Positions 1 through 64,000 of a DNA stretch of 64,000 nucleotides are shown piece by piece (the stretch's first letter is position 1; each line of letters begins with the position of its first letter). The position numbers were made by a program, and so were the translations under genes. The stretch comes from Pseudonocardia broussonetiae (lineage in GTDB: Bacteria > Actinomycetota > Actinomycetes > Mycobacteriales > Pseudonocardiaceae): the NCBI RefSeq assembly GCF_013155125.1, contig NZ_CP053564.1, positions 1,061,501-1,125,500 of the forward strand. Reading direction: 5' to 3'. Below the pieces are notes generated by a model. That model had not been told where the DNA came from and searched no databases. It saw nothing but the letters and a program-made list of their open reading frames with translations.

Positions 1-387
1 AGCGCCCTCCGCGCGGCCATGGACGAGGTGCTGCGGCCGCTCGGGATGAGCGTGACGCGCTACTCCTGCCTCGAGCTCCTGGCCCAACGCCCCGGCCTGT
101 CGAACTCCGAGCTCGCGCGGGGCGCGTTCGTGACGCGGCAGTCGATGAACGTGCTGCTCCAGGCCCTGGAACGGGAGGGCCTCGTGACCAGGCCCGCCGA
201 GGCGCCCGTCGGGAAGGTCCTCCCCACGCGGCTCACCCCCCGCGGCCGACGGCTCCTCGAGAAGGCGACCGTCGCGGTGCGGTCCGTCGAGGTCCGGATG
301 CTGGACGGCATGACCGAGGCCGAGCAGTCGCAGGCGTTCCGGATCCTGCAGGGCATGATCCGATCCCTGCGCGAGGGCGCCGAGTAG
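1..387 (+). CDS. MarR-family transcriptional regulator, 5' end outside window
   Basis: The reading frame is open from base 1 (SALRAAMDEV...), so the gene begins upstream of the window and the ATG at 19 is probably internal. The visible part holds a winged helix-turn-helix: SNSELARGAFVTRQSMNVLL looks like the helix 2/recognition helix, followed by LEREGLVTRP and the wing with LTPRGRRLLEKA, as in MarR proteins. It ends with a long amphipathic helix (EAEQSQAFRILQGMI) of the dimer interface. MarR proteins are usually 140-170 residues and about 128 are present here, so 15-30 residues are missing. The ligand cannot be read from sequence. It is followed 65 bases later by the 3' end of a convergent hydrolase gene. 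Confidence 0.85.
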   Translation, partial: SALRAAMDEVLRPLGMSVTRYSCLELLAQRPGLSNSELARGAFVTRQSMNVLLQALEREGLVTRPAEAPVGKVLPTRLTPRGRRLLEKATVAVRSVEVRMLDGMTEAEQSQAFRILQGMIRSLREGAE

Positions 388-452
388 TCGCGGCGTTCTC
401 CCCGCCCTGTGGCGGTGGTGGTGACGCGCGCTGCGCCGCCAGCCAGGTGGAG

Positions 453-1256
453 CTAGTCGAGGTGGGCCAGGGCGTCGCGGGGGAAGCGTCGGTCGGCGAG
501 CACGCCGCCGTGGCCGCGGCCGGCGTAGAGCGCCAGCCGCCCGTCCCTGACCCCGCCGGCCGTGGCGCGCAACAACACCGCAGGACAGGCCAGGTCGCGA
601 TCTCCTCCGATGACCAAGGTGGGCGCAGTGATCTCGGACAGCCGCGGGCCGAGGTCGAAGCGGGCCTCGGCACGCAACGCGGCGACCCAGTCGGACCGGT
701 CGATGTGCCGGCCGAACACGAGCGGCTCGGTCAGCCACTGGAGGTCGCCGAGCACCCGCCGCCCGACCTCCGACGCCGTGCCGGCCCGGGCGAACTCCCG
801 GTAGGCGCCCCGGCTGTCGCCCCGCTCGTGCAGATCGGCGACCCGCATCAGCACCTCCCGCCCGAGGTCACCGACCCGATGCGCGGCGCCGACCACCACC
901 AGCCTGCGCACGGCATCGGGCCGGTCCGCAGCGAGCTGCAGCGCGACCGATCCCCCGGTGGACACACCGAGCACGTCCACAGGGGCACCGAACGCCGACG
1001 CCAGCGCTCCGGCGTGGTCGGCCGCCAGGTCGGCGACGGTGACATCCGGGGCGAGACCGGGACGCCGGTTCACCAGCCACACGCGGCGACTGCGACCCAG
1101 CGCCCGGTAGGCCAGCAGAGCGGCCCGGCGGGCCAACCCGGTCGGGTTCGCGTGCAGCGGTGTCGCTCCACCCAGCACCACCAGTGGCGCACCGGTGCCG
1201 AACCGCAGAACCGGCAACCCGCCGCTGAGCACCGCCGCCTCGACGCCTGTCGACAT
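453..1256 (-). CDS. alpha/beta-hydrolase fold protein
   Basis: This 267-residue protein has the order of a small alpha/beta hydrolase: a strand and oxyanion turn near residues 25-35 (PLVVLGGATPLHAN), the nucleophile elbow GVSTGGS near residue 98, the acid-bearing strand PTLVIGGDRDLAC near 212, and a late His in YAGRGHGG near 247. The full Ser-Asp-His triad is therefore visible. The substrate is unknown: the family covers esterases, lipases and haloperoxidase-like enzymes. It is convergent with the MarR gene and runs in the same direction as the upstream DUF222/HNH gene, but 117 bases separate them, so an operon is not clear. Confidence 0.85.
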   Translation of the reverse strand: MSTGVEAAVLSGGLPVLRFGTGAPLVVLGGATPLHANPTGLARRAALLAYRALGRSRRVWLVNRRPGLAPDVTVADLAADHAGALASAFGAPVDVLGVSTGGSVALQLAADRPDAVRRLVVVGAAHRVGDLGREVLMRVADLHERGDSRGAYREFARAGTASEVGRRVLGDLQWLTEPLVFGRHIDRSDWVAALRAEARFDLGPRLSEITAPTLVIGGDRDLACPAVLLRATAGGVRDGRLALYAGRGHGGVLADRRFPRDALAHLD

Positions 1257-1373
1257 GGCCGGAAGGATGCACGTGCTCGCGAACGCGTGACGCCCGGGGT
1301 CGTCGAGGAGCGCGGTCTCGGTGCTGCGCAGGGCGCGTCGAACCGGACGTCCCCACCGATCAGTTCACCTTCC

Positions 1374-2585
1374 TCAGGCGATGCGTCGATCCGTCGACAC
1401 CGTTCCCGGACGATCCGTCGCCACTGCTGCGGACACGTACTCGGTACCGGTGGGTGTGGTCGTGACGATTCCCGTCGTCGTCACTTCTGCTTTCCACCCG
1501 GTCGTTTCCCGGACCTGGTTGTGGAATGCGCACATCCCGCGTCCGTTGTCGAACGTCGTGGTGCCGCCGTCGGCCCAGCGGTGGATGTGGTCGAGGTGGC
1601 GGATCGGGGCGTCGCAGTACGACTCCCGGCATCGCCCGCCGTCGCGGGCGCGGATCAGTGCTGCGAGGCGGCCGGTGAACAGGCGGCTGCGGGAGTCGCC
1701 GCCGATCACCACGCCCTCGCTGGTGATCAGTCGTCGCCAGGTCGTGCGGGCGGCGCCGGTGGTGAGCAGGTCGACCGGGACGGGTCCGTGGCCGGGGATC
1801 TGCGCGGGCAGCGGACTGGTGGGGTCGACGAGGGCCTCGACCGGGACCAGGACCTGGATCTCGACGTTCACGTCCCCGGCGGTGGTCTGTCCGGTGAGGC
1901 GTTCGACGAGGGTGTCGGCCATGACCTGACCGCGGCTGCGGGTGAGCGGCTCGGGGCTGACCGCGGCCTCGTTGACCGCGGCCGCGAGTGCTGCGTAGCA
2001 GGCCACGGCCTCGCCGACGGGGAGGTGGGCGGTGAGGTCGGCCATCCCGTCGGCGGCGGGGCGGACCGACACCCGCCGGCCCGAGCGGGCGGCGCGGCAG
2101 CGGGTGAGGAACTTCCCGGGCGCGACCTGCGCGGCCAGAGTGCGGGTGAGGTCGTGGATCCGGCGCACCCCGAGGGTGTCGACGTGCTGGTCGGCGAGGG
2201 CCTGGTCGACCTGGGCCCGTTCGGTCGGGGAGAGGTGGGCGGTGGCGGCGACGATGGTGGCGGTGCGGTACTCGCACAGCCGCCCGGCGGCGAACAGGGC
2301 CCGTACCCGGTCGTGCCCAGCGTGGAGGTCGCGGGCCATCCGGACGCGGCGTCGGCCCTCGGTGGGCGAGACCCGGCAGGCCAGCCCGACCTGGGCGGCG
2401 ATGCTGCGTTCCAGCGCGTCGGGCTCGACGGTTCCGGCCGCTGCCTGTGATTCCGCGTGGGCGCGGGCGAAGGCGAGAACGGCCTCGCTCTGCTCGGCCG
2501 CGATCGCCGCTTTCCGCTGCTCCAATATCGCGATCCGCTCGATCAGCGAGGCCTCGGAAGGCGACTCGGAACTGATCGACGGCAT
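1374..2585 (-). CDS. DUF222 / HNH endonuclease signature protein (13E12-repeat family)
   Basis: This 403-residue protein is typical of the abundant actinobacterial 13E12 family. A helical DUF222 region covers roughly residues 15-290 (VEPDALERSIAAQVGLACRV, SPTEGRRRVRMARDL). A C-terminal HNH nuclease module follows near residues 315-360, where CRESYCDAPIRHLDHIHRW, a DGG turn and CAFHNQVRE give the Cys pair, the HxxH metal site and the N/H residues. These genes occur in multiple scattered copies in actinobacterial genomes and are suspected of being mobile or exchanged between loci. No insertion-sequence ends or direct repeats are visible around this copy. The biological role of the family is not established. 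Confidence 0.88.
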   Translation of the reverse strand: MPSISSESPSEASLIERIAILEQRKAAIAAEQSEAVLAFARAHAESQAAAGTVEPDALERSIAAQVGLACRVSPTEGRRRVRMARDLHAGHDRVRALFAAGRLCEYRTATIVAATAHLSPTERAQVDQALADQHVDTLGVRRIHDLTRTLAAQVAPGKFLTRCRAARSGRRVSVRPAADGMADLTAHLPVGEAVACYAALAAAVNEAAVSPEPLTRSRGQVMADTLVERLTGQTTAGDVNVEIQVLVPVEALVDPTSPLPAQIPGHGPVPVDLLTTGAARTTWRRLITSEGVVIGGDSRSRLFTGRLAALIRARDGGRCRESYCDAPIRHLDHIHRWADGGTTTFDNGRGMCAFHNQVRETTGWKAEVTTTGIVTTTPTGTEYVSAAVATDRPGTVSTDRRIA

Positions 2586-2703
2586 GACCGAAGTCTAGCA
2601 GTGATCAGGCCACAATGGACGAACATGTGTTCGATCGTGAACGATTACCGGGCGCCCGCGCACAACGGGGAGGCCGAACGCACGAACCACCCGCAGGACA
2701 CAC

Positions 2704-3069
2704 CTACCCGCCGAACTCCCTCTCCCACGCCCGGTACCCACCATCGAGGTCGGTGGCGTTGCGCAACCCCAGGTCCTGCAACGACGCCGCCGCCAGACTC
2801 GAGCTGTAGCCCTCGGAGCAGAACAGGATCCACGTGACGTCGTGGTCGACGGCCTCCGGGATGCGGGCGTCGGAGGTGGGGTCCAGGCGCCACTCGACGT
2901 GGTTGCGCTCGATGATCATCGCGCCGTCGATCTCGCCCTCGTCGGCGCGCTGCCAGCCGGGGCGGGTGTCGACGAGGAACGCACCGGCCGCGACCATTTC
3001 CGCCGCGCGCCGCGGGTCGGGCCGGTCGAGGCGGGCGCGGGCCTGCGCCAGCATCTCGTCGATCGTCAT
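2704..3069 (-). CDS. single-domain rhodanese-like sulfurtransferase
   Basis: This 121-residue single rhodanese domain begins with a short helical segment, then has the CH2A-like strand FLVDTRPGWQ and the active loop CSEGYSS with the catalytic Cys near residue 84, ending in the conserved DLDGGYRAWE. The six-residue loop is the size expected of sulfurtransferases rather than Cdc25-type phosphatases. Its start codon overlaps the stop of the cysteine dioxygenase gene by four bases (ATGA), so the two are co-translated. The likely job, inferred from the pairing, is handling sulfane sulfur or sulfite produced during cysteine breakdown in the cytoplasm. The same pairing is common in actinobacteria. 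Confidence 0.9.
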   Translation of the reverse strand: MTIDEMLAQARARLDRPDPRRAAEMVAAGAFLVDTRPGWQRADEGEIDGAMIIERNHVEWRLDPTSDARIPEAVDHDVTWILFCSEGYSSSLAAASLQDLGLRNATDLDGGYRAWEREFGG

Positions 3070-3560
3070 CCGACTCCCTCCCCCGCCTCGACGAGCTCGC
3101 TGCGCGTGCGGCGCAGCCTGCCCCCGTCGACGTCGTAGTAGGACATCGCGCTCAGCGGCGGCGAGTAGGCGTGCACGCTGACCGCGGGGGCCGGCGCCGG
3201 GTTGCCGACGTCGTGCACGTGCCCCAGGCCGAAGCCGACACTGCGCTTCGCGCGCAGGGTCCGGGCGCGCATCTGGTCGCCGCCCCAGCGGTGCTCGACG
3301 AGGCTGCCGGAGACGACGGTCAGCGCGCCGATCGAGCCGCCGTGGTCGTGCAGCTCCGCGGCCTGCTCGGTGGCCCAGCTGATCAGCCAGACGTCGACGA
3401 AGTCGTCGCCCTGCAGGCGCTGGTACCAGCGGCGCTCGGGGTCGACGACGACCGGGTGGTGCCCGGCGCGCACCTCGTCGGCGATGCGGCGGGTGAGGCC
3501 GACGAGGTCGGCCAGGGCGAGCGGGGTGGGCGCGAGACGGCGAGGGGCGTGCGACAGCAC
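3066..3560 (-). CDS. cysteine dioxygenase (cupin, CDO type I family)
   Basis: Cysteine dioxygenase oxidises L-cysteine to cysteine sulfinate with a mononuclear iron. The 164-residue protein has the family's cupin core: HDHGGSIG gives metal ligands H71 and H73, GLGHVHDVGN gives H116, and the C-terminal SVHAYSPPL matches the Ser-His-Tyr set (about S128, H130, Y132) seen in bacterial enzymes. The GTG start at 3560 has GGAG six bases upstream. It is the first gene of a two-gene operon with the overlapping rhodanese. Upstream at 3601-3681 lies a short cysteine-rich open reading frame, so translation-linked control by cysteine supply is likely. A 3-mercaptopropionate dioxygenase activity cannot be excluded from sequence. 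Confidence 0.9.
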   Translation of the reverse strand: MLSHAPRRLAPTPLALADLVGLTRRIADEVRAGHHPVVVDPERRWYQRLQGDDFVDVWLISWATEQAAELHDHGGSIGALTVVSGSLVEHRWGGDQMRARTLRAKRSVGFGLGHVHDVGNPAPAPAVSVHAYSPPLSAMSYYDVDGGRLRRTRSELVEAGEGVG

Positions 3561-3568
3561 GGCGGGCT

Positions 3569-3622
3569 CCAGTGTGAGGACGAGCGGACGGACGTGTGCG
3601 TCAGCTCGGGCAACAGCACTGG
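3569..3622 (-). promoter_or_regulatory. possible leader hairpin masking the cysteine dioxygenase ribosome binding site
   Basis: On the minus strand, CCAGTG (3622-3617), lying across the Gln-Cys codons of the leader peptide, is complementary to CACTGG (3574-3569), whose last two bases begin the GGAG ribosome binding site of the cysteine dioxygenase gene. A six-base stem could form only when no ribosome sits on the Cys codons or at the leader stop codon. The pairing is seen directly. That it folds and regulates is inference, and six base pairs is modest. Confidence 0.35.
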
Positions 3623-3681
3623 TCGAAGTGGTCCGCCCGGCGGCAGCCCCAGATCTCTCCGAGGATGGGGGCGGGCGGCAT
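3601..3681 (-). CDS. polycysteine leader peptide (upstream ORF) of the cysteine dioxygenase operon
   Basis: Read on the minus strand from the ATG at 3681, this frame encodes 26 residues that begin MPPAPILGEIWGC and end FDQCCCPS before a TGA, so Cys occupies positions 13, 22, 23 and 24. The stop lies 40 bases before the GTG of the cysteine dioxygenase gene. In mycobacteria, polycysteine-encoding, often leaderless, short ORFs upstream of sulfur genes are described as cysteine-responsive attenuators, and this frame has the same layout. No GGAGG precedes the ATG. A weak -10-like GATTAC lies about 8 bases upstream, compatible with leaderless transcription. Three adjacent Cys codons before a cysteine-degrading enzyme are unlikely by chance, but no expression evidence is available. 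Confidence 0.7.
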   Translation of the reverse strand: MPPAPILGEIWGCRRADHFDQCCCPS

Positions 3682-3786
3682 GCCGCCAGGTAATCACGAG
3701 TTCACACGGGTGCTCCACCCGCTCCCAGCACCTGGGACGGTGGCCCGCCGCATCCGGACCAATGTCCGACGGGTCAGAATCCCGGG

Positions 3787-4488
3787 ATGGCGACGCAGAA
3801 CGAGGACGGGACCTGGGAGATCCAGGGCAGGCGGCTCGGGTTCCCGGTGCGGATCGGCGAGGCCTCCGCGGCCTGCGCCACGTACCTGGTGCGGACCGGC
3901 GGCGTCCGCGACCTGCTGTCCGGAACCGGCCTGGAGCCGGTGTCGGTGGCCGGGCGGACCCCGCTGTTCCTCGTGCTCGTCGACTACCGCGTCAACGACC
4001 TCGGCGACTACGACGAGGCCGGCGTCGCCTTCCTCGTGCGCCACCGCGGCCGGACCGGGCCCTACATCCACCAGTTGCCGGTCACCCAGTCGTTCACGAT
4101 GGAGGCCGGGCGGGCGCTGTGGGGCCTGCCGAAGTGGCTCGCCCGCGCCGAGCTGACCATCGACGGCGCCGACGCCGCCTGCCGCCTCGCCGACGAGCAC
4201 GGCCGCCACGTCCTCACCACGCAGATCCACGCCGGGCTCCGGCTGCCGTTCGCGCTGCCGGGGGCGATCACCGCGCTGGCACCGCACGACGGCGGCGTGC
4301 TCGCGTCGCCGGTGCGGGCGCGCGTCGGCGGGATCCGGGTGGGGCGCCGGGCGTCGGTCGAGCCGGGGTCGGGGCACCCGATGGCCGACGAGCTGCGCGC
4401 GCTGGGGCTGCCGCGCCGCCCGCTCGTCACCGTCGTCGCCGACCGGGTGTCCTTCGAGATGGACCCGGCGCTACTGGTCCCCCGCTGA
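3787..4488 (+). CDS. acetoacetate decarboxylase-like protein
   Basis: This 233-residue protein matches the acetoacetate decarboxylase superfamily. The decisive segment is GRALWGLPKWLARAEL near residues 107-122, where K116 corresponds to the Schiff-base lysine of the WG(Y/L)PK motif. Upstream are the beta strands with PLFLVLVDYRVNDLGDYDEA, typical of the family's cone-shaped barrel. True acetoacetate decarboxylases make acetone and CO2. Many actinobacterial relatives act as aldolase-dehydratases or have unknown substrates, so only the family is firm. The gene is divergent from the cysteine dioxygenase operon, and its 3' end overlaps a convergent lipase gene by 18 bases. Confidence 0.85.
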   Translation: MATQNEDGTWEIQGRRLGFPVRIGEASAACATYLVRTGGVRDLLSGTGLEPVSVAGRTPLFLVLVDYRVNDLGDYDEAGVAFLVRHRGRTGPYIHQLPVTQSFTMEAGRALWGLPKWLARAELTIDGADAACRLADEHGRHVLTTQIHAGLRLPFALPGAITALAPHDGGVLASPVRARVGGIRVGRRASVEPGSGHPMADELRALGLPRRPLVTVVADRVSFEMDPALLVPR

Positions 4489-5337
4489 CCCGCGGTGGGC
4501 GGCGAGCCAGCCGCGCAGGTCCGCCAGCGGCTGCTCGCGCTCGGGCTCGTTGTAGATCTCGTGCCAGAGGCCGTCGTAGTAGTGGACGGTGAGGTCCGGT
4601 GACCCGCACGCGTCGGCGAAGGCGCGCGAGCCCGCCGGGTTCGTGAGCACGTCGGCCTCACCGTGCTGCAGCAGGACGGGCAGGCGCAGGTCGGCGGAGC
4701 GGCGCAGGAGCGGCGCGAACTGGTCGACGAGCCGCAGCGCGAGCCCGAGCGTCGGCTTGCCGTGGTGCACCAGCGGGTCGGTCCGGTAGGCCGTGACGAC
4801 CGCCGGGTCCTTGCTGATCTTCGTGGTGTCGATGCCGACGGGACGCAGCTTCGGCGCGACCCGCGTGAGCAGCCGCAGGACGGGCACCGCCGCCGTCGGC
4901 ACCTCGTCGGAGGCGAGCGCGGGCGCCGACAGCACCAGCCCGGCCAGCCCCGCCCCGTGGTCGAGCGCGTACGCCAGCGCGATCTGCCCGCCCATGCTGT
5001 GGCCGAGCAGGAACAGCGGCACCCCGGGGTGCAGGGCGGCGACGTGGAGGCGGAAGGCGTCGAAGTCGCTGAGCAGGTCGGAGTAGCGGTCGAGGTGGGC
5101 GCGGGCGCCGGTGGAGCGGCCGTGGCCTCGGTGGTCGAGGCCGTAGACGGCCCAGCCGTCGGGCACCAGCGCGTCCTCGACCGTGCGGTAGCGCCCGGAG
5201 TGCTCGCCGAGGCCGGGGCTGACGAGCAGGACCCCGGTCGGCTCACCGGCGGGCAGCCGGCCCTGCCAGTACAGCTCGACGCCGCCGACGCCCCGCAGCG
5301 TGCCCTCGACCCGGTCCCGTGTCTCCGTCACGCGCAC
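4471..5337 (-). CDS. monoacylglycerol lipase / lysophospholipase-type hydrolase
   Basis: This 288-residue serine hydrolase of the Hydrolase_4 (S33-like) group shows SPGLGEHSGRY near residue 40 (the HGxxEHxxRY-type oxyanion motif), GLDHRGHGRS near 70, nucleophile elbow GHSMGG near 113, acid strand VLLQHGEADVLTNP near 225 and catalytic His in GLWHEIYNE near 257. These motifs together point to cleavage of monoacylglycerols or lysophospholipids. No signal peptide is visible, so it is probably cytosolic or membrane-associated. It is the gene immediately after the EAAEP-repeat membrane protein on the same strand (three bases apart), so co-transcription is likely. Confidence 0.88.
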   Translation of the reverse strand: MRVTETRDRVEGTLRGVGGVELYWQGRLPAGEPTGVLLVSPGLGEHSGRYRTVEDALVPDGWAVYGLDHRGHGRSTGARAHLDRYSDLLSDFDAFRLHVAALHPGVPLFLLGHSMGGQIALAYALDHGAGLAGLVLSAPALASDEVPTAAVPVLRLLTRVAPKLRPVGIDTTKISKDPAVVTAYRTDPLVHHGKPTLGLALRLVDQFAPLLRRSADLRLPVLLQHGEADVLTNPAGSRAFADACGSPDLTVHYYDGLWHEIYNEPEREQPLADLRGWLAAHRGSAGDQ

Positions 5338-5340
5338 AAC

Positions 5341-7698
5341 CTAACCGGCGCGGACCCCCGCCGGCGCGAGCTCGACGTCGTGCACGCGCTCGGTCTCCTC
5401 GGCGACGACGACCAGGACGACGTCGGCCTCGCAGCCCGCCGCCGCGACGGACACGGCGTACTCCCCCGCGGCCAGGTCGGCGACGAGGTACGCGCCGTCG
5501 GAGTCGGTCTCCGCGACCTCGACGACCTCCCCGTCCTGCACGAGCGTCACCCGCGCACCGGTGATCGGACCGTCCTCCCCGAGCACGGTGCCGACGAGGG
5601 CCGCCGAGCGCACGATCTGCACGTCGACGTCGACGGGGGCGTCGCCGACGGCCACCGCGACCGCACCGGGCTGGTGGTCGGGCGCGGTCGCGACGAGCAC
5701 GTAGGCGCCGGGGTGCGGGGCCGTCAGCTCGCCGGTGGCGGTGCGGGCGCTCGCGACCTCGCGGCCGCGGTCGTCGAGCAGGGCGACGGCGGCGGACGCG
5801 ACCTCCGTGCCGTCGTGGCGCACGGCCCGGAAGCGGACGGGCTGCGCCGCGCCCACGGCCGGCGGCGCCTCGGGACGGGCGGTGCCCTCCAGCGCGACGA
5901 CGGGGGCCCGCTCGGGGCGGGCCGAGGGGTCGCCGAACGTGCGGAGCAGGGCGAGGTCGGCGGCGGCCTGCTCGGCCGCCAGGTGACGGGGGTCGCGGGG
6001 GGCGCGGCGGCTGGGGAGGTCGATGACGGCGGCGACGGGCTCCTGCTCGACGCTCTCCTCGGACGCCAGGGGCTCGAGTTCGGCCGCCTCGGACTCGGCG
6101 GCCTCGGACTCGGCGGCCTCGGGCTCGGCGGCCTCGGGCTCGGCGGCCTCGGGCTCGGCGGCCTCCGGCTCGGCGGCCTCCGGCTCGGCGGCCTCCGGCT
6201 CGGCGGCCTCCGGCTCGGCGGCCTCCGGCTCGGCGGCCTCCGGCTCGGCGGCCTCCGGCTCGGCGGCCTCCGGCTCGGCGGCCTCCGGCTCGGCGGCCTC
6301 TGCCTCCTCGGCCGCGGGCGGCGGGGAGTCGAAGAGGACGTCCGGGTCGGCCTCCGGGAACCCGTTCGCGGAGGCGGACGCGGTCGGGATCGGGCCGGTG
6401 CGGTCCGGGTCCTCGTCCCAGCGGCGGGACAGCAGCGAGGCCGCGACGGCGGTACCGGCGACGGCGGCGGTCGCGACGGCGACCTTCGGGAGGGTGCTGG
6501 TCGGCGGCTCGTCCGCCGTGGACCCGGCCGGGGCGGGCTCGGCCGGGTGCTCGGCCTCGGCGACGGGCTCGGTCTCGGTGACGGGCTCGGCCTCCGCCGC
6601 GGGCTCGGGCTCCGCGGCGGGTTCGGGCTCCGCGGCATCAGCAGTCGGTTCCACCTCGGCGACCGGCTCGACCTCGGCGACCGACTCCGTGAGCGGCTCG
6701 GCCGCCACCTCAGGCGCGGGCTCCGCCTCGGCGGCGACCGGCTCGGCGGCGACCGGCTCTGCGGCGACCGGCTCGGGCTGGACCTCGGCGGCAGCGGACT
6801 CGGATCCGACGGCGGATTCGGCACCTGCCGGCTGTGCGAGCGACCCGGCCTCACCGGCCGGCGCCACCTCGTCGACGGGCTCCGTCCGCGGCTCGACCTC
6901 CGCGACGGCCTCCTCGACCACTGGCTCGACAGCAGGAGCCGGCTCGGCGAGCCGGTGGGCGCCCCCCTCCCGCCGCTCCTGCAGCGACGGGACGGCGGTG
7001 AGCCGGGGCGCGGTGAACGGGCGCCGCGCGTCTGCCGGTGTGGGACGGGGGGTCGGACGGTGCACCAGCGACAGGGCGGGCAGGCGGGGCTGTCCGGTGC
7101 CCGACTCCGGCTCCGGGTCGCGCTCCGGCTCGGCCTCCCGCTCGGGCGGGGTCTCCGGGTCGAGCTCGGCGTCCAGCTCCCCGTTCAGTGCCGCGTCGAG
7201 CTCCGCGTCCAGCTCGGCGTTCAGCTCGTCATCGGTCGGACCCGCGATCTGGGCGGCCCGGCGCCACGGCACGTCGTCACCGAGCGCGGTCACCGAGCGG
7301 GAGGCGGGCACCTCGACCGGCTGCGGCTCCTCGGCGACCGACTCCTCGGCGACCGGCGTCTCGGCGACCGGCTCGTCGGCCACGGGCCCGGCCTCGGCGA
7401 GGCGCTCGTCGACCGTCTCGTCCACCGTCTCGACGACCGGCTCCTCGACAGCGCTCCGGGTCGCAGGAGCGGCCTCCGCGACCCGCGCGTCGACGGGTTC
7501 AGCGGCGTGCGTCACAGCCGCGACGGCGGGAGCAGCGGCGGGCTCCCGCTCCTTCCGCTGCGCGACGAGGTCCGCGACCGTGCGCGGGCCGGGCGGCACA
7601 GCCCGCAGCGTGCGTCTGCGCTGCAGGTACAGGCCGAGGAGCAGGGCGAGCAGCAGTACGGCCGCCAGCGCGATCAGCACCACCGGAAGCGTGATCAT
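5341..7698 (-). CDS. membrane-anchored low-complexity protein with EAAEP repeats and C-terminal carboxypeptidase-regulatory-like domains
   Basis: The start is set at the ATG at 7698, because MITLPVVLIALAAVLLLALL gives an N-terminal membrane helix followed by RRR, and GGGGGA lies just upstream. The frame stays open further upstream only as antisense of malQ. About 785 residues: helix (2-25), a long Ala/Glu/Pro-rich acidic region, a second hydrophobic Ala/Val stretch near residue 415 (KVAVATAAVAGTAVAASLL), then 15 tandem pentapeptides, and two beta-sandwich repeats at the C-terminus (FRAVRHDGTEVASAAVALLD and ARVTLVQDGEVVEVAETDSDG) resembling CarboxypepD_reg/CnaB folds. Function unknown. The layout suggests an envelope protein with a flexible stalk. 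It is divergent from malQ. Confidence 0.7.
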   Translation of the reverse strand: MITLPVVLIALAAVLLLALLLGLYLQRRRTLRAVPPGPRTVADLVAQRKEREPAAAPAVAAVTHAAEPVDARVAEAAPATRSAVEEPVVETVDETVDERLAEAGPVADEPVAETPVAEESVAEEPQPVEVPASRSVTALGDDVPWRRAAQIAGPTDDELNAELDAELDAALNGELDAELDPETPPEREAEPERDPEPESGTGQPRLPALSLVHRPTPRPTPADARRPFTAPRLTAVPSLQERREGGAHRLAEPAPAVEPVVEEAVAEVEPRTEPVDEVAPAGEAGSLAQPAGAESAVGSESAAAEVQPEPVAAEPVAAEPVAAEAEPAPEVAAEPLTESVAEVEPVAEVEPTADAAEPEPAAEPEPAAEAEPVTETEPVAEAEHPAEPAPAGSTADEPPTSTLPKVAVATAAVAGTAVAASLLSRRWDEDPDRTGPIPTASASANGFPEADPDVLFDSPPPAAEEAEAAEPEAAEPEAAEPEAAEPEAAEPEAAEPEAAEPEAAEPEAAEPEAAEPEAAEPEAAEPEAAESEAAESEAAELEPLASEESVEQEPVAAVIDLPSRRAPRDPRHLAAEQAAADLALLRTFGDPSARPERAPVVALEGTARPEAPPAVGAAQPVRFRAVRHDGTEVASAAVALLDDRGREVASARTATGELTAPHPGAYVLVATAPDHQPGAVAVAVGDAPVDVDVQIVRSAALVGTVLGEDGPITGARVTLVQDGEVVEVAETDSDGAYLVADLAAGEYAVSVAAAGCEADVVLVVVAEETERVHDVELAPAGVRAG
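6076..6300 (-). repeat. 15-bp tandem repeat array, 15 copies, encoding EAAE(P/S/L)
   Basis: Fifteen in-frame copies of a 15-base unit run through the coding region: one EAAEL copy, two EAAES copies and twelve EAAEP copies. The last eight or nine units are base-for-base identical (GGCCTCCGGCTCGGC on the plus strand), which suggests recent expansion by slippage or unequal exchange. The unit length keeps the frame, so copy-number change would alter stalk length without breaking the gene. Confidence 0.95.
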
Positions 7699-7821
7699 CT
7701 CCGGTCCCCCGTGAATCGATCCGAGAACCAGACCGGGCCGGTCCGACGTGCAGAACCTAGCATTCCCCTGATCACTCACCGTGATATGGCGCGCGGTGCC
7801 GGAAGAGGGAACTGGAGCAGC

Positions 7822-9735
7822 GTGGACGACGAACTGAAGGAGCTGGCCGCCGCACACGGCGTCGCCACCGGGTACCGCGACGGCGACCGCCGCCCGGTCA
7901 CCGTCGACGAGGACGTGGTCGTGCGCGTGCTCGGCCTCCTCGACGTCGACGCCTCCACCCCCGACGCCCGCCGCGCCGCCCTGGCCGAGGCCCGCGCCGA
8001 CGCCGACCGGCTGCCGGGCACGATCGCCGTGCGCACCGACCGCGGGCGCGACCTCCCCGAGCCCGGCGTGCTCGTCGACGAGGACGGCGGGCGCCGCGAG
8101 GTCACCGCGATCCCGGCCGGCCTCGAACCCGGGTGGTACTCCCTGGAGCTCGGCGAGCGGACCGTCACCGTCGTCGTCGCCCCTCCCGCCCTGCCCGACG
8201 CCGACCGCACCTGGGGCTGGATGCTGCAGCTCTACGCGCTGCGCTCGGCCGGCTCGTGGGGCATCGGCGACCTCGGCGACCTGCGCGACTTCACCGCCTG
8301 GACCGGCTCCGAGCACGGCGCCGGCGCGGTCCTGCTCAACCCGCTGCACGCGTTCACGCCGGTGCCGCCGGTGCAGCCCTCGCCGTACACGCCCTCGAGC
8401 CGGCGGTTCGGCACACCGCTGGCGCTGCGCGTCACCGACCTGCCCGCCTACGCCCGTGCCGACGCCGCCACCCGCGCCGAGGTCGACGCCCTGGCCCCCG
8501 CCGCGACCGAGCGCATCGAGCACGACCGCGTCTGGGCCGCGAAGCGCTCCGCGCTGGAGCTGCTGTGGCGCGCGGAGGGTCGACCGTCGCCGGACGTCGC
8601 CCCGGACCTGGCCGAGTTCGCCACGTTCTGCGCGCTCGCGGAGCGGCACGGCGGGCGCTGGAGCCGGTGGCCCGAGGAGCTGCGCCGCCCGCTCGTCGAG
8701 GACGGGCCGCGCACGGCGTTCCACGCGTGGGTGCAGGTGCAGGTCCAGGAGCAGCTGCGGGCGGTCCGCGAGACCGCGCGGGAGGCGGGCGTCCGCGTCA
8801 TCCACGACCTCGCCGTCGGGTGCGATCCGGAGGGCGCCGACGGGTGGGCGCTGCAGGACGTGCTCGCGCTCGGCGTCCGCGTCGGCGCCCCGCCGGACGC
8901 GTTCAGCCAGCAGGGGCAGGACTGGGGGCTGCCGCCGTGGCGCCCCGACCGGCTCGACGCCACCGGGTACGCCGCCTACCGCGACCTGCTCCGCGCGCTG
9001 CTCCGCCAGGCCGACGGGCTGCGCATCGACCACGTCGCCGGGCTGTGGCGGCTGTGGTGGGTGCCGCCGGGCGAGTCGGCCGACCGCGGCACCTACGTCC
9101 ACTACGACGCCGAGGTGATGCTCGCCGTCCTCACGCTGGAGGCGCACCGGGCGGGCGCGCTGGTCGTCGGCGAGGACCTCGGCACGGTCGAGCCGGAGGT
9201 GACCGAGGGCCTCGCCGAGCGGCACATGCTGGGCTCGGCGGTGCTGTGGTTCACCCGCGACCTCGACGACCCGGACGAGCCGCTGCTCGACCCCGCCCGC
9301 TGGCCCGAGGACTCCGTCGCCACGATCTCCACCCACGACCTGCCGACGGCCGCGGGCTTCCTGCGGGGCGAGCACGTGCGCGCCCGCGCCGACCTGGGCC
9401 TGCTCGACGACCCGGAGGCCGAGGAGCGCAAGGCCGCGGGCGAGCGCGCCGAGATGGTGGCGCTGCTGCGCGAGCACGGCTTCGCCGCCGAGGGGGCGAG
9501 CGAGGAGGAGCTCGTCGTCGCCATGCACGCCCTGCTGGCCTCGACGCCGTCGCGGCTCGTGCTCGTCTCGCCCTACGACGTGGTCGGCGAGGTGCGCCAG
9601 CCCAACCTGCCCGGCACGGTCGACGAGTACCCGAACTGGCGGCTGCCGCTGCCGGAGTCGCTGGAGGAGCTGTACCGCGACCCGCGGGTGGCGGCGGTGG
9701 TCGACGCGGTGCGGTCGGGACGCCAGGGGTCGTGA
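7822..9735 (+). CDS. malQ: 4-alpha-glucanotransferase (amylomaltase, GH77)
   Basis: Amylomaltase transfers alpha-1,4-glucan segments between maltodextrins in the cytoplasm, in maltose and glycogen metabolism. The GTG at 7822 is preferred over the ATG at 7786 because GGAG sits four bases before it and homologues begin near MDDEL. The 637-residue protein has the N-terminal region of actinobacterial enzymes, then the GH77 barrel with WGMLQLYALRS-like start, GIGDLGDLRDF, and the three catalytic residues: nucleophile D403 in ADGLRIDHVAGL, acid/base E451 in VVGEDLGTV and D506 in ISTHDLPT. PYTPSSRRF-like and SPYDVVGEVRQPNLPGT are conserved family segments. A long perfect hairpin overlaps its stop codon. 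Confidence 0.95.
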   Translation: MDDELKELAAAHGVATGYRDGDRRPVTVDEDVVVRVLGLLDVDASTPDARRAALAEARADADRLPGTIAVRTDRGRDLPEPGVLVDEDGGRREVTAIPAGLEPGWYSLELGERTVTVVVAPPALPDADRTWGWMLQLYALRSAGSWGIGDLGDLRDFTAWTGSEHGAGAVLLNPLHAFTPVPPVQPSPYTPSSRRFGTPLALRVTDLPAYARADAATRAEVDALAPAATERIEHDRVWAAKRSALELLWRAEGRPSPDVAPDLAEFATFCALAERHGGRWSRWPEELRRPLVEDGPRTAFHAWVQVQVQEQLRAVRETAREAGVRVIHDLAVGCDPEGADGWALQDVLALGVRVGAPPDAFSQQGQDWGLPPWRPDRLDATGYAAYRDLLRALLRQADGLRIDHVAGLWRLWWVPPGESADRGTYVHYDAEVMLAVLTLEAHRAGALVVGEDLGTVEPEVTEGLAERHMLGSAVLWFTRDLDDPDEPLLDPARWPEDSVATISTHDLPTAAGFLRGEHVRARADLGLLDDPEAEERKAAGERAEMVALLREHGFAAEGASEEELVVAMHALLASTPSRLVLVSPYDVVGEVRQPNLPGTVDEYPNWRLPLPESLEELYRDPRVAAVVDAVRSGRQGS

Positions 9736-9774
9736 GTGGATATCGGTGCTGGAGCACCGATATCCACTCACGGC
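9729..9774. terminator. long perfect inverted repeat at the malQ stop codon
   Basis: A 19-bp arm GTGAGTGGATATCGGTGCT is followed by GG and its exact complement (9732-9771). Flanking C-G, T-G and G-C pairs extend the stem to 22 positions. It includes the malQ TGA. There is no U-run, as is common for actinobacterial terminators. A second partial copy of its outer arm (CACTCACGGCA) recurs at 9781-9791. Confidence 0.6.
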
Positions 9775-9802
9775 ACAGGTCACTCACGGCATAGTGGCGG
9801 GC

Positions 9803-10168
9803 GTGGAGTCGAGCCGACTGGACCGCTGGCTGTGGGCGGTCCGCCTGACCAAGACCCGCCCGGACGCCGCCACGGCCTGCCGCGCGGGCCACGTCCGCGT
9901 CAACGACCGCCCCGCGAAGCCGGCCACCCCGGTCGGTCCCGGCGACGAGATCCGGGCGCGCGTCAACGACGTCACGCGGGTGGTCGAGGTCGTGCGGGTC
10001 CTGCCGCGCCGCGTGGGCGCGGCCGACGCCGCCACCTGCTACATCGACCGCACGCCCGCTCCCCCGCCCGAGATGCTGGTGCCGGTCGCCCGGCGCGAGC
10101 GCGGCGCCGGGCGCCCGACCAAGCGCGAGCGCCGCGTGCTCGACGAGTTCCGGACCGGCGGGGGCTGA
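9803..10168 (+). CDS. S4-domain RNA-binding protein (Hsp15/RqcP-like)
   Basis: This small basic protein has an N-terminal S4 domain: ESSRLDRWLWAVRLTKTR, then AATACRAGHVRVNDRPAKPA, the helix-turn-strand of the S4 fold, followed by GDEIRARV. The C-terminal tail is Arg-rich (KRERRVLDEF). Hsp15 and RqcP relatives bind stalled 50S subunits or peptidyl-tRNA and help rescue ribosomes. That role is the family's and not shown here. GTG at 9803 gives a 121-residue product starting at the S4 domain. The GTG at 9794 and a TTG at 9746 are in-frame alternatives, but the latter lies inside the malQ hairpin. Ribosome binding sites are weak for all. Confidence 0.85.
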   Translation: MESSRLDRWLWAVRLTKTRPDAATACRAGHVRVNDRPAKPATPVGPGDEIRARVNDVTRVVEVVRVLPRRVGAADAATCYIDRTPAPPPEMLVPVARRERGAGRPTKRERRVLDEFRTGGG

Positions 10169-10182
10169 GCCGGGTCCGAGTC

Positions 10183-11121
10183 TCAGACCGGCACGGCCAC
10201 CACGGGGTCGGTCCGCCGCTCGCGCAGGCCGAGCGCCGTCACCGACACGACGATGATCACCAGGCCGAGCCACTGCGTCGGCACGAGCACGGTGCCCAGC
10301 AGCGTCACGCCGATCAGCGCGGCCGTCACCGGGAACGCCATCTCGGCGAGCGTGGCCCGCGCGGCCGGCGTGGAGCGCAGCCCGACGTAGTACAGCGCGA
10401 GCCCGAGCAGGCCGGGGATCAGCGCGAGCAGCGCCAGCGGCCCGAGCTGGGCGGGCGTGACGGCGAGCGGCCCGCCGGTCAGCGCCAGCACCACCGCGCT
10501 CGCGGGGAGCCCGATCGCGAACCTCAGCACGGTGACGTCGCGGCTGGAGATCCGCACGCTGACCAGCCGACCGAGCACCGTGCCGACCGCCCACAGCGCC
10601 GCCGCCCCGACGGCGAGCAGCGCGGCGACGACGGCCTGCGGCGCCGCGGAGAACGGGTCGCGGAACGCCATCAGCCACGCCCCGACCAGCGCGGGCACCG
10701 CGAAGAGCCAGTACCGGCCGCGCACCCGCTCCCCGATCAGCGCCGCCGCGACGACGACCGCGATCAGCGGCTGCAGCTTCTGCAGGACGACGGGCGTGAC
10801 CGGGTCGCCGTAGCGGAAGGCCTGGGTGAACAGCGCGGTGGCGACGGCGGACGCCCCCGCCCCGATCACGACGAGCGCGGCCCGCTCCCGCCCCGAGGCC
10901 GCGCGGAACGCCCGGTACGCGGCGGGCAGGAACGGCGTCAGCACCACGACGATGATCAGGTGCTCCCAGAACACGATCGTCGACGCCGGGAGCGCGCCCG
11001 CGAGCGGTTGGCGCAGCAGCGCGTCGGTGCCCCACAGCGCGGCGGCGAGCGCCACCAACCAGGTGCGGTCGGGCGCGGAAACGGGTGTTGCCCCCTGACG
11101 GTCCACGTCAGGGGGCAACAC
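10183..11121 (-). CDS. EamA/DMT-family transporter
   Basis: The protein (up to 312 residues) consists of two five-helix EamA halves. Hydrophobic segments are visible from WLVALAAALWGTDALLRQPL through WLGLVIIVVSVTALGL, and the first half carries the typical GxxxPVTPVVLQKLQPLIAVVVAAALIGE segment with its conserved Pro and Glu. Members export metabolites or amino acids across the cytoplasmic membrane. The substrate cannot be told. The start is uncertain: the GTG at 11121 and the GTG at 11106 lie within a perfect 17-bp inverted repeat, and no good ribosome binding site is seen for either. Homology starts firmly at APDRTW. Confidence 0.88.
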   Translation of the reverse strand: MLPPDVDRQGATPVSAPDRTWLVALAAALWGTDALLRQPLAGALPASTIVFWEHLIIVVVLTPFLPAAYRAFRAASGRERAALVVIGAGASAVATALFTQAFRYGDPVTPVVLQKLQPLIAVVVAAALIGERVRGRYWLFAVPALVGAWLMAFRDPFSAAPQAVVAALLAVGAAALWAVGTVLGRLVSVRISSRDVTVLRFAIGLPASAVVLALTGGPLAVTPAQLGPLALLALIPGLLGLALYYVGLRSTPAARATLAEMAFPVTAALIGVTLLGTVLVPTQWLGLVIIVVSVTALGLRERRTDPVVAVPV

Positions 11122-11122
11122 C
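11084..11122. repeat. perfect 17-bp inverted repeat over the 5' end of the DMT transporter gene
   Basis: GGTGTTGCCCCCTGACG (11084-11100), five bases GTCCA, then the exact complement (11106-11122). It sits between the 3' end of the upstream anchor-P gene and the DMT gene, both on the minus strand, so it may terminate the upstream operon, or lie in the leader of the transporter if its true start is downstream. Confidence 0.6.
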
Positions 11123-11159
11123 GGAGATCACCGATCCATACCGGACCGGGGAGGAGCGG

Positions 11160-12089
11160 TCAGCCGGTCACCGGGAGGCTGGCCTCGACGACGGTCGGCG
11201 CGGGGGCCTCGCCGGGCGCGGCGTCGTCGCCGTCGTCGGAGTCGTCGCCGTGGTCGGACGAGTCGTCGCCGCCCTTGTCGCCGTCGTCGCCGTCGTGGCC
11301 GCCGTCGTCGTCACCGTCGCCGGGCTGGGTGCAGGTCGCGGAGCCGATCGTGACGGTCTGCAGGGACTCGTCGAGGTCGACGCCGAGCGGGCCGGTGAGC
11401 TGGTCGAGCACGTCCTGCTCGGTGAGCAGGGTCGTCGGCAGCGGGACGCCGAGCAGGTCGCCCAGCACGGGCAGCCCCGAGCGGGCGTCGGCGTCGAGGG
11501 CCTCGTTGACGCCGTCGCCGCGGCCCGGGAGGACCTTGAGCTGCACGCCGGTGACGGTCAGCGACCCGTCGGCGTTGCGGACCTGGTCGTTGAGCACGAC
11601 CGACGCCAGCGGCGAGAGGTTGATCTCCACGCCGGGCACGGGGGTCTCGGGCAGCGGCTGGCCGAGCAGCGAGCCGTTGATGATCTGCAGGCCCGACCGG
11701 TCGGGGTCGGCGTCCACGCAGTGCGTGCGGATGACGTCGGCGCGCAGGATGCTGAGCAGCTCGACGCGCGCGACGCTCGCCGCGGACCGGTGGGCCTGCG
11801 CCTCCGCGTTGAGGACGCCGACGAAGATGCCGTCCGCCTCGGCGTCGGAGGTGCGCTCGCCCAGGCCGAGGACCTCCTTCTGGACCAGGTCGCCGTCGAG
11901 GGACTCGACACCGGCGGGGAGCGGGTCGATGTCGAGCAGGCCCGAGGCCGAGAAGGCGTACGCGGAGTCGACGAACGACTCCTCGTCGGCCCAGGCCGGG
12001 GACGCCCCCAGCAGCAGAGCGGCCGTGACCGCCACGGTGGCGCCTGCGCCGACGATCTTCTTGTTCCTCACGTGCGTGTGCCCCTTCAT
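11160..12089 (-). CDS. secreted choice-of-anchor-P-like protein ending in LPVTG
   Basis: The protein of up to 309 residues has a clear Sec signal peptide (RNKKIVGAGATVAVTAALLL then ASPAWA|DEE). The mature part is a beta-rich domain with SAYAFSASGLLDIDPLP and later segments typical of actinobacterial choice-of-anchor P proteins. It then has an Asp/Gly/His-rich acidic linker (about 45 residues) and the C-terminal residues ASLPVTG directly before the stop. A sortase motif is thus present without the membrane helix and basic tail that sortase substrates need. ATG 12089 overlaps the stop of the L,D-transpeptidase gene by four bases. GTG 12072, preceded by AAGGGG, is an equally good start at VRNKK. 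Function unknown; probably envelope-associated. Confidence 0.75.
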   Translation of the reverse strand: MKGHTHVRNKKIVGAGATVAVTAALLLGASPAWADEESFVDSAYAFSASGLLDIDPLPAGVESLDGDLVQKEVLGLGERTSDAEADGIFVGVLNAEAQAHRSAASVARVELLSILRADVIRTHCVDADPDRSGLQIINGSLLGQPLPETPVPGVEINLSPLASVVLNDQVRNADGSLTVTGVQLKVLPGRGDGVNEALDADARSGLPVLGDLLGVPLPTTLLTEQDVLDQLTGPLGVDLDESLQTVTIGSATCTQPGDGDDDGGHDGDDGDKGGDDSSDHGDDSDDGDDAAPGEAPAPTVVEASLPVTG

Positions 12090-12934
12090 TCCTGGTCGAT
12101 CATGACGAGCGTGCCGAGCGGCACCTCGACGAGCTCATCGAGCGCGTCCTGCGGGACGCGGATGCAGCCGTTGCTGGCGGCCGTGCCGAAGCCGTCGGCG
12201 GTGGGCCACGTGTGGATCGCGACGGTGCCGGGACCGCCGCCGAAGGTGTCGAGCGTGGGGCTGTGCGCACCGAGCGGGAGGATCACCGGCGAGAAGGACT
12301 GCGCCGGGTCGGTGAACGCGCCGAGGAGGAAGGTGCGGCCCACGGGGGTGGGGGTGCCGGGCGCGCCGATCCCGATCGTCCACTCGTCGACGACGCGCTC
12401 CTCGCGCAGCAGCTGCATCGTCAGCGAGCCGAGGTGGACCTCGACGCGGTACGGCGTGGTCGCGCGGACCATGTCGTCCGCGCGCACCCAGCCGGTGGAG
12501 CCGGAGGGCTTGGACGGCAGCAGGATCTGCACCCACGCGCCCTGCTCGGCGACCACGGGGAACCAGACGTCGCCGAACTGCGTCGGCTCGACCCGCGCGA
12601 TCGGCGTGCCCTCGGGCGCGTCGTGCACGGGCGTCCGGCGCTCGGGGTGCACGACGAGCCCGTCGGTGGCGACGTCGACGGCCGTGTCGACCGGCGCGCC
12701 CTGCACGACCCCGTAGGTGTCGGCCAGCGGCAGCGCCGAGATGTCGAGGACGGCCACCGGCTCGTCGGACCCGGCGGTGGACGCCGGCCCGCTCTGCAGG
12801 AACACGAAGCCGAGCACGACGACGAGCACCAGCGCGACCCCGCCGACCACCCACGGCAGGAACGCGGGGCGCGCCGGGCGGCGGGCGGCGGCGCGCGGCC
12901 GGTCGTACCCGGCCGGGAGCTTGTGCTGCGCCAT
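12086..12934 (-). CDS. L,D-transpeptidase (YkuD domain) with N-terminal membrane helix
   Basis: These enzymes form 3-3 peptidoglycan crosslinks outside the membrane. The 282-residue protein starts at ATG 12934 (MAQHKLPAGYDRP). It has a membrane helix at about residues 25-48 (WVVGGVALVLVVVLGFVFL), an SH3-like segment (PVHDAPEGTPIARV ... WVQILLP ... GWVRADDM) and a C-terminal YkuD domain. The catalytic motif is AIHTWP followed by SNGCIRVP, with Cys257 as nucleophile and the expected His, Gly and Arg. Extension of the frame to 13105 lacks homology and is rejected. Its stop overlaps the secreted LPVTG protein gene, so the two are translationally coupled. Confidence 0.92.
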   Translation of the reverse strand: MAQHKLPAGYDRPRAAARRPARPAFLPWVVGGVALVLVVVLGFVFLQSGPASTAGSDEPVAVLDISALPLADTYGVVQGAPVDTAVDVATDGLVVHPERRTPVHDAPEGTPIARVEPTQFGDVWFPVVAEQGAWVQILLPSKPSGSTGWVRADDMVRATTPYRVEVHLGSLTMQLLREERVVDEWTIGIGAPGTPTPVGRTFLLGAFTDPAQSFSPVILPLGAHSPTLDTFGGGPGTVAIHTWPTADGFGTAASNGCIRVPQDALDELVEVPLGTLVMIDQE

Positions 12935-13041
12935 CTCAGTCACCCGCCCGGGTCGGCTCGGACGCGCTGACGGGTCGCGGGCGGAGGACGTGAACACGCT
13001 GAGTCGTCGTCCGGACGCGCTGCGGAGGGAACGGCACGACC

Positions 13042-14067
13042 ATGCAACGACGCCCACCTCGAACGGGTGACGCTGTTCTCGATGAGAATCTGCGCGTGAC
13101 CCCACTCCCCACCGTCGAGGACGTCCGCGCGGCCGCCGAACGCCTCCGCGGGCACGCCCACCGGACCCCCGTCCTGACGTCCCGCCGCGTCGATCGCGAG
13201 CTCGGGACCTCGGTGTTCTTCAAGTGCGAGAACTTCCAGCGGATGGGCGCGTTCAAGTTCCGGGGCGCGTTCAACGCTCTGTCACGATTCGGTGACGACG
13301 CGCGCCGGGCCGGCGTCGTGGCGTACTCCTCGGGCAACCACGCGCAGGCGATCGCGCTCTCCGCGGGCATCCTCGGCATCCCCGCGACCATCGTCATGCC
13401 GCACGACGCGCCCGCCAGCAAGGTGGCGGCCACGCTCGGTTACGGCGCCGAGGTCGTGCGCTACGACCGGTTCACCGAGGACCGCGCCGCCATCGGCGCG
13501 GCGCTCGCCGCCGAGCGCGGGCTCACGCTGGTGCCGCCGTTCGACCACCCCGACGTCATCGCCGGGCAGGGCACCGCGGCGCTGGAGCTGTTCGAGGACG
13601 TCGGCGAGCTCGACGCGCTGTTCGTCTGCCTCGGCGGCGGGGGCCTGCTGGCCGGGTCGGCCCTCGCGGCGGGCGCGCTGTCCCCGGGCTGCCGCCTCTA
13701 CGGCGTCGAGCCCGAGGCGGGCGACGACGGGCAGCGCTCGTTCCGCACCGGCGAGATCGTGCACATCCCGACGCCCGCCACGATCGCCGACGGCGCCCAG
13801 ACCCAGGCGCTCGGCGTGCTGACGTTCCCGATCATCCGGCGCGACGTCACCGACGTGCTCACCGCGTCCGACGCCGAGCTCGTCGACGCGATGCGGGTGT
13901 TCGCGAGCACGCTGAAGATCGTCGTCGAGCCGACGGGGTGTCTGTCGTTCGCGGCCGTGCGCCGCCTCGCGCCGGAGCTGGCCGGGCTGCGGGTGGGCGT
14001 GATCGTCAGCGGTGGCAACGTCGACCTCGACCGGTACGCGGCGCTGCTGGCCCCTCCGTCATCCTGA
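13042..14067 (+). CDS. PLP-dependent threonine/serine dehydratase family enzyme
   Basis: This fold-type II PLP enzyme deaminates or racemises hydroxy amino acids. The Schiff-base lysine is in GAFKFRGAFNAL (K72 from this start). SSGNHAQA contacts the cofactor and substrate, and GGGGLLAG binds the phosphate. At 341 residues it lacks the C-terminal ACT regulatory domain of biosynthetic threonine deaminase, so it is more like catabolic threonine dehydratase, serine racemase or threo-3-hydroxyaspartate ammonia-lyase. GGAGGG lies 12 bases before ATG 13042. The GTG at 13096 (VTPLPTVEDV) fits family N-termini better and may be the true start. The DinB-like gene follows after five bases. Confidence 0.9.
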   Translation: MQRRPPRTGDAVLDENLRVTPLPTVEDVRAAAERLRGHAHRTPVLTSRRVDRELGTSVFFKCENFQRMGAFKFRGAFNALSRFGDDARRAGVVAYSSGNHAQAIALSAGILGIPATIVMPHDAPASKVAATLGYGAEVVRYDRFTEDRAAIGAALAAERGLTLVPPFDHPDVIAGQGTAALELFEDVGELDALFVCLGGGGLLAGSALAAGALSPGCRLYGVEPEAGDDGQRSFRTGEIVHIPTPATIADGAQTQALGVLTFPIIRRDVTDVLTASDAELVDAMRVFASTLKIVVEPTGCLSFAAVRRLAPELAGLRVGVIVSGGNVDLDRYAALLAPPSS

Positions 14068-14072
14068 CCGTC

Positions 14073-14564
14073 ATGAGACGCGTGCCGTTCGGGGCCGACG
14101 AGAAGACGACCCTGTACGCCGCCCTCGACCGCCACCGCGACGTCGTCCTGTGGAAGCTCGACGGGCTCACCGACGAGCAGCTCCGGCGACCGGTCACGCC
14201 GTCCGGGACGACGCTGCTGGGGCTGGTCAAGCACCTGGCGTTCGTCGAGGACGGGTGGTTCTGCGCGACGTTCGGGCGCCCGGTCCTCACCCCGCCCTTC
14301 GACCCCGCCGACCCCGACGCCGACTGGCGCGTGGAGCCGCACGAGACCACCGCGGCGCTCCTCGACTCCTACGCCGGGGTGCGGGTCCGCGCCGACGCCG
14401 TGATCACCGAGCTGGAGGTGGAGGACACCGGCACGGCCTGGACCGGCGAGACCGTGACGCTGCGGTGGGTGCTGGTGCACATGGTCGAGGAGCTGGCGCG
14501 GCACGCCGGACACGCCGACGTGCTGCGGGAGCTGATCGACGGGAGGACCGGGGACCACCCGTGA
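14073..14564 (+). CDS. DinB/DUF664-type four-helix protein
   Basis: This 163-residue DinB-superfamily protein begins MRRVPFGADEKTTLYAALDR and has the helix with LVKHLAFVEDGWF and the C-terminal HMVEELARHAGHADVLRELIDG. The spaced His residues are those that hold a divalent metal in DUF664/YfiT-like and mycothiol-dependent enzymes. A thiol-transfer or detoxification role is plausible from the family but not shown. It follows the dehydratase after five bases, so the pair is likely one transcript. The longer frame from 13938 is antisense-like noise within the dehydratase. Confidence 0.85.
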   Translation: MRRVPFGADEKTTLYAALDRHRDVVLWKLDGLTDEQLRRPVTPSGTTLLGLVKHLAFVEDGWFCATFGRPVLTPPFDPADPDADWRVEPHETTAALLDSYAGVRVRADAVITELEVEDTGTAWTGETVTLRWVLVHMVEELARHAGHADVLRELIDGRTGDHP

Positions 14565-14571
14565 CCGCGCC

Positions 14572-15507
14572 TCACGCCACCGGGAACGTCGTCCCCATGC
14601 CCATTCCCGTGATCCACTCCGGCACCGGCTCGTAGGCGCTCCAGGCCAGGGGAGCGCCGACGGCCGCCTGGCCGACCAGCCACGCCCGCACCTCGTGGCC
14701 CCCGCTGCCGGCGTGCTCCTCCAGGGCCGCGTCGCCCAGCGCCGCCACCGCGGCGGGGTCGCCGGCCGTGAGGCGGTCGAGGAACCAGCGGTCCCAGCCG
14801 GCGTTGACCCGGGCGTCGGGGTTGCCGCCCATCGCGCGGACGCGGGGCTCGCGGACCGCCGCGACCGCGCGGACGTCGGCGCGCCCGTGGATCACCGACT
14901 CGCGCCGCGGTCCGACCACGGACGGGTCGCGCGGGTCGTTGGACGGCAGCCAGTGCGACAGCCCGCCGCTCGCGACGACGAGCACCCGGCCCGCGAAGGC
15001 CGACGCCCGGACCGCCGCACCCAGCGCCCGGCCCAGAGCGAGGCAGCGCCCCATGGACGGCAGCGGCGGTGCCGCGGTGTTGACGACGAGCGGCACCATC
15101 GGGAGCGTCGTGCCGCCGGTGGCCATCTCGTAGCTCTGGACGACGCCGTGGTCGACGGTGAGCGAGTAGGACAGCGACAGGTCGAACCCCGCCTCGGCGA
15201 GCCCGTCGCGCACCGACCACGCCAGCTGCGACGCCACCGGCAGCGGTCCTGCGGTGGTGCCGAAGTCGCCGAACGCCACCGCCTCCTCGACGCCGAGCAC
15301 GAACGGCGGCATGACGTCGTAGAAGTTCGCGTGGAAGTGGTCGGGACCGACCACGACGACGGCGTCGGGCACCAGCCGCCGCACCGCCGCGGCCACCCGC
15401 GCGGCGTCGGCGACGAACGCGCCGCCGGGCTCGGACGGCGAGGCGGGCGGGGCCATCGTCGCGAAGGGGCTGTGCGACATGCCGACGAAGCCGACGATCC
15501 CGCTCAC
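14572..15507 (-). CDS. mhpB: class III extradiol dioxygenase, MhpB type
   Basis: MhpB cleaves 2,3-dihydroxyphenylpropionate-type catechols next to the hydroxyls (meta cleavage) with non-haem iron(II). The 311-residue protein starts at the GTG at 15507, overlapping the hydrolase stop (GTGA). It shows MSHSP, GPDHFHANFYDVMPPF, DFGTTAGPLPV, DHGVVQSYEM, ASGGLSHWLP and a C-terminal YEPVPEWITGMG, matching the E. coli MhpB pattern and length closely, including the His residues that bind iron and act as acid/base. It is the last gene of a four-gene operon (SDR, cupin, hydrolase, dioxygenase) divergent from an IclR regulator. The exact catechol substrate is not determined. Confidence 0.88.
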   Translation of the reverse strand: MSGIVGFVGMSHSPFATMAPPASPSEPGGAFVADAARVAAAVRRLVPDAVVVVGPDHFHANFYDVMPPFVLGVEEAVAFGDFGTTAGPLPVASQLAWSVRDGLAEAGFDLSLSYSLTVDHGVVQSYEMATGGTTLPMVPLVVNTAAPPLPSMGRCLALGRALGAAVRASAFAGRVLVVASGGLSHWLPSNDPRDPSVVGPRRESVIHGRADVRAVAAVREPRVRAMGGNPDARVNAGWDRWFLDRLTAGDPAAVAALGDAALEEHAGSGGHEVRAWLVGQAAVGAPLAWSAYEPVPEWITGMGMGTTFPVA

Positions 15508-16376
15508 GGGAGGTCCTGCGCCGACAGGAAGGCCCGGTGCACGGCGAGGTACTCGTCGACCTTCTCCCACTGGGGCCAGTGCCCCGCGTCGGCGATCACG
15601 CGCAGCCGCGCGTCGGGGAGCCACTCCAGGAGCATGTCGGCCTCGTCGAGGCCGCCGGTCGGGTCGTGCTCGGTCCACAGCAGCAGCGTCGGCGCGGTGA
15701 TCCGCCCGACCCACGACGGGGTCCACGCGAAGTCCTTGCGCACCACCGGGTCCTGCAGCACCACGGTGTTGCCGATCGCCGTCCCGAACCCGGGTCGCGC
15801 GTAGACCGCGCGCCGCAGGTTCACCAGCTCGTCGGTGACCATCTCGGTGTGGTGGAACAGGAACTCCACCCGCCGCCGGACGGTCGCGTCGTCCGGTGTG
15901 CGCACGGCGGCCAGCGTCGAGTCGCGCACCCGGGCCATCACCTCCGGCTTGTTCGCGATGTTGCCCGGGGTGTTGAGGACGAGCCGCTCGACGCGGTCCG
16001 GGTGGTGCGCGGCGGTCCACGCGACGACCCACCCGCCCAGGGACTCCCCCGACAGGTGCGCCGAGCCGATGCCGAGGGCGTCCATCGTGCCGAGCAGGTG
16101 GTCGGACAGGACGTCGACCGTGTACGGGAGGTCGGGCAGGTCCGACCACCCGTGCCCGACCATGTCGTAGGCGGTGACGCGGAAGTCGCGCGCCAGGCCC
16201 GCGATGTCGCGGGCGTAGGCCTCCAGGTGCCCGCCGGTGCCGTGCAGCAGCACGAGGTCGGGGCCGGACCCGGCGCGCAGCACGCGGGTGCGGACCCCGC
16301 CGACGTCGACGTGCAGCAGCTCGTGGTCGACGTCGGCCAGCTCGGCCCAGATGCTGATGTGGTCGGGCAGCGTCAT
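15504..16376 (-). CDS. meta-cleavage product hydrolase (MhpC/BphD-like alpha/beta hydrolase)
   Basis: This 290-residue alpha/beta hydrolase most likely hydrolyses the C-C bond of the ring-fission product made by the downstream dioxygenase. Visible elements are LLHGTGGHLEAYARD near residue 43, YDMVGHGWSDLPD near 75, nucleophile elbow GESLGGW near 110, acid strand LLLWTEHDPTGG near 228 and His in DAGHWPQWEKV near 264. ATG 16376 overlaps the cupin stop (ATGA), and its own stop overlaps the dioxygenase start. In-frame sequence above 16376 is rejected as it covers the cupin gene. The C-C hydrolase role is inferred from context; the fold and triad are seen. Confidence 0.87.
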   Translation of the reverse strand: MTLPDHISIWAELADVDHELLHVDVGGVRTRVLRAGSGPDLVLLHGTGGHLEAYARDIAGLARDFRVTAYDMVGHGWSDLPDLPYTVDVLSDHLLGTMDALGIGSAHLSGESLGGWVVAWTAAHHPDRVERLVLNTPGNIANKPEVMARVRDSTLAAVRTPDDATVRRRVEFLFHHTEMVTDELVNLRRAVYARPGFGTAIGNTVVLQDPVVRKDFAWTPSWVGRITAPTLLLWTEHDPTGGLDEADMLLEWLPDARLRVIADAGHWPQWEKVDEYLAVHRAFLSAQDLP

Positions 16377-16876
16377 CGCGTCTCCTCGTCGAACATCGCG
16401 CGCGCCTGCGCCACGGTCACCAGGCCGGCGCTCTGCCGCCGCCCGACGCCGAGCAGCCCGAGCAGCCGCGAGTTCTCGATCGTCAGGAACTCCACGGGGT
16501 GCTCCGCGGAGTCGTTCCAGTGCCGGTGCCAGGTCCACGGAGGGGTGTAGACGAAGTCGCCGGCCGCCCACGTCGCCGTGTCGTCCTCCACCTCGCTGTG
16601 CCCCTCCCCGGAGATGACGAAGTGCACGGTCTCGTGGTGGTGGCGCTGCATGTCCGAGCTCTCACCCGGCGGGATCGTCTGCCGGAAGATCTCGAACGTC
16701 GTCGTGGGCAGCGTCCCCGCGATCGACAGCGTCGTCGGGTTGGGCACCTGCCCCGCGGGCAGCGTCTCCAGCTCGGCGGCACGCACCACGATCGGGCGCG
16801 CGCCGCCGACGGGGACGGTCGCCGACAGCGCCCCCAGGAAGTCCGCCATCCGGAAGCCCGGTCCCGACTCGGCCAT
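16373..16876 (-). CDS. cupin-domain protein of the extradiol operon
   Basis: This 167-residue protein contains one cupin barrel. Motif 1 is seen in RHHHETVHFVISGEGHSEVE near residues 68-86 (three consecutive His then Glu region), and motif 2 in GDFVYTPPWTWHRHWNDS near 106-123. The HHH/E and HRH residues suggest a bound metal. It has one domain, whereas gentisate and 1-hydroxy-2-naphthoate dioxygenases are bicupins of about 340 residues, so it is not an obvious ring-cleavage enzyme. It may be an accessory oxygenase, isomerase or decarboxylase acting on an intermediate. It shares bases with both neighbours (TGATG with the SDR, ATGA with the hydrolase). Confidence 0.8.
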   Translation of the reverse strand: MAESGPGFRMADFLGALSATVPVGGARPIVVRAAELETLPAGQVPNPTTLSIAGTLPTTTFEIFRQTIPPGESSDMQRHHHETVHFVISGEGHSEVEDDTATWAAGDFVYTPPWTWHRHWNDSAEHPVEFLTIENSRLLGLLGVGRRQSAGLVTVAQARAMFDEETR

Positions 16877-17652
16877 CAGATCGTCTCCGTCCGTCCACCG
16901 TCGACCGTGAGCACGGTCCCGTTCACGTAGCTCGCCGCGTCCGACACGAGGAACCCGACGGCGGCGGCGATCTCGTCGGGCCGCCCGGCGCGGCCGGCCG
17001 GTACGTCGGCGGCGTCGCCCGCCGCGGCCTGCTCGACCGGGACCCCGGTGCGGGCGGCGCGGGCGGCCAGCACCTCCCGGCGCCGGTCGGTGTCGGTGGG
17101 CCCGGGCGCCACGCAGTTGACGGTGACGCCGGACGCCGCGAACTCGCGGGAGAGCAGCTTCGCGGCCGCGGTGACGGCCGAGCGCAGCACCACCGACGCG
17201 GCGAGGTCGGGCTGCGGCTGGCGCACCGCCGTCGACGTCACGACGACCACCCGCCCGAACCCGCGCTCGGCCATCCGCGGCAGCGCGAGGCGGGCGAGGT
17301 GCAGCGGGCCGAGCACGAGCAGGTCGAACGCCCGGCGCCACTCCTCGTCGCCGACGTCGAGGATCCGGCCGGGCGGTGGGCCGCCCGCGTTGAGCACGAG
17401 CACGTCGACACCGCCGTGGCGGCGCTCGACCTCGGCCAGCGCGGCGGCGGCGGAGTCCGGGGCGGCCACGTCGTGCACGAGGGCGCCGACGCGGTCGCCG
17501 CCCAGGCGCCGGACGGCGGCGTCGAGGGCGTCGGCGCGCCGCCCGGTGACGACGACGCGGTGGCCCGCCGCGACGAGCCGGGCGGCCACGGCGTGCCCGA
17601 TGCCGGAGGCGCCGCCACCGACGAGCGCGGTGCGGGCGGTCGAGGAGGACAC
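16876..17652 (-). CDS. SDR-family oxidoreductase lacking the usual Tyr-Lys pair
   Basis: This 258-residue short-chain dehydrogenase starts at the GTG at 17652. The cofactor motif GGGASGIG, NAGGPPPG and the C-terminal PDEIAAAVGFLVSDAASYVNG with VDGG are canonical for FabG-like SDRs. In the catalytic region VTSTAVRQPQPDLAASVVLR, the YxxxK motif is replaced by SxxxR, as in a divergent SDR subgroup whose chemistry is less clear. It is the first gene of the extradiol operon and diverges from the IclR gene, with 37 bases between start codons. A dehydrogenase step producing or consuming the catechol is inferred only from location. Confidence 0.85.
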   Translation of the reverse strand: MSSSTARTALVGGGASGIGHAVAARLVAAGHRVVVTGRRADALDAAVRRLGGDRVGALVHDVAAPDSAAAALAEVERRHGGVDVLVLNAGGPPPGRILDVGDEEWRRAFDLLVLGPLHLARLALPRMAERGFGRVVVVTSTAVRQPQPDLAASVVLRSAVTAAAKLLSREFAASGVTVNCVAPGPTDTDRRREVLAARAARTGVPVEQAAAGDAADVPAGRAGRPDEIAAAVGFLVSDAASYVNGTVLTVDGGRTETI

Positions 17653-17689
17653 CGCGCTAGCCTCGCCCGGTGGCGCGCAGGAGTCGACG

Positions 17690-18457
17690 ATGAGTCCCGC
17701 TGAGCGGGATTCCGGATCCGGCGGCATGGGCGGCCTCGACCGCGCCGCCGCGGTACTGGGCGCCTTCGACGCGACGCACCGCGAGCTCACCCTCGCCGCG
17801 CTCGTCGCCCGCAGCGGGCTGCCGCGCTCCACCGCCCACCGCACCGCGGCGAAGATGCTCGAGCTGGGCTGGCTCGACAAGCCCCGCGACCGCTACCGCG
17901 TCGGCAACCGGCTCTTCGAGGTGTCCGGACTGGCACCGGTGCGCCACGAGCTCCGGGAGGCCGTGCTGCCCTTCCTGCAGGACCTGCACACGGCGGCGCG
18001 CACCACCGTGCAGCTCGGCGTGCTCGACGGCACGCAGGTGCTCGTCGTCGAGAAGATCACCGGGCACCGGCCGATGCCGATGCTGTCCCAGGTCGGCGGC
18101 ACGATCCCGGCGCACTGCTCCGGGCTGGGGCGGGCGATCCTCGCCTACTCCGACGCCGGCACCGTCGACGCGGTGCTCGCCGCCGGCCTCACGCCGCGCA
18201 CGCCGCGCACGCTCACCACGCCGACCGCCGTGCTGCGCGAGCTCGCCGCGATCCCCGACCGCGGCTGGGCCGTCGACCGCGAGGAGGGCAACATCGGGGT
18301 CAGCTGCGTGGCGGCGCCGGTGTTCGGGCCGCTCGGCGACGTGGTGGCGGCCCTGTCGGTCACCGGGCCGACGAGCCTGGTGCGTGCGGACCGGATCGGC
18401 CCGGCCGTGCGCCTCGCCGCCGCCGCGGCGTCCCGCGCCTACTCGACGCGCCGCTGA
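17690..18457 (+). CDS. IclR-family transcriptional regulator
   Basis: This 255-residue protein has an N-terminal winged helix (GGLDRAAAVLGAFDATHREL, LAALVARSGLPRSTAHRTAA, then LGWLDKPRDRYRVG) and a C-terminal IclR effector domain (LQDLHTAARTTVQLGVLDG, IPAHCSGLGRAILAY, EEGNIGVSCVAAPVF, ALSVTGP). AGGAG lies six bases before ATG 17690. IclR proteins usually regulate aromatic catabolism and sense the substrate or a product. It is divergent from the SDR/cupin/hydrolase/dioxygenase operon and followed by a cupin and a flavin monooxygenase. Matching palindromes at 17692-17712 (over its own start) and 18465-18479 make autoregulation and control of both arms likely. Confidence 0.92.
   Translation: MSPAERDSGSGGMGGLDRAAAVLGAFDATHRELTLAALVARSGLPRSTAHRTAAKMLELGWLDKPRDRYRVGNRLFEVSGLAPVRHELREAVLPFLQDLHTAARTTVQLGVLDGTQVLVVEKITGHRPMPMLSQVGGTIPAHCSGLGRAILAYSDAGTVDAVLAAGLTPRTPRTLTTPTAVLRELAAIPDRGWAVDREEGNIGVSCVAAPVFGPLGDVVAALSVTGPTSLVRADRIGPAVRLAAAAASRAYSTRR
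17692..17712. promoter_or_regulatory. putative IclR operator 1
   Basis: GAGTCCCGCTGAGCGGGATTC: TCCCGC (17695-17700), TGA, GCGGGA (17704-17709) is a perfect inverted repeat with further paired flanks. It overlaps codons 2-8 of the IclR gene and lies 40 bases from the divergent SDR start. The same element recurs after the IclR gene, with one mismatch. Confidence 0.55.
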
Positions 18458-18462
18458 GAAAG

Positions 18463-18480
18463 AGTCCCCCTGAGCGGGAC
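18463..18480. promoter_or_regulatory. putative IclR operator 2
   Basis: AGTCCCCCTGAGCGGGAC: TCCCCC (18465-18470), TGA, GCGGGA (18474-18479), one mismatch from operator 1 and sharing the GAGTCCC...CTGAGCGGGA core. It sits just after the IclR stop codon and about 75 bases before the cupin/monooxygenase pair. Confidence 0.55.
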
Positions 18481-18552
18481 TGCCGTTTGTCGGGTCCGCG
18501 CCGCCGCCCGCACGCTGTGACCCCCAACACGGCGACGTCGAAGGAGACCACG

Positions 18553-19017
18553 GTGAGCCTGGGTGGTGGCTACATGCTCCCGTCGCGCGACGGTCAACAG
18601 ATCGCGGCGATCGGGCTCGGCATCACGAAGAAGACCGACGGGAAGTCCACGCACGACGCGTACTCGCTGTTCGAGTACGCCGTCCCGCCCGAGACGAACG
18701 GGCCCCCGCCGCACGTGCACACGCGCGAGGACGAGTCGTTCATCTGCCTCACCGGACGCCTCGACGTCCACCTGGGCGGCGAGGACTTCACGCTCGGGCA
18801 GGGCGACTACCTGTTCCTGCCCCGCGACGTGGTGCACACGTTCCGCAACCCCTACGCCGAGGAGTCCCGGGTGATCTCGGTGGTCTCCCCCGCCGGGCTG
18901 GAGCGCTACTACCAGGCGCTGGCCGACCTGCCACCCGGGCCGAAGGACATCTCCGTGATGCAGGGCGTCATGGCCGGCTTCGGCATCGAGCTCCGCCTGC
19001 CGTCCGCGGGGTCCTGA
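18553..19017 (+). CDS. cupin-domain protein
   Basis: This 154-residue protein has a single cupin barrel: PPHVHTREDESFICLTGRLDVHLGG carries motif 1 (HxH, E), and GDYLFLPRDVVHTFRNP carries motif 2 with its His. The GTG at 18553 has a perfect AAGGAG six bases upstream, which fixes the start (VSLGGGYMLPSRDG). It lies between the IclR gene and a flavin monooxygenase (two-base gap), downstream of operator 2, so it belongs to the aromatic regulon. Single-domain cupins of this kind are often called quercetinase-like, but no activity can be assigned. It is distinct from the cupin at 16373. Confidence 0.83.
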   Translation: MSLGGGYMLPSRDGQQIAAIGLGITKKTDGKSTHDAYSLFEYAVPPETNGPPPHVHTREDESFICLTGRLDVHLGGEDFTLGQGDYLFLPRDVVHTFRNPYAEESRVISVVSPAGLERYYQALADLPPGPKDISVMQGVMAGFGIELRLPSAGS

Positions 19018-19019
19018 CC

Positions 19020-20522
19020 GTGCGCATCGCGATCATCGGAGCGGGCGTCGCCGGGTTGACGACGGCCAAGGTGCTGCAGCAGGCGGGCCACGACGTCACC
19101 GTGCTCGACCGGGCGCCCGACGTCGGCGGCGTCTGGAGCGCGACCCGCCGCTACCCCGGTCTCACCACGCAGAGCCCGGCCCGGCAGTACTCGTTCTCGG
19201 ACTTCCCGATGCCCGACGGCCTGCCCGAGTGGCCGACGGGCGAGCAGGTGCAGGCCTGGCTCGCCGCGTACGCCGCGGAGTTCGGCGTGCGCCCGCGGCT
19301 GGGCACCGAGGTCACCGCCGCCCGCCCCGACGGCGACGGCTGGGCGCTCTCCGTCGAGGGGTCGGAGGAGCGGTTCGACCGGCTCGTCGTCGCCAACGGG
19401 GTGTTCTGCGAGCCCGCCGTTCCCGCCTATCCCGGCGTCGGGGAATTCACGGCCGCCGGGGGGCGCCTGGTCGCGGGCACCGGTTTCCACGACGCCGAGG
19501 AGGCGCGCGGGCGGCACGTGCTCGTCGTCGGCTACGGGAAGTCGGCGTGCGACGTGACCGTGCCGATCAGCGGGGTCGCGGCCAGTACCGACGTGATCGC
19601 CCGGCAGGTGCTGTGGAAGGTGCCGCGCAGGATCGCGGGCGTCGTCAACTTCAAGATGCTGCTGCTCACCCGCATGGGCGAGGCGCTGTTCCGCTACGTC
19701 CGGCTCCGCGGGGTGGAGCGGTTCCTGCACGGCCCGGGCGACGGGCTGCACCGCCGGCTGCTCCGCTCCCTGGGCACGGTCTCGGTGCGCCAGTTCGGCC
19801 TGGCGCGCCACGACCTCGTGCCCCCGGGGTCCATGGAGGACATCGTCCGGGGCGCCATCGGGCTCGCGACGGAGGGCTTCTTCGAGGGCGTGGCCGAGGG
19901 CCGGATCACGGTCCGGCGCGACCGGACCATCACCCGCCTGCTCGCCCGCGACGGCGCCCCGCACGCCGAGCTCGACGACGGCGTCGTGCTGCCCGCCGAC
20001 CTGGTCGTCTGCGCCACCGGCTTCACCCAGGGCGTGCCGTTCCTGCCGGACGCCGTGCGCGACGCCGTGCTCGACGACCGCGGCAACTTCGCGCTCTACC
20101 GCCAGATCCGCCCGGTCGGCGTGCCCGGGCTGTACTTCAACGGCTACAACTCGTCCTTCTTCAGCCCGCTCAACGCGGAGATGGCCGCGGTCTGGATCGC
20201 CGCCGACCTGGCAGGCGCCCTCGACCTCCCCGACGACGCCGCGATGGCGCGGGCCGTGGCCGAGCAGACCGCGTTCATGGACGCGGCCACCGACGGCCAC
20301 CACTGCCGCGCCACGAAGATCATCCCGTTCTCGATGCACAACGTCGACGAGGTGCTCGGCGACCTCGACCTGCAGATCCCGGCGCGGGTCCGGGCGTCGC
20401 ACTGGCTCAACCCCGTCGACCCGACCGCGTACCGGGGCGTCACGCCGGCGCTGCTGGCGCGGCTCGCCGCCCGACCGGCACCGCCGCGGGCGGCGGTCGA
20501 GCAGCCCGCGGTCCTGCCCTGA
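19020..20522 (+). CDS. flavin-containing monooxygenase (FMO/BVMO-like)
   Basis: This 500-residue protein has two dinucleotide-binding motifs. The N-terminal FAD site is IAIIGAGVAGLTTAKVL with VLDRAPDVGGVWS, and the NADPH site is VLVVGYGKSACDV near residue 177. ATGF-type LVVCATGFTQGVPFLP near 330 is the late FAD-associated motif. These fit class B monooxygenases, which make a C4a-peroxyflavin and oxidise ketones, aldehydes or heteroatoms. The FxGxxxH fingerprint is not clear (FHDAEEARGRH), so Baeyer-Villiger activity is uncertain. The GTG start at 19020 follows the cupin stop by two bases. It probably acts in the IclR-controlled aromatic pathway. Confidence 0.88.
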   Translation: MRIAIIGAGVAGLTTAKVLQQAGHDVTVLDRAPDVGGVWSATRRYPGLTTQSPARQYSFSDFPMPDGLPEWPTGEQVQAWLAAYAAEFGVRPRLGTEVTAARPDGDGWALSVEGSEERFDRLVVANGVFCEPAVPAYPGVGEFTAAGGRLVAGTGFHDAEEARGRHVLVVGYGKSACDVTVPISGVAASTDVIARQVLWKVPRRIAGVVNFKMLLLTRMGEALFRYVRLRGVERFLHGPGDGLHRRLLRSLGTVSVRQFGLARHDLVPPGSMEDIVRGAIGLATEGFFEGVAEGRITVRRDRTITRLLARDGAPHAELDDGVVLPADLVVCATGFTQGVPFLPDAVRDAVLDDRGNFALYRQIRPVGVPGLYFNGYNSSFFSPLNAEMAAVWIAADLAGALDLPDDAAMARAVAEQTAFMDAATDGHHCRATKIIPFSMHNVDEVLGDLDLQIPARVRASHWLNPVDPTAYRGVTPALLARLAARPAPPRAAVEQPAVLP

Positions 20523-20587
20523 GCGATGAGTTCCTCCTCGGCGTCGGGTAGTACCGGGTGCAGGCCACCGACCCGAGGAGGAACCCC

Positions 20588-21133
20588 GTGCGCACGCTGG
20601 CGGTCACCGAGAACATCACGCTCGACGGCGTCATCGACATGTCCGGCGGGTGGTTCGACCCCCTCGCCGCCGGTCAGGACGACATCACCGCGGCCGGCGC
20701 GGAGCACCGCGCGGCGGCCGACGCCCTGCTCGTCGGGCGGAACACCTTCGAGTCGTTCCGGGGGTTCTGGCCGCAGCAGACCGAGGACCCGACCGGCGTC
20801 GCGGCCTACCTCAACGGCGTCGCGAAGTACGTGGTGTCGAGCACCCTCACGGACCCGCAGTGGGAGGGCTCGACGGTGCTGCGCGGGCCGCTCGCCGAGG
20901 AGGTGCGCCGGCTCAAGGAGGCGCCGGGGCGCGACATCGTCGCCACCGGCAGCACCCGGCTCGTGCGGGCCCTGATCGCGGAGGGACTGGTCGACGAGTT
21001 CCGGCTGTTCGTGTGCCCGGTCGTCGTCGGCACCGGCGACCGCCTGTTCGACGCGGCCGTGCCGTCGCTGCGCCTGCTGGAGACCCGCCCGTTCCGCTCC
21101 GGGACCGTGCTGCTGCGCTACGCGGTCGACTGA
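20588..21133 (+). CDS. dihydrofolate reductase-family (RibD C-terminal-like) protein
   Basis: This 181-residue protein has the RibD_C/DHFR-like fold: VTENITLDGVID at the start, ADALLVGRNTFESFRGFWP near residue 50, KYVVSSTLTDPQWEGSTVL near 82, DIVATGSTRLVRALIAEGLVDEFRLFVCPVVVGTG near 115-150. The last is the family's NADPH-binding region. The GTG at 20588 has GAGGAGG six bases upstream. Actinobacteria carry many such stand-alone reductase-like proteins of unknown substrate. Trimethoprim-type folate reduction is unlikely. It is 65 bases after the monooxygenase and need not belong to that operon. Confidence 0.88.
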   Translation: MRTLAVTENITLDGVIDMSGGWFDPLAAGQDDITAAGAEHRAAADALLVGRNTFESFRGFWPQQTEDPTGVAAYLNGVAKYVVSSTLTDPQWEGSTVLRGPLAEEVRRLKEAPGRDIVATGSTRLVRALIAEGLVDEFRLFVCPVVVGTGDRLFDAAVPSLRLLETRPFRSGTVLLRYAVD

Positions 21134-21200
21134 GTGGTTGAGAGGTGGACGACAGCGCCCTGTGCCAGACTTCTCGACGGTGGACACCGGCGGAGGGTGA

Positions 21201-23045
21201 GTGGACCAGATCGCGCTCGACCCGGCCGTCCGTGACGCCGTGTGCGATCCGGCGCGGCTGCGCGCGCTCGAGCAGTCCGGGCTCGGCTCCCGGTCGGACC
21301 CGGAGATGGAGCGCATCGCCACGCGCGTGCAGCGCTGGCTCGACGTGCCGGTCGCGCTGGTCTCGCTCGTGCAGCCCGAGCAGCAGGTCTTCCCCGGGTT
21401 CGTCGGCCTCCCCGAGCCGTGGGCGTCGCGCCGGGCCACCCCGCTGTCGCACTCGTTCTGCCAGCACGTCGTGGCCAGCGCCGAGCCGCTGATCGTCGAG
21501 AACGCCCCCGAGCACCCGCTGGTCCGCGACAACCTCGCGATCCCCGACCTCGGCGTCATGGCCTACGCGGGCATGCCCCTGACCGACACCGAGGGGCACG
21601 TGCTCGGGTCGCTCTGCGCGATCGACACCCGCCCGCGGCCGTGGACGCCCGGCCAGATCGAGGCGCTGCGCGACCTCGCGTGGGGCTGCTCGGTCGAGCT
21701 GCGCCTGCGGCTCGCGCGCTTCGACGCCGAGCAGGAGCGGGCCCGCCGCGACCTGCTGGAGGGCGATCTCCGGACGTCGTTCGACCAGAGCCAGTCGATG
21801 CTGCTCACCGCGCAGGCGTTCACCCGCACCGCCACGGTGACCGACGTCCGCGACCGGATCTCGGAGCTGGCCTCGGCCCGGGACGTGGTGGCGCCGAGCT
21901 ACGTGGGCATCTCGCTGCTCGGGCCCGACGGGCGGCTGCACCGCTACGACGGCAACAGCGGGCTCGCCGCCGCCGACGGCACGGCCGGCGAGGCCGACGG
22001 GACGTCACCGGTCTACCGGCCCGAGGCCGACGTGCCGTCCGCGGCCTCGGTGCGGCTGGCCCGGATCGTGCACCACGGCGACCGCACCGACTTCGACGCC
22101 GCCTACCCCGCCCCGGCGCGGCGGCTGCTGCGCGACCTCGGCCTGCACTCGGTCGTCGCGGTGCCCCTGACCGGTGACTCCGGCGTCATCGGGTCGATGG
22201 TGTTGGGCTGGGACGAGCCCCGGCGCTTCGACCCCGTCGAGCTCCTGCCCCTCACCACGGTCGCCGGTTTCGCCGCGCAGGCCCTGCACCGCGCGGAGCT
22301 GCTGCAGCACCGCATCGGCGTCGCGCAGCAGCTGCAGAACGCCATGCTGTCCCCGCTGCCGGCGGTGCCGGGGCTCGTCATGGCCGCGCGCTACCGGTCG
22401 GCCGACTCCCGCGAGCACGTGGGCGGCGACTGGTACGACGCCGCCGTGCTCCCGGACGGCCCGTCGGGCGGGCGGGCCGTCGCGGTCTCCGTCGGTGACG
22501 TCCTGGGCCACAACCTGGGCGCCGCCACCGTCATGGGGCAGCTCCGCCCGATGCTGCGCCAGGCCTGCTGGGACCACGCCGGGTCGCCGCCCTCGCACGC
22601 GCTGGCCGCGCTGGAGTCGGCCACGGCCGGGCTCGGGCTCGGCGCGATGGGCACGGCCGTGCTCGCCCACCTGCGCGCCGAGCCGACCGGCGCGTGGACG
22701 GTGAGCTGGACGAACGCCGGGCACCCGCCACCCGTCGTCCTCGCCCCGGGCGAGCCCCCGCGGCTGCTCGAGGAGCACGACCACCTGTTCGGCGTCGCCG
22801 CGCTGGCGTCGTCCGCGCGGCACGACCACGAGGTCCGGCTGGTGCCCGGGTCGCTGCTGTTCCTCTACTCCGACGGCCTCGTCGAGCAGCGCGGCCGCGA
22901 CATCGACGAGGGGCTCGACCGGCTCACGACCCTGCTCGACCGCCACCGCGACGTGTCCTGCCAGCGGCTCGTCGACGTCGTGGTGGAGCGGCTCGCGGCC
23001 GACGCGGCCGACGACGTGGTCGTGCTCGCGCTGCGGATCCCCTAG
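21201..23045 (+). CDS. GAF-GAF-SpoIIE/PP2C protein phosphatase
   Basis: This 614-residue signalling protein has a first GAF domain at about residues 30-165 (VPVALVSLVQPEQQ, CQHVVASAEPLIVENAPEH, YAGMPLTDTEGHVLGSLCAID). A coiled linker rich in Glu and Arg follows, then a second GAF domain at about 210-365 (GISLLGPDGRL, HSVVAVPLTGDSGVIGSMV), and a PP2C-type SpoIIE phosphatase at about 375-612 (VAQQLQNAMLSPLPAVPG, VGGDWYDAAVL, GDVLGHNLGAA, TNAGHPPP, LYSDGLVEQRG, DDVVVLAL). The metal-binding Asp residues are in GGDWYD, GDV and DD. Such proteins dephosphorylate anti-sigma-factor antagonists to control sigma factors. The partner might be the STAS protein at 30385-30825, though nothing in the sequence links them. 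Confidence 0.92.
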   Translation: MDQIALDPAVRDAVCDPARLRALEQSGLGSRSDPEMERIATRVQRWLDVPVALVSLVQPEQQVFPGFVGLPEPWASRRATPLSHSFCQHVVASAEPLIVENAPEHPLVRDNLAIPDLGVMAYAGMPLTDTEGHVLGSLCAIDTRPRPWTPGQIEALRDLAWGCSVELRLRLARFDAEQERARRDLLEGDLRTSFDQSQSMLLTAQAFTRTATVTDVRDRISELASARDVVAPSYVGISLLGPDGRLHRYDGNSGLAAADGTAGEADGTSPVYRPEADVPSAASVRLARIVHHGDRTDFDAAYPAPARRLLRDLGLHSVVAVPLTGDSGVIGSMVLGWDEPRRFDPVELLPLTTVAGFAAQALHRAELLQHRIGVAQQLQNAMLSPLPAVPGLVMAARYRSADSREHVGGDWYDAAVLPDGPSGGRAVAVSVGDVLGHNLGAATVMGQLRPMLRQACWDHAGSPPSHALAALESATAGLGLGAMGTAVLAHLRAEPTGAWTVSWTNAGHPPPVVLAPGEPPRLLEEHDHLFGVAALASSARHDHEVRLVPGSLLFLYSDGLVEQRGRDIDEGLDRLTTLLDRHRDVSCQRLVDVVVERLAADAADDVVVLALRIP

Positions 23046-23050
23046 CCCGC

Positions 23051-24148
23051 TCAGCGACGGGCCGCCTCCAGCACCGGGCGCACCACCCGCTCGACCGTGG
23101 CGAAGTCCATCCCCATGACGTTCCGGGTGACGGCGACGGCCGTGCCGCTGTCGGGGTCGGCGCCCGCCCAGCTCCCCCCGGCTCCGGCCATCCCGAACAC
23201 CCGCGAAGCCTCGTCCCACGGCAGACCCAGGGCGAACCCGAGGGCCCACCGGCTCTCGTCGCCGCCGTAGACCTGGTCGGGCCCCGACGACGACTGCACC
23301 GTCGCCACCGCGCGCCGCTCCGGCGACACGAGACGCACCCCGTCGACGTCGCCGAGCCAGCCCGCGTACAGCCGCGCCAGCGCCCGCGCGGTGACCTTCG
23401 CCCCGGCCGGGATGTCGGCGGCCAGCACGCGTGGGTCGCTGCCGAACGCGGCGTTCGGGAGCACCGCCAGTGGCGCGGCGCGGAACATCGGGAGGTCGTC
23501 GGGGAACTGCGAGAAGTCGACGTCGGACGGCGCGTCCTCCAGCACCGCGAGGTCGACGTCCTCCCCCTCCGGGATGCCGAACCGGATCTCGCCGGGGAGG
23601 CCGAGCACGGCGGTGAGGTCGTCGAGGGCCTCGGCGAGCGGGCGGCCGGTGACCCGCCGGACGATCTCGCCGCACAGGTGGCCGAACGTGTAGGCGTGGT
23701 AGCCGACCCGCGTCCCGGGCTCCCACCACGGCTCCGCGTCCTCGAGCGCGCGGACCATCGCGTCCCAGTCGCACACGTCGTCGACGGTCACGCCGGCCGG
23801 CAGCCCGGGCACGCCCGCGCTGTGGTCGAGGACCTGGCGCACGGTGATCGCGCCCTTGCCGTGGCGGGCGAACTCCGGCCACACCTGCGCGACGCGCGTG
23901 TCGTCGGCGAGCTCCCCGGCGTCGATCAGGCGGTGCACGAGCGTCGCCGTGGCGGCCTTGCCGATCGACCAGTTGGAGAACAGCGTCGACGGCGCCACCG
24001 GGCGTCCGGTGGCCGGGTCGGCGGTCCCCGCCGCCACGTCGACGACCCGCTGCCCGTCGACGTACGCCGCCACCTGCACGCCGCGCTCGGCGCCGGTGGC
24101 GATGAGCTCGTCGACGATCCCCGCCACCACGTCCTGGATGTCAGCCAT
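23051..24148 (-). CDS. serine beta-lactamase-family esterase (EstB-like)
   Basis: This 365-residue protein of the class C beta-lactamase/DD-peptidase fold has the SxxK motif SIGK (S61, K64) in LFSNWSIGKAAT, the tyrosine motif in GYHAYTFGHLCGEI near residue 155, and late GMAGAGGSW replacing KTG, as in EstB-type esterases. There is no signal peptide, which argues for a cytoplasmic esterase rather than a cell-wall enzyme. HSAGVPGLP and WWEPGTRVGYHAYTFG are family hallmarks. It is convergent with the phosphatase gene (five-base gap) and follows the SMP-30 gene on the same strand after 30 bases. Confidence 0.88.
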   Translation of the reverse strand: MADIQDVVAGIVDELIATGAERGVQVAAYVDGQRVVDVAAGTADPATGRPVAPSTLFSNWSIGKAATATLVHRLIDAGELADDTRVAQVWPEFARHGKGAITVRQVLDHSAGVPGLPAGVTVDDVCDWDAMVRALEDAEPWWEPGTRVGYHAYTFGHLCGEIVRRVTGRPLAEALDDLTAVLGLPGEIRFGIPEGEDVDLAVLEDAPSDVDFSQFPDDLPMFRAAPLAVLPNAAFGSDPRVLAADIPAGAKVTARALARLYAGWLGDVDGVRLVSPERRAVATVQSSSGPDQVYGGDESRWALGFALGLPWDEASRVFGMAGAGGSWAGADPDSGTAVAVTRNVMGMDFATVERVVRPVLEAARR

Positions 24149-24178
24149 GCGGGTACGGACCGGCCCCGCGCCGGGAAC

Positions 24179-25069
24179 TCATCGCGCCGGCCAGCCCACC
24201 CCCGGTGCCGGGGCCGCGGCGACGCGCACCTGCCCCGTCCGCGGGCCGCCCCAGGGGTCGAGGTGGTTCCACACGGCCTCCATGACGAACAGGGTGCGGC
24301 CGTCGTCGCCGCCGAGCATGAGGGCGAACGCGCTGCGGTCGAGCGGGATGCGGTCCAGGACCTCGCCGCCCTCGGCGACGCGGACGCAGTCCTTGTCGTC
24401 CTCGGCGCGGCCGAAGGAGGCGGCGGAGGTCCAGACGGCGCCGTCGGCGTCGATGCAGATGCCGTCGGGGGTGACGCCGTCGGCCCAGACGCGGCGGTTC
24501 CCCAGGCTGCCGTCGTCGGCGATGTCGAAGGCCAGCAGCGTGTTCGCGAAGGAGTCGGCGACGATGAGCGTGGCCCCGTCGGGCGTCACGGCCATGCCGT
24601 TGCCGAACTGGATGCCGTCGGCCACCTGCCGCACCGCGCCGTCCGGGGTGACCAGGGCGATCACGCCGGGCACGAACTCGGCGGTGCCGGCGAAGAAGCC
24701 GAGGAGGTCGAAGTCGGAGCCGTTGACGTAGACGTTGCCCCGGCCGTCGACGACGAGCTCGTTCCAGCGCGACGCGATCCCGCTCAGGTCGGCGTGGACG
24801 ACGATCTCCCCGTCGTCCTCGCGGCGCAGGAGCAGCCCGGGACGGCCCTTGGCGACGAGCAGCATCCGGCCGTCGGGCAGCCAGTCGACCGAGTGCGGGC
24901 CGAGGTCGTGGTCGGCGAGCACGACCTCCGCGGTGCCGTCGAGGTCGACGGCGACGATCTCGTCGGCGCCCCAGTGGCAGAACCAGAGGCGGCCGTCGTG
25001 CCAGCGGGGGGACTCGCCGATCACGAGGTCGGCGAGCAGGACGCGGGTGGTGGTGGCGGTGTCGGTCAT
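24179..25069 (-). CDS. SMP-30/gluconolactonase-like six-bladed beta-propeller
   Basis: These calcium- or zinc-dependent lactonases open sugar lactones. This 296-residue member shows the metal ligands of the propeller: Glu in LVIGESPRWHDG, Asn in SRWNELVVDGRGNVYV, Asn in QFGNGMAVTPDG and Asp in ADGVTPDGICIDADG. WHDGRLWFCHWGADEI and the repeated DG turns mark the blades. ATG 25069 is chosen since GGAGGG precedes it; the GTG at 25078 is an alternative and spacing is poor for both. It is co-directional with the EstB-like gene and may form a two-gene unit with it. A CRP-like palindrome lies about 46 bases upstream. Confidence 0.88.
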   Translation of the reverse strand: MTDTATTTRVLLADLVIGESPRWHDGRLWFCHWGADEIVAVDLDGTAEVVLADHDLGPHSVDWLPDGRMLLVAKGRPGLLLRREDDGEIVVHADLSGIASRWNELVVDGRGNVYVNGSDFDLLGFFAGTAEFVPGVIALVTPDGAVRQVADGIQFGNGMAVTPDGATLIVADSFANTLLAFDIADDGSLGNRRVWADGVTPDGICIDADGAVWTSAASFGRAEDDKDCVRVAEGGEVLDRIPLDRSAFALMLGGDDGRTLFVMEAVWNHLDPWGGPRTGQVRVAAAPAPGVGWPAR

Positions 25070-25114
25070 GCCCTCCACACGCCGCGCCCCGGGCGATCTC
25101 GACCCCGCATTAGA

Positions 25115-25128
25115 GTGATCTGCGTCAC
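25115..25128. promoter_or_regulatory. CRP/FNR-type binding-site match
   Basis: GTGATCTGCGTCAC, with A on each side, fits the GTGA-N6-TCAC pattern bound by CRP-family regulators such as actinobacterial Crp/GlxR. It lies in the 105-base divergent gap between the SMP-30 gene and the DUF6194 gene. One match in GC-rich DNA is weak evidence. Confidence 0.35.
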
Positions 25129-25174
25129 ACCGGTGGCCGCAGATCCGCGGGTCCCGGCCCTACCGTTCCCCGCC

Positions 25175-25606
25175 ATGGACATCGCCTCGATCCGGCAGCA
25201 CATCGTCGACACCCACCCCGGCACCAGCGTCCTCGAGGCGCACGGCGACCTGTACTTCGTCCACGATCCCGCCCGCGACCTCCCGCCCGAGCGGCAGCTG
25301 CCGTGGGCCACGATCGTGACCTCCGACGCCCACGACACGGCCTCCCGCCTCGACCGGCCCGGCGTCTTCCGCCTGAACCTCGGCCTGCCCAAGGCGCTGT
25401 TCGCGGACCTGTGGCCGGACGACGCCGAGCACGACCCCACCGCCCTCGACGTGCTGGTGCCGCACCCCGTCTACGGCCCGATGCACTGGGTGGCGGTGCT
25501 GAACCCGGACACGACCTGGCCGGCGGTCCGCGACCTGCTCGCCCACGCCCACGCCCTGGCCGAGCGGAAGTACGCCAACGCGTCGCGGCGGCGGGACGGG
25601 GCGTGA
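25175..25606 (+). CDS. DUF6194-family protein
   Basis: This 143-residue protein resembles the actinobacterial DUF6194 family: ATIVTSDAHDTASRLDRPGVFRLNL, then DPTALDVLVPHPVYGPMHWVAVLNP and a C-terminal helix LLAHAHALAERKYA. The function of the family is unknown. The conserved surface (TxDxxDxxSRLDRPG and HPVYG) suggests ligand or nucleic-acid binding, but nothing more can be said. ATG 25175 is supported by the start of similarity (MDIASIRQHI). The long in-frame extension upstream is antisense to the SMP-30 and EstB genes and is rejected. The codon use matches that of its neighbours. Confidence 0.78.
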   Translation: MDIASIRQHIVDTHPGTSVLEAHGDLYFVHDPARDLPPERQLPWATIVTSDAHDTASRLDRPGVFRLNLGLPKALFADLWPDDAEHDPTALDVLVPHPVYGPMHWVAVLNPDTTWPAVRDLLAHAHALAERKYANASRRRDGA

Positions 25607-25741
25607 GGCGTCAGCGGTACACCATGGCTGTTCTCCGGCCGCCGAACCACCGTGGTGTGCCACTCACGCGCCTCGCGCCGTGACCCGTCTCACTCTGAGA
25701 CCCGACGCTTATCCGCGGCCCCGCGTTGGCACCCGCGGGAC

Positions 25742-25897
25742 ATGACCCAGAGCGTGAACGACGCACCCGACCCCGACAGCGACGAGTTCCTGCAGGAGCA
25801 GAACACGGTCGACAAGCTCAGCCCGCCGGACACCTCCGCCGACGCCCCGGCCACGAACCCCGAGGCGATCGACACCGACCCGACGTCGGCCGACTAG
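25742..25897 (+). CDS. small acidic hypothetical protein
   Basis: A 51-residue frame from ATG 25742 encodes a strongly acidic, Pro/Asp/Ser/Thr-rich peptide (MTQSVNDAPDPDSDEFLQEQ at the start, ending DPTSAD) with no Cys, no membrane segment and predicted disorder. The codon bias (third-position G/C) is normal. GCGGGA is a poor ribosome binding site just before the ATG. Its last four bases overlap the stop of the convergent hydrolase. No family was recognised. It could be a real small protein or a chance frame in the 287-base gap between DUF6194 and the hydrolase. Confidence 0.5.
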   Translation: MTQSVNDAPDPDSDEFLQEQNTVDKLSPPDTSADAPATNPEAIDTDPTSAD

Positions 25898-26784
25898 AGC
25901 TCGAGCGCCCCGGCCAGGGCCCGCACCTGCGCCCTCCGGAAATCCCGCGACACCGCCGCCCGCGGCTCGATCCCGTCGAAACCGTGGTACGCGCCGGGGA
26001 AGACCTCCACCTCGCACGCCACGCCCGCCCCGCGCAGCCGCTGCGCGTAGGCGAGGTCCTCGTCGTGGAACAGGTCCAGGTCGCCGAGCCCGATCCACGC
26101 GGGCGGCAGGCCCGCGAGGTCCTCGTGGCGGGCGGGCGCGGCGAGCCCCGAGACGGCGCCGCCGAGGTAGGCCGCCCACCCGAAGCGGTTGGCGCGCTGG
26201 TCCCACACCCGGAAGGCGCTCTCGTCGACGTCGGTGCGCAGCGTCGTCCGGTCGTCGAGCATCGGGTAGGACAGCAGCTGGAACACCGGCGCCACCTCGC
26301 CGCGCTCGCGGGCCAGCAGCGCGAGCCCGGCGGCCAGGCCGCCGCCCGCGCTGGCGCCGCCGACCGCGATCCGGGCCCGGTCGACGCCGGGCAGCCCGGC
26401 GAGCGCGACCAGCCCGGCGTGGCAGTCCTCCAGCGGCACCGGGAACGGGTGCTCCGGGCTGAGCCGGTACTCCACCGACGCGACGACGACCTGCAGCTCC
26501 TCGCTCAGCGTCCGGCACAGGCCGTCGTCCTGCGCGGCGGTCCCGATCACGAAGCCGCCGCCGTGGACCCACAGCAGCGCGGCGCCGGTGGGCGAGGCCG
26601 GGCGGAACACCCGCAGCGACACGTCCGCGCCGGCCGCCACGACCTCGACCCCCTTCCCGGAGCCGGGGATCCGCCCGGCCAGGCCGGACAGGAACCGCAC
26701 GGGCCGCAGCGTGCGCGGGCCGACGGCGCGGCGGGGCAGCCACCGGGCGAGGGTCAGGCTGGGGTGGAACGGCGAGTCCGGCAC
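25894..26784 (-). CDS. alpha/beta-hydrolase, hormone-sensitive-lipase (HSL) family esterase
   Basis: This 296-residue esterase of family IV shows the oxyanion motif HGGGFVIG near residue 76, VEYRLSPEHPFPVPLEDC, nucleophile elbow GGASAGGGLAAG near 143, acid region LGDLDLFHDE near 236 and catalytic His in YHGFDGIEP near 267. The order and spacing are those of bacterial HSL enzymes, which cleave short-chain acyl esters, usually in the cytoplasm. There is no signal peptide. It is divergent from the AraC regulator, with 82 bases between the two start codons, a common arrangement in which the regulator controls the hydrolase. Confidence 0.9.
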   Translation of the reverse strand: MPDSPFHPSLTLARWLPRRAVGPRTLRPVRFLSGLAGRIPGSGKGVEVVAAGADVSLRVFRPASPTGAALLWVHGGGFVIGTAAQDDGLCRTLSEELQVVVASVEYRLSPEHPFPVPLEDCHAGLVALAGLPGVDRARIAVGGASAGGGLAAGLALLARERGEVAPVFQLLSYPMLDDRTTLRTDVDESAFRVWDQRANRFGWAAYLGGAVSGLAAPARHEDLAGLPPAWIGLGDLDLFHDEDLAYAQRLRGAGVACEVEVFPGAYHGFDGIEPRAAVSRDFRRAQVRALAGALEL

Positions 26785-26866
26785 CGGCGGATCGTCGCAC
26801 CGACCGGCGTTGACCGGTGGCGGCGCCGGGTGGACGATCGGCCGAACCCGCGGAGGAGGTCGCCGG

Positions 26867-27823
26867 ATGGCTGTGTGGGACGTCGCCGCCCGGCCCGACC
26901 GGGAGCAGTTCGGCTACTGGCACGAGGTCATCTGCCAGGCCTTCGTCCCCCTGACGCCGAGCCGCGCCGAACGCGGCACCGGTTTCGCCGCGCGGGTGGA
27001 GACCCGCCCGCTGCACCGCGTCGTCCGCGCCAGCATCGCCTCCCAGCCGCAGCGGACGGCGCACGGCCCCGTCGACGTGGCCCGCACCGACGGCGCCTAC
27101 TACTTCGTGAACCTGCAGCTGGCGGGCCGGTGCGAGGCGCGGCAGGGGCGCACGACGTCGGTGGTCGAGCCCGGGCAGTTCACCGTCGTCGACACGACCG
27201 AGCCCTACTGGTTCGACTTCGACGGCCCCTGGCGGATGCTGTCCTACCGCCTCCCCCACGAGCTGCTCGACGCCCGGCCCGGGCTGCTGGCCCCGCACCT
27301 GGGCCGCAACCGCGACGCCACCGGCGCCGGCGGCGTCGTGACGGCGCTGCTGGCCGCGCTGTGGGACGTCGACGACACGACGCCGCCCGGCGCCCGCGCC
27401 GACCTCGAGCTCGCGCTCGCCTCGGCCGTCTCCGCCGCACTGGCCGGGAGTCCCGCGCCGCGGGAGCCGCTGCGCGAGGTGCTGCGCGCCGAGGTCCTGC
27501 GGTACGTGCGGGCCCGCCTGGGCGACCGGTCGCTGTCGGTCGCAACGGTGTGCCGGCGCTTCGCGGTCTCCCCGCGCACCCTGCACGCCGCGTTCGCCGA
27601 CGGCGGCGCGACGTTCGCCACGACCGTCCGCAGGCTGCGCCTGGAGCGCTGCGCCGCGCTGCTGGCCGATCCCGCCGTGACGGGCACGATCACCGAGGTC
27701 GCGGCGTCGGCCGGCTTCGACGACCCGGCGTCGTTCGCCCGCGCGTTCCGCCGGGAGTTCGGGTGCGCGCCCGGCGACGTGCGGCGCGGCGCACGAATCG
27801 CACGGGCACCGCGCACGATCTGA
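26867..27823 (+). CDS. AraC-family transcriptional regulator
   Basis: This 318-residue regulator has an N-terminal AraC_binding_2-type ligand domain (REQFGYWHEVICQAFVPL, DGAYYFVNLQLAGRCEARQG, PGQFTVVDTTEPYWFDF) and a C-terminal double helix-turn-helix (LSVATVCRRFAVSPRTLHAAF; TEVAASAGFDDPASFARAFRREFGCAPGDVR). The second helix-turn-helix carries the family signature FDDPASFARAFRREFG. GGAGGAGG lies about nine bases before ATG 26867. Proteins of this subgroup often control aromatic or aldehyde catabolism in actinobacteria. The effector is unknown. It sits between the divergent esterase and the acyl-CoA dehydrogenase 58 bases downstream, either of which may be its target. Confidence 0.92.
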   Translation: MAVWDVAARPDREQFGYWHEVICQAFVPLTPSRAERGTGFAARVETRPLHRVVRASIASQPQRTAHGPVDVARTDGAYYFVNLQLAGRCEARQGRTTSVVEPGQFTVVDTTEPYWFDFDGPWRMLSYRLPHELLDARPGLLAPHLGRNRDATGAGGVVTALLAALWDVDDTTPPGARADLELALASAVSAALAGSPAPREPLREVLRAEVLRYVRARLGDRSLSVATVCRRFAVSPRTLHAAFADGGATFATTVRRLRLERCAALLADPAVTGTITEVAASAGFDDPASFARAFRREFGCAPGDVRRGARIARAPRTI

Positions 27824-27881
27824 CGAGACCGGCCGCCCCGGTGCGGGCGACCCTGGCTGCTCCGCCGTCCCGAGGAGCCCG

Positions 27882-29117
27882 ATGTCCGTCTCGTTCTCGC
27901 TGTCGCCCGAGCAGGAGCAGCTGAAGAAGGCCGCACGCGCGTTCGCCGAGGCCCACCTGCGCGACCTCGCCGCCGCCGTCCGCGCCGAGCCCGACCCCGC
28001 CCGCCGGGCCGCGCTCGCCCGTCCCGCCTTCGAGCGCGCCGTCGAGGCCGGGTTCCTCAAGGGGTTCGTGCCCGTGCCGTTCGGCGGGGCCGCGACCGGC
28101 GGCGTGGACGCGGCCGTGCTCATCGAGGAGTGGGCCGCCCACAGCCCGGACTTCGTCATCTCGATGGCCGGCCCGCTGATCGCGCTCGCCCCGGTCTACC
28201 AGGTGGGCACGCCCGAGCAGATCCGCCGGTTCGTGGCCCCGTTCCTCGCCGACTCCGGCGCCCCTGTCGCGGCGATGGCGTACTCCGAGCCCGGCGGCAG
28301 CGCCAACTTCGACGCCCCCGCCCCCGCGGAGGGCACCCGGACCACCGCCGTCCACGACGGCGACGACTACGTGATCAACGGCCGCAAGGCGTGGGCCTCG
28401 CACCTGCCCGGCTGGGACGGCGACGGCCCCGACGTGATGACGATCGTCTGCCGCGCCCCGGGCGGGGTGTCGCTGGTGGTCGCCGAGCGGGAGCACCTCG
28501 CCGGGCGCATCGAGGTCGAGGAGGTCTACGACCTGCCCGGCCTGCGCGGCTGCCTCACCGCGCGGGTCCGCCTGGTCGACGTCCGCGTGCCCCGGGCCAA
28601 CCTGCTCGGCGAGGAGGGCCAGGGCGTGGCGCTGACCCGGAACGCGTTCGTCGGGAGCGGCGCCTCCATCGGCACGTTCGCCGTCGCGGCGATGCGCGAG
28701 GCCTTCGACGTCGCACACCGCTTCGCCACCACCGAGAAGCGCGGCGGCGCCGTCCCGATCATCGAGCACCAGTCCGTCGCCGACCTCCTGGCCGACGCCA
28801 AGAGCCGCATCGAGGCCGTCCGCCTGCTTTCCTGGCGCGCCCTGGACGCCGCACTGTCCGGGCACCCGTCGGGCCTGGAGTGGGCCCTGCACGCCAAGGT
28901 GCTCGGCTCCGAGACCGGCGTCGAGGTGATCACCAAGCTGATGGGGGTGGTCGGCGTCTCGGCCTACGACGAGCGGTTCCCGCTGGTCCGGTACCTGAAC
29001 GACGCGCTGGCCTACCCGGTGATCGAGGGCTCCAACACCGGGGTCCGGCGCCGGCAGCTGCAGGAGCTGCTGCGCGCCCCGGGCTACGACCCGCTGGCCG
29101 CCTCCGGGATGGGCTGA
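27882..29117 (+). CDS. acyl-CoA dehydrogenase-family flavoprotein
   Basis: This 411-residue enzyme has the three-part acyl-CoA dehydrogenase layout. The N-terminal helical domain is SPEQEQLKKAARAFAEAHL. The middle beta domain has AMAYSEPGGSANFDAP and DDYVINGRKAWASH, and the C-terminal helices have LADAKSRIEAVRLLSW and AYPVIEGSNTGVRRRQL. The Glu of VIEGSNTGVRR occupies the usual catalytic-base place. It oxidises an acyl-CoA at C2-C3 and passes electrons to ETF; chain length is unknown. No other beta-oxidation gene is next to it. Its last three residues and stop codon fall within a four-copy 15-bp tandem repeat, so the 3' end may be slippage-prone. Confidence 0.9.
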   Translation: MSVSFSLSPEQEQLKKAARAFAEAHLRDLAAAVRAEPDPARRAALARPAFERAVEAGFLKGFVPVPFGGAATGGVDAAVLIEEWAAHSPDFVISMAGPLIALAPVYQVGTPEQIRRFVAPFLADSGAPVAAMAYSEPGGSANFDAPAPAEGTRTTAVHDGDDYVINGRKAWASHLPGWDGDGPDVMTIVCRAPGGVSLVVAEREHLAGRIEVEEVYDLPGLRGCLTARVRLVDVRVPRANLLGEEGQGVALTRNAFVGSGASIGTFAVAAMREAFDVAHRFATTEKRGGAVPIIEHQSVADLLADAKSRIEAVRLLSWRALDAALSGHPSGLEWALHAKVLGSETGVEVITKLMGVVGVSAYDERFPLVRYLNDALAYPVIEGSNTGVRRRQLQELLRAPGYDPLAASGMG

Positions 29118-29165
29118 GCCGGGATGGGCTGAGCCGGGATGGGCTGAGCCGGGATGGGCTGAGCC
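29106..29165. repeat. four exact copies of a 15-bp repeat across a stop codon
   Basis: GGGATGGGCTGAGCC is repeated four times without change. The first copy holds the acyl-CoA dehydrogenase stop (TGA 29115-29117) and the others lie in the 3' untranslated region. The last copy plus the next ten bases forms a 7-bp hairpin GGCTGAG/CTCAGCC (29157-29175) with loop CCGGG, which may act as the terminator between the convergent genes and overlaps the stop codon of the ANTAR gene. Confidence 0.95.
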
Positions 29166-29169
29166 GGGC

Positions 29170-29874
29170 TCAGCCGCGCATCCGGCCGGTGTCGAGCAGC
29201 TGCTGGGCGACGTCGGCGATGCGGCGGCGGTCGTGGCGGGCGGCGCGGCGCAGCACGTCGAACGCGGCGACCGCGCCCACCCCGTCCCGGCCCATCAGGA
29301 ACCCCACCGCGCGCTCGATGACCACGCGGTAGTCCAGCGCGTACTGCAGCTGGGAGGCGAGCTCGTCGGCGCTGTGGGCCCGCAGCGCGGCGTGCATCGT
29401 CGCCTCGATGACGTCGGCGTAGCGCTGCAGCGCGGCGATCTCCGTGTCGTCCCAGACGCCGGGCTCGGAGCGGTAGACGTCGAGCGAGCCGACGACGATC
29501 CCGCTCAGGCGCACCGGCACGCCGAGCATCGCGCGCACCCCCAGCTCCTCGACGGCGGGCCGGTCGGCGGGCCACCGCTCGTCGGTGACCAGGTCCTCCG
29601 TCGCGACGACGCGGTTGTGCACGAACGTGTCGACGCACGGGCCCTGCCCGGTGTCGCTCTGGATCAGCTCCAGCTCGCGCCCCGGGCCGTCGCTCGCCGC
29701 GACGTAGCGCAGGGTGTTCTGCTCGTCGGCGACCATCAGGCCGCTCCCGGTGACGTCGAACAGGTCGACGCAGGCGGTGACGGTCTCCCGCAGCGCCTGC
29801 TCCAGCGCCTGGTCCCGCACCCCGCTGAGGCGGCGCAGGCTCGCACCCAGGGTCTCCGGGTCGATCTCCGGCAC
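29170..29874 (-). CDS. GAF-ANTAR RNA-binding antitermination regulator
   Basis: This 234-residue protein starts at the GTG at 29874 with GGAGGAGG upstream. The GAF domain spans about residues 20-165 (ACVDLFDVTGSGLMVADEQN, DTGQGPCVDTFVHNRVVATEDL, AMLGVPVRLSGIVVGSLDVY). The C-terminal ANTAR three-helix module (LQYALDYRVVIERAVGFLMG, then AFDVLRRAARHDRRRIADVA) binds tandem RNA hairpins to prevent termination. It is the last gene of a minus-strand run of STAS, GAF and GAF-ANTAR proteins. The signal sensed by the GAF domain is unknown. The frame extends upstream without a stop but only by reading through the next gene. Confidence 0.9.
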   Translation of the reverse strand: MPEIDPETLGASLRRLSGVRDQALEQALRETVTACVDLFDVTGSGLMVADEQNTLRYVAASDGPGRELELIQSDTGQGPCVDTFVHNRVVATEDLVTDERWPADRPAVEELGVRAMLGVPVRLSGIVVGSLDVYRSEPGVWDDTEIAALQRYADVIEATMHAALRAHSADELASQLQYALDYRVVIERAVGFLMGRDGVGAVAAFDVLRRAARHDRRRIADVAQQLLDTGRMRG

Positions 29875-29903
29875 GGTGGGCCTCCTCCCGGTACGACGGA
29901 CGG

Positions 29904-30416
29904 TCACGACGGGTCGACGGGCTCCGCGCGGGAGCGGCTCGCGAGGGCGGCCTGGCGCAGTACGGCCCCGACGGCGACGGCGTAGGCCTGCACGGCCCGC
30001 ACCTCGTCGTCGGTCCACGCCGAGGGCTCGATGCGCAGAGCGTTGAAGTTGCCGACCACGACACCGTCGACGAGGACCGGCACGGACAGTACTGCGCGCG
30101 CCGCGTGCGCGCCGTCCGCGTCGCGGAGCAGCTCCCACACCCGCGCGTAGTCGGGGGCCTCGGCGACGTCCGGGACGAGGACGGGACGGCCCAGCCGCAC
30201 CGCGTCGGTGCCCGGGCCGGCTCCGGCCTCGATCTGGGCGTCCTCGAGCGACCGGCCCGCCGCCCCGCTCGCGCCCAGCACGCGGAGCTCGTCGCCGTCG
30301 TCGAGCAGCATCACCCCGACGTCGTCGACCGCGAGGACCTCGACGGCCGCGTCGAGCACCGTCCCCATCCTCCGGGCCAGCTCGTCATCCGCCCGGCCCG
30401 GACTGCCGGTGTCCAT
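29904..30416 (-). CDS. stand-alone GAF-domain protein
   Basis: This 170-residue single GAF domain has MGTVLDAAVEVLAVDDVGVMLLDDGDELRVLGASG, then QIEAGAGPGTDAVRLGRPVLVPDVAEAPDY, AVLSVPVLVDGVVVGNFNALRIEPSAW and a C-terminal helix of YAVAVGAVLRQAAL. It resembles the GAF part of ANTAR proteins but has no ANTAR module, and the downstream gene supplies one. It overlaps the 3' end of the STAS gene by 32 bases and lies 29 bases before the ANTAR gene's ribosome binding site region, so the three are very likely co-transcribed. Ligand unknown. Confidence 0.85.
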   Translation of the reverse strand: MDTGSPGRADDELARRMGTVLDAAVEVLAVDDVGVMLLDDGDELRVLGASGAAGRSLEDAQIEAGAGPGTDAVRLGRPVLVPDVAEAPDYARVWELLRDADGAHAARAVLSVPVLVDGVVVGNFNALRIEPSAWTDDEVRAVQAYAVAVGAVLRQAALASRSRAEPVDPS

Positions 30417-30825
30417 CGTGCGGGGCTCCCCTCCGCCGTCGCGCGTCGTGCCCGTCGACGGGGGGCGTACCCGATCCCCGTCCGCCTACCGCGAGGACGG
30501 CGTCCTCCCGGTCGTGCAGCAGCGGGAGCCCGGGGAACCAGCGGGTGACGTGACGGGCGATCGCCGGGTTCAGCCCGGCCACGGCCCAGGTCCGGCCGCG
30601 GGCCGCGGCCGCCTCGACGGCCTCGGCCAGCACCTGCATCCCGTGCGCGGAGACGAACAGGTCGGTGACGTCGACCACCACGCGCTCGTAGCCCCGCGAC
30701 CGCACCAGCGACGCCAGGCACGCGGCCACCTCGTCCTGGGTCGCCAGGTCGATGTCGACCTGCAGGCGCACCACCTGCACCCCGGGCGCGGCTCCGACCG
30801 AGCGCACCCCGACTATCCCGTCCAC
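30385..30825 (-). CDS. STAS-domain protein (anti-sigma-factor-antagonist type)
   Basis: This protein of about 146 residues has a STAS fold: VVRLQVDIDLATQDEVAACLASLVRSRGYERVVVDVTDLFVSAHGMQVLAEAVEAAAARG, followed by WAVAGLNPAIARHVTRWFPGLPLLHDREDAVLAV. In the phosphorylatable position after DVTDL the sequence is FVSAHGMQVL, with Ser retained near residue 65. STAS antagonists release sigma factors from anti-sigma kinases when dephosphorylated. No RsbW-type kinase is adjacent. The GTG at 30825 with GGGGGT upstream is preferred to the frame's more distal start at 30864. The Arg/His/Gly-rich tail overlaps the GAF gene. Confidence 0.78.
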   Translation of the reverse strand: MDGIVGVRSVGAAPGVQVVRLQVDIDLATQDEVAACLASLVRSRGYERVVVDVTDLFVSAHGMQVLAEAVEAAAARGRTWAVAGLNPAIARHVTRWFPGLPLLHDREDAVLAVGGRGSGTPPVDGHDARRRRGAPHDGHRQSGPGG

Positions 30826-30993
30826 CGTCCGACCCCCGCATGCAGCACACGCACACCGGCGCACGCGGACACAGGGCGGGCGATCAGCGGTGCAACCCTA
30901 CCCGGTGCGGGGGCCGGCCCGCGACCACCCGTCGACCCTCGCGCCGGCACGCCGGGCACGACATGATCGGGACGACCCCCAGGAGGACACCCG

Positions 30994-32667
30994 ATGCCCG
31001 GTCCCAGCCTCGCCACCCGCCTCGGCGGCCTCGTCGCCGACGCCGCACTCGGGCTGCCGCTGCGCGCGAGCGCCTACGACGTGCAGCGCGACCTCGCCGT
31101 CCCCGTCGCCGAGGGGGTGACGCTGCTCGGGGACCTCTACCGGCCCTCGCGCGCCTCCGGCCCGCAGCCGGTGGTCCTGATCCGGCTGCCCTACGGCCGC
31201 GCGGGCCTGTTCGCGCACGCCTTCGTCACGCCGTTCGCCCGGCGCGGCCTGCAGGTCTTCGTGCAGTCCACGCGCGGGACGTTCGGCTCGGGCGGCCACT
31301 TCCGGCCCTTCACCGCCGAGCACGACGACGGCCTCGCCACCGTCGCGTGGCTGCGCGAGCAGCCCTGGTGCGACGGCCGCGTCGCGACCACCGGCGGCAG
31401 CTACTTCGGGCACACGCAGTGGGCCGTCGCCCCCTACGTCGATCCGCCGCTCGTGGCGGTCTCCCCGCACATCACGGCTTCGAAGATCACCCGGGCGTTC
31501 TACGAGAACGGCGCGCCGCTGCTGCACACGGCGCTGACCTGGTCGGCCCAGATCGGGCGCCAGGAGGTCGGCGGTGCGCTCGGGCCCCTGCCCGACCCGC
31601 GCGTCGAGGCCCGGGTCCGGCGGGCCATGCGCCGGCTGCCCCTGCAGGCCGCCGACACCACCGCGGTCGGCGCCCCGGTCGCGTTCTGGCGCGACTTCGT
31701 CACCCACGCCGAGCCCGCAGACCCGTTCTGGTCGGTCGCCGACCACGACGGCGCCGACTTCTCCCGGATGCCGCCGGTCAACATGGTCACCGGCTGGTGG
31801 GACCTGTTCGCGGCGGGCCAGCTCGACGACTTCCGCCGCCTGCGCGAGGCGGGCGTCGAGGCCCGGATCGTGGTCGGCCCGTGGCTGCACGGCGAGCCCG
31901 GCGAGCTCCGGGCGATCCTGCGCAGCGACGTCACGTGGCTCAGCCACCACCTGCTCGGCGGCCCGCCCCCCGCGGGCGCGCCCGTGCGCCTGTTCCTGCA
32001 GCAGGCCGACCGCTGGCTCGACCTCGACGCGTGGCCCCCGCCCGCGGCCCGGCCCGTGCGCCACCACCTGCGCGCCGGCGGCGGGCTCACCGAGGAGGCC
32101 GGGCCCGCCGACGCCGAGCCCAGCCGCTTCGTCCACGACCCGGCCGACCCGACCCCGACCGTCGGCGGGCCGACGCTCAAGCCCCCGGGCAAGCAGGCCG
32201 ACAACCGCGCCGTGGAGGCGCGCCCGGACGTGCTCGTGTTCACCGGGCCCGTCCTCACCGCCGACGTCGACGTCGTCGGCCCGGTGCGCGCGCGGGTGCA
32301 CGTCCGCCCCTCGCTCGAGCACGCCGACGTGTTCGTGCGCCTCTGCGACGTCGACGCCGAGGGCGTGTCGCGCAACGTCGTCGACGGCATCCGGCGCCTC
32401 GACCCGCGCACCGTCCCCGGGCCGGACGTCAGCGTCGGCGAGGACGGCGTGCTCGCGGTCGACGTCGAGCTGTTCCCGACGGCGTACCGGGTGCGGGCCG
32501 GGCACCGGCTGCGGGTGCAGGTCAGCGGCGGGGCGTTCCCGCGCTTCGCCCGCAACCCCGGCACCGGCGAGCCGCTGGGCACCGCGACGGCCGGGCAGCC
32601 GTGCCGGTTCGAGGTGCACCACGACGCGGCGCACCCCTCGCACGTGGAGATGCTCGTGCTGCCGTGA
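30994..32667 (+). CDS. CocE/NonD-family serine hydrolase
   Basis: This 557-residue protein has the X-Pro dipeptidyl-peptidase S15 / cocaine-esterase layout. The N-terminal alpha/beta hydrolase domain has GVTLLGDLYRPSRASGPQPV and the nucleophile elbow TTGGSYFGHTQW (S136). A helical cap follows, then the acid/His region MVTGWWDLFAAGQ and GPWLHGEPGE. A C-terminal jelly-roll PepX_C domain closes the protein (VFTGPVLTADVDVVGPVRARVHV, ELFPTAYRVRAGHRLRVQVS). Such enzymes cleave acyl esters or amides. No signal peptide is visible. A 14-bp duplication covers its stop codon. It is convergent with the acyl-CoA synthetase gene. Confidence 0.9.
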   Translation: MPGPSLATRLGGLVADAALGLPLRASAYDVQRDLAVPVAEGVTLLGDLYRPSRASGPQPVVLIRLPYGRAGLFAHAFVTPFARRGLQVFVQSTRGTFGSGGHFRPFTAEHDDGLATVAWLREQPWCDGRVATTGGSYFGHTQWAVAPYVDPPLVAVSPHITASKITRAFYENGAPLLHTALTWSAQIGRQEVGGALGPLPDPRVEARVRRAMRRLPLQAADTTAVGAPVAFWRDFVTHAEPADPFWSVADHDGADFSRMPPVNMVTGWWDLFAAGQLDDFRRLREAGVEARIVVGPWLHGEPGELRAILRSDVTWLSHHLLGGPPPAGAPVRLFLQQADRWLDLDAWPPPAARPVRHHLRAGGGLTEEAGPADAEPSRFVHDPADPTPTVGGPTLKPPGKQADNRAVEARPDVLVFTGPVLTADVDVVGPVRARVHVRPSLEHADVFVRLCDVDAEGVSRNVVDGIRRLDPRTVPGPDVSVGEDGVLAVDVELFPTAYRVRAGHRLRVQVSGGAFPRFARNPGTGEPLGTATAGQPCRFEVHHDAAHPSHVEMLVLP

Positions 32668-32683
32668 CGGTGCTGCCGTGACG
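32656..32683. repeat. 14-bp tandem duplication across a stop codon
   Basis: GTGCTGCCGTGACG occurs twice in tandem. The first copy carries the hydrolase stop (TGA 32665-32667), and the second lies between the two convergent genes. It resembles the stop-spanning repeat at 29106-29165 but has a different sequence. Confidence 0.9.
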
Positions 32684-32685
32684 GG

Positions 32686-34299
32686 CTACCGGGCGCGCTC
32701 CCCGCGCAGCAGGTAGCGCTGCACCTTGCCGCTCGGGGTCTTGGGCAGGGCGTCGACGAAGTGCACGCGCCGGGGGTAGGCGTGCGCGGCGTAGCGGGTC
32801 CGGACGAGCTGCTGCAGCTCGGTCGCGAGCTCGTCGTCGCCGGTGCGGCCGTTGAGCACGACGAACGCCTCGGCGACCTCGCCGCGCACCTCGTCCGGCA
32901 CGCCGACGACGGCGCTCTCGGCCACGTCGGGGTGCAGGGCGAGCACCGACTCGATGTCGAACGGCCCGATCCGGTAGCCGGCCATGAGGATCACGTCGTC
33001 GTCGCGGCCGGTGAAGTAGAGGTGGCCGTCGGCGTCCATCGAGCCGCTGTCGCCGGTCAGGTAGAAGGCGCGGTCGGCGGTGAACCGCTCGGCCGACTTC
33101 TCCGGCGCGCCGTCGTAGCCGGTGAACCACATCAGGCGGCTGGCCGGCACGTCGACGACGACCCGCCCGACCTCGCCGGTCGGCGCCGGCCCGTCGCCGT
33201 CCTGCTCCAGCACGGCGAGCACGAACCCGGGCATCGCCCGGCCCATCGACGACGGGCGGACCTCGGCGCGGACATCGGGGTGGTGGCCGTTGATCGCGAC
33301 CATGCCCAGCTCGGTCTGGCCGTAGTGGTCGAGCACGGCGACGCCCAGCGCGCCCTCGGCCCAGCGGACCACGTCCGGGGTGAGCGGCTCCCCCGCGCTC
33401 GACGCCGCCCGGAGCACGAGACCCTCGGGCGTCGGGAGGCCGGCGGTGCGCAGCGCCCGGAACACGGTCGGCGCGGCGGCGACGTTCGTGACGCGCTGCT
33501 CGTCGAGCACCCGCCAGAACACCGCCGGGGTGAAGTTCGACTCCAGCAGGACCGTGCGGCGCCCGGCCGCGAGCGGGGCGCAGAGCGCGTAGTAGAGCCC
33601 GTAGGCCCAGCCCGGGTCGGCGGCGTTCCAGTAGACGTCGTCGGCGCGGACGTCGAGCCCGAACTCCAGGTACGCCACGAACGACGCCAGGGCACGGGCC
33701 GGCACGACGACGCCCTTGGGCTTGCCGGTCGTGCCCGAGGTGTAGAGCTGCAGGAACGGGCCGTCCGGACCCTGGACCGCGGGCGGAGCGCCGGTCGGCT
33801 GCGCCGCCGCGAGGTCGTCGAAGGACAGGTCGCCCTCGCGCGCCCCCTCCCCGACGGTGACGATCCGCCAGGGCGCGTCGGCCGGGACGTCCGGGCCCGG
33901 ATCGAGCTTGGCGCGCTGCGAGCCGTGGCAGACGAGCACGGTCGCGCCGCTGGCCTCCAGCCGCAGGACGATCCCCTGCGCGGCGAAGGCGGTGAACAGC
34001 GGCACGTAGACCGCGCCGAGGCGCCACAGCGCGACCACGACGACCGGCAGCTCGACGCCCTTGGGCAGCAGCGCCGCCACGCGCGTCCCGGGGCCGACGC
34101 CGAGCTCCGCGAGCCCGGCCGCGACGGCCTCGGACCGGCGGCGCAGCTCGCCGTAGGTGAGGTCGACCGACCCGGCGTCGCCGACGACGGTCACCGCGAC
34201 GGCGTCGGGGTCGTGCCGGTCGCAGAGCAGGTGCGCCACGGACAGGTCCGCCGCCCCGTACTCCTCGATCAGCGTCTCGACCCGCTCGCTCGCGGTCAT
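32686..34299 (-). CDS. AMP-forming acyl-CoA synthetase (ANL superfamily)
   Basis: This 537-residue adenylate-forming ligase shows the P-loop-like LYTSGTTGKPKGV near residue 190, DHYGQTELGM near 325 (A5-type motif), FYLTGDSGSMDADGHLYFTGRDDDVI near 415 and the catalytic lysine in LPKTPSGKVQRYLLRGE near 525. WNAADPGWAYGLYYALCAPLAAG is typical of medium-chain and acetyl-CoA-synthetase-like members (PrpE/MACS type). It activates a carboxylic acid to its CoA thioester with ATP; the acid is unknown. It is convergent with the CocE-type hydrolase, whose products could in principle feed it, but that is a guess. No partner gene is in the same operon. Confidence 0.9.
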   Translation of the reverse strand: MTASERVETLIEEYGAADLSVAHLLCDRHDPDAVAVTVVGDAGSVDLTYGELRRRSEAVAAGLAELGVGPGTRVAALLPKGVELPVVVVALWRLGAVYVPLFTAFAAQGIVLRLEASGATVLVCHGSQRAKLDPGPDVPADAPWRIVTVGEGAREGDLSFDDLAAAQPTGAPPAVQGPDGPFLQLYTSGTTGKPKGVVVPARALASFVAYLEFGLDVRADDVYWNAADPGWAYGLYYALCAPLAAGRRTVLLESNFTPAVFWRVLDEQRVTNVAAAPTVFRALRTAGLPTPEGLVLRAASSAGEPLTPDVVRWAEGALGVAVLDHYGQTELGMVAINGHHPDVRAEVRPSSMGRAMPGFVLAVLEQDGDGPAPTGEVGRVVVDVPASRLMWFTGYDGAPEKSAERFTADRAFYLTGDSGSMDADGHLYFTGRDDDVILMAGYRIGPFDIESVLALHPDVAESAVVGVPDEVRGEVAEAFVVLNGRTGDDELATELQQLVRTRYAAHAYPRRVHFVDALPKTPSGKVQRYLLRGERAR

Positions 34300-34360
34300 G
34301 GACCCACCCCGTTCCCCGTCGTCGTCGGTGCTCGCGCGCCGCGACGCTACCGGGCGGGGC

Positions 34361-35014
34361 TCAGCGGGCGACGAGTCCCACGAGCGTGCCGTGGCCGACG
34401 ACGTGCCCCTCGGCGGCGGCGCGGAGCTCCTCGGCGCTCACGCCCTCCTCCAGCCCGAGCCGCTGGTCCAGCGCCAGCAGCCGGAAGATCATCCGGTGCG
34501 AGTCGCCCACCGGCGGTTCCGGTGCGCGCCAGCCGACCGCGCCGTCGTCGGCCCGGCCCGCGACCGCGCCGGCCGGCAGGTCCGCGGCCGACGGGATCCC
34601 CGACTCCGTCGACGGGATGCCCGCGGCCAGCCAGTGCACGGCGTCGCCGGCGTCGCGGTCCTCGCACAGGACGGCGAGCTCGACCGCGTCGTCGGGCACG
34701 TCGGTCCACTGGAGCGCCGGGCCGTCGCCCACCGACTCGGCGGGCACGAGCCCGTGGTCGACGAACGCGGTGCTGCGCAGGACGATCGAGCGCGGGTCCC
34801 CGTCGCCGCCGTCCGTGCCGGCGTCGGCGCCGCCGCGCGGGCCGGCGGCGCGGTCCGGGTCGCCGAGGGTCACCGGGGGGTTCTCGCGCTGGAGCTCGGC
34901 GTTGGCCGCGGCGTCCGCCTTGCCGTCGTTGGTGTGCTGCGTCCCGTCCTGGTCGTACTGCGCGCGGAGCCTGGTCCGCTGCACGTCGTAGGCGTGGCTG
35001 CCCGGGTTCGGCAT
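34361..35014 (-). CDS. YbhB/YbcL (PEBP) family protein
   Basis: This 217-residue phosphatidylethanolamine-binding-like protein carries VGDGPALQWTDVPDDAVELAVLCEDRDAGDAVHWLAAGIPSTESGIP, the PEBP core with the DPD-like DRDAG and the HW motif, and later GWRAPEPPVGDSHRMIFRLLALDQRLGLEEGVSAEEL. In bacteria the family's function is unclear (kinase-inhibitor-like or ligand-binding). The N-terminal 55 residues (VQRTRLRAQYDQDGTQHTND) are polar and low-complexity, seen in actinobacterial members. No signal peptide. It lies between the acyl-CoA synthetase and the TetR gene on the same strand, with gaps of 61 and 70 bases, so probably monocistronic. Confidence 0.88.
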   Translation of the reverse strand: MPNPGSHAYDVQRTRLRAQYDQDGTQHTNDGKADAAANAELQRENPPVTLGDPDRAAGPRGGADAGTDGGDGDPRSIVLRSTAFVDHGLVPAESVGDGPALQWTDVPDDAVELAVLCEDRDAGDAVHWLAAGIPSTESGIPSAADLPAGAVAGRADDGAVGWRAPEPPVGDSHRMIFRLLALDQRLGLEEGVSAEELRAAAEGHVVGHGTLVGLVAR

Positions 35015-35084
35015 GGTTCCTCCTCACGTCGGGGGCCCGGGATACCCGGCCGGCGCGGGCCCACGCCCACCCGCGGCCGGGTCC

Positions 35085-35678
35085 TCAGGCCGGCGGGGGC
35101 TGCAGCCCGGCCAGCCAGACGTCGGTCAGGCCGTCGAGGACGTTCTCGCGCGTGAAGTCGCCGTGCTCCCCGTCGACCGGCATCTCGAAGGCCAGGACGC
35201 CGCGGAACTGGTTGGTCAGCAGCGCGATCCGCGTGCGCGCCTCGTGCCGGCGGGCCTGCGGCCAGCGCTCCAGCCAGCGCGGCATGCGCTCGACGAAGGA
35301 GTCCACCGAGCGGTAGGACTCCGGCCCGCCGAACGCGTCGGCCGCCGTGAGCACCGCGCGGTTGTCGACCATCCACTGCAGGGCGCGCGCCATCCAGTCG
35401 CGCATCGCCGCGCGCGAGCCCGTCGCGAGGACCCCGTCGAGCTCGGCGTAGAACGCGCGGGTCTCCACGAGCAGGCGATCGCCGAGCTCGGCCACGACGT
35501 CGGACTTCGTGCGGAAGTGCAGGTAGAACGTGGCCCGGCTGGCCCCGGCGGCGCCGACGATGTCGTCGACGGTGGCGGCGGGGTAGCCCTTGCGGTCGAA
35601 GACCTCGGCGCCCGCGCGCAGCAGCCGTTCACGGGTGTAGGCGCGCTGCTGCACGCGCAGCGGTGCCGGCTGCGTCAT
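35085..35678 (-). CDS. TetR-family transcriptional regulator
   Basis: This 197-residue regulator has the N-terminal helix-turn-helix RERLLRAGAEVFDRKGYPAATVDDIVGAAGASRATFYLHFRTKSDVV, with recognition helix SRATFYLHF, and an all-helical effector domain behind it. It is divergent from the frameshifted Baeyer-Villiger monooxygenase at 35783. In the 104-base gap a perfect 15-bp palindrome occupies the spacer of a good -35/-10 promoter, so this TetR very likely represses the monooxygenase and perhaps itself. The ligand is likely a ketone or related substrate, by context only. Confidence 0.92.
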   Translation of the reverse strand: MTQPAPLRVQQRAYTRERLLRAGAEVFDRKGYPAATVDDIVGAAGASRATFYLHFRTKSDVVAELGDRLLVETRAFYAELDGVLATGSRAAMRDWMARALQWMVDNRAVLTAADAFGGPESYRSVDSFVERMPRWLERWPQARRHEARTRIALLTNQFRGVLAFEMPVDGEHGDFTRENVLDGLTDVWLAGLQPPPA

Positions 35679-35720
35679 CGGCGGATCCTAGCCGCGCCAC
35701 GAGCGCGAACCGCTCGCCCA

Positions 35721-35749
35721 TTGACTGGACACAGTGTCCATCTTAGCGT
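35721..35749 (+). promoter_or_regulatory. promoter with TetR-type operator in its spacer
   Basis: -35 TTGACT (35721-35726), 17-base spacer, -10 TAGCGT (35744-35749). TGGACACAGTGTCCA (35726-35740) is a perfect 7+1+7 palindrome between the two boxes. It drives the monooxygenase at 35783, and repressor binding here would exclude RNA polymerase. Confidence 0.65.
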
Positions 35750-35782
35750 CGTGCGTCACACCCCTCGACGTTCGGAGCAGCC

Positions 35783-37485
35783 GTGAACGACCACCCCACC
35801 CCGGTCCCCGAGGAGGTCGACGTCGCCGTCGTCGGCGCCGGGTTCGCCGGCCTCTACGCCCTGCACCTGATGCGGCAGCAGGGCCGGAGCTGCCACGTCT
35901 TCGAGGCGGCGGGCGACGTCGGCGGCACCTGGTACTGGAACCGCTACCCCGGGGCGCGGTGCGACGTGGAGAGCGTCGACTACTGCTACTCGTTCTCCGA
36001 GGAGATCCACCGCGAGTGGGCGTGGAGCGAGCGGTTCGCGACGCAGCCCGAGATCCTGCGCTACGCCGAGTTCGTCGCCGACCGGCTCGACCTGCGCCGC
36101 GACATCTCCTTCGGCGCGCAGGTCAGCTCGGTCGAGTGGGACGAGGGGTCGTCCACCTGGACCCTGGCCACCCGGGACGGCCGCGGCACGCGCGCCCGGT
36201 TCGTCGTCGCCGCGGTCGGGCTGCTCTCGGCGTCGAACACCCCGGCGATCCCCGGCCTCGACCGCTTCGCCGGGCGCGTCCTGCACACCGGCCACTGGCC
36301 GCACGAGGGCGTCGACTTCTCCGGGCGGCGGGTGGCCGTCGTCGGCACCGGGTCGTCGGGCGTGCAGGTGATCCCCGAGATCGCGGCGGCCGCGGCGCGC
36401 ACCACGGTGTTCCAGCGCACCGCCAACTTCGTCATGCCGGCGCGCAACCGCCCGCTGACCGCGCGGGAGGTCTTCCACGCGCAGGGCGACCGCGAGTTCA
36501 TCCGGCAGCAGGCCGAGGTGTCGGTCGCGGGCTACTACACCGCGGGCACGGGCCGCTCGGCCCTGGAGGACACCCCCGAGCAGCGGGCGGCGGAGCTCGG
36601 GCGGCGCTGGGAGATCGGCGGCACCGAGTTCGTCGGCACCTACGCCGACGTGGCCACCTCGCGCGAGGCCAACGCGATCGTGTCCGAGTTCGTCCGCGAG
36701 CGGATCCGGGAGACGGTGCGCGACCCGCAGGTCGCCGCCCGGCTCGAGCCGCACGACCACCCGATCTCGTCGAAGCGGCCGACCGTCGGCACCGGCTACT
36801 ACGAGACGTTCAACCGCGAGACCGTCGAGCTCGTCGACGTCCGCGCGGAGCCGATCGTCGAGATCACCGAGCACGGCGTCCGCACCGCGACCGGCGAGTA
36901 CCCGGCCGACGACCTGGTGATGGCCACCGGCTACGACGCCATGACCGGCCGCTGACCCGCATGGGCATCCGGGGCCGCGAGGGCCTCGCCCTCGCCGACG
37001 CCTGGGCCGACGGGCCGCGCAGCTACCTGGGCCTGGCCACGGCCGGGTTCCCCAACCTGTTCACCGTCACCGGCCCGCTCAGCGCCACCGCCCTCACCAA
37101 CGTCATGCGCTCCATCGAGCACCACGTGGAGTGGATCGCCGCCTGCCTGGAGCACCTGCGCCGCGAGGGCGTCACGACGATCGAGGCCGATCCCGCCGCC
37201 CAGGAGCAGTGGGACCAGCAGGTCGCGCACGTCGGCAGCTACACCTTCTACCCCGAGGTCGCGTCCTGGTACACGGGCGGCAACATCGAGGGCAAGGCGC
37301 GCAAGCTGATGATGTGGGTCGGCGGCCTGAACACCTACAAGCAGGTCTGCGCGTTCGTCGTCGACGGCGGCTACATCGGCTTCCGGCTCGACGACCGCGA
37401 GCCGGCGCAGCCCCCCGAGGCCGTCGCGGACGTGGTGCCCGCGCCGGCCCCGGAGGACCTCACCGCCGCAGCGGCGACGCCCTGA
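35783..37485 (+). pseudogene. Baeyer-Villiger monooxygenase (CHMO type), interrupted by a one-base frameshift
   Basis: Two adjacent frames make one cyclohexanone-monooxygenase-like protein. The first (35783-36955) has FAD motif GAGFAGLYALHLMRQQG, the fingerprint FAGRVLHTGHWPHEG, NADPH motif GTGSSGVQVIP and MATGYDAMTG, then stops. The second, one frame away, continues with PLTRMGIRGREGLALADAW, GFPNLFTVTGPLSATAL and the C-terminal helices. One extra base in the run GGCCGCTG near 36948-36953 would restore PLTRMGIRG after MTG, exactly the family consensus. So a single base has been lost, or the base call is wrong. If real, the protein is cut at residue 390 without its C-terminal domain. The full length of about 567 residues fits the family. 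Confidence 0.85.
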
Positions 37486-37500
37486 CCGTCCCCCTCGTGG

Positions 37501-38316
37501 TCAGTGCGCGGGCGCGAGCTCCCCGAGGAACGCGGTGAGGATCCTCGCCAGGTCCTCGGGGCGCTCGATGTGCAGGCCGTGGCTCGATCCCGGCCCGGTG
37601 ACGAGCTCGTAGCGCGCACCCGGGATGGCGTCCGCGACCTTCTTGGCCTGCCACGGCGGGGTGAGCAGGTCCTGCTCCCCCACGACGACGAGCGTCGGGG
37701 CCGTGATGGCGCCGAGCCGGTCGATCGTGTCGTGGGCGAGGTCGGCGTCCCACTGCTCGACGGTGACCTGCATCTGCTCCTCGTTCTGCGGGAACGCGGG
37801 CAGCATCGGCTCCAGCATCGCGCCGAAGTCCGGGTGGTCGAGCAGCTGCGGCGAGAAGGCGATGCCGGCCGTGGCCAGCGCCGACTCCATGTCCCGGTGC
37901 ACATAGGGCAGGCGCAGCGCGGTGAGCACCGAGCGCTGGAACCCGTCGGCGCGGCCCCACGTCGCGTACATCAGGGCGGACGCGACCTGGTCCGGGTGGG
38001 CCAGCGCGAGCTCCTGCACCACCGCCGACCCGAGCGACCACCCGAGCACGTGCGCCCGGGGGATCTCGAGCGCCTCCAGCAGGGCGGAGGCGTCCTCGGC
38101 CAGCGAGGCGACGGTGATCTCACCGGTGCCGCGGTCGCTGCCGCCGAGGCCGCGGTTGTCGAAGGCGATGACCTGGTGGGTCTGTGCGAGGCGGGACGAC
38201 AGCTCGCCCCACAGCGCGATGGCGCCGGACGTGCCCATCACCAGCAGCAGCGGCTCGCCGCTGCCGGTGATCTCGTAGTTCAGGGTGACTCCGGTGCGGA
38301 CGGGGATCTGTGGCAC
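37501..38316 (-). CDS. alpha/beta-hydrolase beside Baeyer-Villiger monooxygenases
   Basis: This 271-residue alpha/beta hydrolase shows PLLLVMGTSGAIALWGEL near residue 24, FDNRGLGGSDRGTGE near 54, nucleophile elbow GWSLGSAVVQ near 92, acid strand LVVVGEQDLLTPP near 212 and His in SSHGLHIERPED near 246. FDNRGxGxSD is typical of esterases and C-C or lactone hydrolases. It is 27 bases after the start of, and co-directional with, the monooxygenase at 38344, so they form an operon. The inferred role is cleavage of the ester or lactone made by Baeyer-Villiger oxidation of a ketone. The ring size or chain length of the substrate is not known. Confidence 0.88.
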   Translation of the reverse strand: MPQIPVRTGVTLNYEITGSGEPLLLVMGTSGAIALWGELSSRLAQTHQVIAFDNRGLGGSDRGTGEITVASLAEDASALLEALEIPRAHVLGWSLGSAVVQELALAHPDQVASALMYATWGRADGFQRSVLTALRLPYVHRDMESALATAGIAFSPQLLDHPDFGAMLEPMLPAFPQNEEQMQVTVEQWDADLAHDTIDRLGAITAPTLVVVGEQDLLTPPWQAKKVADAIPGARYELVTGPGSSHGLHIERPEDLARILTAFLGELAPAH

Positions 38317-38343
38317 GGGTACTCCTCGGTGCGGGGGGTGGGG

Positions 38344-39846
38344 TCAGCGGTACTGGAGGCCGTCGTCGATGTCGGCCTCGGGGAGCGAGACGCGCTCGTG
38401 GTCGTGCTCGTGCATGTGGGTCCACGGGTCGCGGTCGCTCTGCTTGAACATGCGGTCCTGGGAGCGCAGGACGTACCCGGGGTTGAAGTTGTCCGGGTCG
38501 CTCCAGGGCAGCAGCGGCAGGCCCTCGTCCTCGGGACGCAGCGTCGGGACGACGGTGGACGCACCGCGCTTGGCCATGCGCTCGAAGATCCGGCCGACGA
38601 CGTCGTTGACCAGGTCGACGCGCAGCGTCCAGCTGTGCCGGAAGTAGCCGAAGGCGTACGCCATGTTCGGGACGCCGCTGATCATGATCCCGCGCCAGGT
38701 GACGCGCTGCGAGAAGTCCACGGGCTGGCCGTCGAGGCGGAACGGGATGTCGCCGAACACCGAGAGGTTGAACCCGGTCGCGGTGACGACGATGTCGGCC
38801 TCGAGCACCTCGCCCGAGGAGACCTGCACGCCCTTCTCGGTGAACTCGGTGATCGTGTCGGTGACGACGGCCGCCTTGCCCTCGCGCATCGCGGCGAACA
38901 GGTCGCCGTCCGGCACGAACGCGATCCGCTGCTGCCAGGGCCGGTAGCTCGGGGTGAAGTGCTTCTCGATGTCGGTGCCCTCGGGCAGCAGCGGCCGGAT
39001 GGACTCGACGAGGAACGCGTGCAGCTGGTCGGGGTCCTCGAGGCCCGTCGTGGCCAGCCAGTCGAGCTGCTGGACGTACTGGCGGCGGAGGATCTCGTGC
39101 GTCCAGTCCGGCGGCAGGTCCAGCGGGGCCAGCATCGTCGCGAGCTCGTGCACCGACGGGGCGGGGAACCAGTACGACGGCGAGCGCTGCAGCATCGTCA
39201 CGTGCTCGGCGGTCTGGGCCAGTGCGGGCACCACGGTGGCGGCGGTCGAGCCGGAGCCGATGACCACGACCTTCTTGCCCGCGTGGTCCAGGTCGGCCGG
39301 CCAGGCCTGCGGGTGCACGATCGTGCCCTCGAACCGCTCGGTGCCCGGCCACTCGGGCGTGTACGGCTCGTCGTGGTTGTAGTAGCCCTGGCACATCCAC
39401 AGGAACGACGCGGTGAGCTCGAGCTCCTCGCCGGTGTCGGTGCGCAGGACCCGGGCGGTCCACCGGGCCTCCTCCGACGACCAGTCCAGCGACGTCACCT
39501 TGTGGTGGTAGCGGATCCGGTCCGCGAGCTCGTCCTCCTCGATGACCTCGTCGAGGTACTCGAGGATCGCGTCACCCGCGGCGATCGACGCCCCGCGCCA
39601 CGGCTTGTGGCGGTAGCCGTAGGTGAAGAGGTCGCTGTCGGAGCGGGCGCCCGGGAAGCGGTGCGTCCACCAGGTCCCACCGCGGGCGTCCTGGGCCTCG
39701 AGCATCACAAAGGACCGCTCGGGGAACTCCGTCCGCAGCCGGTGGGCGGCCCCGATGCCGGACACCCCCGCTCCGACGATCAGGACGTCGACGTGCTCGG
39801 TCCCACTGGTGCTCTGCGCCTGGTCGGCCGTTGCGGCACGGGTCAT
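38344..39846 (-). CDS. flavin-dependent Baeyer-Villiger-type monooxygenase
   Basis: This 500-residue class B flavoprotein starts at ATG 39846 (MTRAATADQAQSTSG) with AGGGGGAA upstream. It shows FAD motif VLIVGAGVSGIGAAHRL with GGTWW.HRFPGARSDSD, the FxGxxxHPxxWP-type segment FEGTIVHPQAWPADL, NADPH motif VVVIGSGSTAATVVPAL and late VVTATGFNLSVFGDIPF. These match the EthA-like branch of Baeyer-Villiger monooxygenases (GVPNMAYAFGYFRHSWTLRVDL is characteristic), which oxidise linear or aromatic ketones and thioamides. It is the first gene of an operon with the hydrolase and is divergent from an AcoR-like activator, the likely regulator. Confidence 0.92.
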   Translation of the reverse strand: MTRAATADQAQSTSGTEHVDVLIVGAGVSGIGAAHRLRTEFPERSFVMLEAQDARGGTWWTHRFPGARSDSDLFTYGYRHKPWRGASIAAGDAILEYLDEVIEEDELADRIRYHHKVTSLDWSSEEARWTARVLRTDTGEELELTASFLWMCQGYYNHDEPYTPEWPGTERFEGTIVHPQAWPADLDHAGKKVVVIGSGSTAATVVPALAQTAEHVTMLQRSPSYWFPAPSVHELATMLAPLDLPPDWTHEILRRQYVQQLDWLATTGLEDPDQLHAFLVESIRPLLPEGTDIEKHFTPSYRPWQQRIAFVPDGDLFAAMREGKAAVVTDTITEFTEKGVQVSSGEVLEADIVVTATGFNLSVFGDIPFRLDGQPVDFSQRVTWRGIMISGVPNMAYAFGYFRHSWTLRVDLVNDVVGRIFERMAKRGASTVVPTLRPEDEGLPLLPWSDPDNFNPGYVLRSQDRMFKQSDRDPWTHMHEHDHERVSLPEADIDDGLQYR

Positions 39847-39915
39847 ATCCGGGTTCCCCCTGAGTCGACGATGACGGGATGACCCGACGGTAGGACCTGC
39901 CTTCGCGACCCCCGT

Positions 39916-39930
39916 GTCCGAACTTCGGAC
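39916..39930. promoter_or_regulatory. perfect palindrome between the monooxygenase and the AcoR-like regulator
   Basis: GTCCGAACTTCGGAC is a perfect 7+1+7 inverted repeat in the 143-base divergent region. It is a candidate binding site for the AcoR/MimR-like protein encoded at 39990-41726. A TTGACC box follows at 39941, but no clear -10 was found at the right spacing. Confidence 0.5.
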
Positions 39931-39989
39931 GGTTCCGCCCTTGACCTGTGACGCATAGTGTGACGAGGGCGACAAGGAGGTACGCGGGA

Positions 39990-41726
39990 ATGGGTGATGT
40001 CCTCGCTCGGCGCAGGCTCCTCACGTCGGCGAGGGCCCGGCTCCTGGACCACCCCGACGCCGACCTCCCGGGCATCCCGGACCAGGTCGCGGCGTCCTGG
40101 CGCCGCAGCGTCGCGAGCGGCGTCGACCCCACGGTCGTCACGAACCTGCACCACCCCGGCCTCGACGTCGAGTCGCGGCTCGTGCGCTGCGCCCGGCCCG
40201 TCGTCGAGCAGCTGGCCGAGCAGATCGGGGCCGTCCCGGTGTGCGTCGTGCTCACCGACGACCGCGCCCGCCTGCTCGTCCGCATCGACACGACGGCCGC
40301 GATCGGGCGCGCCGCCGACGAGAACTCCTTCGCGCAGGGCTACGGCTACGAGGAGGGCGCGGTCGGCACCAACGGCGTCGGCACCGTCCTGGAGGCCGGC
40401 CGGTCGGTGCACGTCGTCGGCGCCGAGCACTTCGTGGAGTCGCTGCACCCCTACGCGTGCGCCGGCGCCCCGGTGCGCGACCCGTTCACCGGGCGGGTCG
40501 AGGGCGTGCTCGACGTCAGCTGCCGGGCCGAGCACTCGTCGCCGATCCTGCACTCGCTGGTCGTCTCGGCCGCCACCCGCATCCAGGACGCGCTGCTGCA
40601 GGACCGCGACCGGGGGCAGCAGGCGGTGTTCGACCTCTACGCCCGCGTCGACGCCCGCGCCCGCCGCGCGGTGCTCGCGGTGGGCCGGCGGACGGTGCTG
40701 GCCAACACCCTGCTGCACACCCTGCTCGACCCGGGCGACCTCGCCGCGCTGCAGGACCACGCGCGCTTCCGGATGGTCCGCGAGCACGACGTCGACGACC
40801 GCCTCGACCTGCCGTCGGGGGTGCGGGTGCGCATGCGCGGCACCGTGGTCACCGTGGGCAGCTCGGTCGCCGGCCTGGTCGCGGCGGTCTCCGTGCTGCG
40901 GGAGGCCGACGGGATCGCGCTGCCCCGCAGCGTCGAGCGGCCGCTGCCCGAACCGGCGAGCTCCAGCCCCGCCTGGCGGGGGGCGTGGACGTCGGCCGCG
41001 GAGGCGCTCCGGTCGGGGGCGCCGCTGCTCGTCGTCGGCGAGTCCGGGAGCGGGCGCCGCCGGCTGCTCACCGACCTCGACCGCGCGCTGCACGGTCCGG
41101 GGCACGTCGTCGAGATCGGCCCCGCCTCCGCCGACGCCGCCGACCGCGTCCGCCGCGCCGGGCCGTCACCGCTCGTCGTGCTCGCCGACGTCGACCGCTG
41201 GGACGGCGTGCCGCCCGGCCTGAACGCCGCGCTGCACGCGCACCGGGCCCGGCTCGCCGCGACCACCGCCGGCGGCGCGCGCCACGGGGCGGCGGTCGCC
41301 GGGGTGCTGGCCGGGTTCCGGCGCTCGGTGACGGTGCCGCCCCTGCGCAACCGGTCGGGCGACCTGCCGTCGCTGGTCACCGACCTGCTGGCCGACCTGG
41401 CGCCCGGCCGGGACGCGCGGCTCTCGGCCGAGGCGCTGCGCGCACTGGCCCGGCACAGCTGGCCGGGCAACGTGCGGGAGCTGCGCGACGCCCTCGGGGC
41501 GGCCCTGCTGCACCGCCCGGTGGGGATGGTGGAGGTCGGCGACCTGCCCGCGTCCTGCCAGAGCGCCCCCCGCTCGGCGCTGCGCCCGGTCGACCAGGCC
41601 GAGCGCGACGCGATCGTGCTGGCGCTGCGCGAGTCGGCCGGCAACCGGGCGGCGGCGGCCGCGGCGCTGGGCGTGGCCCGGTCGACGCTCTACCGCAAGA
41701 TCGCGCAGTACGGGATCACCGCCTGA
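39990..41726 (+). CDS. AcoR/MimR-like GAF-AAA-Fis transcriptional regulator
   Basis: This 578-residue regulator starts at ATG 39990 with AAGGAGG upstream. It has an N-terminal GAF region (VVEQLAEQIGAVPVCVVLTD, ADENSFAQGYGYEEGAVGTNGVGTVLEAG, GRVEGVLDVSC). The central AAA+ remnant has a Walker-A-like GESGSGRRRLL near residue 352, LRNRSGDLPSLVTDLL and SWPGNVRELRDAL. A Fis-type helix-turn-helix ends the protein (GNRAAAAAALGVARSTLYRKI). The sigma-54 contact motif GAFTGA is absent, and no Walker B DE pair is clear. Actinobacterial relatives such as MimR activate ketone and propane monooxygenase operons without sigma-54. It is divergent from the monooxygenase/hydrolase operon, its probable target. 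Confidence 0.9.
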   Translation: MGDVLARRRLLTSARARLLDHPDADLPGIPDQVAASWRRSVASGVDPTVVTNLHHPGLDVESRLVRCARPVVEQLAEQIGAVPVCVVLTDDRARLLVRIDTTAAIGRAADENSFAQGYGYEEGAVGTNGVGTVLEAGRSVHVVGAEHFVESLHPYACAGAPVRDPFTGRVEGVLDVSCRAEHSSPILHSLVVSAATRIQDALLQDRDRGQQAVFDLYARVDARARRAVLAVGRRTVLANTLLHTLLDPGDLAALQDHARFRMVREHDVDDRLDLPSGVRVRMRGTVVTVGSSVAGLVAAVSVLREADGIALPRSVERPLPEPASSSPAWRGAWTSAAEALRSGAPLLVVGESGSGRRRLLTDLDRALHGPGHVVEIGPASADAADRVRRAGPSPLVVLADVDRWDGVPPGLNAALHAHRARLAATTAGGARHGAAVAGVLAGFRRSVTVPPLRNRSGDLPSLVTDLLADLAPGRDARLSAEALRALARHSWPGNVRELRDALGAALLHRPVGMVEVGDLPASCQSAPRSALRPVDQAERDAIVLALRESAGNRAAAAAALGVARSTLYRKIAQYGITA

Positions 41727-41736
41727 CGCGCCTGCC

Positions 41737-42525
41737 TCAGGTCCGTTCCGCGAAGCGGACGAGGGCCTGCTGCGCGTCCCGGTACGACGTCGCCGCCACC
41801 GGGGGCTCGCCGGCGCGGATCGCCGTCGCCACCCCGACCGCGGCGTCGAGGGCGGCGCGGTAGGGCAGCGAGCCGGTGCTGACGCGGCGGACGCCCAGGC
41901 CGCCCAGCTCGTCGAGCGTGCGGCCGGGCACGGCGAGGACGTTGACGGGCACCGGGATCGCCGCCGCCAGCTCGCGCAGCTCGCCGGGGTCGGTGGCGCC
42001 GGGGACGAAGACGCCGTCGGCGCCGGCCGCGACGTAGACCTCGGCCCGCCGGAGGACGGCCGGGACGGTCGCGTCCTCGCCCAGCCAGTAGTCGTCGACG
42101 CGGGCGTTGATGAAGATCTCCGGGCACCGCTCCCGGATCGCCGCGATCTTCTCCGCGTGCGCCGCGGGGTCGACGAGCCGGCCGTCGGTGCCGTCCTCGA
42201 CGTTGACGCCCGCGCACCCCAGCCCGGCGACGTAGGCCGCGACCTCCTCGGGGTCGTCGGAGTACCCGTCCTCGACGTCGGCGGACACGTGCGCGTCCAG
42301 CGGCGCGAGCGCCCGCACCAGCGCCGCGGTGGCGTCGCGGCTGGCGCGGCCGCCGTCCGGCCGGCCCGCGGCGGCGCCGACCCCGAAGCTCGTCGTGCCC
42401 ACCGCGGGGAAGCCCGCGTCGACGAACGCGACCGCCGACGCGACGTCCCAGGCGTTGGGCAGCAGCAGCGGGCGCTCACCCCTGTGCAGGTCGTGGAAGC
42501 GCGGTCGCCGGGACTCGGTGGGCAC
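41737..42525 (-). CDS. isocitrate lyase/PEP mutase-family protein
   Basis: This 262-residue alpha/beta-barrel enzyme of the PEP mutase/methylisocitrate lyase group has LLLPNAWDVASAVAFVDAGFPAVGTTSFGVG at the start, the metal-binding SADVEDGYSDDPEE and VNVEDGTDG. The catalytic loop region near INARVDDYW has R and DDY in place of the KKCG-type loop of isocitrate lyases. That matches the large uncharacterised actinobacterial subgroup. Reactions in the superfamily make or break C-C or C-P bonds next to a carboxylate. The substrate is unknown. It is convergent with the AcoR-like gene (10-base gap). Confidence 0.88.
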   Translation of the reverse strand: MPTESRRPRFHDLHRGERPLLLPNAWDVASAVAFVDAGFPAVGTTSFGVGAAAGRPDGGRASRDATAALVRALAPLDAHVSADVEDGYSDDPEEVAAYVAGLGCAGVNVEDGTDGRLVDPAAHAEKIAAIRERCPEIFINARVDDYWLGEDATVPAVLRRAEVYVAAGADGVFVPGATDPGELRELAAAIPVPVNVLAVPGRTLDELGGLGVRRVSTGSLPYRAALDAAVGVATAIRAGEPPVAATSYRDAQQALVRFAERT

Positions 42526-42546
42526 GGGCGGCTCCTGTCGTCGGGG

Positions 42547-42954
42547 TCACCTCGCGATCGCCAGGCGCTCCTCCACGCGGTCGGGCAGGCGCAGGCGTTC
42601 GGGAGCTGCAGTGTGCAGCACCGCGGACAGCTCGGCGCCCTCCGGAACCCCGCCGGGGTGCCGGTCGTGGAGGGTGAGGGTCACGAGCTCCCAGCCGCGC
42701 GGGTCGATGCCGTACGCCCCCAGCTGCGCCTCCCCCACGGCGACGGCAGACGCCAGCCGGGCGTCGGTCGCGCGGGCCATCCCGACGATGTCTACGTCAG
42801 CTGCCAGCGCGGTCTTCCGGCGTACCGCGTGAGACGGCGGGGTCGGCCAGTCCGGCGCGGGGTCCATCAGGTGCCCGGTGGCGGCGACGCGGTCCCGGAT
42901 GATCCGCATGTCGTAGTCGGCGGGCAGGGTGACCTCGTACTGCATCGCGATCAC
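42547..42954 (-). CDS. DUF4865-like protein, apparently missing its middle
   Basis: The N-terminus (MIAMQYEVTLPADYDMRIIRDRV) and the C-terminal half (ARLASAVAVGEAQLGAYGID, RGWELVTLTLHDRHP) match the DUF4865 family as I remember it. The family is normally about 185 residues and this one has 135. The central segment with the conserved FPGL.KAYL and aromatic residues is lacking after residue 30, where DPAPDWPTPPSHAVRRKT is unlike the family. The GTG start at 42954 overlaps the stop of the TetR remnant (GTGA), as in intact TetR/DUF4865 pairs. It is probably an internal-deletion product and may be non-functional. Function of the family unknown. Confidence 0.6.
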   Translation of the reverse strand: MIAMQYEVTLPADYDMRIIRDRVAATGHLMDPAPDWPTPPSHAVRRKTALAADVDIVGMARATDARLASAVAVGEAQLGAYGIDPRGWELVTLTLHDRHPGGVPEGAELSAVLHTAAPERLRLPDRVEERLAIAR

Positions 42955-43262
42955 CGGGCGACCTCCAGTCCCCTCAGCAGCGCGAGCAGCCCCCGGACGG
43001 CCGCGGCGAACCGCTCCTCGTCGAGCTCGGCCCGCGCCAGCACGTACCCGCCCTGCAGGGTCGCCAGGATCGTCCCGGCGAGGTCGTCGGGCGCGATCTC
43101 GCCCCGCTCCTGCCGCTGCGCGACCACCGCGGCGAGCGCACCCCGCGATCCCGCGAGCGCCTCGGCCACCGGCTCGCGCAGGGCGTCCGCGGTGACCACG
43201 TCGGGGTCCTGGGTCAGGCGGCCGATGCGGCAGCCAGGCTGCCCTGCCCCACCCAGCCGGAG
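42951..43262 (-). pseudogene. C-terminal remnant of a TetR-family regulator
   Basis: The frame from about 43235 to 42951 encodes PGCRIGRLTQDPDVVTADAL, then EPVAEALAGSRGALAAVVAQRQERGEI and LQGGYVLARAELDEERFAAAVRGLLALL. This is a good match to the ligand-binding C-terminal half of TetR regulators that accompany DUF4865 genes. No N-terminal helix-turn-helix is present. Going upstream the frame meets the stop codon of the GreA-like gene at 43263-43265 directly, in the same frame. The 5' half was evidently deleted, and only a secondary GTG at 43199 could start it. A DNA-binding role is excluded. Confidence 0.6.
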
Positions 43263-43712
43263 TCAGCCGGCGGTGCGGTGCGGGACGGCGCTCACCAGCG
43301 TCACCCTCATCCGCGTCCCGTCCGGGGCCGCGTACTCGCGCTGCTCGCCGCCGACGGCCCCGGTGAGGGCCCGGCCGAGCGGCGACCGCGGGGAGCAGAG
43401 CTCGAGGTCGCCGGACGACGCGGCCCCCTCCCGGCCTCCCATCAGGAAGGTCTCGGTGGTGTCGTCGCCGTCGAAGCGGACGGTCAGGACCATGCCCGGC
43501 TCGGCCACCCCGTCGTCGGGCGGTTCGTGCACGACCGCACTCCGCACCACGTCCTGGAGGTGTCGGATGCGCATCTCGCGCTGCTCCTGCGCGCTCACGT
43601 CACCCGCGTCGGCGGTGCCGGCCTCGCGCTCGGCGAGCAGTGCGGCCAGCTCGCCCGCGACGCGCTCGTGGGCGTCGCGGGACAGCCAGACCTGATCGGT
43701 GCCCCGGTGCAT
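43263..43712 (-). CDS. GreA/GreB-family transcription elongation factor-like protein
   Basis: This 149-residue protein starts at ATG 43712 (MHRGTDQVWLSRDAHERVAGE). The N-terminal coiled coil is short and carries LAALLAEREAG and QREMRIRHLQDVVRSAVV. The C-terminal FKBP-like domain has GMVLTVRFDGDDTTETFLMGG and LELCSPRSPLGRALTGAVGGEQREYAAPDG, with SPxSPLGRAL matching GreA. GreA factors enter the RNA polymerase secondary channel. Actinobacterial paralogues such as this (Rnk/nucleoside-diphosphate-kinase-regulator-like) may have lost cleavage activity; the acidic tip D/E pair is not clear. It follows the DUF3040 gene on the same strand with 13 bases between. Confidence 0.85.
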   Translation of the reverse strand: MHRGTDQVWLSRDAHERVAGELAALLAEREAGTADAGDVSAQEQREMRIRHLQDVVRSAVVHEPPDDGVAEPGMVLTVRFDGDDTTETFLMGGREGAASSGDLELCSPRSPLGRALTGAVGGEQREYAAPDGTRMRVTLVSAVPHRTAG

Positions 43713-43725
43713 GTCGTCGGTCTCC

Positions 43726-44046
43726 TCACGTGGTGCCGTCGCTGGTCGGGCCGGACGGCGGTCTCGGCATCGCGCGTCGCCCCTCGGCCCACCGGACCGC
43801 GCGCACGACCAGCCGCGGCAGAGCCAGGAGCGCGACGAGGAACGCGAGGGCCGTGACCCAGCCGGGCAGGACCGCGAGCGCGACGAGGCCGAGCCCCAGC
43901 GCGAGGGGCAGGGCGTGCCGGACGGGGATCGGGTGGAGCGGCGCGACGGAGCTCGGATCGAACGCCGCCACGAACTCCGGGTCCTGCGCCCGGAGCTCTC
44001 GCTCCAGGGACGCCAGCACCTGTTGCTCAGCGGGCGAGAGGGGCAC
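43726..44046 (-). CDS. DUF3040-family small membrane protein
   Basis: This 106-residue protein starts at the GTG at 44046 with GGAGGA four bases upstream. It begins PLSPAEQQVLASLERELRAQDPEFVAAF, the conserved soluble N-terminus of DUF3040, then has two adjacent membrane helices (HALPLALGLGLVALAVLPGW and ALAFLVALLALPRLVVRAV) and a short basic/Pro-rich tail. It is a common small actinobacterial inner-membrane protein of unknown role. It overlaps the KhtT-like gene upstream by 20 bases, so the two are read together. Confidence 0.87.
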   Translation of the reverse strand: MPLSPAEQQVLASLERELRAQDPEFVAAFDPSSVAPLHPIPVRHALPLALGLGLVALAVLPGWVTALAFLVALLALPRLVVRAVRWAEGRRAMPRPPSGPTSDGTT

Positions 44047-44311
44047 GACGTCCTCCTGCTCCGGACTCGGGCTCGTCGTCGAGGAGGAGCTCCAGCCGCG
44101 CTCCGGTGAGCAGCGCGGCGACGGTCGCCGCCTGGGCCTCCCCGAGCCGCACCGTGCGGACCGGCTCGTCGGACCCTGCAACGGCGACTGCCAGGTGTCG
44201 GAAGCCGCACTCCTCGACGACGAGGGACAGCGCGGCGCCGTCCTCCGCCGGGATCGAGTAGTGCCACCCGATCCCCGGCAGCCGCCGCGCCCGGACGTCG
44301 ACGTCGGTCAT
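44027..44311 (-). CDS. KhtT N-domain-like protein without TrkA-C domain
   Basis: This 94-residue protein (MTDVDVRARRLPGIGWHYSI start) has LPGIG followed by a beta-rich segment and VRLGEAQAATVAALLTGARLEL. This resembles the N-terminal domain of cation:proton antiporter regulatory subunits (KhtT), where LPGIG.R.EF opens the domain and EEA..LA.LLG closes it. KhtT proteins add a TrkA-C ligand domain of about 70 residues, and this protein stops before it. No KhtU-type antiporter gene is adjacent. The similarity is from memory of motifs and moderate. It is first in a run with DUF3040 and the GreA-like gene. Confidence 0.6.
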   Translation of the reverse strand: MTDVDVRARRLPGIGWHYSIPAEDGAALSLVVEECGFRHLAVAVAGSDEPVRTVRLGEAQAATVAALLTGARLELLLDDEPESGAGGRRAPLAR

Positions 44312-44464
44312 CACGCTCTCCTCCTCCTCGTGGTCACGACACCGCAGCTCACGCGTCCGTTCGGGAAACGGCACGCGCTGGAGCCCGTTCGCGGTGTGAC
44401 TCCAGGGTCTCCCGGTGACGTCCTGCCGGTCCACGTCCACGACGTGCCACATCGGAGGGCGGGA

Positions 44465-44483
44465 GTTGCCGGATGTCGGCAAC
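44465..44483. promoter_or_regulatory. inverted repeat upstream of the PucR-family gene
   Basis: GTTGCCG (44465-44471), GATGT, CGGCAAC (44477-44483) is a perfect 7-bp-arm palindrome 43 bases before the PucR-family start and within the 214-base divergent gap. A TACAGT box follows at 44492. It may be an autoregulatory operator. Nothing else is recognisable in this gap. Confidence 0.45.
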
Positions 44484-44525
44484 ATCGCCACTACAGTGCC
44501 CGCACCGGGGCGGAGGGAGGACGAC

Positions 44526-45734
44526 GTGGCCGATCGCGGTCCGCGGCGCCCGGCCGGCGGGGGCCCCGACGACTCGTGGCTGGCCGACGTGGCGCGCGAC
44601 GCCTCCCGCGACGTCGGCGGTGTGCCCGTCGAACTGCTGGGCGACTACCTCCCGCTGCTCGCCGACGCGGCAGCCTCCGGGCGCCGGCCCGACGCCCGCG
44701 AGCTCGACGGCGTCGGTCTGCTCGGGCGGCGCGCCGCCGAGCTGGGCGTGTCGGCGGGCAGCGCCGTGCAGCTGTACCTGTCCGCGGCGCGGCGGCTGTG
44801 GCAGCAGCTGCCCGCGGTGGTCCGCTCGCGCGACAGCGAGGTCGTCCGGACCGCGGCCGCCGCCGTCCTGCACGTCGTCGACGAGGCCGTCGCGCGCCTG
44901 GTCGACGGCTACACCGACGCCCGACGCCAGATGGTGCGCTGGGAGGAGACGCTGCGCCGCGAGTTCATCGATGACCTGCTGCGCGGCGACGCCGACGTCG
45001 CCGGGCTGGCCGAGCGCGCGGTGCCGTTCGGCCTCGACATGGGCCGCCACCACCAGATCGCGCTGGCGGCGCCGTCAAGCCGCTCCGACGAGGCGGGGGC
45101 GGCGGTCGGCGCGCTGGAGCGTGCCGTCGTGCAGTGGGGCGGGGACCGCGACGTGCTCGTCGCCACGAAGGACGGCTGGATCGTCGCGATGACGCCGGCC
45201 GACACCGACGTGCCCGGCGCGGGCACCCTCGGCGACCTCCTGCTCGCCGAGCTCGGCCGCCTGCCCCGCGGGGAGCCGTGGCGCGTCGCCGTCGGCCGCC
45301 CCTACCCGGGCTCCTACGGCGTCGCCCGCTCCTACGAGGAGGCCCGCGAGGGCCTGACGATGGCCGTGCGCCTGGACCTGGACAACCCCCTGATCCGGGC
45401 CGAGCAGCTGCTCGTCTACCGGGTCCTGCTGCGCGACCAACCGGCCATCGCCGACCTGGTGCAGTCGGTGCTGGGGCAGCTGGTGCGCGCCCGCGGCGGC
45501 GCCGGACCCCTCCTCGCGACCCTCGACGCCTACTTCGCCGCGGGCGCCGTCACCGCCGAGACCGCCCGCCGGCTGCACCTGTCCGTCCGCGCGGTCACCT
45601 ACCGGCTCAACCGCATCGCGACGCTCACCGGCTACGACCCCACCGACCCGGCGCAGCGCTTCACCGTGCACGCCGCGGTGCTGGGGGCGAAGCTCCTGGG
45701 CTGGCCGCAGCGCGACCTGCCGGCGGACCGGTGA
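44526..45734 (+). CDS. PucR/CdaR-family transcriptional regulator
   Basis: This 402-residue regulator starts at the GTG at 44526 with GGAGGGAGG upstream. The N-terminal helical sensor-like region has LLGDYLPLLADAAASG, VGLLGRRAAELGVSAGSAVQLYLSAARRLWQQL and VDEAVARLVDGYTDARRQM, a RsbT-antagonist-like helical bundle. A GGDEF-like CdaR domain follows (WRVAVGRPYPGSYGVARSYEEAREGLTMA), then a C-terminal PucR helix-turn-helix (LDAYFAAGAVTAETARRLHLSVRAVTYRLNRIATLTG). Such regulators control purine, amino-acid or aromatic catabolism genes. It stands upstream of the nicotinate locus, with 94 bases to the MarR gene, but a functional link is not shown. Confidence 0.92.
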   Translation: MADRGPRRPAGGGPDDSWLADVARDASRDVGGVPVELLGDYLPLLADAAASGRRPDARELDGVGLLGRRAAELGVSAGSAVQLYLSAARRLWQQLPAVVRSRDSEVVRTAAAAVLHVVDEAVARLVDGYTDARRQMVRWEETLRREFIDDLLRGDADVAGLAERAVPFGLDMGRHHQIALAAPSSRSDEAGAAVGALERAVVQWGGDRDVLVATKDGWIVAMTPADTDVPGAGTLGDLLLAELGRLPRGEPWRVAVGRPYPGSYGVARSYEEAREGLTMAVRLDLDNPLIRAEQLLVYRVLLRDQPAIADLVQSVLGQLVRARGGAGPLLATLDAYFAAGAVTAETARRLHLSVRAVTYRLNRIATLTGYDPTDPAQRFTVHAAVLGAKLLGWPQRDLPADR

Positions 45735-45828
45735 CCGGGCGTCCTCCCCCGTGCACGTGTCTAAGCTGGGAGTTCGTCTGGCGCCGCCGCGAGCCGAGTC
45801 GGCGGGCCGTGAAGGAGGGGCAGTCACG

Positions 45829-46338
45829 TTGTCCGAGGCCGCACCGCTCGGCGAGGCGGGACCGAGGCGGGGTCGACGGGTGGCGCTCAGCCCGCCGGTC
45901 GACCTGACGGCCGCTCCCGGCTACGGCGCCCGTCGCATGTACCAGGCGTACCTCGCGGCGTGGACCCGTCACGTCGACCCCGTCCTGACCGGGCCCCAGT
46001 TCGCGGTGCTGTCCGCGATCCGGGCCTACCCCGACACCGACCAGAGCTCGCTCGCCGGCGCCGTCGCCCTCGACACCTCGACCATGGCCGACGTCTGCCG
46101 GCGCATGGAGCGGCGCGGCCTGATCCGGCGGTCGGAGTCGTCGCAGGACGCGCGGCGCAAGCTGCTGTCCCTGACCGACGCCGGTGCCGAGGCCCTCGCC
46201 ACGACGTTCGACCGGACGCGGGCGCTGGACGAGGCGCTGCTCGCGCACCTGCCCGAGGAGGACCGGGCGCGCATCGCCGAGCTGCTCAACGACCTCGGCC
46301 GCGCCTGGGAAGCCGTCGCCGACGGTGAGCTGGAGTAG
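45829..46338 (+). CDS. MarR-family regulator of the nicotinate locus (NicR-like)
   Basis: This 169-residue MarR protein carries YGARRMYQAYLAAWTRHVDPVLTGPQFAVLSAIRAYPDTDQSSLAG, recognition helix LDTSTMADVCRRMERRGLIRRSESSQDARRKLLSLTDAG (with the wing DxRRxxLxLT) and C-terminal dimer helices. The start is unsure: TTG 45829 (LSEAAPLGE) has AAGGAGG ten bases upstream and is chosen. Pseudomonas NicR is a MarR repressor that responds to 6-hydroxynicotinate, and the position at the head of the cluster suggests the same role. The repeated promoter element at 46371 and 57014 is its likely binding site. Confidence 0.88.
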   Translation: MSEAAPLGEAGPRRGRRVALSPPVDLTAAPGYGARRMYQAYLAAWTRHVDPVLTGPQFAVLSAIRAYPDTDQSSLAGAVALDTSTMADVCRRMERRGLIRRSESSQDARRKLLSLTDAGAEALATTFDRTRALDEALLAHLPEEDRARIAELLNDLGRAWEAVADGELE

Positions 46339-46370
46339 CAGGACCTTCCGAGATCGTCCCCCGAAAACTC

Positions 46371-46399
46371 TTGCGTATCCGGATAGTACGTGTTCGGAT
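46371..46399 (+). promoter_or_regulatory. nicotinate regulon promoter/operator, copy 1
   Basis: -35 TTGCGT (46371-46376), 17-base spacer, -10 TCGGAT (46394-46399). The spacer carries TATCCGGATA and CGTA-N9-TACG. The block is nearly identical to one before the NicX gene at 57014-57042 (24 of 29 positions agree), with the same spacing. It drives the monooxygenase/transporter/hydroxylase operon. Confidence 0.7.
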
Positions 46400-46429
46400 T
46401 AGTTGACGAGGACGGAAGGGGTGGTCGAC

Positions 46430-47698
46430 GTGGCACCGAGCCAGTCGTTCGAGGTGACCGTGGCGGGCGGTGGACTGGGCGGGCTCACCACCGCGCTGGC
46501 GCTTCGCCAGAAGGGCCTCCGGGTCACCGTGCTGGAGGCCGCACCGCAGCTGGGCGAGGTGGGCGCCGGCATCCAGACCGCCCCCAACGCCAGCCGGATC
46601 CTGGTGGGCCTGGGTCTGCGAGGAGCGCTGCAGCGGATCCACACCGAGCCCCAGGACCAGGTCCGGCGGCGGTGGGCCGACGGCAGCGTCATCGCGTCCC
46701 TGCCGCTGGCCCGGCGGGTCGTCGACCAGTACGGCGCGCCCTACTGGCACTACCACCGCGCCGACCTGCACGCGGTGCTCCTGGAGGCGTGCCTGGACCC
46801 GGCGGGCCCCGGCCCGGTCGTGGCCGTGCACACCGACGCGCAGGTGGTGGAACTGGACCGCAGCGACGCCGAGCGCCCGGTGGCGGTCACCGCGCGCGGT
46901 GACCGGTACGCCGCCGACGTCCTGGTCGGCGCCGACGGCATCCGCTCCGCGGTGCGCGACCTGGCCGGGTTCGACGACACCCTCGTGTTCTCCGGCGAGA
47001 TGGCCTACCGGGCGCTGATCCCGGGCGACTCGATCGTCGCCGACCCCGCCACGCGCTTCCTGGCCGACCGGTTCCAGTCGACGATCTGGTACGGGCCGGA
47101 CAAGCACCTGGTCCACTACATGATCCGCGGTGGGGAGCACCTCAACGTCGTGGCGATCGTGCCGTGCACCGCGGAGGTCCGGCGCGACTGGAGCGCACCG
47201 GCGTCGGCGGAGGACATGGTCGCCGACTTCGGTGACTGGGACGACCGCGTCGGCGCCATGCTGTCCAAGGCGAAGGACGACGTGTCGGTGTGGGCGCTGT
47301 TCCGCCGCCGGCGCGACCCGGTCTGGGTCGACGGCCGGGTCGCACTGCTGGGCGACGCCTGCCACGCGATGCTCCCCTACCAGGCGCAGGGCGCGTCCCA
47401 GGCGATGGAGGACGCCGCGGTGCTGGCCGAGGAGCTCGGTTCGGTGAGCCGCAACGGCGTCGACGGCGCGCTGGCGCGCTACGTCCACCGGCGGGCCAAG
47501 CACGCGGGCATGGTGCAGGACGCGTCGCTGCGCAACATGGACTTCTACCACCTCCCCGACGGCCCGGAGCAGCGCGAGCGCGACGAGAAGCTGCGCCGGT
47601 TCGACGGCGAGTCCGACGTCTCCTACGACTGGCTGTGGAACGGCAGTCCGCTGCACGACCCCGACAACGAGGCACTCACCTACCAGTTCGCACGGTGA
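46430..47698 (+). CDS. nicC: FAD-dependent aromatic hydroxylase, probable 6-hydroxynicotinate 3-monooxygenase
   Basis: This group A flavoprotein monooxygenase of 422 residues has the GxGxxG motif VAGGGLGGLTTALAL, the DG motif VLVGADGIRS near residue 165 and the GD motif ALLGDACHAMLPYQAQGASQAMEDA near 305. The family includes salicylate, 3-hydroxybenzoate and 6-hydroxynicotinate hydroxylases. Overall it looks as close to the salicylate/3-hydroxybenzoate type as to Pseudomonas NicC. The NicC role, decarboxylative hydroxylation to 2,5-dihydroxypyridine, is inferred from the NicX, NicD, NicF and NicE genes around it. GTG 46430 with GGAAGGGG eight bases upstream is preferred to TTG 46403. First gene of the operon after promoter copy 1. 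Confidence 0.78.
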   Translation: MAPSQSFEVTVAGGGLGGLTTALALRQKGLRVTVLEAAPQLGEVGAGIQTAPNASRILVGLGLRGALQRIHTEPQDQVRRRWADGSVIASLPLARRVVDQYGAPYWHYHRADLHAVLLEACLDPAGPGPVVAVHTDAQVVELDRSDAERPVAVTARGDRYAADVLVGADGIRSAVRDLAGFDDTLVFSGEMAYRALIPGDSIVADPATRFLADRFQSTIWYGPDKHLVHYMIRGGEHLNVVAIVPCTAEVRRDWSAPASAEDMVADFGDWDDRVGAMLSKAKDDVSVWALFRRRRDPVWVDGRVALLGDACHAMLPYQAQGASQAMEDAAVLAEELGSVSRNGVDGALARYVHRRAKHAGMVQDASLRNMDFYHLPDGPEQRERDEKLRRFDGESDVSYDWLWNGSPLHDPDNEALTYQFAR

Positions 47699-47709
47699 CG
47701 GGAGCAGGT

Positions 47710-49092
47710 ATGCGTACCGGAGATCAGATCGTCCAGGACCTCCCCTGGCGCTGGAGCGTGCAGGGCAAGGTCTTCATCATCGGTGGCCTCGGCTACATGT
47801 TCGACGCCTGGGACGTCGCGCTCAACGGCTTCCTGACCCCGCTGCTCGGCGCGGAGTTCGACCTGAGCACCACCGAGCGGGGGCTCGTCGCGACGGCCAA
47901 CCTCGTCGGCATGGCCGTCGGCGCGGTCGCCTGGGGGACGATCGCGGACCGGATCGGCCGCAAGCGGGCGTTCAGCATCACACTGCTGATCTTCGCGCTG
48001 TTCTCGGCGCTGGGCGCGCTGTCGCCCAACATCGAGGTCTTCTTCCTGCTGCGCTTCCTCGCCGGCATCGGCCTGGGCGGCTGCATCCCGGTCGACTACG
48101 CGATCGTCAGCGAGTTCTCACCGCGCAAGCACCGGGGCCGCGTGCTGTCGGCCATGGACGGGTGGTGGCCCATCGGGGCCACGCTCGCCGGGGTGAGCGC
48201 GACGCTGCTGGTGCCGGTCGACGGCAACTGGCGCTGGATGCTGCTCCTGATGATCCTCCCGGCGCTGCTGCTCTTCTGGGCCCGTCGCGGTATCCCGGAG
48301 TCGCCCCTGTTCCTGGTCCGCAAGGGCCGCGAGGACGAGGCCCGCGCCGTGATCGACGACCTCGTCCGGCGGACGGGCGCGGCGCCGGAGCCGTACTCCG
48401 TGCCGGCCCCGGTCGTCGAGGACACCAGGGGTGGCGCCGCCCGCGCCGCGGTCGACCAGCTGCGCCGGGTGTGGGCGTTCAGCCCCCGCATCACGTCGGT
48501 GGCCTGGGCGTTGTTCATCTCCGTCATGCTCGTCTACTACGCCGCGTTGAGCTGGATGCCCTCGATCCTGCGGGCCGAGGGCTTCGGCGAGGTCGCCGCG
48601 TTCGCGTCGACGACGCTCATGAACGGGCTGGGCATCGTGGGCGTCCTCATCGCCGTCCTGGTGGTGGAGCGGGTCGGGCGCAAGCGCGTCATCGCCGTCG
48701 CGGGTCCGCTGGCCGCGGTCACCCTGGTCGCGTTCGCGCTTCTGCTGGGCACCCCGTGGGTCGCGCTCGTCGCGCTCGGGGCGTTCGGGATGCTCGCGCT
48801 GATCGTCATCCCGGTGATGTACGCCTACGTCTCCGAGCTCTACCCGACCGAGCTGCGGGCGAGCGGGTTCGGCTGGGCGTCGTCGTCGAGCCGGGCGGTC
48901 ACCGGCTTCGCCCCGCTGCTGTTCGGCAGCGTGCTGTGGCCGGTGCTGGGCCTGCCGCTGACCTTCGCCCTGCTGGGGGTGCTGGTCGTGGCCGCGGTGG
49001 CCTGGATGTGGGTCGCCGCCCCGGAGACCGCGGGCCGCGAGCTCGACCACATCGTCGCCGTGGAGCCCGGCGACAAGGCCGCGGCGCGGTGA
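47710..49092 (+). CDS. MFS transporter, probable nicotinate importer
   Basis: This 460-residue major facilitator protein has 12 predicted helices in two halves around a central loop at about residues 200-245. It shows the AAHS/sugar-porter motifs: Asp-rich first helix (GYMFDAWDVALNGFLTPLL), loop motif GTIADRIGRKRAF, RFLAGIGLGGCIPVDYAIVSEF, the mid-loop PESPLFLVRKGREDEA and second-half VERVGRKRVIAV. Aromatic-acid:proton symporters share these features. Its place between NicC and the hydroxylase subunits suggests uptake of nicotinate or a related pyridine carboxylate. ATG 47710 follows GGAGCAGGT. Its stop overlaps the next GTG (GTGA). Confidence 0.87.
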   Translation: MRTGDQIVQDLPWRWSVQGKVFIIGGLGYMFDAWDVALNGFLTPLLGAEFDLSTTERGLVATANLVGMAVGAVAWGTIADRIGRKRAFSITLLIFALFSALGALSPNIEVFFLLRFLAGIGLGGCIPVDYAIVSEFSPRKHRGRVLSAMDGWWPIGATLAGVSATLLVPVDGNWRWMLLLMILPALLLFWARRGIPESPLFLVRKGREDEARAVIDDLVRRTGAAPEPYSVPAPVVEDTRGGAARAAVDQLRRVWAFSPRITSVAWALFISVMLVYYAALSWMPSILRAEGFGEVAAFASTTLMNGLGIVGVLIAVLVVERVGRKRVIAVAGPLAAVTLVAFALLLGTPWVALVALGAFGMLALIVIPVMYAYVSELYPTELRASGFGWASSSSRAVTGFAPLLFGSVLWPVLGLPLTFALLGVLVVAAVAWMWVAAPETAGRELDHIVAVEPGDKAAAR

Positions 49093-49973
49093 AACCGGCC
49101 GCCTTCAGCTACCACCGCGCCCGTGACGTCACGGGCGCGGTGGCGCTGCTGTCCGAGCTGGCCGCCGCGGGCGAGGACCCGAAGCTGCTCGCCGGCGGCC
49201 AGAGCCTGGTGCCGATGATGAGCTTCCGGCTCGCCCGGCCGTCGGCGCTGGTCGACCTGGGCGGGCTGCGCCGCCGCGGTGAGCTGACCGGGATCACCCC
49301 GCAGGCCGACGGGTCGCTGCGCATCGGAGCCCTGACCACCCACCACGAGGTCGAGACCTCCACCGCGACCGGCCGCGACTACCGCGTGCTCCGCCGGGCC
49401 ATGCGCTGGGTCGGGCACCTGCCGATCCGCACTCGCGGCACCGTCGCGGGCAGCCTGGTCCACGGCGACGCCACCGCCGAGTGGTGCCTGCTCGCGCTCC
49501 TGTGCGACGCGCGGATCGTCGCCGAGGGGCCCGGCGGCCGCCGCGAGATCCGGGCCGAGGAGATGTTCCACGGCTTCTACGCCACCGAGGTGGAGCCCGA
49601 CGAGCTGGTCACCGAGGTCGTGTTCACCCGCCCGGCACCGCACGCCGCGCTCACCGAGTTCGCCCAGCGCCACGGCGACTTCGCCGTCGTTGACGCGGCC
49701 GTCGCGCTGGACCGCGCCCCGGACGGCACCCTCCTCGGCGGACGGGTCGTGCTCGGCGGGGTGGCCCCCGCGCCGGTCCGCGTGCCCGTCGCCGAGGCCG
49801 AGCTGGACGGCGGGCCCGCCTCGTTCGCGGCCTGCGCCGACGCCGCCGCGGCAGGGGTCGACCCGCCCGGCGACGCGCACGGCAGCAGCGACTACCGGCG
49901 GCACCTGGTCCGCACCCTCGTCACCCGGGCCTGCGAGCAGGCCTGGGACGGAGCGAAGGAGTCCCACCCGTGA
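49089..49973 (+). CDS. molybdenum hydroxylase FAD subunit (CoxM-like), probable nicotinate hydroxylase
   Basis: This 294-residue FAD-binding subunit of the xanthine-dehydrogenase superfamily shows the FAD-contact motif LLAGGQSLVPMMSFRLARPS near residue 33 and the second motif RTRGTVAGSLVHGDATAEW near 118, a variant of TIGGSLAHADP.AE. A CO_deh_flav_C domain follows (GDFAVVDAAVALD, GGRVVLGGVAPAPVRVPVAE). It passes electrons from the iron-sulfur subunit to FAD and then onward. GTG 49089 overlaps the transporter stop and its own end overlaps the large subunit start, so stoichiometric synthesis is expected. Substrate specificity lies in the large subunit. Confidence 0.9.
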   Translation: MKPAAFSYHRARDVTGAVALLSELAAAGEDPKLLAGGQSLVPMMSFRLARPSALVDLGGLRRRGELTGITPQADGSLRIGALTTHHEVETSTATGRDYRVLRRAMRWVGHLPIRTRGTVAGSLVHGDATAEWCLLALLCDARIVAEGPGGRREIRAEEMFHGFYATEVEPDELVTEVVFTRPAPHAALTEFAQRHGDFAVVDAAVALDRAPDGTLLGGRVVLGGVAPAPVRVPVAEAELDGGPASFAACADAAAAGVDPPGDAHGSSDYRRHLVRTLVTRACEQAWDGAKESHP

Positions 49974-52447
49974 GCCGGGAGTTCCCCACCGCCACCGGGG
50001 CGCCCGAGCCGGTCGGCGAGACCCGCGTCGACGGGCACGCCGTGCCCAGCCCCGCCACCGGGCCGCGGTCGCACGCCGGCGCCGCCCGCTGGGTGGGCGT
50101 GTCCGTGCCCCGCCGGGAGGACCCCCGGCTCGTCGCCGGCCGCGGCCGCTTCCTCGACGACATCGACCCGCCCGGCGTGCTGCACGCCGCGTTCGTCCGC
50201 TCCACGGTCGCCCACGGCGCGCTGACCGGGATCGACCTGGAGCCGGTCCGGGCGGTGCCCGGCGTCGTCGCCGCGTTCGACGCCGCCGACCTGGACCTGG
50301 CCGACATCGTCGCGCTGCTCGACCGGCCGCCCGAGGAGTTCGTCCCGACCGCGATGCCCGTGCTCGCCCGCGACCGCGTCCGGTTCGTCGGGGAGCCGGT
50401 GGCCGTCGTCGTGGCGCGGGACCCCTACGCCGCCGAGGACGGGGTCGAGGCCGCGGTCGTGCGGATCACCGCCGAGGAGGCGGTGGTCTCCGAGGAGACC
50501 GCGCTGGCTCCCGGCGCGCCGCTCGTGCACGCCGACGCGGCCGCGAACACCCTCGTCGACGTGTCGATGTTCGCGACCGAGGGCATCGACGAGGTCTTCG
50601 CGGACGCCGCGTGCGTCGTCGAGGTCGACACCCGCACCGGCCGCCAGAACGCGCTGCCGCTGGAGACCCGCGGCGCGCTCGCCTCCTGGGACGACCGCGA
50701 CGACCAGCTGCTGCTGCAGACCTGCACGCAGATCCCGCACCAGGTGCGGACGCTGGCCGCCCGCTGCCTGCGGGTCGACGAGCGCACGATCCGCGTGACC
50801 GTCCCCGACATGGGCGGCGGCTTCGGCCAGAAGTGCGTGGTCGGCCGGGAGGAGATCGTCGTCGCCGCCGTGGCGCGCCGGCTCGACCGGCCCGTCAAGT
50901 GGATCGAGGACCGCCGGGAGTCGCTGACCGCGTCGTTCCTGGCGCGCGAGCAGCACTACCGCACCCGCGCCGCGTTCGACGCCGACGGGACCGTCCTGGC
51001 CCTCGACGTCGACGTCGTCTGCGACATGGGCGCCTACTCCTGCTACCCGTTCACCGCCGGCATCGAGCCGCTGATGGCTTCGGCGGAGATGCCGTCGGTC
51101 TACCGGGTCCCCGCCTACCGGGTGCGCGCCCGCGCGATCACCACGAACAAGGCCCCGACGGCGCCCTACCGCGGGGTCAGCCGCCCGCAGTACGTCATGG
51201 CGATGGAGCGGGTGATGGAGCGTGCGGCGCGCGAGCTGGGCATGGACCCGCTCGACGTCCGCCGCCGCAACCTCATCACCGACTTCCCCTACACCGGTGT
51301 CAACGACGTCACCTACGACCCCGGCACCTACCGGGAGTCGCTCGACCTCGCCGAGAGCACGCTGCGCGAGGAGGGCTGGTTCCGGTTCCGCGACGAGGCC
51401 GCGGCGCAGGGCCGGGCGGTCGGCATCGGGTTCTGCTGCTTCAGCGAGCGGACCGGGTACGGCTCCGACGCCTTCGCCAAGCGGCGGATGACCGTCGTGC
51501 CCGGCTTCGACATCTCCGAGATCCGGATGGACACCTCCGGGTCGGTGGTGGTCACCAGCGGCACGCTCAACCACGGCCAGTCCCACGAGACGACGATGGC
51601 CCAGATCGTCGCGGACCGGCTCGGGATCGACATCGCGCAGGTCAAGCTGCGCCAGGGCGACACCGAGCGGATCTCCTACGGCTGGGGCACCTTCGCCTCC
51701 CGCTCGATCACCGTCGGCGGATCCGCGGTCGCCGCGGCGTCGACCCGCCTCGGCGTCCTGCTGTGCCGGATCGCCGCGCACCTGATGGACGTCACCGAGG
51801 ACGACGTCGAGCTCGACGGCGAGGGTGGGGTGGTGCTGCGCACCGACCCGGCGCGGCGGATCCCGTTCACCGAGATCGCCGACGTCGCGTACCTGCGGTC
51901 GAACCTGCTGCCCAAGGACGTCGAGCCGGGCCTGAGCGCCACCGCGAGCTTCGACGCCCCGGGCGACGGCACGTTCTCCAACGCCACGCACGCCGTCGTC
52001 GTCGAGTGCCACGCGGGCACCGGCCGGGTCGAGATCCTGCGCTACGCCTGCGTCGAGGACTGCGGAGTGGTCATCCACCCCCAGGTCGTCGACGGGCAGT
52101 GCCGGGGCGGGATCGCCCAGGGCATCGCCGGAGCACTGTTCGAGGAGGTCACCTACGACGCGAACGGTGAGCCCTCGGCCGCGAGCTTCATCGACTACAA
52201 GGTGCCCACCGCCACCGAGATCCCCGACATCACCGTCGCCCACCTCGAGACGCCCTGCGCGTTCACCGAGAACGGGGCCAAGGGCGCCGGCGAGGGCGGC
52301 ACCATCGGCGCGCCGGCCGCCGTGCTCAACGCCGTCAACGACGCGCTGCGCCACACCGGGGTCGAGCTGGACGCGACCCCCGTCCACCCCCAGACCGTCG
52401 TCGAGGCCCTGCTGCGGAAGGAGCCGGCGTGCACGACCGCCACCTGA
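49970..52447 (+). CDS. molybdenum hydroxylase large subunit (CoxL-like), probable nicotinate hydroxylase
   Basis: This 825-residue molybdopterin-binding subunit has the aldehyde oxidase/xanthine dehydrogenase a/b hammerhead (GRGRFLDDIDPPGVLHAAFVRS) and the molybdopterin contacts VPDMGGGFGQKC, APYRGVSRPQYVMAME, LNHGQSHETTMAQIVAD and GWGTFASRSITVGGSA. The catalytic Glu sits in GAKGAGEGGTIGAPAAV near the C-terminus. The CO dehydrogenase active-site loop AYRCSFR is replaced by PYRGVSR, so it is not a CO dehydrogenase. Hydroxylation of nicotinate at C6 is inferred from the adjacent NicC, NicX, NicD, NicF and NicE genes. About 35 extra N-terminal residues precede the first conserved strand. Its 3' end overlaps the small subunit gene by 19 bases. 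Confidence 0.88.
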   Translation: MSREFPTATGAPEPVGETRVDGHAVPSPATGPRSHAGAARWVGVSVPRREDPRLVAGRGRFLDDIDPPGVLHAAFVRSTVAHGALTGIDLEPVRAVPGVVAAFDAADLDLADIVALLDRPPEEFVPTAMPVLARDRVRFVGEPVAVVVARDPYAAEDGVEAAVVRITAEEAVVSEETALAPGAPLVHADAAANTLVDVSMFATEGIDEVFADAACVVEVDTRTGRQNALPLETRGALASWDDRDDQLLLQTCTQIPHQVRTLAARCLRVDERTIRVTVPDMGGGFGQKCVVGREEIVVAAVARRLDRPVKWIEDRRESLTASFLAREQHYRTRAAFDADGTVLALDVDVVCDMGAYSCYPFTAGIEPLMASAEMPSVYRVPAYRVRARAITTNKAPTAPYRGVSRPQYVMAMERVMERAARELGMDPLDVRRRNLITDFPYTGVNDVTYDPGTYRESLDLAESTLREEGWFRFRDEAAAQGRAVGIGFCCFSERTGYGSDAFAKRRMTVVPGFDISEIRMDTSGSVVVTSGTLNHGQSHETTMAQIVADRLGIDIAQVKLRQGDTERISYGWGTFASRSITVGGSAVAAASTRLGVLLCRIAAHLMDVTEDDVELDGEGGVVLRTDPARRIPFTEIADVAYLRSNLLPKDVEPGLSATASFDAPGDGTFSNATHAVVVECHAGTGRVEILRYACVEDCGVVIHPQVVDGQCRGGIAQGIAGALFEEVTYDANGEPSAASFIDYKVPTATEIPDITVAHLETPCAFTENGAKGAGEGGTIGAPAAVLNAVNDALRHTGVELDATPVHPQTVVEALLRKEPACTTAT

Positions 52448-52941
52448 TCACGCTGACCGTCAACGACGAGGAGCACGAGGTCGTCGTCGAGGCCCGGCGC
52501 ACCCTGCTCGACGTGCTGCGCCACGACCTGCGGCTGACCGGCGCGCACGCCGGCTGCGAGCACGGCGTCTGCGGGGCGTGCACCGTCCTCGTCGACGGCG
52601 CCCCGGCGCGCGCCTGCCTGCTGTTCGCCGTGCAGGCCGAGGGCAGCGCGCTGCACACCGTGGAGTCGCTGGCCGCGCCGTCGGGCGAGCTGTCGGACCT
52701 GCAGCAGGCCTTCAGCCGCCACCACGGGCTCCAGTGCGGCTTCTGCACGCCCGGGTTCCTCATGCTGGCCGAGGGCTGGCTCGCCGAGCGCGCCGCCACG
52801 GGGGCCGGCGAGCCCGACCGCGAGGAGGTCCGCGAGGTGGCGTCGGCCAACCTCTGCCGCTGCACCGGCTACCAGACCATCGTCGACGCGATCGCCGACA
52901 CCGCCCGCACCCGCCTCGCAGCACCTGGGGAGACCGCGTGA
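52429..52941 (+). CDS. molybdenum hydroxylase 2Fe-2S subunit (CoxS-like)
   Basis: This 170-residue iron-sulfur subunit carries a plant-type ferredoxin cluster motif (AGCEHGVCGACTVLVDGAPARAC) and the helical second-cluster motif (GLQCGFCTPGF then SANLCRCTGYQTIVDAI), giving all eight cluster cysteines. It relays electrons from the molybdenum centre to the FAD subunit. The GTG start at 52429 lies inside the large-subunit gene, and its stop shares bases with the CoxG-like start (GTGA). The length is normal for the family. With the FAD and molybdenum subunits it completes a heterotrimeric hydroxylase. Confidence 0.93.
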   Translation: MHDRHLITLTVNDEEHEVVVEARRTLLDVLRHDLRLTGAHAGCEHGVCGACTVLVDGAPARACLLFAVQAEGSALHTVESLAAPSGELSDLQQAFSRHHGLQCGFCTPGFLMLAEGWLAERAATGAGEPDREEVREVASANLCRCTGYQTIVDAIADTARTRLAAPGETA

Positions 52942-53609
52942 TCCTGGACAACGAGCTCACCGTCGCCGCCCCTCCGGACGAGGTGTTCGCGCTGGTCAAC
53001 GACGTCGAGCGGGTGGCGACCTGCCTGCCCGGCGCCGTCCTCGACGGCCGCGACGGCGACACCTACCGCGGCCGCGTCACCGTCAAGGTCGGCCCGATCC
53101 GGGCGGCCTACGGCGGCACCGTCCGCTTCCTCGACGTCACCCCCGACGAGCGGCGGCTCCGGATCGCCGCGAGGGGCGCCGACAGCCACGGCAGCGGCGA
53201 CGCCGAGGCGGAGGTCGAGCTGTCCGTCGTGCCCGACGGGGCGGGGTCGATCCTGCGCCTGCACACCGACCTGGTCATCCGCGGCAAGATCGCCCAGTTC
53301 GGCAAGGGCGCCATCGTGGCGGTGTCGAACCGGCTGCTCGACCGGTTCGCGCAGAACCTGGCGGCGCAGCTCGACGGGTCGGCCGCACCGGCGTCCCCGG
53401 AGCGCGCCGCAGCGGCGCCGTCCTCCCCCACGGCCGGGCCGGCGGACCGCGACGGCGCCGTCGACGGGCTGGGGGTGCTGCTGCCCCCGAACGCGGGCCG
53501 GATCGCCGCCGCGGCCGCCGCGCTGGCCGTCGCGTTCCTGCAGGGATGGATGGCCGGGCGGCTGCGGGGCCAGAGGATGCTGATCGAGGAGCTGCGCCGT
53601 GACCGCTGA
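52938..53609 (+). CDS. CoxG-like protein (SRPBCC fold) with C-terminal membrane anchor
   Basis: This 223-residue protein has a CoxG/SRPBCC domain in residues 1-150 (LDNELTVAAPPDEVFALVNDVERVATCLPGAVLDG, GRVTVKVGPIRAAYGGTVRF, KGAIVAVSNRLLDRFAQNLAAQL). A Pro/Ala-rich linker and a hydrophobic helix near the C-terminus follow (AAAAAALAVAFLQGWMAG). In CO dehydrogenase systems CoxG recruits the enzyme to the membrane, and the anchor here would do the same for the nicotinate hydroxylase, linking it to the respiratory chain. That is inference from the family. It overlaps both neighbours (4 and 11 bases). Confidence 0.85.
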   Translation: MILDNELTVAAPPDEVFALVNDVERVATCLPGAVLDGRDGDTYRGRVTVKVGPIRAAYGGTVRFLDVTPDERRLRIAARGADSHGSGDAEAEVELSVVPDGAGSILRLHTDLVIRGKIAQFGKGAIVAVSNRLLDRFAQNLAAQLDGSAAPASPERAAAAPSSPTAGPADRDGAVDGLGVLLPPNAGRIAAAAAALAVAFLQGWMAGRLRGQRMLIEELRRDR

Positions 53610-54252
53610 GAGCACCGACGCCGTCTACGCCCGGGCCGGGTTCGGGGCCGCCGTCCCGCGCGGGCCCCGCCCGGTGCTGGTCGTCGTCGACCTGACCCGG
53701 GGGTTCACCGAGCCGGGGTTCCCCAGCGGTGCCGAGCTCGGTGGGGTCGTCGCGGAGAACGCCGCACTGGCCGACGCCGCCCACCGCGCCGGCGTGCCGG
53801 TGGTGTGGACCTCCATCGCCTACACCGGCGCCGAGGCCGACGGCGACGCGGTCGCGTGGCTGCGCAAGGCGCCCGGGATGCGCGCGCTGCGCGAGGGGTC
53901 GCCGGCGGTCGCGCTCGACCCGCGGCTGCCCGTGCTCGCCGGCGACCACACGATCGTCAAGAAGGGCGCGTCCGCCTTCCACGGCACCGGCCTCGCCGCC
54001 CTGCTGTCCGGGCTCGGCGCGAGCACCGTCGTCGTGACCGGCGCGACCACCAGCGGCTGCGTCCGGGCCACCGCGGTCGACAGCGTCACCGCGGGCTTCG
54101 ACACGCTCGTCGTCGGCACGGCGTGCGGTGACCGCGCGCAGGCCCCGCACGACGCCGCGCTGTTCGACCTGCAGGCCAAGTACGCCGACGTCGTCACCCT
54201 CGACGACGCGCTCGGCTACCTCGGCACCGACCGGGAGGCGGCCCGTGCCTGA
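53599..54252 (+). CDS. nicF: isochorismatase-fold amidohydrolase, probable maleamate amidohydrolase
   Basis: This 217-residue cysteine hydrolase has the full catalytic triad of the family: Asp in VLVVVDLTRGFTEPGFP, Lys in TIVKKGASAFHGT, and Cys154 in VTGATTSGCVRATAVDSVTAGF with the preceding cis-peptide region. NicF-type maleamate amidohydrolases show the same TTSGCVRATVVDS and the GF(T)xP stretch, whereas isochorismatases and nicotinamidases differ in flanking residues. It converts maleamate to maleate and ammonia, the fifth step of the pathway. Nicotinamidase is the main alternative; it has a metal-binding DxHxxxH that I do not see here. Overlaps CoxG upstream and NicD downstream. Confidence 0.85.
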   Translation: MTAESTDAVYARAGFGAAVPRGPRPVLVVVDLTRGFTEPGFPSGAELGGVVAENAALADAAHRAGVPVVWTSIAYTGAEADGDAVAWLRKAPGMRALREGSPAVALDPRLPVLAGDHTIVKKGASAFHGTGLAALLSGLGASTVVVTGATTSGCVRATAVDSVTAGFDTLVVGTACGDRAQAPHDAALFDLQAKYADVVTLDDALGYLGTDREAARA

Positions 54253-55105
54253 CGCACCCGACCCCCGCGTCCTGACCCAGGCCGCGCTCGCCGACCTCGC
54301 CGACGTCCCGGCCACCAGCCGCTGGGTCCGGGCCTCGGGCCTGGCCCTGCACGTCCTGGACTACGGCGGCGACCGGACGCCGGTGCTCGTGCTGCCCGGC
54401 ATCACCAGCCCGGCGATCACCATGGACTTCGTGGCCCGCCGGCTGACCGACCTGGTCCGGCCCGTCCTGCTCGACGTCCGGGGCCGCGGCCTGTCCGACT
54501 CCGCCCCCGGGCCCGGCGGCTACGCGCTGGCGGACTACGCCGACGACGTCGAGGCCGTCGTGACCGGCCTCGGGCTCGACCGCCCGGTGCTGCTCGGGCA
54601 CTCGATGGGCGCCCGCATCGCGGCGGCCGCCGCGGCCCGCGGGCGGATCGCCGTGCGCGGCACCGTGCTGGTCGACCCGCCGATGAGCGGGCCCGGGCGC
54701 GGTCCGTACCCGACCACCCTGGAGGCGTTCCTCGGTCAGCTCGACCAGGCCCGCGGGGTCACCGACGCCGACGAGGTCGCCCGCTCCTGGCCCTCCTGGC
54801 CGCGCGCGGAGCAGGCCCTGCGCGCGCGCTGGCTCGGGTCCTGCTCGGCGCGGGCGATCGCCGAGACCCACGCCGGGTTCGAGTCGGAGGACTTCTTCGA
54901 CACCTGGCCCGCCGTCCCGGCCCCCACGGTGCTCGTCCACGGAGGGGCCAGCCCCGTGGTGACCGCCGACGGTGCCCGGGAGGCGGCCGCGACCCACCCC
55001 GGCGCCGCCGTCGTGGAGGTGCCGGGCACCGGCCACATGGTGTTCTGGGACGACCCGGACGCCGCCGTCACCGCGGTCCGCTCCGCGCTGGCCGGCATGG
55101 CGTAG
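54245..55105 (+). CDS. nicD: N-formylmaleamate deformylase (alpha/beta hydrolase)
   Basis: NicD removes formate from N-formylmaleamate. The 286-residue protein matches Pseudomonas NicD in several long motifs: VLVLPGITSPAITMDFVARR, LLDVRGRGLSDSAPG with YALADYADDVEA, nucleophile elbow GHSMGARIAA (S120), VDPPMSGPGRGPYP and GTGHMVFWDDPDA with the catalytic His. The SGPGR and GITSPA segments are distinctive, so the call is firm. GTG 54245 overlaps the NicF stop by eight bases. It is the last gene of the plus-strand operon; a 17-bp perfect hairpin follows after nine bases. Confidence 0.88.
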   Translation: MPDAPDPRVLTQAALADLADVPATSRWVRASGLALHVLDYGGDRTPVLVLPGITSPAITMDFVARRLTDLVRPVLLDVRGRGLSDSAPGPGGYALADYADDVEAVVTGLGLDRPVLLGHSMGARIAAAAAARGRIAVRGTVLVDPPMSGPGRGPYPTTLEAFLGQLDQARGVTDADEVARSWPSWPRAEQALRARWLGSCSARAIAETHAGFESEDFFDTWPAVPAPTVLVHGGASPVVTADGAREAAATHPGAAVVEVPGTGHMVFWDDPDAAVTAVRSALAGMA

Positions 55106-55114
55106 GACGCGCAC

Positions 55115-55152
55115 GCGAACGGCCCCGCACCCCCCGGTGCGGGGCCGTTCGC
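55115..55152. terminator. bidirectional intrinsic terminator between the nicotinate operons
   Basis: GCGAACGGCCCCGCACC (55115-55131), loop CCCC, then its exact complement (55136-55152), a 17-bp perfect GC-rich stem lying between the convergent NicD and NicE genes, nine and seven bases from their stop codons. No U-run on either side. Its position argues for termination of both transcripts. Confidence 0.8.
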
Positions 55153-55159
55153 CGTTCCG

Positions 55160-55951
55160 TCAGGCCGCCGCGCGGCCGGGGTCGGTGTACCGGCCCGACA
55201 GCAGCTCCCCCGCACCCGGCACGCTCGTCGCCAGCCCGAGCTCGGACAGGATCCGGAACGTCGTCGCCGTGGCCGCCGACAGCACCGGCAGGCCGCAGTC
55301 CTGCTGCACCGCCTCGACCGCGGCGAGCGAGGGCATCTGCACGCAGGCCGAGAGCACGAGGGCGTCGGCGCCGGTGAGGTCGAGCGCGCGCCAGTGCTCG
55401 CGCAGGTCGGCCGGGTCGAGCCGGGCGACCGCGAGGTTGTCGGGCACCTCCAGCGACAGGGAGTCCACGACCTGCACGCCGGCGTCCTGCAGGTAGGCCA
55501 CGACCGCCTGCGTCAGGGGCTGCATGTAGGGGGTGATCAGCGCGACCCGCTTCGCCCCGAGCGCGGCGATGCCCGAGAGCAGGGCGCCCGCGCTGGAGAC
55601 GACCGGGGCGTGCGAGCCCTCGGCGCGCAGCACCGCGGTGATCGAGTCCTCGGCGGTGCAGTGGAACCCCGGTCCCTGCGCCATGATCGCGACCAGGCAG
55701 GCGGTGGCCACGACGTCGGGTCGGGCGTCGGCGAGCTCGGCGGCGGCCCGGTCGGCCTGGGCGTTCATCGCACGCAGCTGCTCGGGGGTGACGTGCTGCA
55801 TGCGGGCGCGGGCGGCGTGGAAGACGAACCGGTCGCCCGGGTCGGCCTCCTCCCGGGCGCGCAGCATCCGGGGCAGCTCGGTCTCCATGGTGAGGTTCGA
55901 GCTGGGGACGATCATCCCGATGTGGTGGTCGGTCCCCGCCTGTCCCGTCAT
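55160..55951 (-). CDS. nicE: maleate cis-trans isomerase
   Basis: NicE isomerises maleate to fumarate, which enters the TCA cycle. The 263-residue Asp/Glu-racemase-fold protein begins HHIGMIVPSSNLTMETELPRML, the characteristic N-terminus. It has one catalytic Cys in VVATACLVAIMAQG near residue 84 and the second in LVLSACVQMPSL near 198, with ALGAKRVALITPYMQPL in between. The two Cys residues and MIVPSSN distinguish it from glutamate racemases and arylmalonate decarboxylase. ATG 55951 overlaps the NicX stop by four bases, so it is the second gene of the minus-strand operon driven by promoter copy 2. Confidence 0.9.
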   Translation of the reverse strand: MTGQAGTDHHIGMIVPSSNLTMETELPRMLRAREEADPGDRFVFHAARARMQHVTPEQLRAMNAQADRAAAELADARPDVVATACLVAIMAQGPGFHCTAEDSITAVLRAEGSHAPVVSSAGALLSGIAALGAKRVALITPYMQPLTQAVVAYLQDAGVQVVDSLSLEVPDNLAVARLDPADLREHWRALDLTGADALVLSACVQMPSLAAVEAVQQDCGLPVLSAATATTFRILSELGLATSVPGAGELLSGRYTDPGRAAA

Positions 55952-56994
55952 CGCTTGGCCGCCGGGCGCATCTCGGGCACGGTGAGCTGGCCGGCGTCGA
56001 CGATCAGCTCGTCGTCGAGGAGCAGGCTGTTGCCGCGCATCGGGATGTCGAAGTGGCAGGCGGTGTCGTTGGGCCCGCCGAGCTCGTTGTTGGGGCCGAT
56101 GGAGAACATGACGTTGCCGTAGAAGCTGCGCAGCTCCATGCCCATGCCCCCGCCGAACTGGGTCAGGCCGTGCCAGTGGGCGCGCTCGTCGAGTCCCCAC
56201 CCGACGTGGGACATGCCGTAGCCGCGGGGATCCTCGAAGCTCTCGATGTAGGAGCGCAGCAGGTCCGCGTCCAGGCCGGTGGAGCCGGCGCCGCCGCGGA
56301 TGTCGCGGATGAACCCGGCCTCGATGGTGATCTCGACGGGGGTCTGGACGTAGGTGTTGAACGGCAGCAGCACGTCACCGGGGGCCAGGACGATCTTGCC
56401 GTCGACGCCGTCGTCGGCGCCGCCGGTGAACACGAACGCGGCGGGCCAGTGGTCCCAGCGCCCGGGCTGGTCGGTGTAGCCGTACTCGCTCATCGTCGGG
56501 TAGACGCCCAGGCGGTAGGTGACGTCGGTGCCGTGCGGGCTGGTGATCCGCATGGTCTGGGCCTTGGCGAGCAGTTCGGCGCCGATCTCGACGCGCTCGC
56601 GCAGCTCGGTGGTCGGCATCAGCCGGGCCAGCAGCTCCGGGGGCTCGACCGCGGTCAGGATCCGGGTACCGGCGTCCTGGATGGCGAACTGCTCCTTGCT
56701 GAACAGCAGGAACGTGCAGTCCACCACCATGTCGACAGCCTGGAGCGCCTCGACGGCCAGCGGCAGCGACCCGAGCCCCGAGTCCCCCACCGCCCAGGCG
56801 CCGGCCGCGCTGACCGGCGAGGGGAGGCGCATGTGGTACGCCGCCGCGCCCAGCTTCTGCGCCGCCCACAGGAACGCGTCCGCGTACTCCGCCCGCTCGC
56901 CGCCCCTGGTCAGGACGACGACCGTCTCACCCTCGTGCACGCCCGACAGGCGCAGCTGCTCCAGGCAGATGTCGTTGAACAGGTTCTGGTCCAT
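55948..56994 (-). CDS. nicX: 2,5-dihydroxypyridine 5,6-dioxygenase
   Basis: NicX opens the ring of 2,5-dihydroxypyridine with O2 to give N-formylmaleamate, using iron(II) in an M29-aminopeptidase-like fold. The 348-residue protein aligns along its length with Pseudomonas NicX: VVDCTFLLFSKEQ, TRILTAVEPPELLARLMPT, MSEYGYTDQPGRWDHWPAAF, DVLLPFNTYVQTPVEI, GYGMSHVGWGLDERAHW, SFYGNVMFSIGPNNELGG and CHFDIPMR, the last with the His-x-Asp metal ligands. ATG 56994 has GGAGG eight bases upstream. It heads a two-gene operon with NicE and is preceded by promoter copy 2. Leucyl aminopeptidase annotation would be wrong for this subgroup. Confidence 0.93.
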   Translation of the reverse strand: MDQNLFNDICLEQLRLSGVHEGETVVVLTRGGERAEYADAFLWAAQKLGAAAYHMRLPSPVSAAGAWAVGDSGLGSLPLAVEALQAVDMVVDCTFLLFSKEQFAIQDAGTRILTAVEPPELLARLMPTTELRERVEIGAELLAKAQTMRITSPHGTDVTYRLGVYPTMSEYGYTDQPGRWDHWPAAFVFTGGADDGVDGKIVLAPGDVLLPFNTYVQTPVEITIEAGFIRDIRGGAGSTGLDADLLRSYIESFEDPRGYGMSHVGWGLDERAHWHGLTQFGGGMGMELRSFYGNVMFSIGPNNELGGPNDTACHFDIPMRGNSLLLDDELIVDAGQLTVPEMRPAAKR

Positions 56995-57013
56995 CGCGAC
57001 CACCTCCACTACC

Positions 57014-57042
57014 ATCCGAGCACGTATTATCCGAGTACGCAA
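57014..57042 (-). promoter_or_regulatory. nicotinate regulon promoter/operator, copy 2
   Basis: Read on the minus strand: -35 TTGCGT (57042-57037), 17-base spacer with CGTA-N9-TACG, -10 TCGGAT (57019-57014). It lies about 20 bases before the NicX start codon and agrees with copy 1 at 24 of 29 positions, including both boxes, ACGTG and the spacing. Some homology continues on either side (AACT upstream). Confidence 0.7.
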
Positions 57043-57070
57043 CAGTTGCGGCGGACGGTCTTCGCCCGGA

Positions 57071-57460
57071 TCAGCCGGTCCGCGCGCCCGGACCCTCGGG
57101 ATGGGCGAGGTCGTAGGCCCGCGACAACGTCTTCGGGACGACCAGGCGCCAGGCGTCGACGACGAGCTCGCGGGCCTCGACCGGGTCCAGCGCGGCGAGG
57201 GTCGCGTGGACCCGGTTGAACCGCAGGTCCGACGTCGACGGCAGGTGGAACCTGTTCGGGTCGCCCGCGACGAGCGCCTCCCGCTCCTCCTTCGGGAACG
57301 CGAAGCCCAGCACGGTCTCGTCCAGCGAGATCGCCACGTACACGATCTGCCCGACGCGGAACTCGAGCCGCCCGCGCACGTGCACCTCGTACGAGCGCTC
57401 CAGCCCGGCACCCAGCGGCCGGAGGTCCGCGACCCTGGCGCCCCGCCCGTTCCCGTCCAC
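57071..57460 (-). CDS. MmcQ/YjbR-family protein
   Basis: This 129-residue protein of the YjbR (cytosine-methyltransferase-associated) fold carries SYEVHVRGRLEFRVGQIVYVAIS, LGFAFPKEEREALVAGDPNRFHLPSTSDLRFNRVHATLAALDPVEARELVVDAWRLVVPKTLS, matching the C-terminal helix ELLTDAWR..APK. The family's function is unknown; some members bind DNA. The GTG at 57460 has AAGGGGGG nine bases upstream and is chosen over ATG 57520, which lacks a ribosome binding site. It is on the same strand as the ROK gene upstream (85-base gap) and near the NicX promoter, but shows no link to nicotinate metabolism. Confidence 0.8.
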   Translation of the reverse strand: MDGNGRGARVADLRPLGAGLERSYEVHVRGRLEFRVGQIVYVAISLDETVLGFAFPKEEREALVAGDPNRFHLPSTSDLRFNRVHATLAALDPVEARELVVDAWRLVVPKTLSRAYDLAHPEGPGARTG

Positions 57461-57545
57461 CGAGATGCACCCCCCTTGATCGCCCGTGCCGGGAAGACGC
57501 AGGGGCGGAGCGGGAGTCATCGGTCGTCGGCGCGTCGCCCCGGAG

Positions 57546-58706
57546 TCACGCGTCCGAGCGGGAGTCTCGCCCCGGCGCGGCGGTGGTGATGACCGTGCGC
57601 AGCTCGTGCAGGGCGTGGGTACGGGCACCGGTCAGCGAGGGGGCGTCGGTCAGCCGTGCTGCCCGGACCGGGACGTGGCGCGGGAGCCGCGCGAACTCGG
57701 CGGTGACGGCGTCGAGGACGGCGGGCTCGATGCCCCAGGCGCCGCCGAGGACGACGAGCGCCGGGTCGGAGAGGGCCACCGCTGCGGCGAGGACGCCGCA
57801 GACGGCCCGGGCGAGCGCGGTCGTCACGTCGGCCACACCGGGGCCGTCGCCGCGGACCGCGGCCAGCAGGACGGGCACGTCGATCGCCGTCGAGGACGGT
57901 CGGCGCAGCCGCAGCACGTCGAACACCTCGATCAGGGGCATGGCCCGCTCCCCCGGCCCGGCGACCAGGACGTGGGCGACCTCCCCGGCGAGGCCGGCGT
58001 GCCCGCGGCGGACGGCACCGTCGCTGACGACGGCGCAGCCGAGGCCCTCCCCCAGGTGCAGGTGGACGAAGTCGTCGAGGTCCGGATCGCCCGCGGCGGC
58101 GTCCCGCTCGGCCCGGGCGGCCCAGTTGACGTCGTTGTCGACCGACACCGGACCGTCGACGAACCGGGCCAGCACCTCGGAGGGCGCCAGCTCGCCGATC
58201 AGGAACGGGGAGTCGCGCAGGTGCACCAGTCGCCCGGAGGCCCGATCGACCGGGTCGGCCGCGCTCACCACCGCGAGCCGGGGCCGTCGCCGCGAGGTGC
58301 CGTCCTGCACCGCCTCGACCGCGGCCGTCAGGGCCTCGACGACCTGCGCGGCCCGTGCCGGTCGCGGGATCCCGACGGTCGCCGTGGCGGTCACGTCGCC
58401 GTGGGCGTCGACCCTCTCGGCCACGATCCCCTCCGGCGCGACGCCGACCACCAGAGCGTCGCCGACGTCCTCGGCCAGCCCGTAGTACGAGCCGACGCGC
58501 CCCCGCCCGGTCGTCCGCTCGCCGGTGTCGACCAGGAGGCCTGCCTCGCACAGCCGGCGCACGCTGTCGGAGACGGTGGGCTTGGACAGGCCCGTCCGCG
58601 CCGCGAGCTCGGCCCGGGTCAGCTGCCGCACCTCGGTCAGGGCGCGCAGCACGTGCTCGTCGGTCAGGGACCGCAGCAGGTCGAGCGACGGCTTGGCGGG
58701 GGGCAC
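57546..58706 (-). CDS. ROK-family transcriptional regulator (XylR/NagC-like)
   Basis: This 386-residue ROK protein has an N-terminal winged helix (DLLRSLTDEHVLRALTEVRQLTRAELAARTGLSKPTVSDSVRRLCEAGLLVDTGERTTGRGR) and a sugar-kinase-like fold (VSVDNDVNWAARAERDAA, HLGEGLGCAVVSDGAVRRGHAGLAGEVAH). The zinc-binding Cys cluster and the kinase EXGH residues are incomplete: AGEVAH is there, but no CxCGxxGC segment follows. It therefore acts as a regulator, not a kinase. It is divergent from the DUF1479 oxygenase gene. The inverted repeat at 58757-58785 is its likely operator. Confidence 0.9.
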   Translation of the reverse strand: MPPAKPSLDLLRSLTDEHVLRALTEVRQLTRAELAARTGLSKPTVSDSVRRLCEAGLLVDTGERTTGRGRVGSYYGLAEDVGDALVVGVAPEGIVAERVDAHGDVTATATVGIPRPARAAQVVEALTAAVEAVQDGTSRRRPRLAVVSAADPVDRASGRLVHLRDSPFLIGELAPSEVLARFVDGPVSVDNDVNWAARAERDAAAGDPDLDDFVHLHLGEGLGCAVVSDGAVRRGHAGLAGEVAHVLVAGPGERAMPLIEVFDVLRLRRPSSTAIDVPVLLAAVRGDGPGVADVTTALARAVCGVLAAAVALSDPALVVLGGAWGIEPAVLDAVTAEFARLPRHVPVRAARLTDAPSLTGARTHALHELRTVITTAAPGRDSRSDA

Positions 58707-58728
58707 GGCCGAAGCCTAGTAAGGACTC

Positions 58729-58786
58729 TTGCTTGAACGGCCGCCAGCCTCTACCGTCCTTTGGTAAGGAGTCCTCACCAAAGGAG
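58729..58786 (+). promoter_or_regulatory. promoter with inverted-repeat operator before the DUF1479 gene
   Basis: -35 TTGCTT (58729-58734), 17-base spacer, -10 TACCGT (58752-58757). A perfect 9-bp inverted repeat TCCTTTGGT (58757-58765) / ACCAAAGGA (58777-58785) with an 11-base centre starts at the -10 box and its right arm covers the AAAGGAG ribosome binding site. TAAGGA also recurs at 58719. Probable ROK repressor site at the transcription start; a ribosome-binding-site hairpin is possible if transcription starts earlier. Confidence 0.55.
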
Positions 58787-58791
58787 CTGGC

Positions 58792-60093
58792 ATGACGATC
58801 GCCCCGACCTCCGGCACCCCGACCCTGCCGGCGCTGCCCCACTGGGAGACCCCGCCCGCCGACCTGCGGGCGGCGACCCGGGAGATCAAGGCCGCGTTGC
58901 GGGCCCGCATCGCGGCGTCCGGACGGACGGTCGAGGAGGTCTTCGCCGTCGTCGAGGCCCGCGTCGCCGCACGGGTGGCCGAGATCGTCGCGGAGAAGGC
59001 GAGGGGCGAGACGGTCTGGCCGGTGATCGAGTACGCCGACATCGAGGCCGGCACCGTGCCCGCCGAGGAGCTGGCGCGGCTGCAGCGTCGCGGGTGCCTC
59101 GTCGTCCGCGGCCACTTCCCGCACGAGCAGGCCGTCCGGTGGGACCGCGAGGTCGTCGACTACGTCGAGGGCAACCGGTTCTTCGAGGACTACCGCGGCC
59201 CGGGTGACGACTTCTTCGGCAGCGTCGGCTCCCGGCCCGAGATCTACCCCGTCTACTGGTCACCCCCGCAGATGCAGGCCCGCCAGAGCGACCGGATGGC
59301 CCGCGTGCAGGCGTTCCTCAACAGCCGGTGGCGCCACGAGTCCGACGGCGTGCGGTGGTTCGACCCCGACCGCGACTCGCTCTACCCGGACCGCATCCGC
59401 CGCCGGCCGCCGGGCGCCGACTCGGGCGGGCTCGGCACCCACCTCGACCCCGGCACGCTCGACCTCTGGATGACCGAGGCCTACCAGCAGGCGTTCCGGC
59501 ACCTGTTCGACGGCACCGTCGAGCAGTACGACCCGTGGGACGCCGCCCACCGCACCGCGGGCCCGCAGTACCCCGGCACCACCATGTGCTCGGCGTTCCG
59601 CACCTTCCAGGGCTGGACCGCCCTCTCGGACATGGACCACGACCAGGGCGTGCTGCACACCGTGCCCGTCCCCGAGGCGATGGCCTACCTCATGCTCCGC
59701 CCGCTGCTGGCCGACGTCGCCGACGACGACATGTGCGGGGTGACGACCAACCAGGTCTTCCCGGCGAACGAGACGTGGCACCCCCTGCTCATGGAGGCGG
59801 TCACCGGCATCCCCGACGTGCGGGCCGGCGACTCCGTCTGGTGGCACTGCGACATGGTCCACGGCGTCGCCCCGGTGACCGACCAGAAGGGGTGGGGCAA
59901 CGTCATGTACATCCCCGCCGCCCCCTGGTGCCCGCGGAACGAGGTCTACGCCGCCGACGTGCGCGACGCGCTGAGCACCGGCTCGAGCCCCGGCGACTTC
60001 CCCGCCGAGCACTACGAGCGCACCTGGCCGGACCGCTTCACGACCGACGACCTGAACGACATCGGTCGACGCGGCCTCGGCCTGACCGGCTGA
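58792..60093 (+). CDS. DUF1479 (YbiU-like) 2-oxoglutarate/iron oxygenase-family protein
   Basis: This 433-residue protein matches the DUF1479/YbiU family: LQRRGCLVVRGHFPHEQA, then VYWSPPQMQARQSDRMARVQAFLN, the metal motif GTHLDPGTLDLWM (HxD) near residue 222, QGWTALSDMDHDQGVLHTVPV and the distal His in SVWWHCDMVHGVAPV near 356. The HxD...H set and the PTH-like Arg region fit the Fe(II)/2-oxoglutarate dioxygenase superfamily. The substrate is unknown. ROK regulation hints at a sugar or sugar-derived signal. ATG 58792 has AAAGGAG five bases upstream. Confidence 0.85.
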   Translation: MTIAPTSGTPTLPALPHWETPPADLRAATREIKAALRARIAASGRTVEEVFAVVEARVAARVAEIVAEKARGETVWPVIEYADIEAGTVPAEELARLQRRGCLVVRGHFPHEQAVRWDREVVDYVEGNRFFEDYRGPGDDFFGSVGSRPEIYPVYWSPPQMQARQSDRMARVQAFLNSRWRHESDGVRWFDPDRDSLYPDRIRRRPPGADSGGLGTHLDPGTLDLWMTEAYQQAFRHLFDGTVEQYDPWDAAHRTAGPQYPGTTMCSAFRTFQGWTALSDMDHDQGVLHTVPVPEAMAYLMLRPLLADVADDDMCGVTTNQVFPANETWHPLLMEAVTGIPDVRAGDSVWWHCDMVHGVAPVTDQKGWGNVMYIPAAPWCPRNEVYAADVRDALSTGSSPGDFPAEHYERTWPDRFTTDDLNDIGRRGLGLTG

Positions 60094-60104
60094 GGAGCAC
60101 GGGG

Positions 60105-60177
60105 TGGGCCCCCGGGGGATCGAACCCCGAACCCGCGGATTAAAAGTCCGCTGCTCTGCCGATTGAGCTAGAGGCCC
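60105..60177 (-). tRNA. tRNA-Lys (anticodon UUU)
   Basis: On the minus strand a 73-base cloverleaf: acceptor GGGCCTC (60177-60171) pairs with GGGGCCC (60112-60106) with one G-U and discriminator A at 60105. The D arm is TAGCTCAATCGGCAGAGC, the anticodon stem CGGAC/ (TTTTAAT) /CCGCG gives anticodon TTT, and the T loop is GGTTCGATCC. CCA is not encoded. It lies 11 bases after the DUF1479 stop. Confidence 0.95.
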
Positions 60178-60219
60178 CGGCCGCTCGCAGCGGCCCGGCC
60201 AGCCTACGACGCCGGGCGA

Positions 60220-60975
60220 TCAGGCGTACGTCCGGACGAGGCGCAGCACCTCGTCGGCGTCGGGGCCCTCCGCGGTGAGGCCGGAGGCGGCGGGATCGAG
60301 GCGGCGGGCCGCCACCAGGCAGAAGTCCAGGGCCGGGCCGAGGACCGTGGTGGTGGCGTTCCCGTCGCCGATCTGCCAGGTGCCGCCGTCGGGGGCGGTG
60401 AGGCGGGCGGCGACCGGGCCGGCGGGCGGGTCGAGGCCGGCGCGGGTGAAGGCGTAGGGCACGGTCCGGACGGCGAGGCGCGCGATGTGGCGCAGGCGCT
60501 CGCCCGGCACGAGCGCCGCGCCGACGGCCTCGGCGACGTCGTGGGTGTGGATCCAGGTCTCCGCCAGGCGCGTGGTCGCCATCGTGCGCGCGGGGAGGTC
60601 GGTGACGACCCAGGGCATCGGCCGGCGGGGGTCGGACTCCGCGAACAGGCCCCGCACCGCGGACGCCGCCGCCCGCCACCGCGCGTGGACCTCGGGTCCG
60701 GGAGCACCGCGCTCGCGCTCGACCATCACGCCCACCTGGTCGTCGACGGTGCCGTCCACGGGCTCGCCGGTGATCCGCGCCGCGGCCGCGGGGAAGCCGC
60801 CGTCGAGGCTCGCGACGACGAGCTCGTCGGTCTGCGCGAGGTGCAGGACGACGTCGGCCACCGACCACCCGGGGCAGGCGGGGACGGGGCGCGCCCAGCA
60901 GTCGGCGTCGAGGCCGGCGAGCACGTCGTCGAGCTCGCGGTGCTGCTCGGTCAGGGCCTGCACGATCGCGTCCAC
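60220..60975 (-). CDS. MDMPI/DinB-like mycothiol-dependent enzyme-family protein (TIGR03084-like)
   Basis: This 251-residue protein has an N-terminal DinB-like helical domain (LTEQHRELDDVLAGLDADCWARPVPACPGWSVADVVLHLAQTDELV) and metal-ligand His in VVLHLAQ and ETWIHTHDVAEAVG. A C-terminal MDMPI-type domain follows (LRHIARLAVRTVPYAFTRAG, TWQIGDGNATTTVLGPALDFCLVAARR). Family members include mycothiol-dependent maleylpyruvate isomerase; most others have unknown substrates. GTG 60975 is chosen because the domain begins directly there (VDAIVQALTEQH). In-frame sequence above it is antisense to the superoxide dismutase-like gene. Confidence 0.87.
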   Translation of the reverse strand: MDAIVQALTEQHRELDDVLAGLDADCWARPVPACPGWSVADVVLHLAQTDELVVASLDGGFPAAAARITGEPVDGTVDDQVGVMVERERGAPGPEVHARWRAAASAVRGLFAESDPRRPMPWVVTDLPARTMATTRLAETWIHTHDVAEAVGAALVPGERLRHIARLAVRTVPYAFTRAGLDPPAGPVAARLTAPDGGTWQIGDGNATTTVLGPALDFCLVAARRLDPAASGLTAEGPDADEVLRLVRTYA

Positions 60976-61077
60976 GGGCCCGATCCTGTCCTGCCGACCG
61001 GCGCGAGGGGAAGCGGACCGAAAGGAGTAACGGAGGGTGAGTATCGACTGCGTTGCGTGACCGTCCATCCTGTCGCC

Positions 61078-61662
61078 ATGCGCTCCTCCCGCCTCGTCGG
61101 ACCGGTCCTGATCGGCGTGCTCGCGCTCGGCGGGTGCAGCGGCGCCCTCGCGGCCGCCCCGAGCACCACGCCCACCACCACGCCCTCGCGCGACGTGCAG
61201 GTCAGCGCGACGTTCGGCACCGGCGGCGGCACCGCGACCACCTACGACCCGGAGCTGGTGCCGGTCGGGGCGCGGGGCGCGGTCAGCTCGAGCACCGGCG
61301 ACGACGGGACGACCGTCACCCTCGCGGTGCGCGGCCTGGAGCCCGACCGCCGCTACGGCGCGCACGCCCACACGCAGCCGTGCGGGCCGACGGGCGACCT
61401 GGCCGGTCCGCACTTCCAGTACGAGGTCGACCCGGTGCAGCCCAGCGTCGACCCGGCCTACGCGAACCCGCAGAACGAGATCTGGCTCGACCTCACCACC
61501 GACGGGTCGGGGGCGGGCAGCGCCACGACCGAGGTGCAGTGGTCCTTCCCGCGCGACCGGCGGGCGCAGTCGGTCATCGTCCACGCCATGCCGACGGCCA
61601 CCGATCCCGGCGAGGCGGGCACGGCGGGCGCCCGGGCGGCCTGCATCTCCGTGGACTTCTGA
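61078..61662 (+). CDS. Cu/Zn-superoxide-dismutase-family lipoprotein lacking zinc ligands
   Basis: This 194-residue exported protein carries a lipobox signal peptide (VLIGVLALGGC, Cys near residue 20), so it is anchored to the outside of the membrane. The SOD fold shows the copper ligands HAH near residue 94, His in AGPHFQY and His in SVIVHAMPT. The usual zinc loop (H...HAGDLGN) is replaced by VDPAYANPQNEIWLDLTTD, with no His or ligand Asp in register. Mycobacterial SodC is likewise a zinc-free enzyme, so a copper-only superoxide dismutase is plausible. A Cys pair (QPCG and AACI) could form the conserved disulfide. ATG 61078 is the only start that keeps the signal peptide. Confidence 0.82.
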   Translation: MRSSRLVGPVLIGVLALGGCSGALAAAPSTTPTTTPSRDVQVSATFGTGGGTATTYDPELVPVGARGAVSSSTGDDGTTVTLAVRGLEPDRRYGAHAHTQPCGPTGDLAGPHFQYEVDPVQPSVDPAYANPQNEIWLDLTTDGSGAGSATTEVQWSFPRDRRAQSVIVHAMPTATDPGEAGTAGARAACISVDF

Positions 61663-61681
61663 CGAGGGGGACAATCGGGGC

Positions 61682-62830
61682 GTGACCGCCTCGACCCGCT
61701 ACCGCCCGCTGCGCATCGGACCCTTCGTGTCCGAGACCCCGGTCGTGCTCGCGCCGATGGCCGGCATCACCAACGCCGGGTTCCGCCGCCTGTGCCGCGA
61801 GCAGGGCGCCGGCTTCTACGTGTGCGAGATGATCACCTCGCGCGGGCTGGTGGAGAAGAACCCGCTGACCCGCCGCATGATCGCGTTCTCCGACGACGAG
61901 CAGCCCCGCTCGATGCAGCTCTACGGCGTCGACCCGGTGGCGATGGGCCGCGCGGTGCGGATCGTCGCCGAGGAGGGCCTCGCCGACCACGTCGACATGA
62001 ACTTCGGCTGCCCCGTCCCCAAGGTCACGCGCAAGGGCGGCGGGGCCGCGCTGCCCTACAAGCGGCGCCTGTTCGAGGCGATCGTGAAGGCGGCCGTCGA
62101 CAACGCGGGCTCGATCCCGGTGACGGTCAAGATGCGCATCGGCATCGACGACGGCCGCCACACCTACCTCGACGCGGCGCAGCGCGCGGTCGGCGTCGGC
62201 GCGCAGGCCGTGGCGCTGCACGCCCGCACCGCGGCGCAGCGCTACTCCGGCACCGCGGACTGGTCGGCCATCGCGCGGCTGCGCGAGGCCGTGCCCAGCG
62301 AGATCCCGGTCCTGGGCAACGGCGACATCTTCAGCGCCGCCGACGCGCTCGCGATGGTCGACCGGACGGGCTGTGACGGCGTCGTCGTCGGCCGCGGCTG
62401 CCTCGGCCGCCCGTGGCTGTTCGGTGACCTCGAGGCCGCGTTCGCCGGCCGCCCGCTGCCCGAGCCGCCGACGCTGCGCCAGGTCGCGGCCACCATGCAC
62501 CGGCACGCAGAGCTCCTGCAGGAGCACATGCGCACCGACGCCGACCCGACCAAGGGCATCCGCGACATGCGCAAGCACGTCGCCTGGTACCTCAAGGGCT
62601 TCCCCGTGGGCCCGGAGGTCCGGCGCCGCCTCGGCCTCATCACCAGCGTCGACGAGCTCGACGAGCTCGTCTCCGAGCTCGACCTCGACCAGCCCTTCCC
62701 CGCGGAGGCCGACGGCCCGCGCGGCCGCCAGGGCTCCCCCGGCCGGGTCGTGCTGCCCGAGCACTGGCTCGACGACCCCGACGACGTCACCGTCCCCCTG
62801 GGTGCCGAGATGGAGAACTCCGGCGGCTAG
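61682..62830 (+). CDS. dusB: tRNA-dihydrouridine synthase
   Basis: DusB reduces specific uridines in the tRNA D-loop with FMN and NADPH. The 382-residue protein has the TIM-barrel motifs VVLAPMAGITNAGFRRLCREQGA, QLYGVDPVAMGRAV, HVDMNFGCPVPKVTRKGGGAAL (catalytic Cys), VTVKMRIGIDD, ALHARTAAQRYSG, VLGNGDIFSA and VVVGRGCLGRPWLF, followed by a C-terminal helical tRNA-binding region (KGIRDMRKHVAWYLKGFPVG). The GTG at 61682 is 19 bases after the superoxide dismutase-like gene, so they may share a transcript. The tRNA-Lys gene lies 1.5 kb away on the other strand, with no evident connection. Confidence 0.95.
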   Translation: MTASTRYRPLRIGPFVSETPVVLAPMAGITNAGFRRLCREQGAGFYVCEMITSRGLVEKNPLTRRMIAFSDDEQPRSMQLYGVDPVAMGRAVRIVAEEGLADHVDMNFGCPVPKVTRKGGGAALPYKRRLFEAIVKAAVDNAGSIPVTVKMRIGIDDGRHTYLDAAQRAVGVGAQAVALHARTAAQRYSGTADWSAIARLREAVPSEIPVLGNGDIFSAADALAMVDRTGCDGVVVGRGCLGRPWLFGDLEAAFAGRPLPEPPTLRQVAATMHRHAELLQEHMRTDADPTKGIRDMRKHVAWYLKGFPVGPEVRRRLGLITSVDELDELVSELDLDQPFPAEADGPRGRQGSPGRVVLPEHWLDDPDDVTVPLGAEMENSGG

Positions 62831-62971
62831 ACCCGCCTCCGCACCCCAACTCGTCGGGTGACCGGTGTTGATCTTCGATTCCCCGGTCGGGTGGCGCCGC
62901 GCGCGAAGGGGTGGCCCTGCTCAAGCGCCACGGGCGCGGAGTCGATGAGGGGGTACGAGAAGGAGGTGGGC

Positions 62972-63742
62972 ATGGTGGGAACGACGACGGGAACGCCGCC
63001 CCGGGCGGTAGCCCGGCACACGGCAGCCGCGGAGGAGCTCGCCGCGGAAGGTCGCTGGGAGGAGGCCTACGAGCACCTGCGCGCCGCGATGCGCGCACTC
63101 GGTGGACGCCCGGCGCCGACCGACGAGCTCGACCGCCTCCGCCGCGAGCACGCCGAGGCGCGCGAGCAGAGCCGCCGCGACAGCCTCACCGCCAGCTACA
63201 ACCGCCGCTACCTCGACGAGCGGCTGCTCGCGCTGCTCGACGCCCCCGTCCGCAGCGGCGCGCTCGGGCTGTCGGTCGCGATCGTCGACGCCGACCACTT
63301 CAAGCAGGTCAACGACACCTACGGGCACCAGTTCGGCGACCGCGTGCTGCAGCGGCTGGTCACCCTCCTGGACTCCGGCCTCCCCGACGGCGGGTTCTGC
63401 GCCCGCTACGGCGGCGAGGAGTTCGCCCTCGTGCTGCCCGACCACGACCTCACGGCCGCAGTCCGCGTCTGCGAGGCCGCCCGCGACCGGATCGACCGCT
63501 ACCCGTGGGCCGAGCTCGACCCCGGGCTGCGCGTGACGGTCAGCGCCGGCGTCGCGCACTCCGACAGCCACCCGCCGGAGGTCGAGCAGGTCGTCGGCGC
63601 CGCGGACGTGCTGCTCTACGCGGCCAAGAACGCCGGCCGCAACGCCGTCGCCTTCCGCGACCCGCGCACCGGCCTGGTCCGCCTGGCGGGGGCCGCCGCG
63701 CACCGCCGCGCCATCCCGCAGACCGAGCGCACCACCGGCTGA
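62972..63742 (+). CDS. GGDEF-domain protein, probable diguanylate cyclase
   Basis: This 256-residue cytosolic protein starts at ATG 62972 with AAGGAGG five bases upstream. An N-terminal helical region (residues 1-85, with RHTAAAEELAAEGRWEEAYEHLRAAMRAL resembling a TPR helix pair) leads to a GGDEF domain: DSLTASYNRRYLDERL, IVDADHFKQVNDTYGHQFGDRVLQRL, active-site loop RYGGEEFALVLP and AADVLLYAAKNAGRNAV. GGEEF and the metal Asp of VDADHFK are intact, so c-di-GMP synthesis is likely. The inhibitory RxxD site, expected nine and six residues before GGEEF, is absent (P and G there), so feedback control by that site is not expected. Confidence 0.9.
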   Translation: MVGTTTGTPPRAVARHTAAAEELAAEGRWEEAYEHLRAAMRALGGRPAPTDELDRLRREHAEAREQSRRDSLTASYNRRYLDERLLALLDAPVRSGALGLSVAIVDADHFKQVNDTYGHQFGDRVLQRLVTLLDSGLPDGGFCARYGGEEFALVLPDHDLTAAVRVCEAARDRIDRYPWAELDPGLRVTVSAGVAHSDSHPPEVEQVVGAADVLLYAAKNAGRNAVAFRDPRTGLVRLAGAAAHRRAIPQTERTTG

Positions 63743-63768
63743 CGACCCGCCGAACCGCGCACCTCCCG

Positions 63769-63802
63769 GCGTCCCGCGCACGTCCTGTCGTGCGCGGGAC
63801 GC
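63769..63802. terminator. intrinsic terminator after the GGDEF gene
   Basis: GCGTCCCGCGCACG (63769-63782), loop TCCTGT, then the exact complement (63789-63802): a 14-bp perfect stem 27 bases after the GGDEF stop codon, without a U-run. Nothing else was seen in the 181-base gap to the next start. Confidence 0.75.
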
Positions 63803-63923
63803 TGCTGCGTGCGCCGCCCGCGCCCGACCGGGGACGTCGCTGCGGCACGTGACCCGGCTGTGATCAAACCCGGGCGGCTCCGTACGCTCGTGTCCCGCTG
63901 AGTCGCGGGCCACGGGAGGTGCG

Positions 63924-64000
63924 ATGGAGGACGGTCACGACCGTGCCCCGCGCCATCCCCGGCCCGACGACGTGAACGGCCGCGGCCCCCGCACGCCGGG
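63924..64000 (+). CDS. start of an unidentified gene running off the window
   Basis: GGAGG lies five bases before ATG 63924, and the frame stays open to the window edge (MEDGHDRAPRHPRPDDVNGR and further polar residues). The 25 visible residues are polar, Arg/Pro/Asp-rich and show no motif. It may be a disordered N-terminus. Only the start signal and absence of stops support it. Confidence 0.45.
   Translation, partial: MEDGHDRAPRHPRPDDVNGRGPRTP

Follow-up and report, generated by a model that had tools for sequence, protein, structure and literature searches.

A predicted MarR-controlled gene cluster for nicotinate catabolism in Pseudonocardia broussonetiae

Eleven genes of Pseudonocardia broussonetiae, running from a MarR-family regulator to a NicX-type dioxygenase at positions 45829-56994 of the 64,000-nucleotide stretch that was analysed (the window), probably make up a MarR-controlled regulon for the catabolism of nicotinate, which is the best reading of the substrate while being unproven. 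The gene set was confirmed by Pfam and solved-structure matches. A module leading from 2,5-dihydroxypyridine to fumarate is firmly predicted by homology to be present.

Gene content and the lower pathway

The genes named in the first-pass annotation were all found at the positions given there, and Pfam matches backed its regulator, FAD monooxygenase, transporter and three molybdenum hydroxylase subunits. The MarR-family gene (45829..46338, + strand; 47.6 bits to Pfam MarR for a somewhat longer frame) is followed on the same strand by the FAD-dependent monooxygenase gene fmo (46430..47698), an aromatic-acid/H+ symporter-like MFS transporter gene, mfs (47710..49092; MFS_1 185 bits), and the genes for the hydroxylase FAD subunit M (49089..49973; FAD_binding_5 and CO_deh_flav_C), large subunit L (49970..52447) and 2Fe-2S subunit S (52429..52941; Fer2_2 93.7 bits, Fer2 39.4 bits). 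An additional gene, absent from the earlier list, was found between S and nicF and encodes a CoxG/SRPBCC-like protein (coxG, 52938..53609, +; COXG 65.6 bits). Translation of fmo probably starts at the GTG at 46430, giving 422 aa, rather than at the mechanically called TTG at 46403, since 422 aa is the usual length among the best 120 homologs listed. None of the 11 cluster proteins reached the curated cut-off of a listed NCBIfam family (the best 25 of 72 being listed for fmo and the best 25 of 54 for mfs); against TIGR00895 mfs scored 244 bits, under the cut-off of 418.55 bits. Two protein searches returned only generic or unrelated names among the best 120 matches listed for each.

Cluster boundaries were judged by which neighbouring genes had listed tblastn matches (E<=1e-10) in loci L030-L053 (24 loci) and L087-L166 (80 loci). 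The PucR-family gene at 44415-45734 was absent from these matches and was rejected as a member, as were the YjbR, ROK and Gig2-like genes past nicX (57071-60093), which likewise had no listed match.

NicX, NicD, NicF and NicE had previously been recognised from their motifs, and the closest solved relatives fit all four steps, with NicF the least certain. The sole solved match to NicX (55948..56994, -), a protein without a Pfam match, is 2,5-dihydroxypyridine 5,6-dioxygenase 7cn3 (288 bits, 44% identity). All four of the Fe ligands given for that enzyme in the available part of PMC7910607 (H265, S302, H318 and D320) are retained in the cluster protein, together with R293 and the substrate-pocket residues E177 and H189. 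Pocket residue H105 is replaced by Phe, a change also seen in the NicX of a plasmid-borne nic-type locus of Phyllobacterium (L051), to which the cluster NicX is 73.5-75% identical; the available part of PMC7910607 gives an engineered H105F variant as still active.

The same Phyllobacterium locus provided a reference for the remaining three enzymes, whose shared motifs we take to be catalytic. The predicted N-formylmaleamate deformylase NicD (54245..55105, +) has as its top match 4l0c, labelled 'Deformylase' (156 bits; runner-up 3kxp, 75 bits), and shares GHSMG and a C-terminal GHM with the Phyllobacterium protein at 39% identity. For the predicted maleate cis-trans isomerase NicE (55160..55951, -) the top match is maleate cis-trans isomerase 4fq7 (253 bits), the next kind being the putative maleate isomerase 2xec (230 bits), and both Cys motifs, ACLVAIMA and SACVQMPSL, are common to the Phyllobacterium protein (52% identity). 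The predicted maleamate amidohydrolase NicF (53599..54252, +) matches best 4l07 (175 bits), which is labelled 'Hydrolase, isochorismatase family' and which we take to be NicF, and shares its Asp, Lys and Cys motifs with the isochorismatase-family protein of Phyllobacterium (41% identity). As N-carbamoylsarcosine amidohydrolase 26st scores 165 bits, close behind 4l07, NicF is by sequence alone the least certain of the four.

The ring hydroxylase and the FAD monooxygenase

The closest solved relative of L is quinoline 2-oxidoreductase 1t3q (543 bits), an enzyme with a different substrate. L carries a conserved GE within KGAGEGG, a region common to 1t3q, and its only Pfam domains are Ald_Xan_dh_C, MoCoBD_1 and MoCoBD_2, the FAD subunit being separate. 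The L tree was built from 9 of the 33 L proteins of fmo loci, 8 of 14 places in the own genome (the L of the window being among them and so entered twice) and 3 hpd-like proteins; grouping with 1t3q was obtained at 89/91 only, with 1t3q on a long branch. Mo-hydroxylases act on carbons adjacent to a ring nitrogen, and quinoline 2-oxidoreductase itself hydroxylates at such a position. On these chemical grounds, rather than on orthology, L is predicted to be a nicotinate 6-hydroxylase. The CoxG-like protein has a hydrophobic C-terminal segment (residues 189-207) and, given this segment and the known role of CoxG homologs (available part of PMC11962113), probably tethers the hydroxylase to the membrane.

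Carbon monoxide dehydrogenase was considered and rejected as an identity for L, which has YRGVSR where 1ffu has YRCSFR, presumably the active-site Cys motif; CoxL 8uem falls in another clade. Some sources name L orthologs as aerobic CO dehydrogenase.

A 3-hydroxypyridine (hpd) cluster would likewise pair a Mo-hydroxylase and its distinct CoxG/SRPBCC partner with the same lower pathway, the hydroxylase yielding 2,5-dihydroxypyridine directly. Such clusters are defined by having, next to the hydroxylase, genes for a PEP-utiliser and PPDK_N, and this pair is found in the hpd-looking loci (Pfam-checked in L041 only) and missing here. The hpd-like L proteins are distant, 36-38% identical, and form their own 100/100 clade of three, and while the present cluster has fmo none was seen in the locus stretches of L041, L042, L048 and L049; the chance that the cluster serves 3-hydroxypyridine is accordingly very slight. 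A picolinate (pic) cluster is a little less remote as a reading and still highly improbable. The pic clusters of Alcaligenes faecalis JQ135 and Bordetella bronchiseptica RB50 have in common with the present one the lower pathway and a three-gene dehydrogenase, presumably a Mo-hydroxylase. In the available part of PMC10142695 that dehydrogenase is encoded by picA1A2A3, picB1-B4 form the 6-hydroxypicolinate monooxygenase and PicC is an amidohydrolase-family decarboxylase. The genes from MarR to NicX are all assigned and none is of the picB1-B4 or PicC kind; the own genome holds 20 Amidohydro_2 matches, of which none lies in the window and the nearest is about 96 kb away.

The FAD enzyme is, as judged from its sequence, not a NicC ortholog. 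It is 32% identical to NicC 5eow over 377 columns (168 bits), and the two fall in separate clades of the FMO tree. Out of five residues that we take to form the NicC active site (the letters fit 5eow at an offset of 23), H211 and Y215 are kept in fmo, while H47 is replaced by Q, C202 by S and H302 by Y. Because three of the five differ, activity on 6-hydroxynicotinate cannot be transferred from NicC to fmo. The closest solved relatives, at 243-256 bits, are the decarboxylative vanillate 1-hydroxylase 8x38, 4-hydroxybenzoate decarboxylase 8gsm (presumably a 1-hydroxylase) and the unnamed 8r2t; fmo is 41% identical to 8x38 and 38% to 8gsm, and Q/H/Y/Y residues are common to fmo, 8x38 and 8gsm. 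We know of no link between 8x38, 8gsm or 8r2t and pyridine catabolism. The tree was built from 79 of 80 loci, themselves the best 80 of at least 562 relatives, since L124, whose tblastn match is in pieces, fell under the limit of 320 residues. The fmo clade (40 rows) was recovered at 100/100 and joined to its sister group of 8gsm, 8x38 and 8r2t, without NicC, at 100/95 (44 rows), at a point where long branches meet. Phylogenies of L and of the FAD enzyme had been proposed as a check in the first-pass annotation; in the present trees the FAD enzyme fell outside the NicC clade, and L came nearest to quinoline 2-oxidoreductase.

As the sister group includes decarboxylative hydroxylases acting on 4-hydroxybenzoate and on vanillate, and 6-hydroxynicotinate is the aza-analogue of 4-hydroxybenzoate, fmo is predicted to be a decarboxylative 6-hydroxynicotinate hydroxylase (6-hydroxynicotinate 3-monooxygenase), again by chemistry rather than orthology. 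Cleavage by fmo of the side chain of a nicotine-derived 3-acylpyridine, in the manner of HspB, would follow the same logic: a Mo-hydroxylase acts at C6 and the C3 substituent is then removed to give 2,5-dihydroxypyridine. HspB 7da9, however, scores 27.7 bits against fmo, compared with 256 and 243 for the decarboxylative hydroxylases and 168 for NicC, and the cluster contains no further nicotine-type gene, which makes the acylpyridine reading extremely improbable.

Conservation in relatives and a putative operator

Orthologs of fmo (E<=1e-100) were found in 13 of 298 genomes of the order and 7 of 394 of the class, and since the window genome is in both sets these amount to 19 genomes. A NicX homolog lies on the fmo contig in all 19, within 8.3 kb in 17 and at 12.3 and 20.0 kb in two. 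NicX was found in 39 genomes of the order and class sets, 20 of which have no fmo at E<=1e-100. Among 39 named loci with an FMO at least 60% identical, a set that partly overlaps the 19 genomes, L, M and S were each present in 33, nicF and nicD each in 34, MarR in 33, NicX in 32 and mfs in 30, the order being mostly fmo-mfs-M-L-S. NicX occurs somewhere in the genome for 37 of these loci, including five of the seven that lack it locally; L102 and L118 have fmo and the hydroxylase with no NicX at E<=1e-20, and their assemblies may be incomplete. The clustering is far beyond chance, because the same gene set is grouped in relatives of several families. The earlier proposal that the pathway genes share one locus is well supported.

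Three Streptomyces loci (L114, L115 and L117) have fmo with NicX and NicD and no Mo-hydroxylase in the locus stretch, and fmo is therefore not everywhere tied to nicotinate hydroxylation. They lend some weight to another 3-substituted or hydroxylated pyridine acid as substrate, whereby the hydroxylase would act on a nicotinate-like compound, or fmo on a compound such as 5-hydroxypicolinate with the hydroxylase serving a second substrate; HpaM of Alcaligenes faecalis JQ135 reportedly takes 5-hydroxypicolinate. Loci from Paenalcaligenes, Azospirillum and Burkholderia (L147, L153 and L163) point the same way: there nicX-D-E-F is accompanied by an FMO from a different clade, and the locus stretches gave no match to L, M or S. 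Against this, L accompanies fmo in the large majority of the 39 loci, in the order described, the FMOs of the three Streptomyces loci form a separate subclade (100/100), and attack next to the ring nitrogen would not turn picolinate into 5-hydroxypicolinate. Another pyridine acid is consequently unlikely, if the most serious of the alternatives to nicotinate.

The MarR gene has a TTG start with GAAGGAGG upstream. Its product shares 27% identity with the Phyllobacterium MarR and is a putative repressor of the genes described here, with a role like that of NicR. A 24-bp putative operator was found at exactly two sites in the 7.29-Mb genome (<=3 mismatches), 5' of fmo (TATCCGGATAGTACGTGTTCGGAT, 46376..46399, +) and 5' of nicX-nicE (TACTCGGATAATACGTGCTCGGAT, 57014..57037, -), whereas the reversed pattern had no site in the own genome. 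The operator is present in 36 of the 39 related loci, near relatives not being independent tests as the pattern was derived from them and the window. All 49 matches in the 39 loci (<=4 mismatches) precede fmo, nicX, nicE or marR by no more than 450 bp, while the control set, the other 41 of the 80 loci, gave one match. Best matches in the Streptomyces, Nonomuraea and Sphaerisporangium loci had 1-4 mismatches; L102, L116 and L118 had none at <=4 mismatches and the Phyllobacterium locus none at <=5. The linkage of fmo with NicX and an operator that occurs only twice and is conserved in relatives argue for a single regulon, in which MarR is predicted to switch the units fmo-mfs-M-L-S-coxG-nicF-nicD and nicX-nicE together.

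Proposed pathway and comparison with known clusters

In the proposed route the MFS protein would import nicotinate, and the M/L/S enzyme, probably tethered to the membrane, would add water-derived oxygen at C6, adjacent to the ring nitrogen, to give 6-hydroxynicotinate. The FAD monooxygenase would then put OH in place of the carboxyl group that stands para to the newly added hydroxyl, releasing CO2 and giving 2,5-dihydroxypyridine. Clear homology predicts the remaining steps, in which NicX would open the ring to N-formylmaleamate, NicD remove formate, NicF remove ammonia to leave maleate and NicE convert maleate to fumarate. The claim that every step is covered stands insofar as each has an enzyme of fitting chemistry; it does not extend to orthology with NicC for the FAD enzyme or with NicAB for the hydroxylase, and these first two enzymes would have been recruited independently of both.

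The nic cluster of Pseudomonas putida KT2440 and the Phyllobacterium locus also contain NicX, NicD, NicE, NicF and MarR. NicAB is a two-part, cytochrome-linked nicotinate hydroxylase, and its two-part form, seen in the Phyllobacterium locus as a 1182-aa molybdopterin protein with a 2Fe-2S protein, is absent here, where M/L/S and CoxG are found instead. The gene order also differs, so that the departure from the Pseudomonas-type cluster in both order and hydroxylase type, noted earlier, was upheld against the Phyllobacterium locus. Bacillus niacini, Gram-positive like the present host, has a putative nicotinate cluster with nicE-like and nicF-like genes, a Mo-oxidoreductase pair and TetR and IclR regulators; it is mostly unlike the nic genes, and no 2,5-dihydroxypyridine route is claimed for it (PMC4256190). 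Among the papers listed in a literature search, which had most subscription papers outside its scope, no title or abstract start pointed to a characterised actinobacterial cluster of the present kind.

It appears reasonably likely that the pathway was built within the Actinobacteria from a CoxG-anchored hydroxylase of the quinoline-oxidoreductase type, a NicC-independent FMO of the hydroxybenzoate branch and a ring-cleaving module in which the dioxygenase was exchanged between lineages, under one conserved MarR operator. If true, nicotinate catabolism in Actinomycetota would gain its genes, along with a regulator and an operator, and proteins now carrying such names as 'FAD-dependent monooxygenase', 'salicylate hydroxylase' or 'carbon-monoxide dehydrogenase large subunit' would be explained. 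It would also represent another origin of the decarboxylative hydroxylation of 6-hydroxynicotinate, one that may be compared with NicC.

Gene layout and the lower pathway

The first-pass annotation had placed a nicotinate-to-fumarate gene set at positions 45829-56994 of the window, which covers bases 1061501-1125500 of a 7.29 Mb genome. The set was confirmed, and coxG, which had been overlooked, and a predicted operator were added to it. On the plus strand lie, in this order, marR, fmo (FAD monooxygenase), mfs (MFS transporter), M, L and S (FAD, large and 2Fe-2S subunits of a Mo-hydroxylase), coxG, nicF and nicD, and on the minus strand, within the same interval, nicE and nicX. The start of fmo is most likely 46430, as the motif GGAAGGGG precedes it and the resulting 422 residues are the usual length among the homologs listed. 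A PucR-family regulator gene (44415-45734) lies immediately 5' of marR and is not conserved together with the cluster; a Gig2-like protein (PF07350, 450 bits) is encoded at 58792-60093, past a ROK-family gene.

The predicted steps 3-6, from 2,5-dihydroxypyridine to fumarate, are supported by homology. The sole relative of NicX among solved structures was 2,5-dihydroxypyridine dioxygenase (288 bits), and NicD and NicE best matched the deformylase 4l0c and the maleate isomerase 4fq7. NicF best matched 4l07, labelled only isochorismatase-family hydrolase, which we take to be NicF; since N-carbamoylsarcosine amidohydrolase trailed by just 10 bits, its identity leans on gene neighbourhood. The NicD, NicE and NicF motifs, presumably catalytic, are common to this cluster and the nic-type cluster on a Phyllobacterium plasmid. 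NicX retains the Fe ligands H265, S302, H318 and D320, and also R293, E177, H189, L104 and E308, with H105 replaced by Phe and C76 by Val. Phe at position 105, also found in the Phyllobacterium NicX, is compatible with function, since PMC7910607 gives H105F and H105M as active, H105A as dead and all four NicX ligands as essential.

The monooxygenase and hydroxylase

The best solved relative of the FMO protein was the decarboxylative vanillate 1-hydroxylase 8x38 (256 bits), followed by 8r2t (253 bits), the 4-hydroxybenzoate decarboxylase 8gsm (243 bits), which we take to be a 1-hydroxylase, tropone 2-monooxygenase (197 bits), the probable salicylate monooxygenase 4bjy (168 bits) and NicC (8uiq, 168 bits; 5eow, 165 bits). 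Another chain labelled 6-hydroxynicotinate 3-monooxygenase, 8twg, scored only 27 bits, and proteins of that name are therefore not all of one kind. A nicotine-type pathway, in which the FAD enzyme would cleave a side chain like HspB, is disfavoured, as HspB is only a distant relative (28 bits). In contrast to the window FMO, the Phyllobacterium FMO scored 598 bits against 5eow. At the NicC active-site positions 47, 202, 211, 215 and 302 (the letters fit 5eow at offset 23), 5eow and the Phyllobacterium FMO both read H, C, H, Y, H in the alignment; the window FMO reads Q, S, H, Y, Y, 8x38 reads Q, M, H, Y, Y and 8gsm reads Q, I, H, Y, Y. The printed sequence of the 8uiq entry has Gln at position 47 in place of the His of 5eow.

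In a 92-row maximum-likelihood tree, 40 fmo rows formed a single clade (100/100) that, with one Streptomyces row (L127), was sister to 8gsm, 8x38 and 8r2t (44 rows, 100/95); the tool warned that long branches meet, among them those of 8gsm and 8x38 and those of L127 and the fmo clade. NicC fell in a separate group (34 rows, 100/98). The two sister-group members with named activity act on para-hydroxylated benzoates, and 6-hydroxynicotinate has the same para geometry; by analogy, the FMO may use 6-hydroxynicotinate. Were its substrate instead 5-hydroxypicolinate, as for HpaM, the hydroxylase would be unnecessary.

The nearest solved relative of L was quinoline 2-oxidoreductase (543 bits), against 418 bits for the CO dehydrogenase large subunit CoxL and 131 and 98 bits for nicotinate dehydrogenase 3hrd. 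The GE in KGAGEGG of L aligns with GE in the quinoline enzyme (QorL) and in the 8uem CoxL, and the CODH Cys motif was absent from L in the alignment. The 23-row L tree placed the large subunits from fmo loci in one clade (100/100), which grouped with QorL and one further L of the same genome (89/91); CoxL with five own-genome L proteins, and the L proteins of three loci resembling 3-hydroxypyridine (hpd) clusters, formed separate groups (100/100 each). As MoCoBD_1 matched the genome at 14 places, the presence of a hydroxylase says little by itself; its clustering is what is informative. An hpd pathway is disfavoured by the PEP-utiliser and PPDK genes that such clusters carry, which are absent from the window cluster and seen in the hpd-like locus L041. 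Picolinate degradation, for which picB1-B4 and PicC are needed according to PMC10142695, fits poorly as well: genes of these kinds are absent from the cluster, and of the genome's 20 Amidohydro_2 matches (the family of PicC) the closest lies ~96 kb from the window. The CoxG-like protein has a C-terminal hydrophobic segment (residues 189-207) of modest mean Kyte-Doolittle value (1.68); PMC11962113 describes anchoring of CO dehydrogenase by CoxG homologs and gives it as proposed for 3-hydroxypyridine dehydrogenase.

Conservation of the cluster

NicX homologs (E<=1e-30) were found in 18 of 298 order genomes and 22 of 394 class genomes (39 in all), and FMO orthologs (E<=1e-100) in 13 and 7 of these, respectively (19 in all), the window genome being counted in both sets. 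In all 19 FMO genomes, fmo shares its contig with a NicX homolog, the distance being <=8.3 kb in 17, 12.3 kb in G247 and 20.0 kb in P. oroxyli (G188), where NicX is a fragment at a contig end. The converse fails, as 20 of the 39 NicX genomes had no FMO at E<=1e-100. Loci of some of these have other 2,5-dihydroxypyridine entries: hpd-like in L041, UbiX/UbiD-type in L043 and another FAD enzyme in L044. L043 and L044 each combine matches to NicX, NicD, NicE and NicF with a neighbouring, remotely related FAD monooxygenase, and L043 additionally carries genes of the UbiD family and of a UbiX-like flavoprotein; both loci possibly encode further routes into 2,5-dihydroxypyridine. Actinobacterial hpd-like clusters were seen in L041, L042 and L048/L049, with L 36-38% identical to that of the window and with PEP-utiliser and PPDK_N Pfam-checked in L041 only. 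P. oroxyli appears to carry clusters of either type, divided between contig ends.

When named genomes were scanned with an 11-FMO alignment, the best 80 of at least 562 loci were retained, 39 of which have an FMO at least 60% identical and overlap partly with the 19 FMO genomes (e.g. L110, L111). Matches of at least 40% within these 39 were found for nicF and nicD (34 each), L, M, S and marR (33 each), mfs (30), nicE (28) and coxG (25). NicX was present in 32, being of the window type in 15 and of a divergent type in 17 (38% identical to the window type in L052). Five of the other seven have NicX elsewhere in the genome; P. thermophila (L102) and Rhodococcus koreensis (L118), which have fmo, hydroxylase and nicF, gave no NicX homolog genome-wide at E<=1e-20. 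Divergent NicX occurs in L052 (41% to 7cn3, the solved 2,5-dihydroxypyridine dioxygenase) and in Streptomyces and Sphaerisporangium loci, and in the two examined, L052 and L115, the Fe ligands are kept and E177 is Gln. As most other cluster genes are unchanged where NicX is divergent, the ring-cleaving dioxygenase seems exchangeable.

Six of the 39 loci lack L, three (L087, L108, L124) being cut by contig ends and the Streptomyces loci L114, L115 and L117 not being so explained. No Mo-hydroxylase was found in the examined stretches of the latter, which have MarR and divergent NicX, and the lower-pathway genes adjoining fmo are nicX, nicF and nicD in L114, the same with nicE in L115, and nicX and nicD in L117. 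Thus, fmo and the lower module can stand alone, which is consistent with hydroxylation preceding the FMO step, but also with a different entry substrate; candidates for the entry substrate of these three loci are 6-hydroxynicotinate and other hydroxy acids. A Zn-alcohol dehydrogenase gene follows in L115 and L117, and L117 has a metallo-beta-lactamase-fold gene. Loci of Paenalcaligenes, Azospirillum and Burkholderia (L147, L153, L163) have a third-clade FMO beside NicX, NicD, NicE and NicF with no recognised hydroxylase in the examined stretches, and are possibly 5-hydroxypicolinate clusters. The NicX cluster on a Salipiger plasmid (L050) has two annotated LLM flavin-dependent oxidoreductases, one of them confirmed, and two flavin reductases nearby, with no Mo-hydroxylase among its annotated features.

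Predicted operator and reading of the cluster

Two near-identical stretches lie 5' of fmo and 5' of nicX. Allowing <=3 mismatches, TATYCGGATARTACGTGYTCGGAT matched exactly these two places genome-wide, one perfectly and one with a single mismatch; the reversed control had no match anywhere in the genome. All seven near relatives (L030-L036) have a copy of the 20-base core without mismatch before nicX, nicX and fmo being in a single gene run in six and separate in L033. At <=4 mismatches, 36 of the 39 loci had a match (none in L102, L116 and L118), and all 49 matches lay <=450 bp upstream of fmo, nicX, nicE or marR; 41 control loci gave one match, and the reversed pattern none in either set. 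The 36 best sites share an almost unchanged core, GTGYTCGGATTA, partly because the pattern itself served to select them. The site forms an imperfect palindrome, a usual feature of MarR operators, and the cluster's MarR is predicted to bind it.

The initial claim that the cluster covers every step from nicotinate is thus upheld by homology for steps 3-6, while hydroxylase and FMO as the entry, steps 1-2, are only what we infer. As orthology to NicC and NicAB was tested and the window FMO and hydroxylase are not orthologs of these, the cluster falls outside the Pseudomonas-type nic clusters, but would work alike. A nicotinate pathway is its best reading, and probably the correct one.
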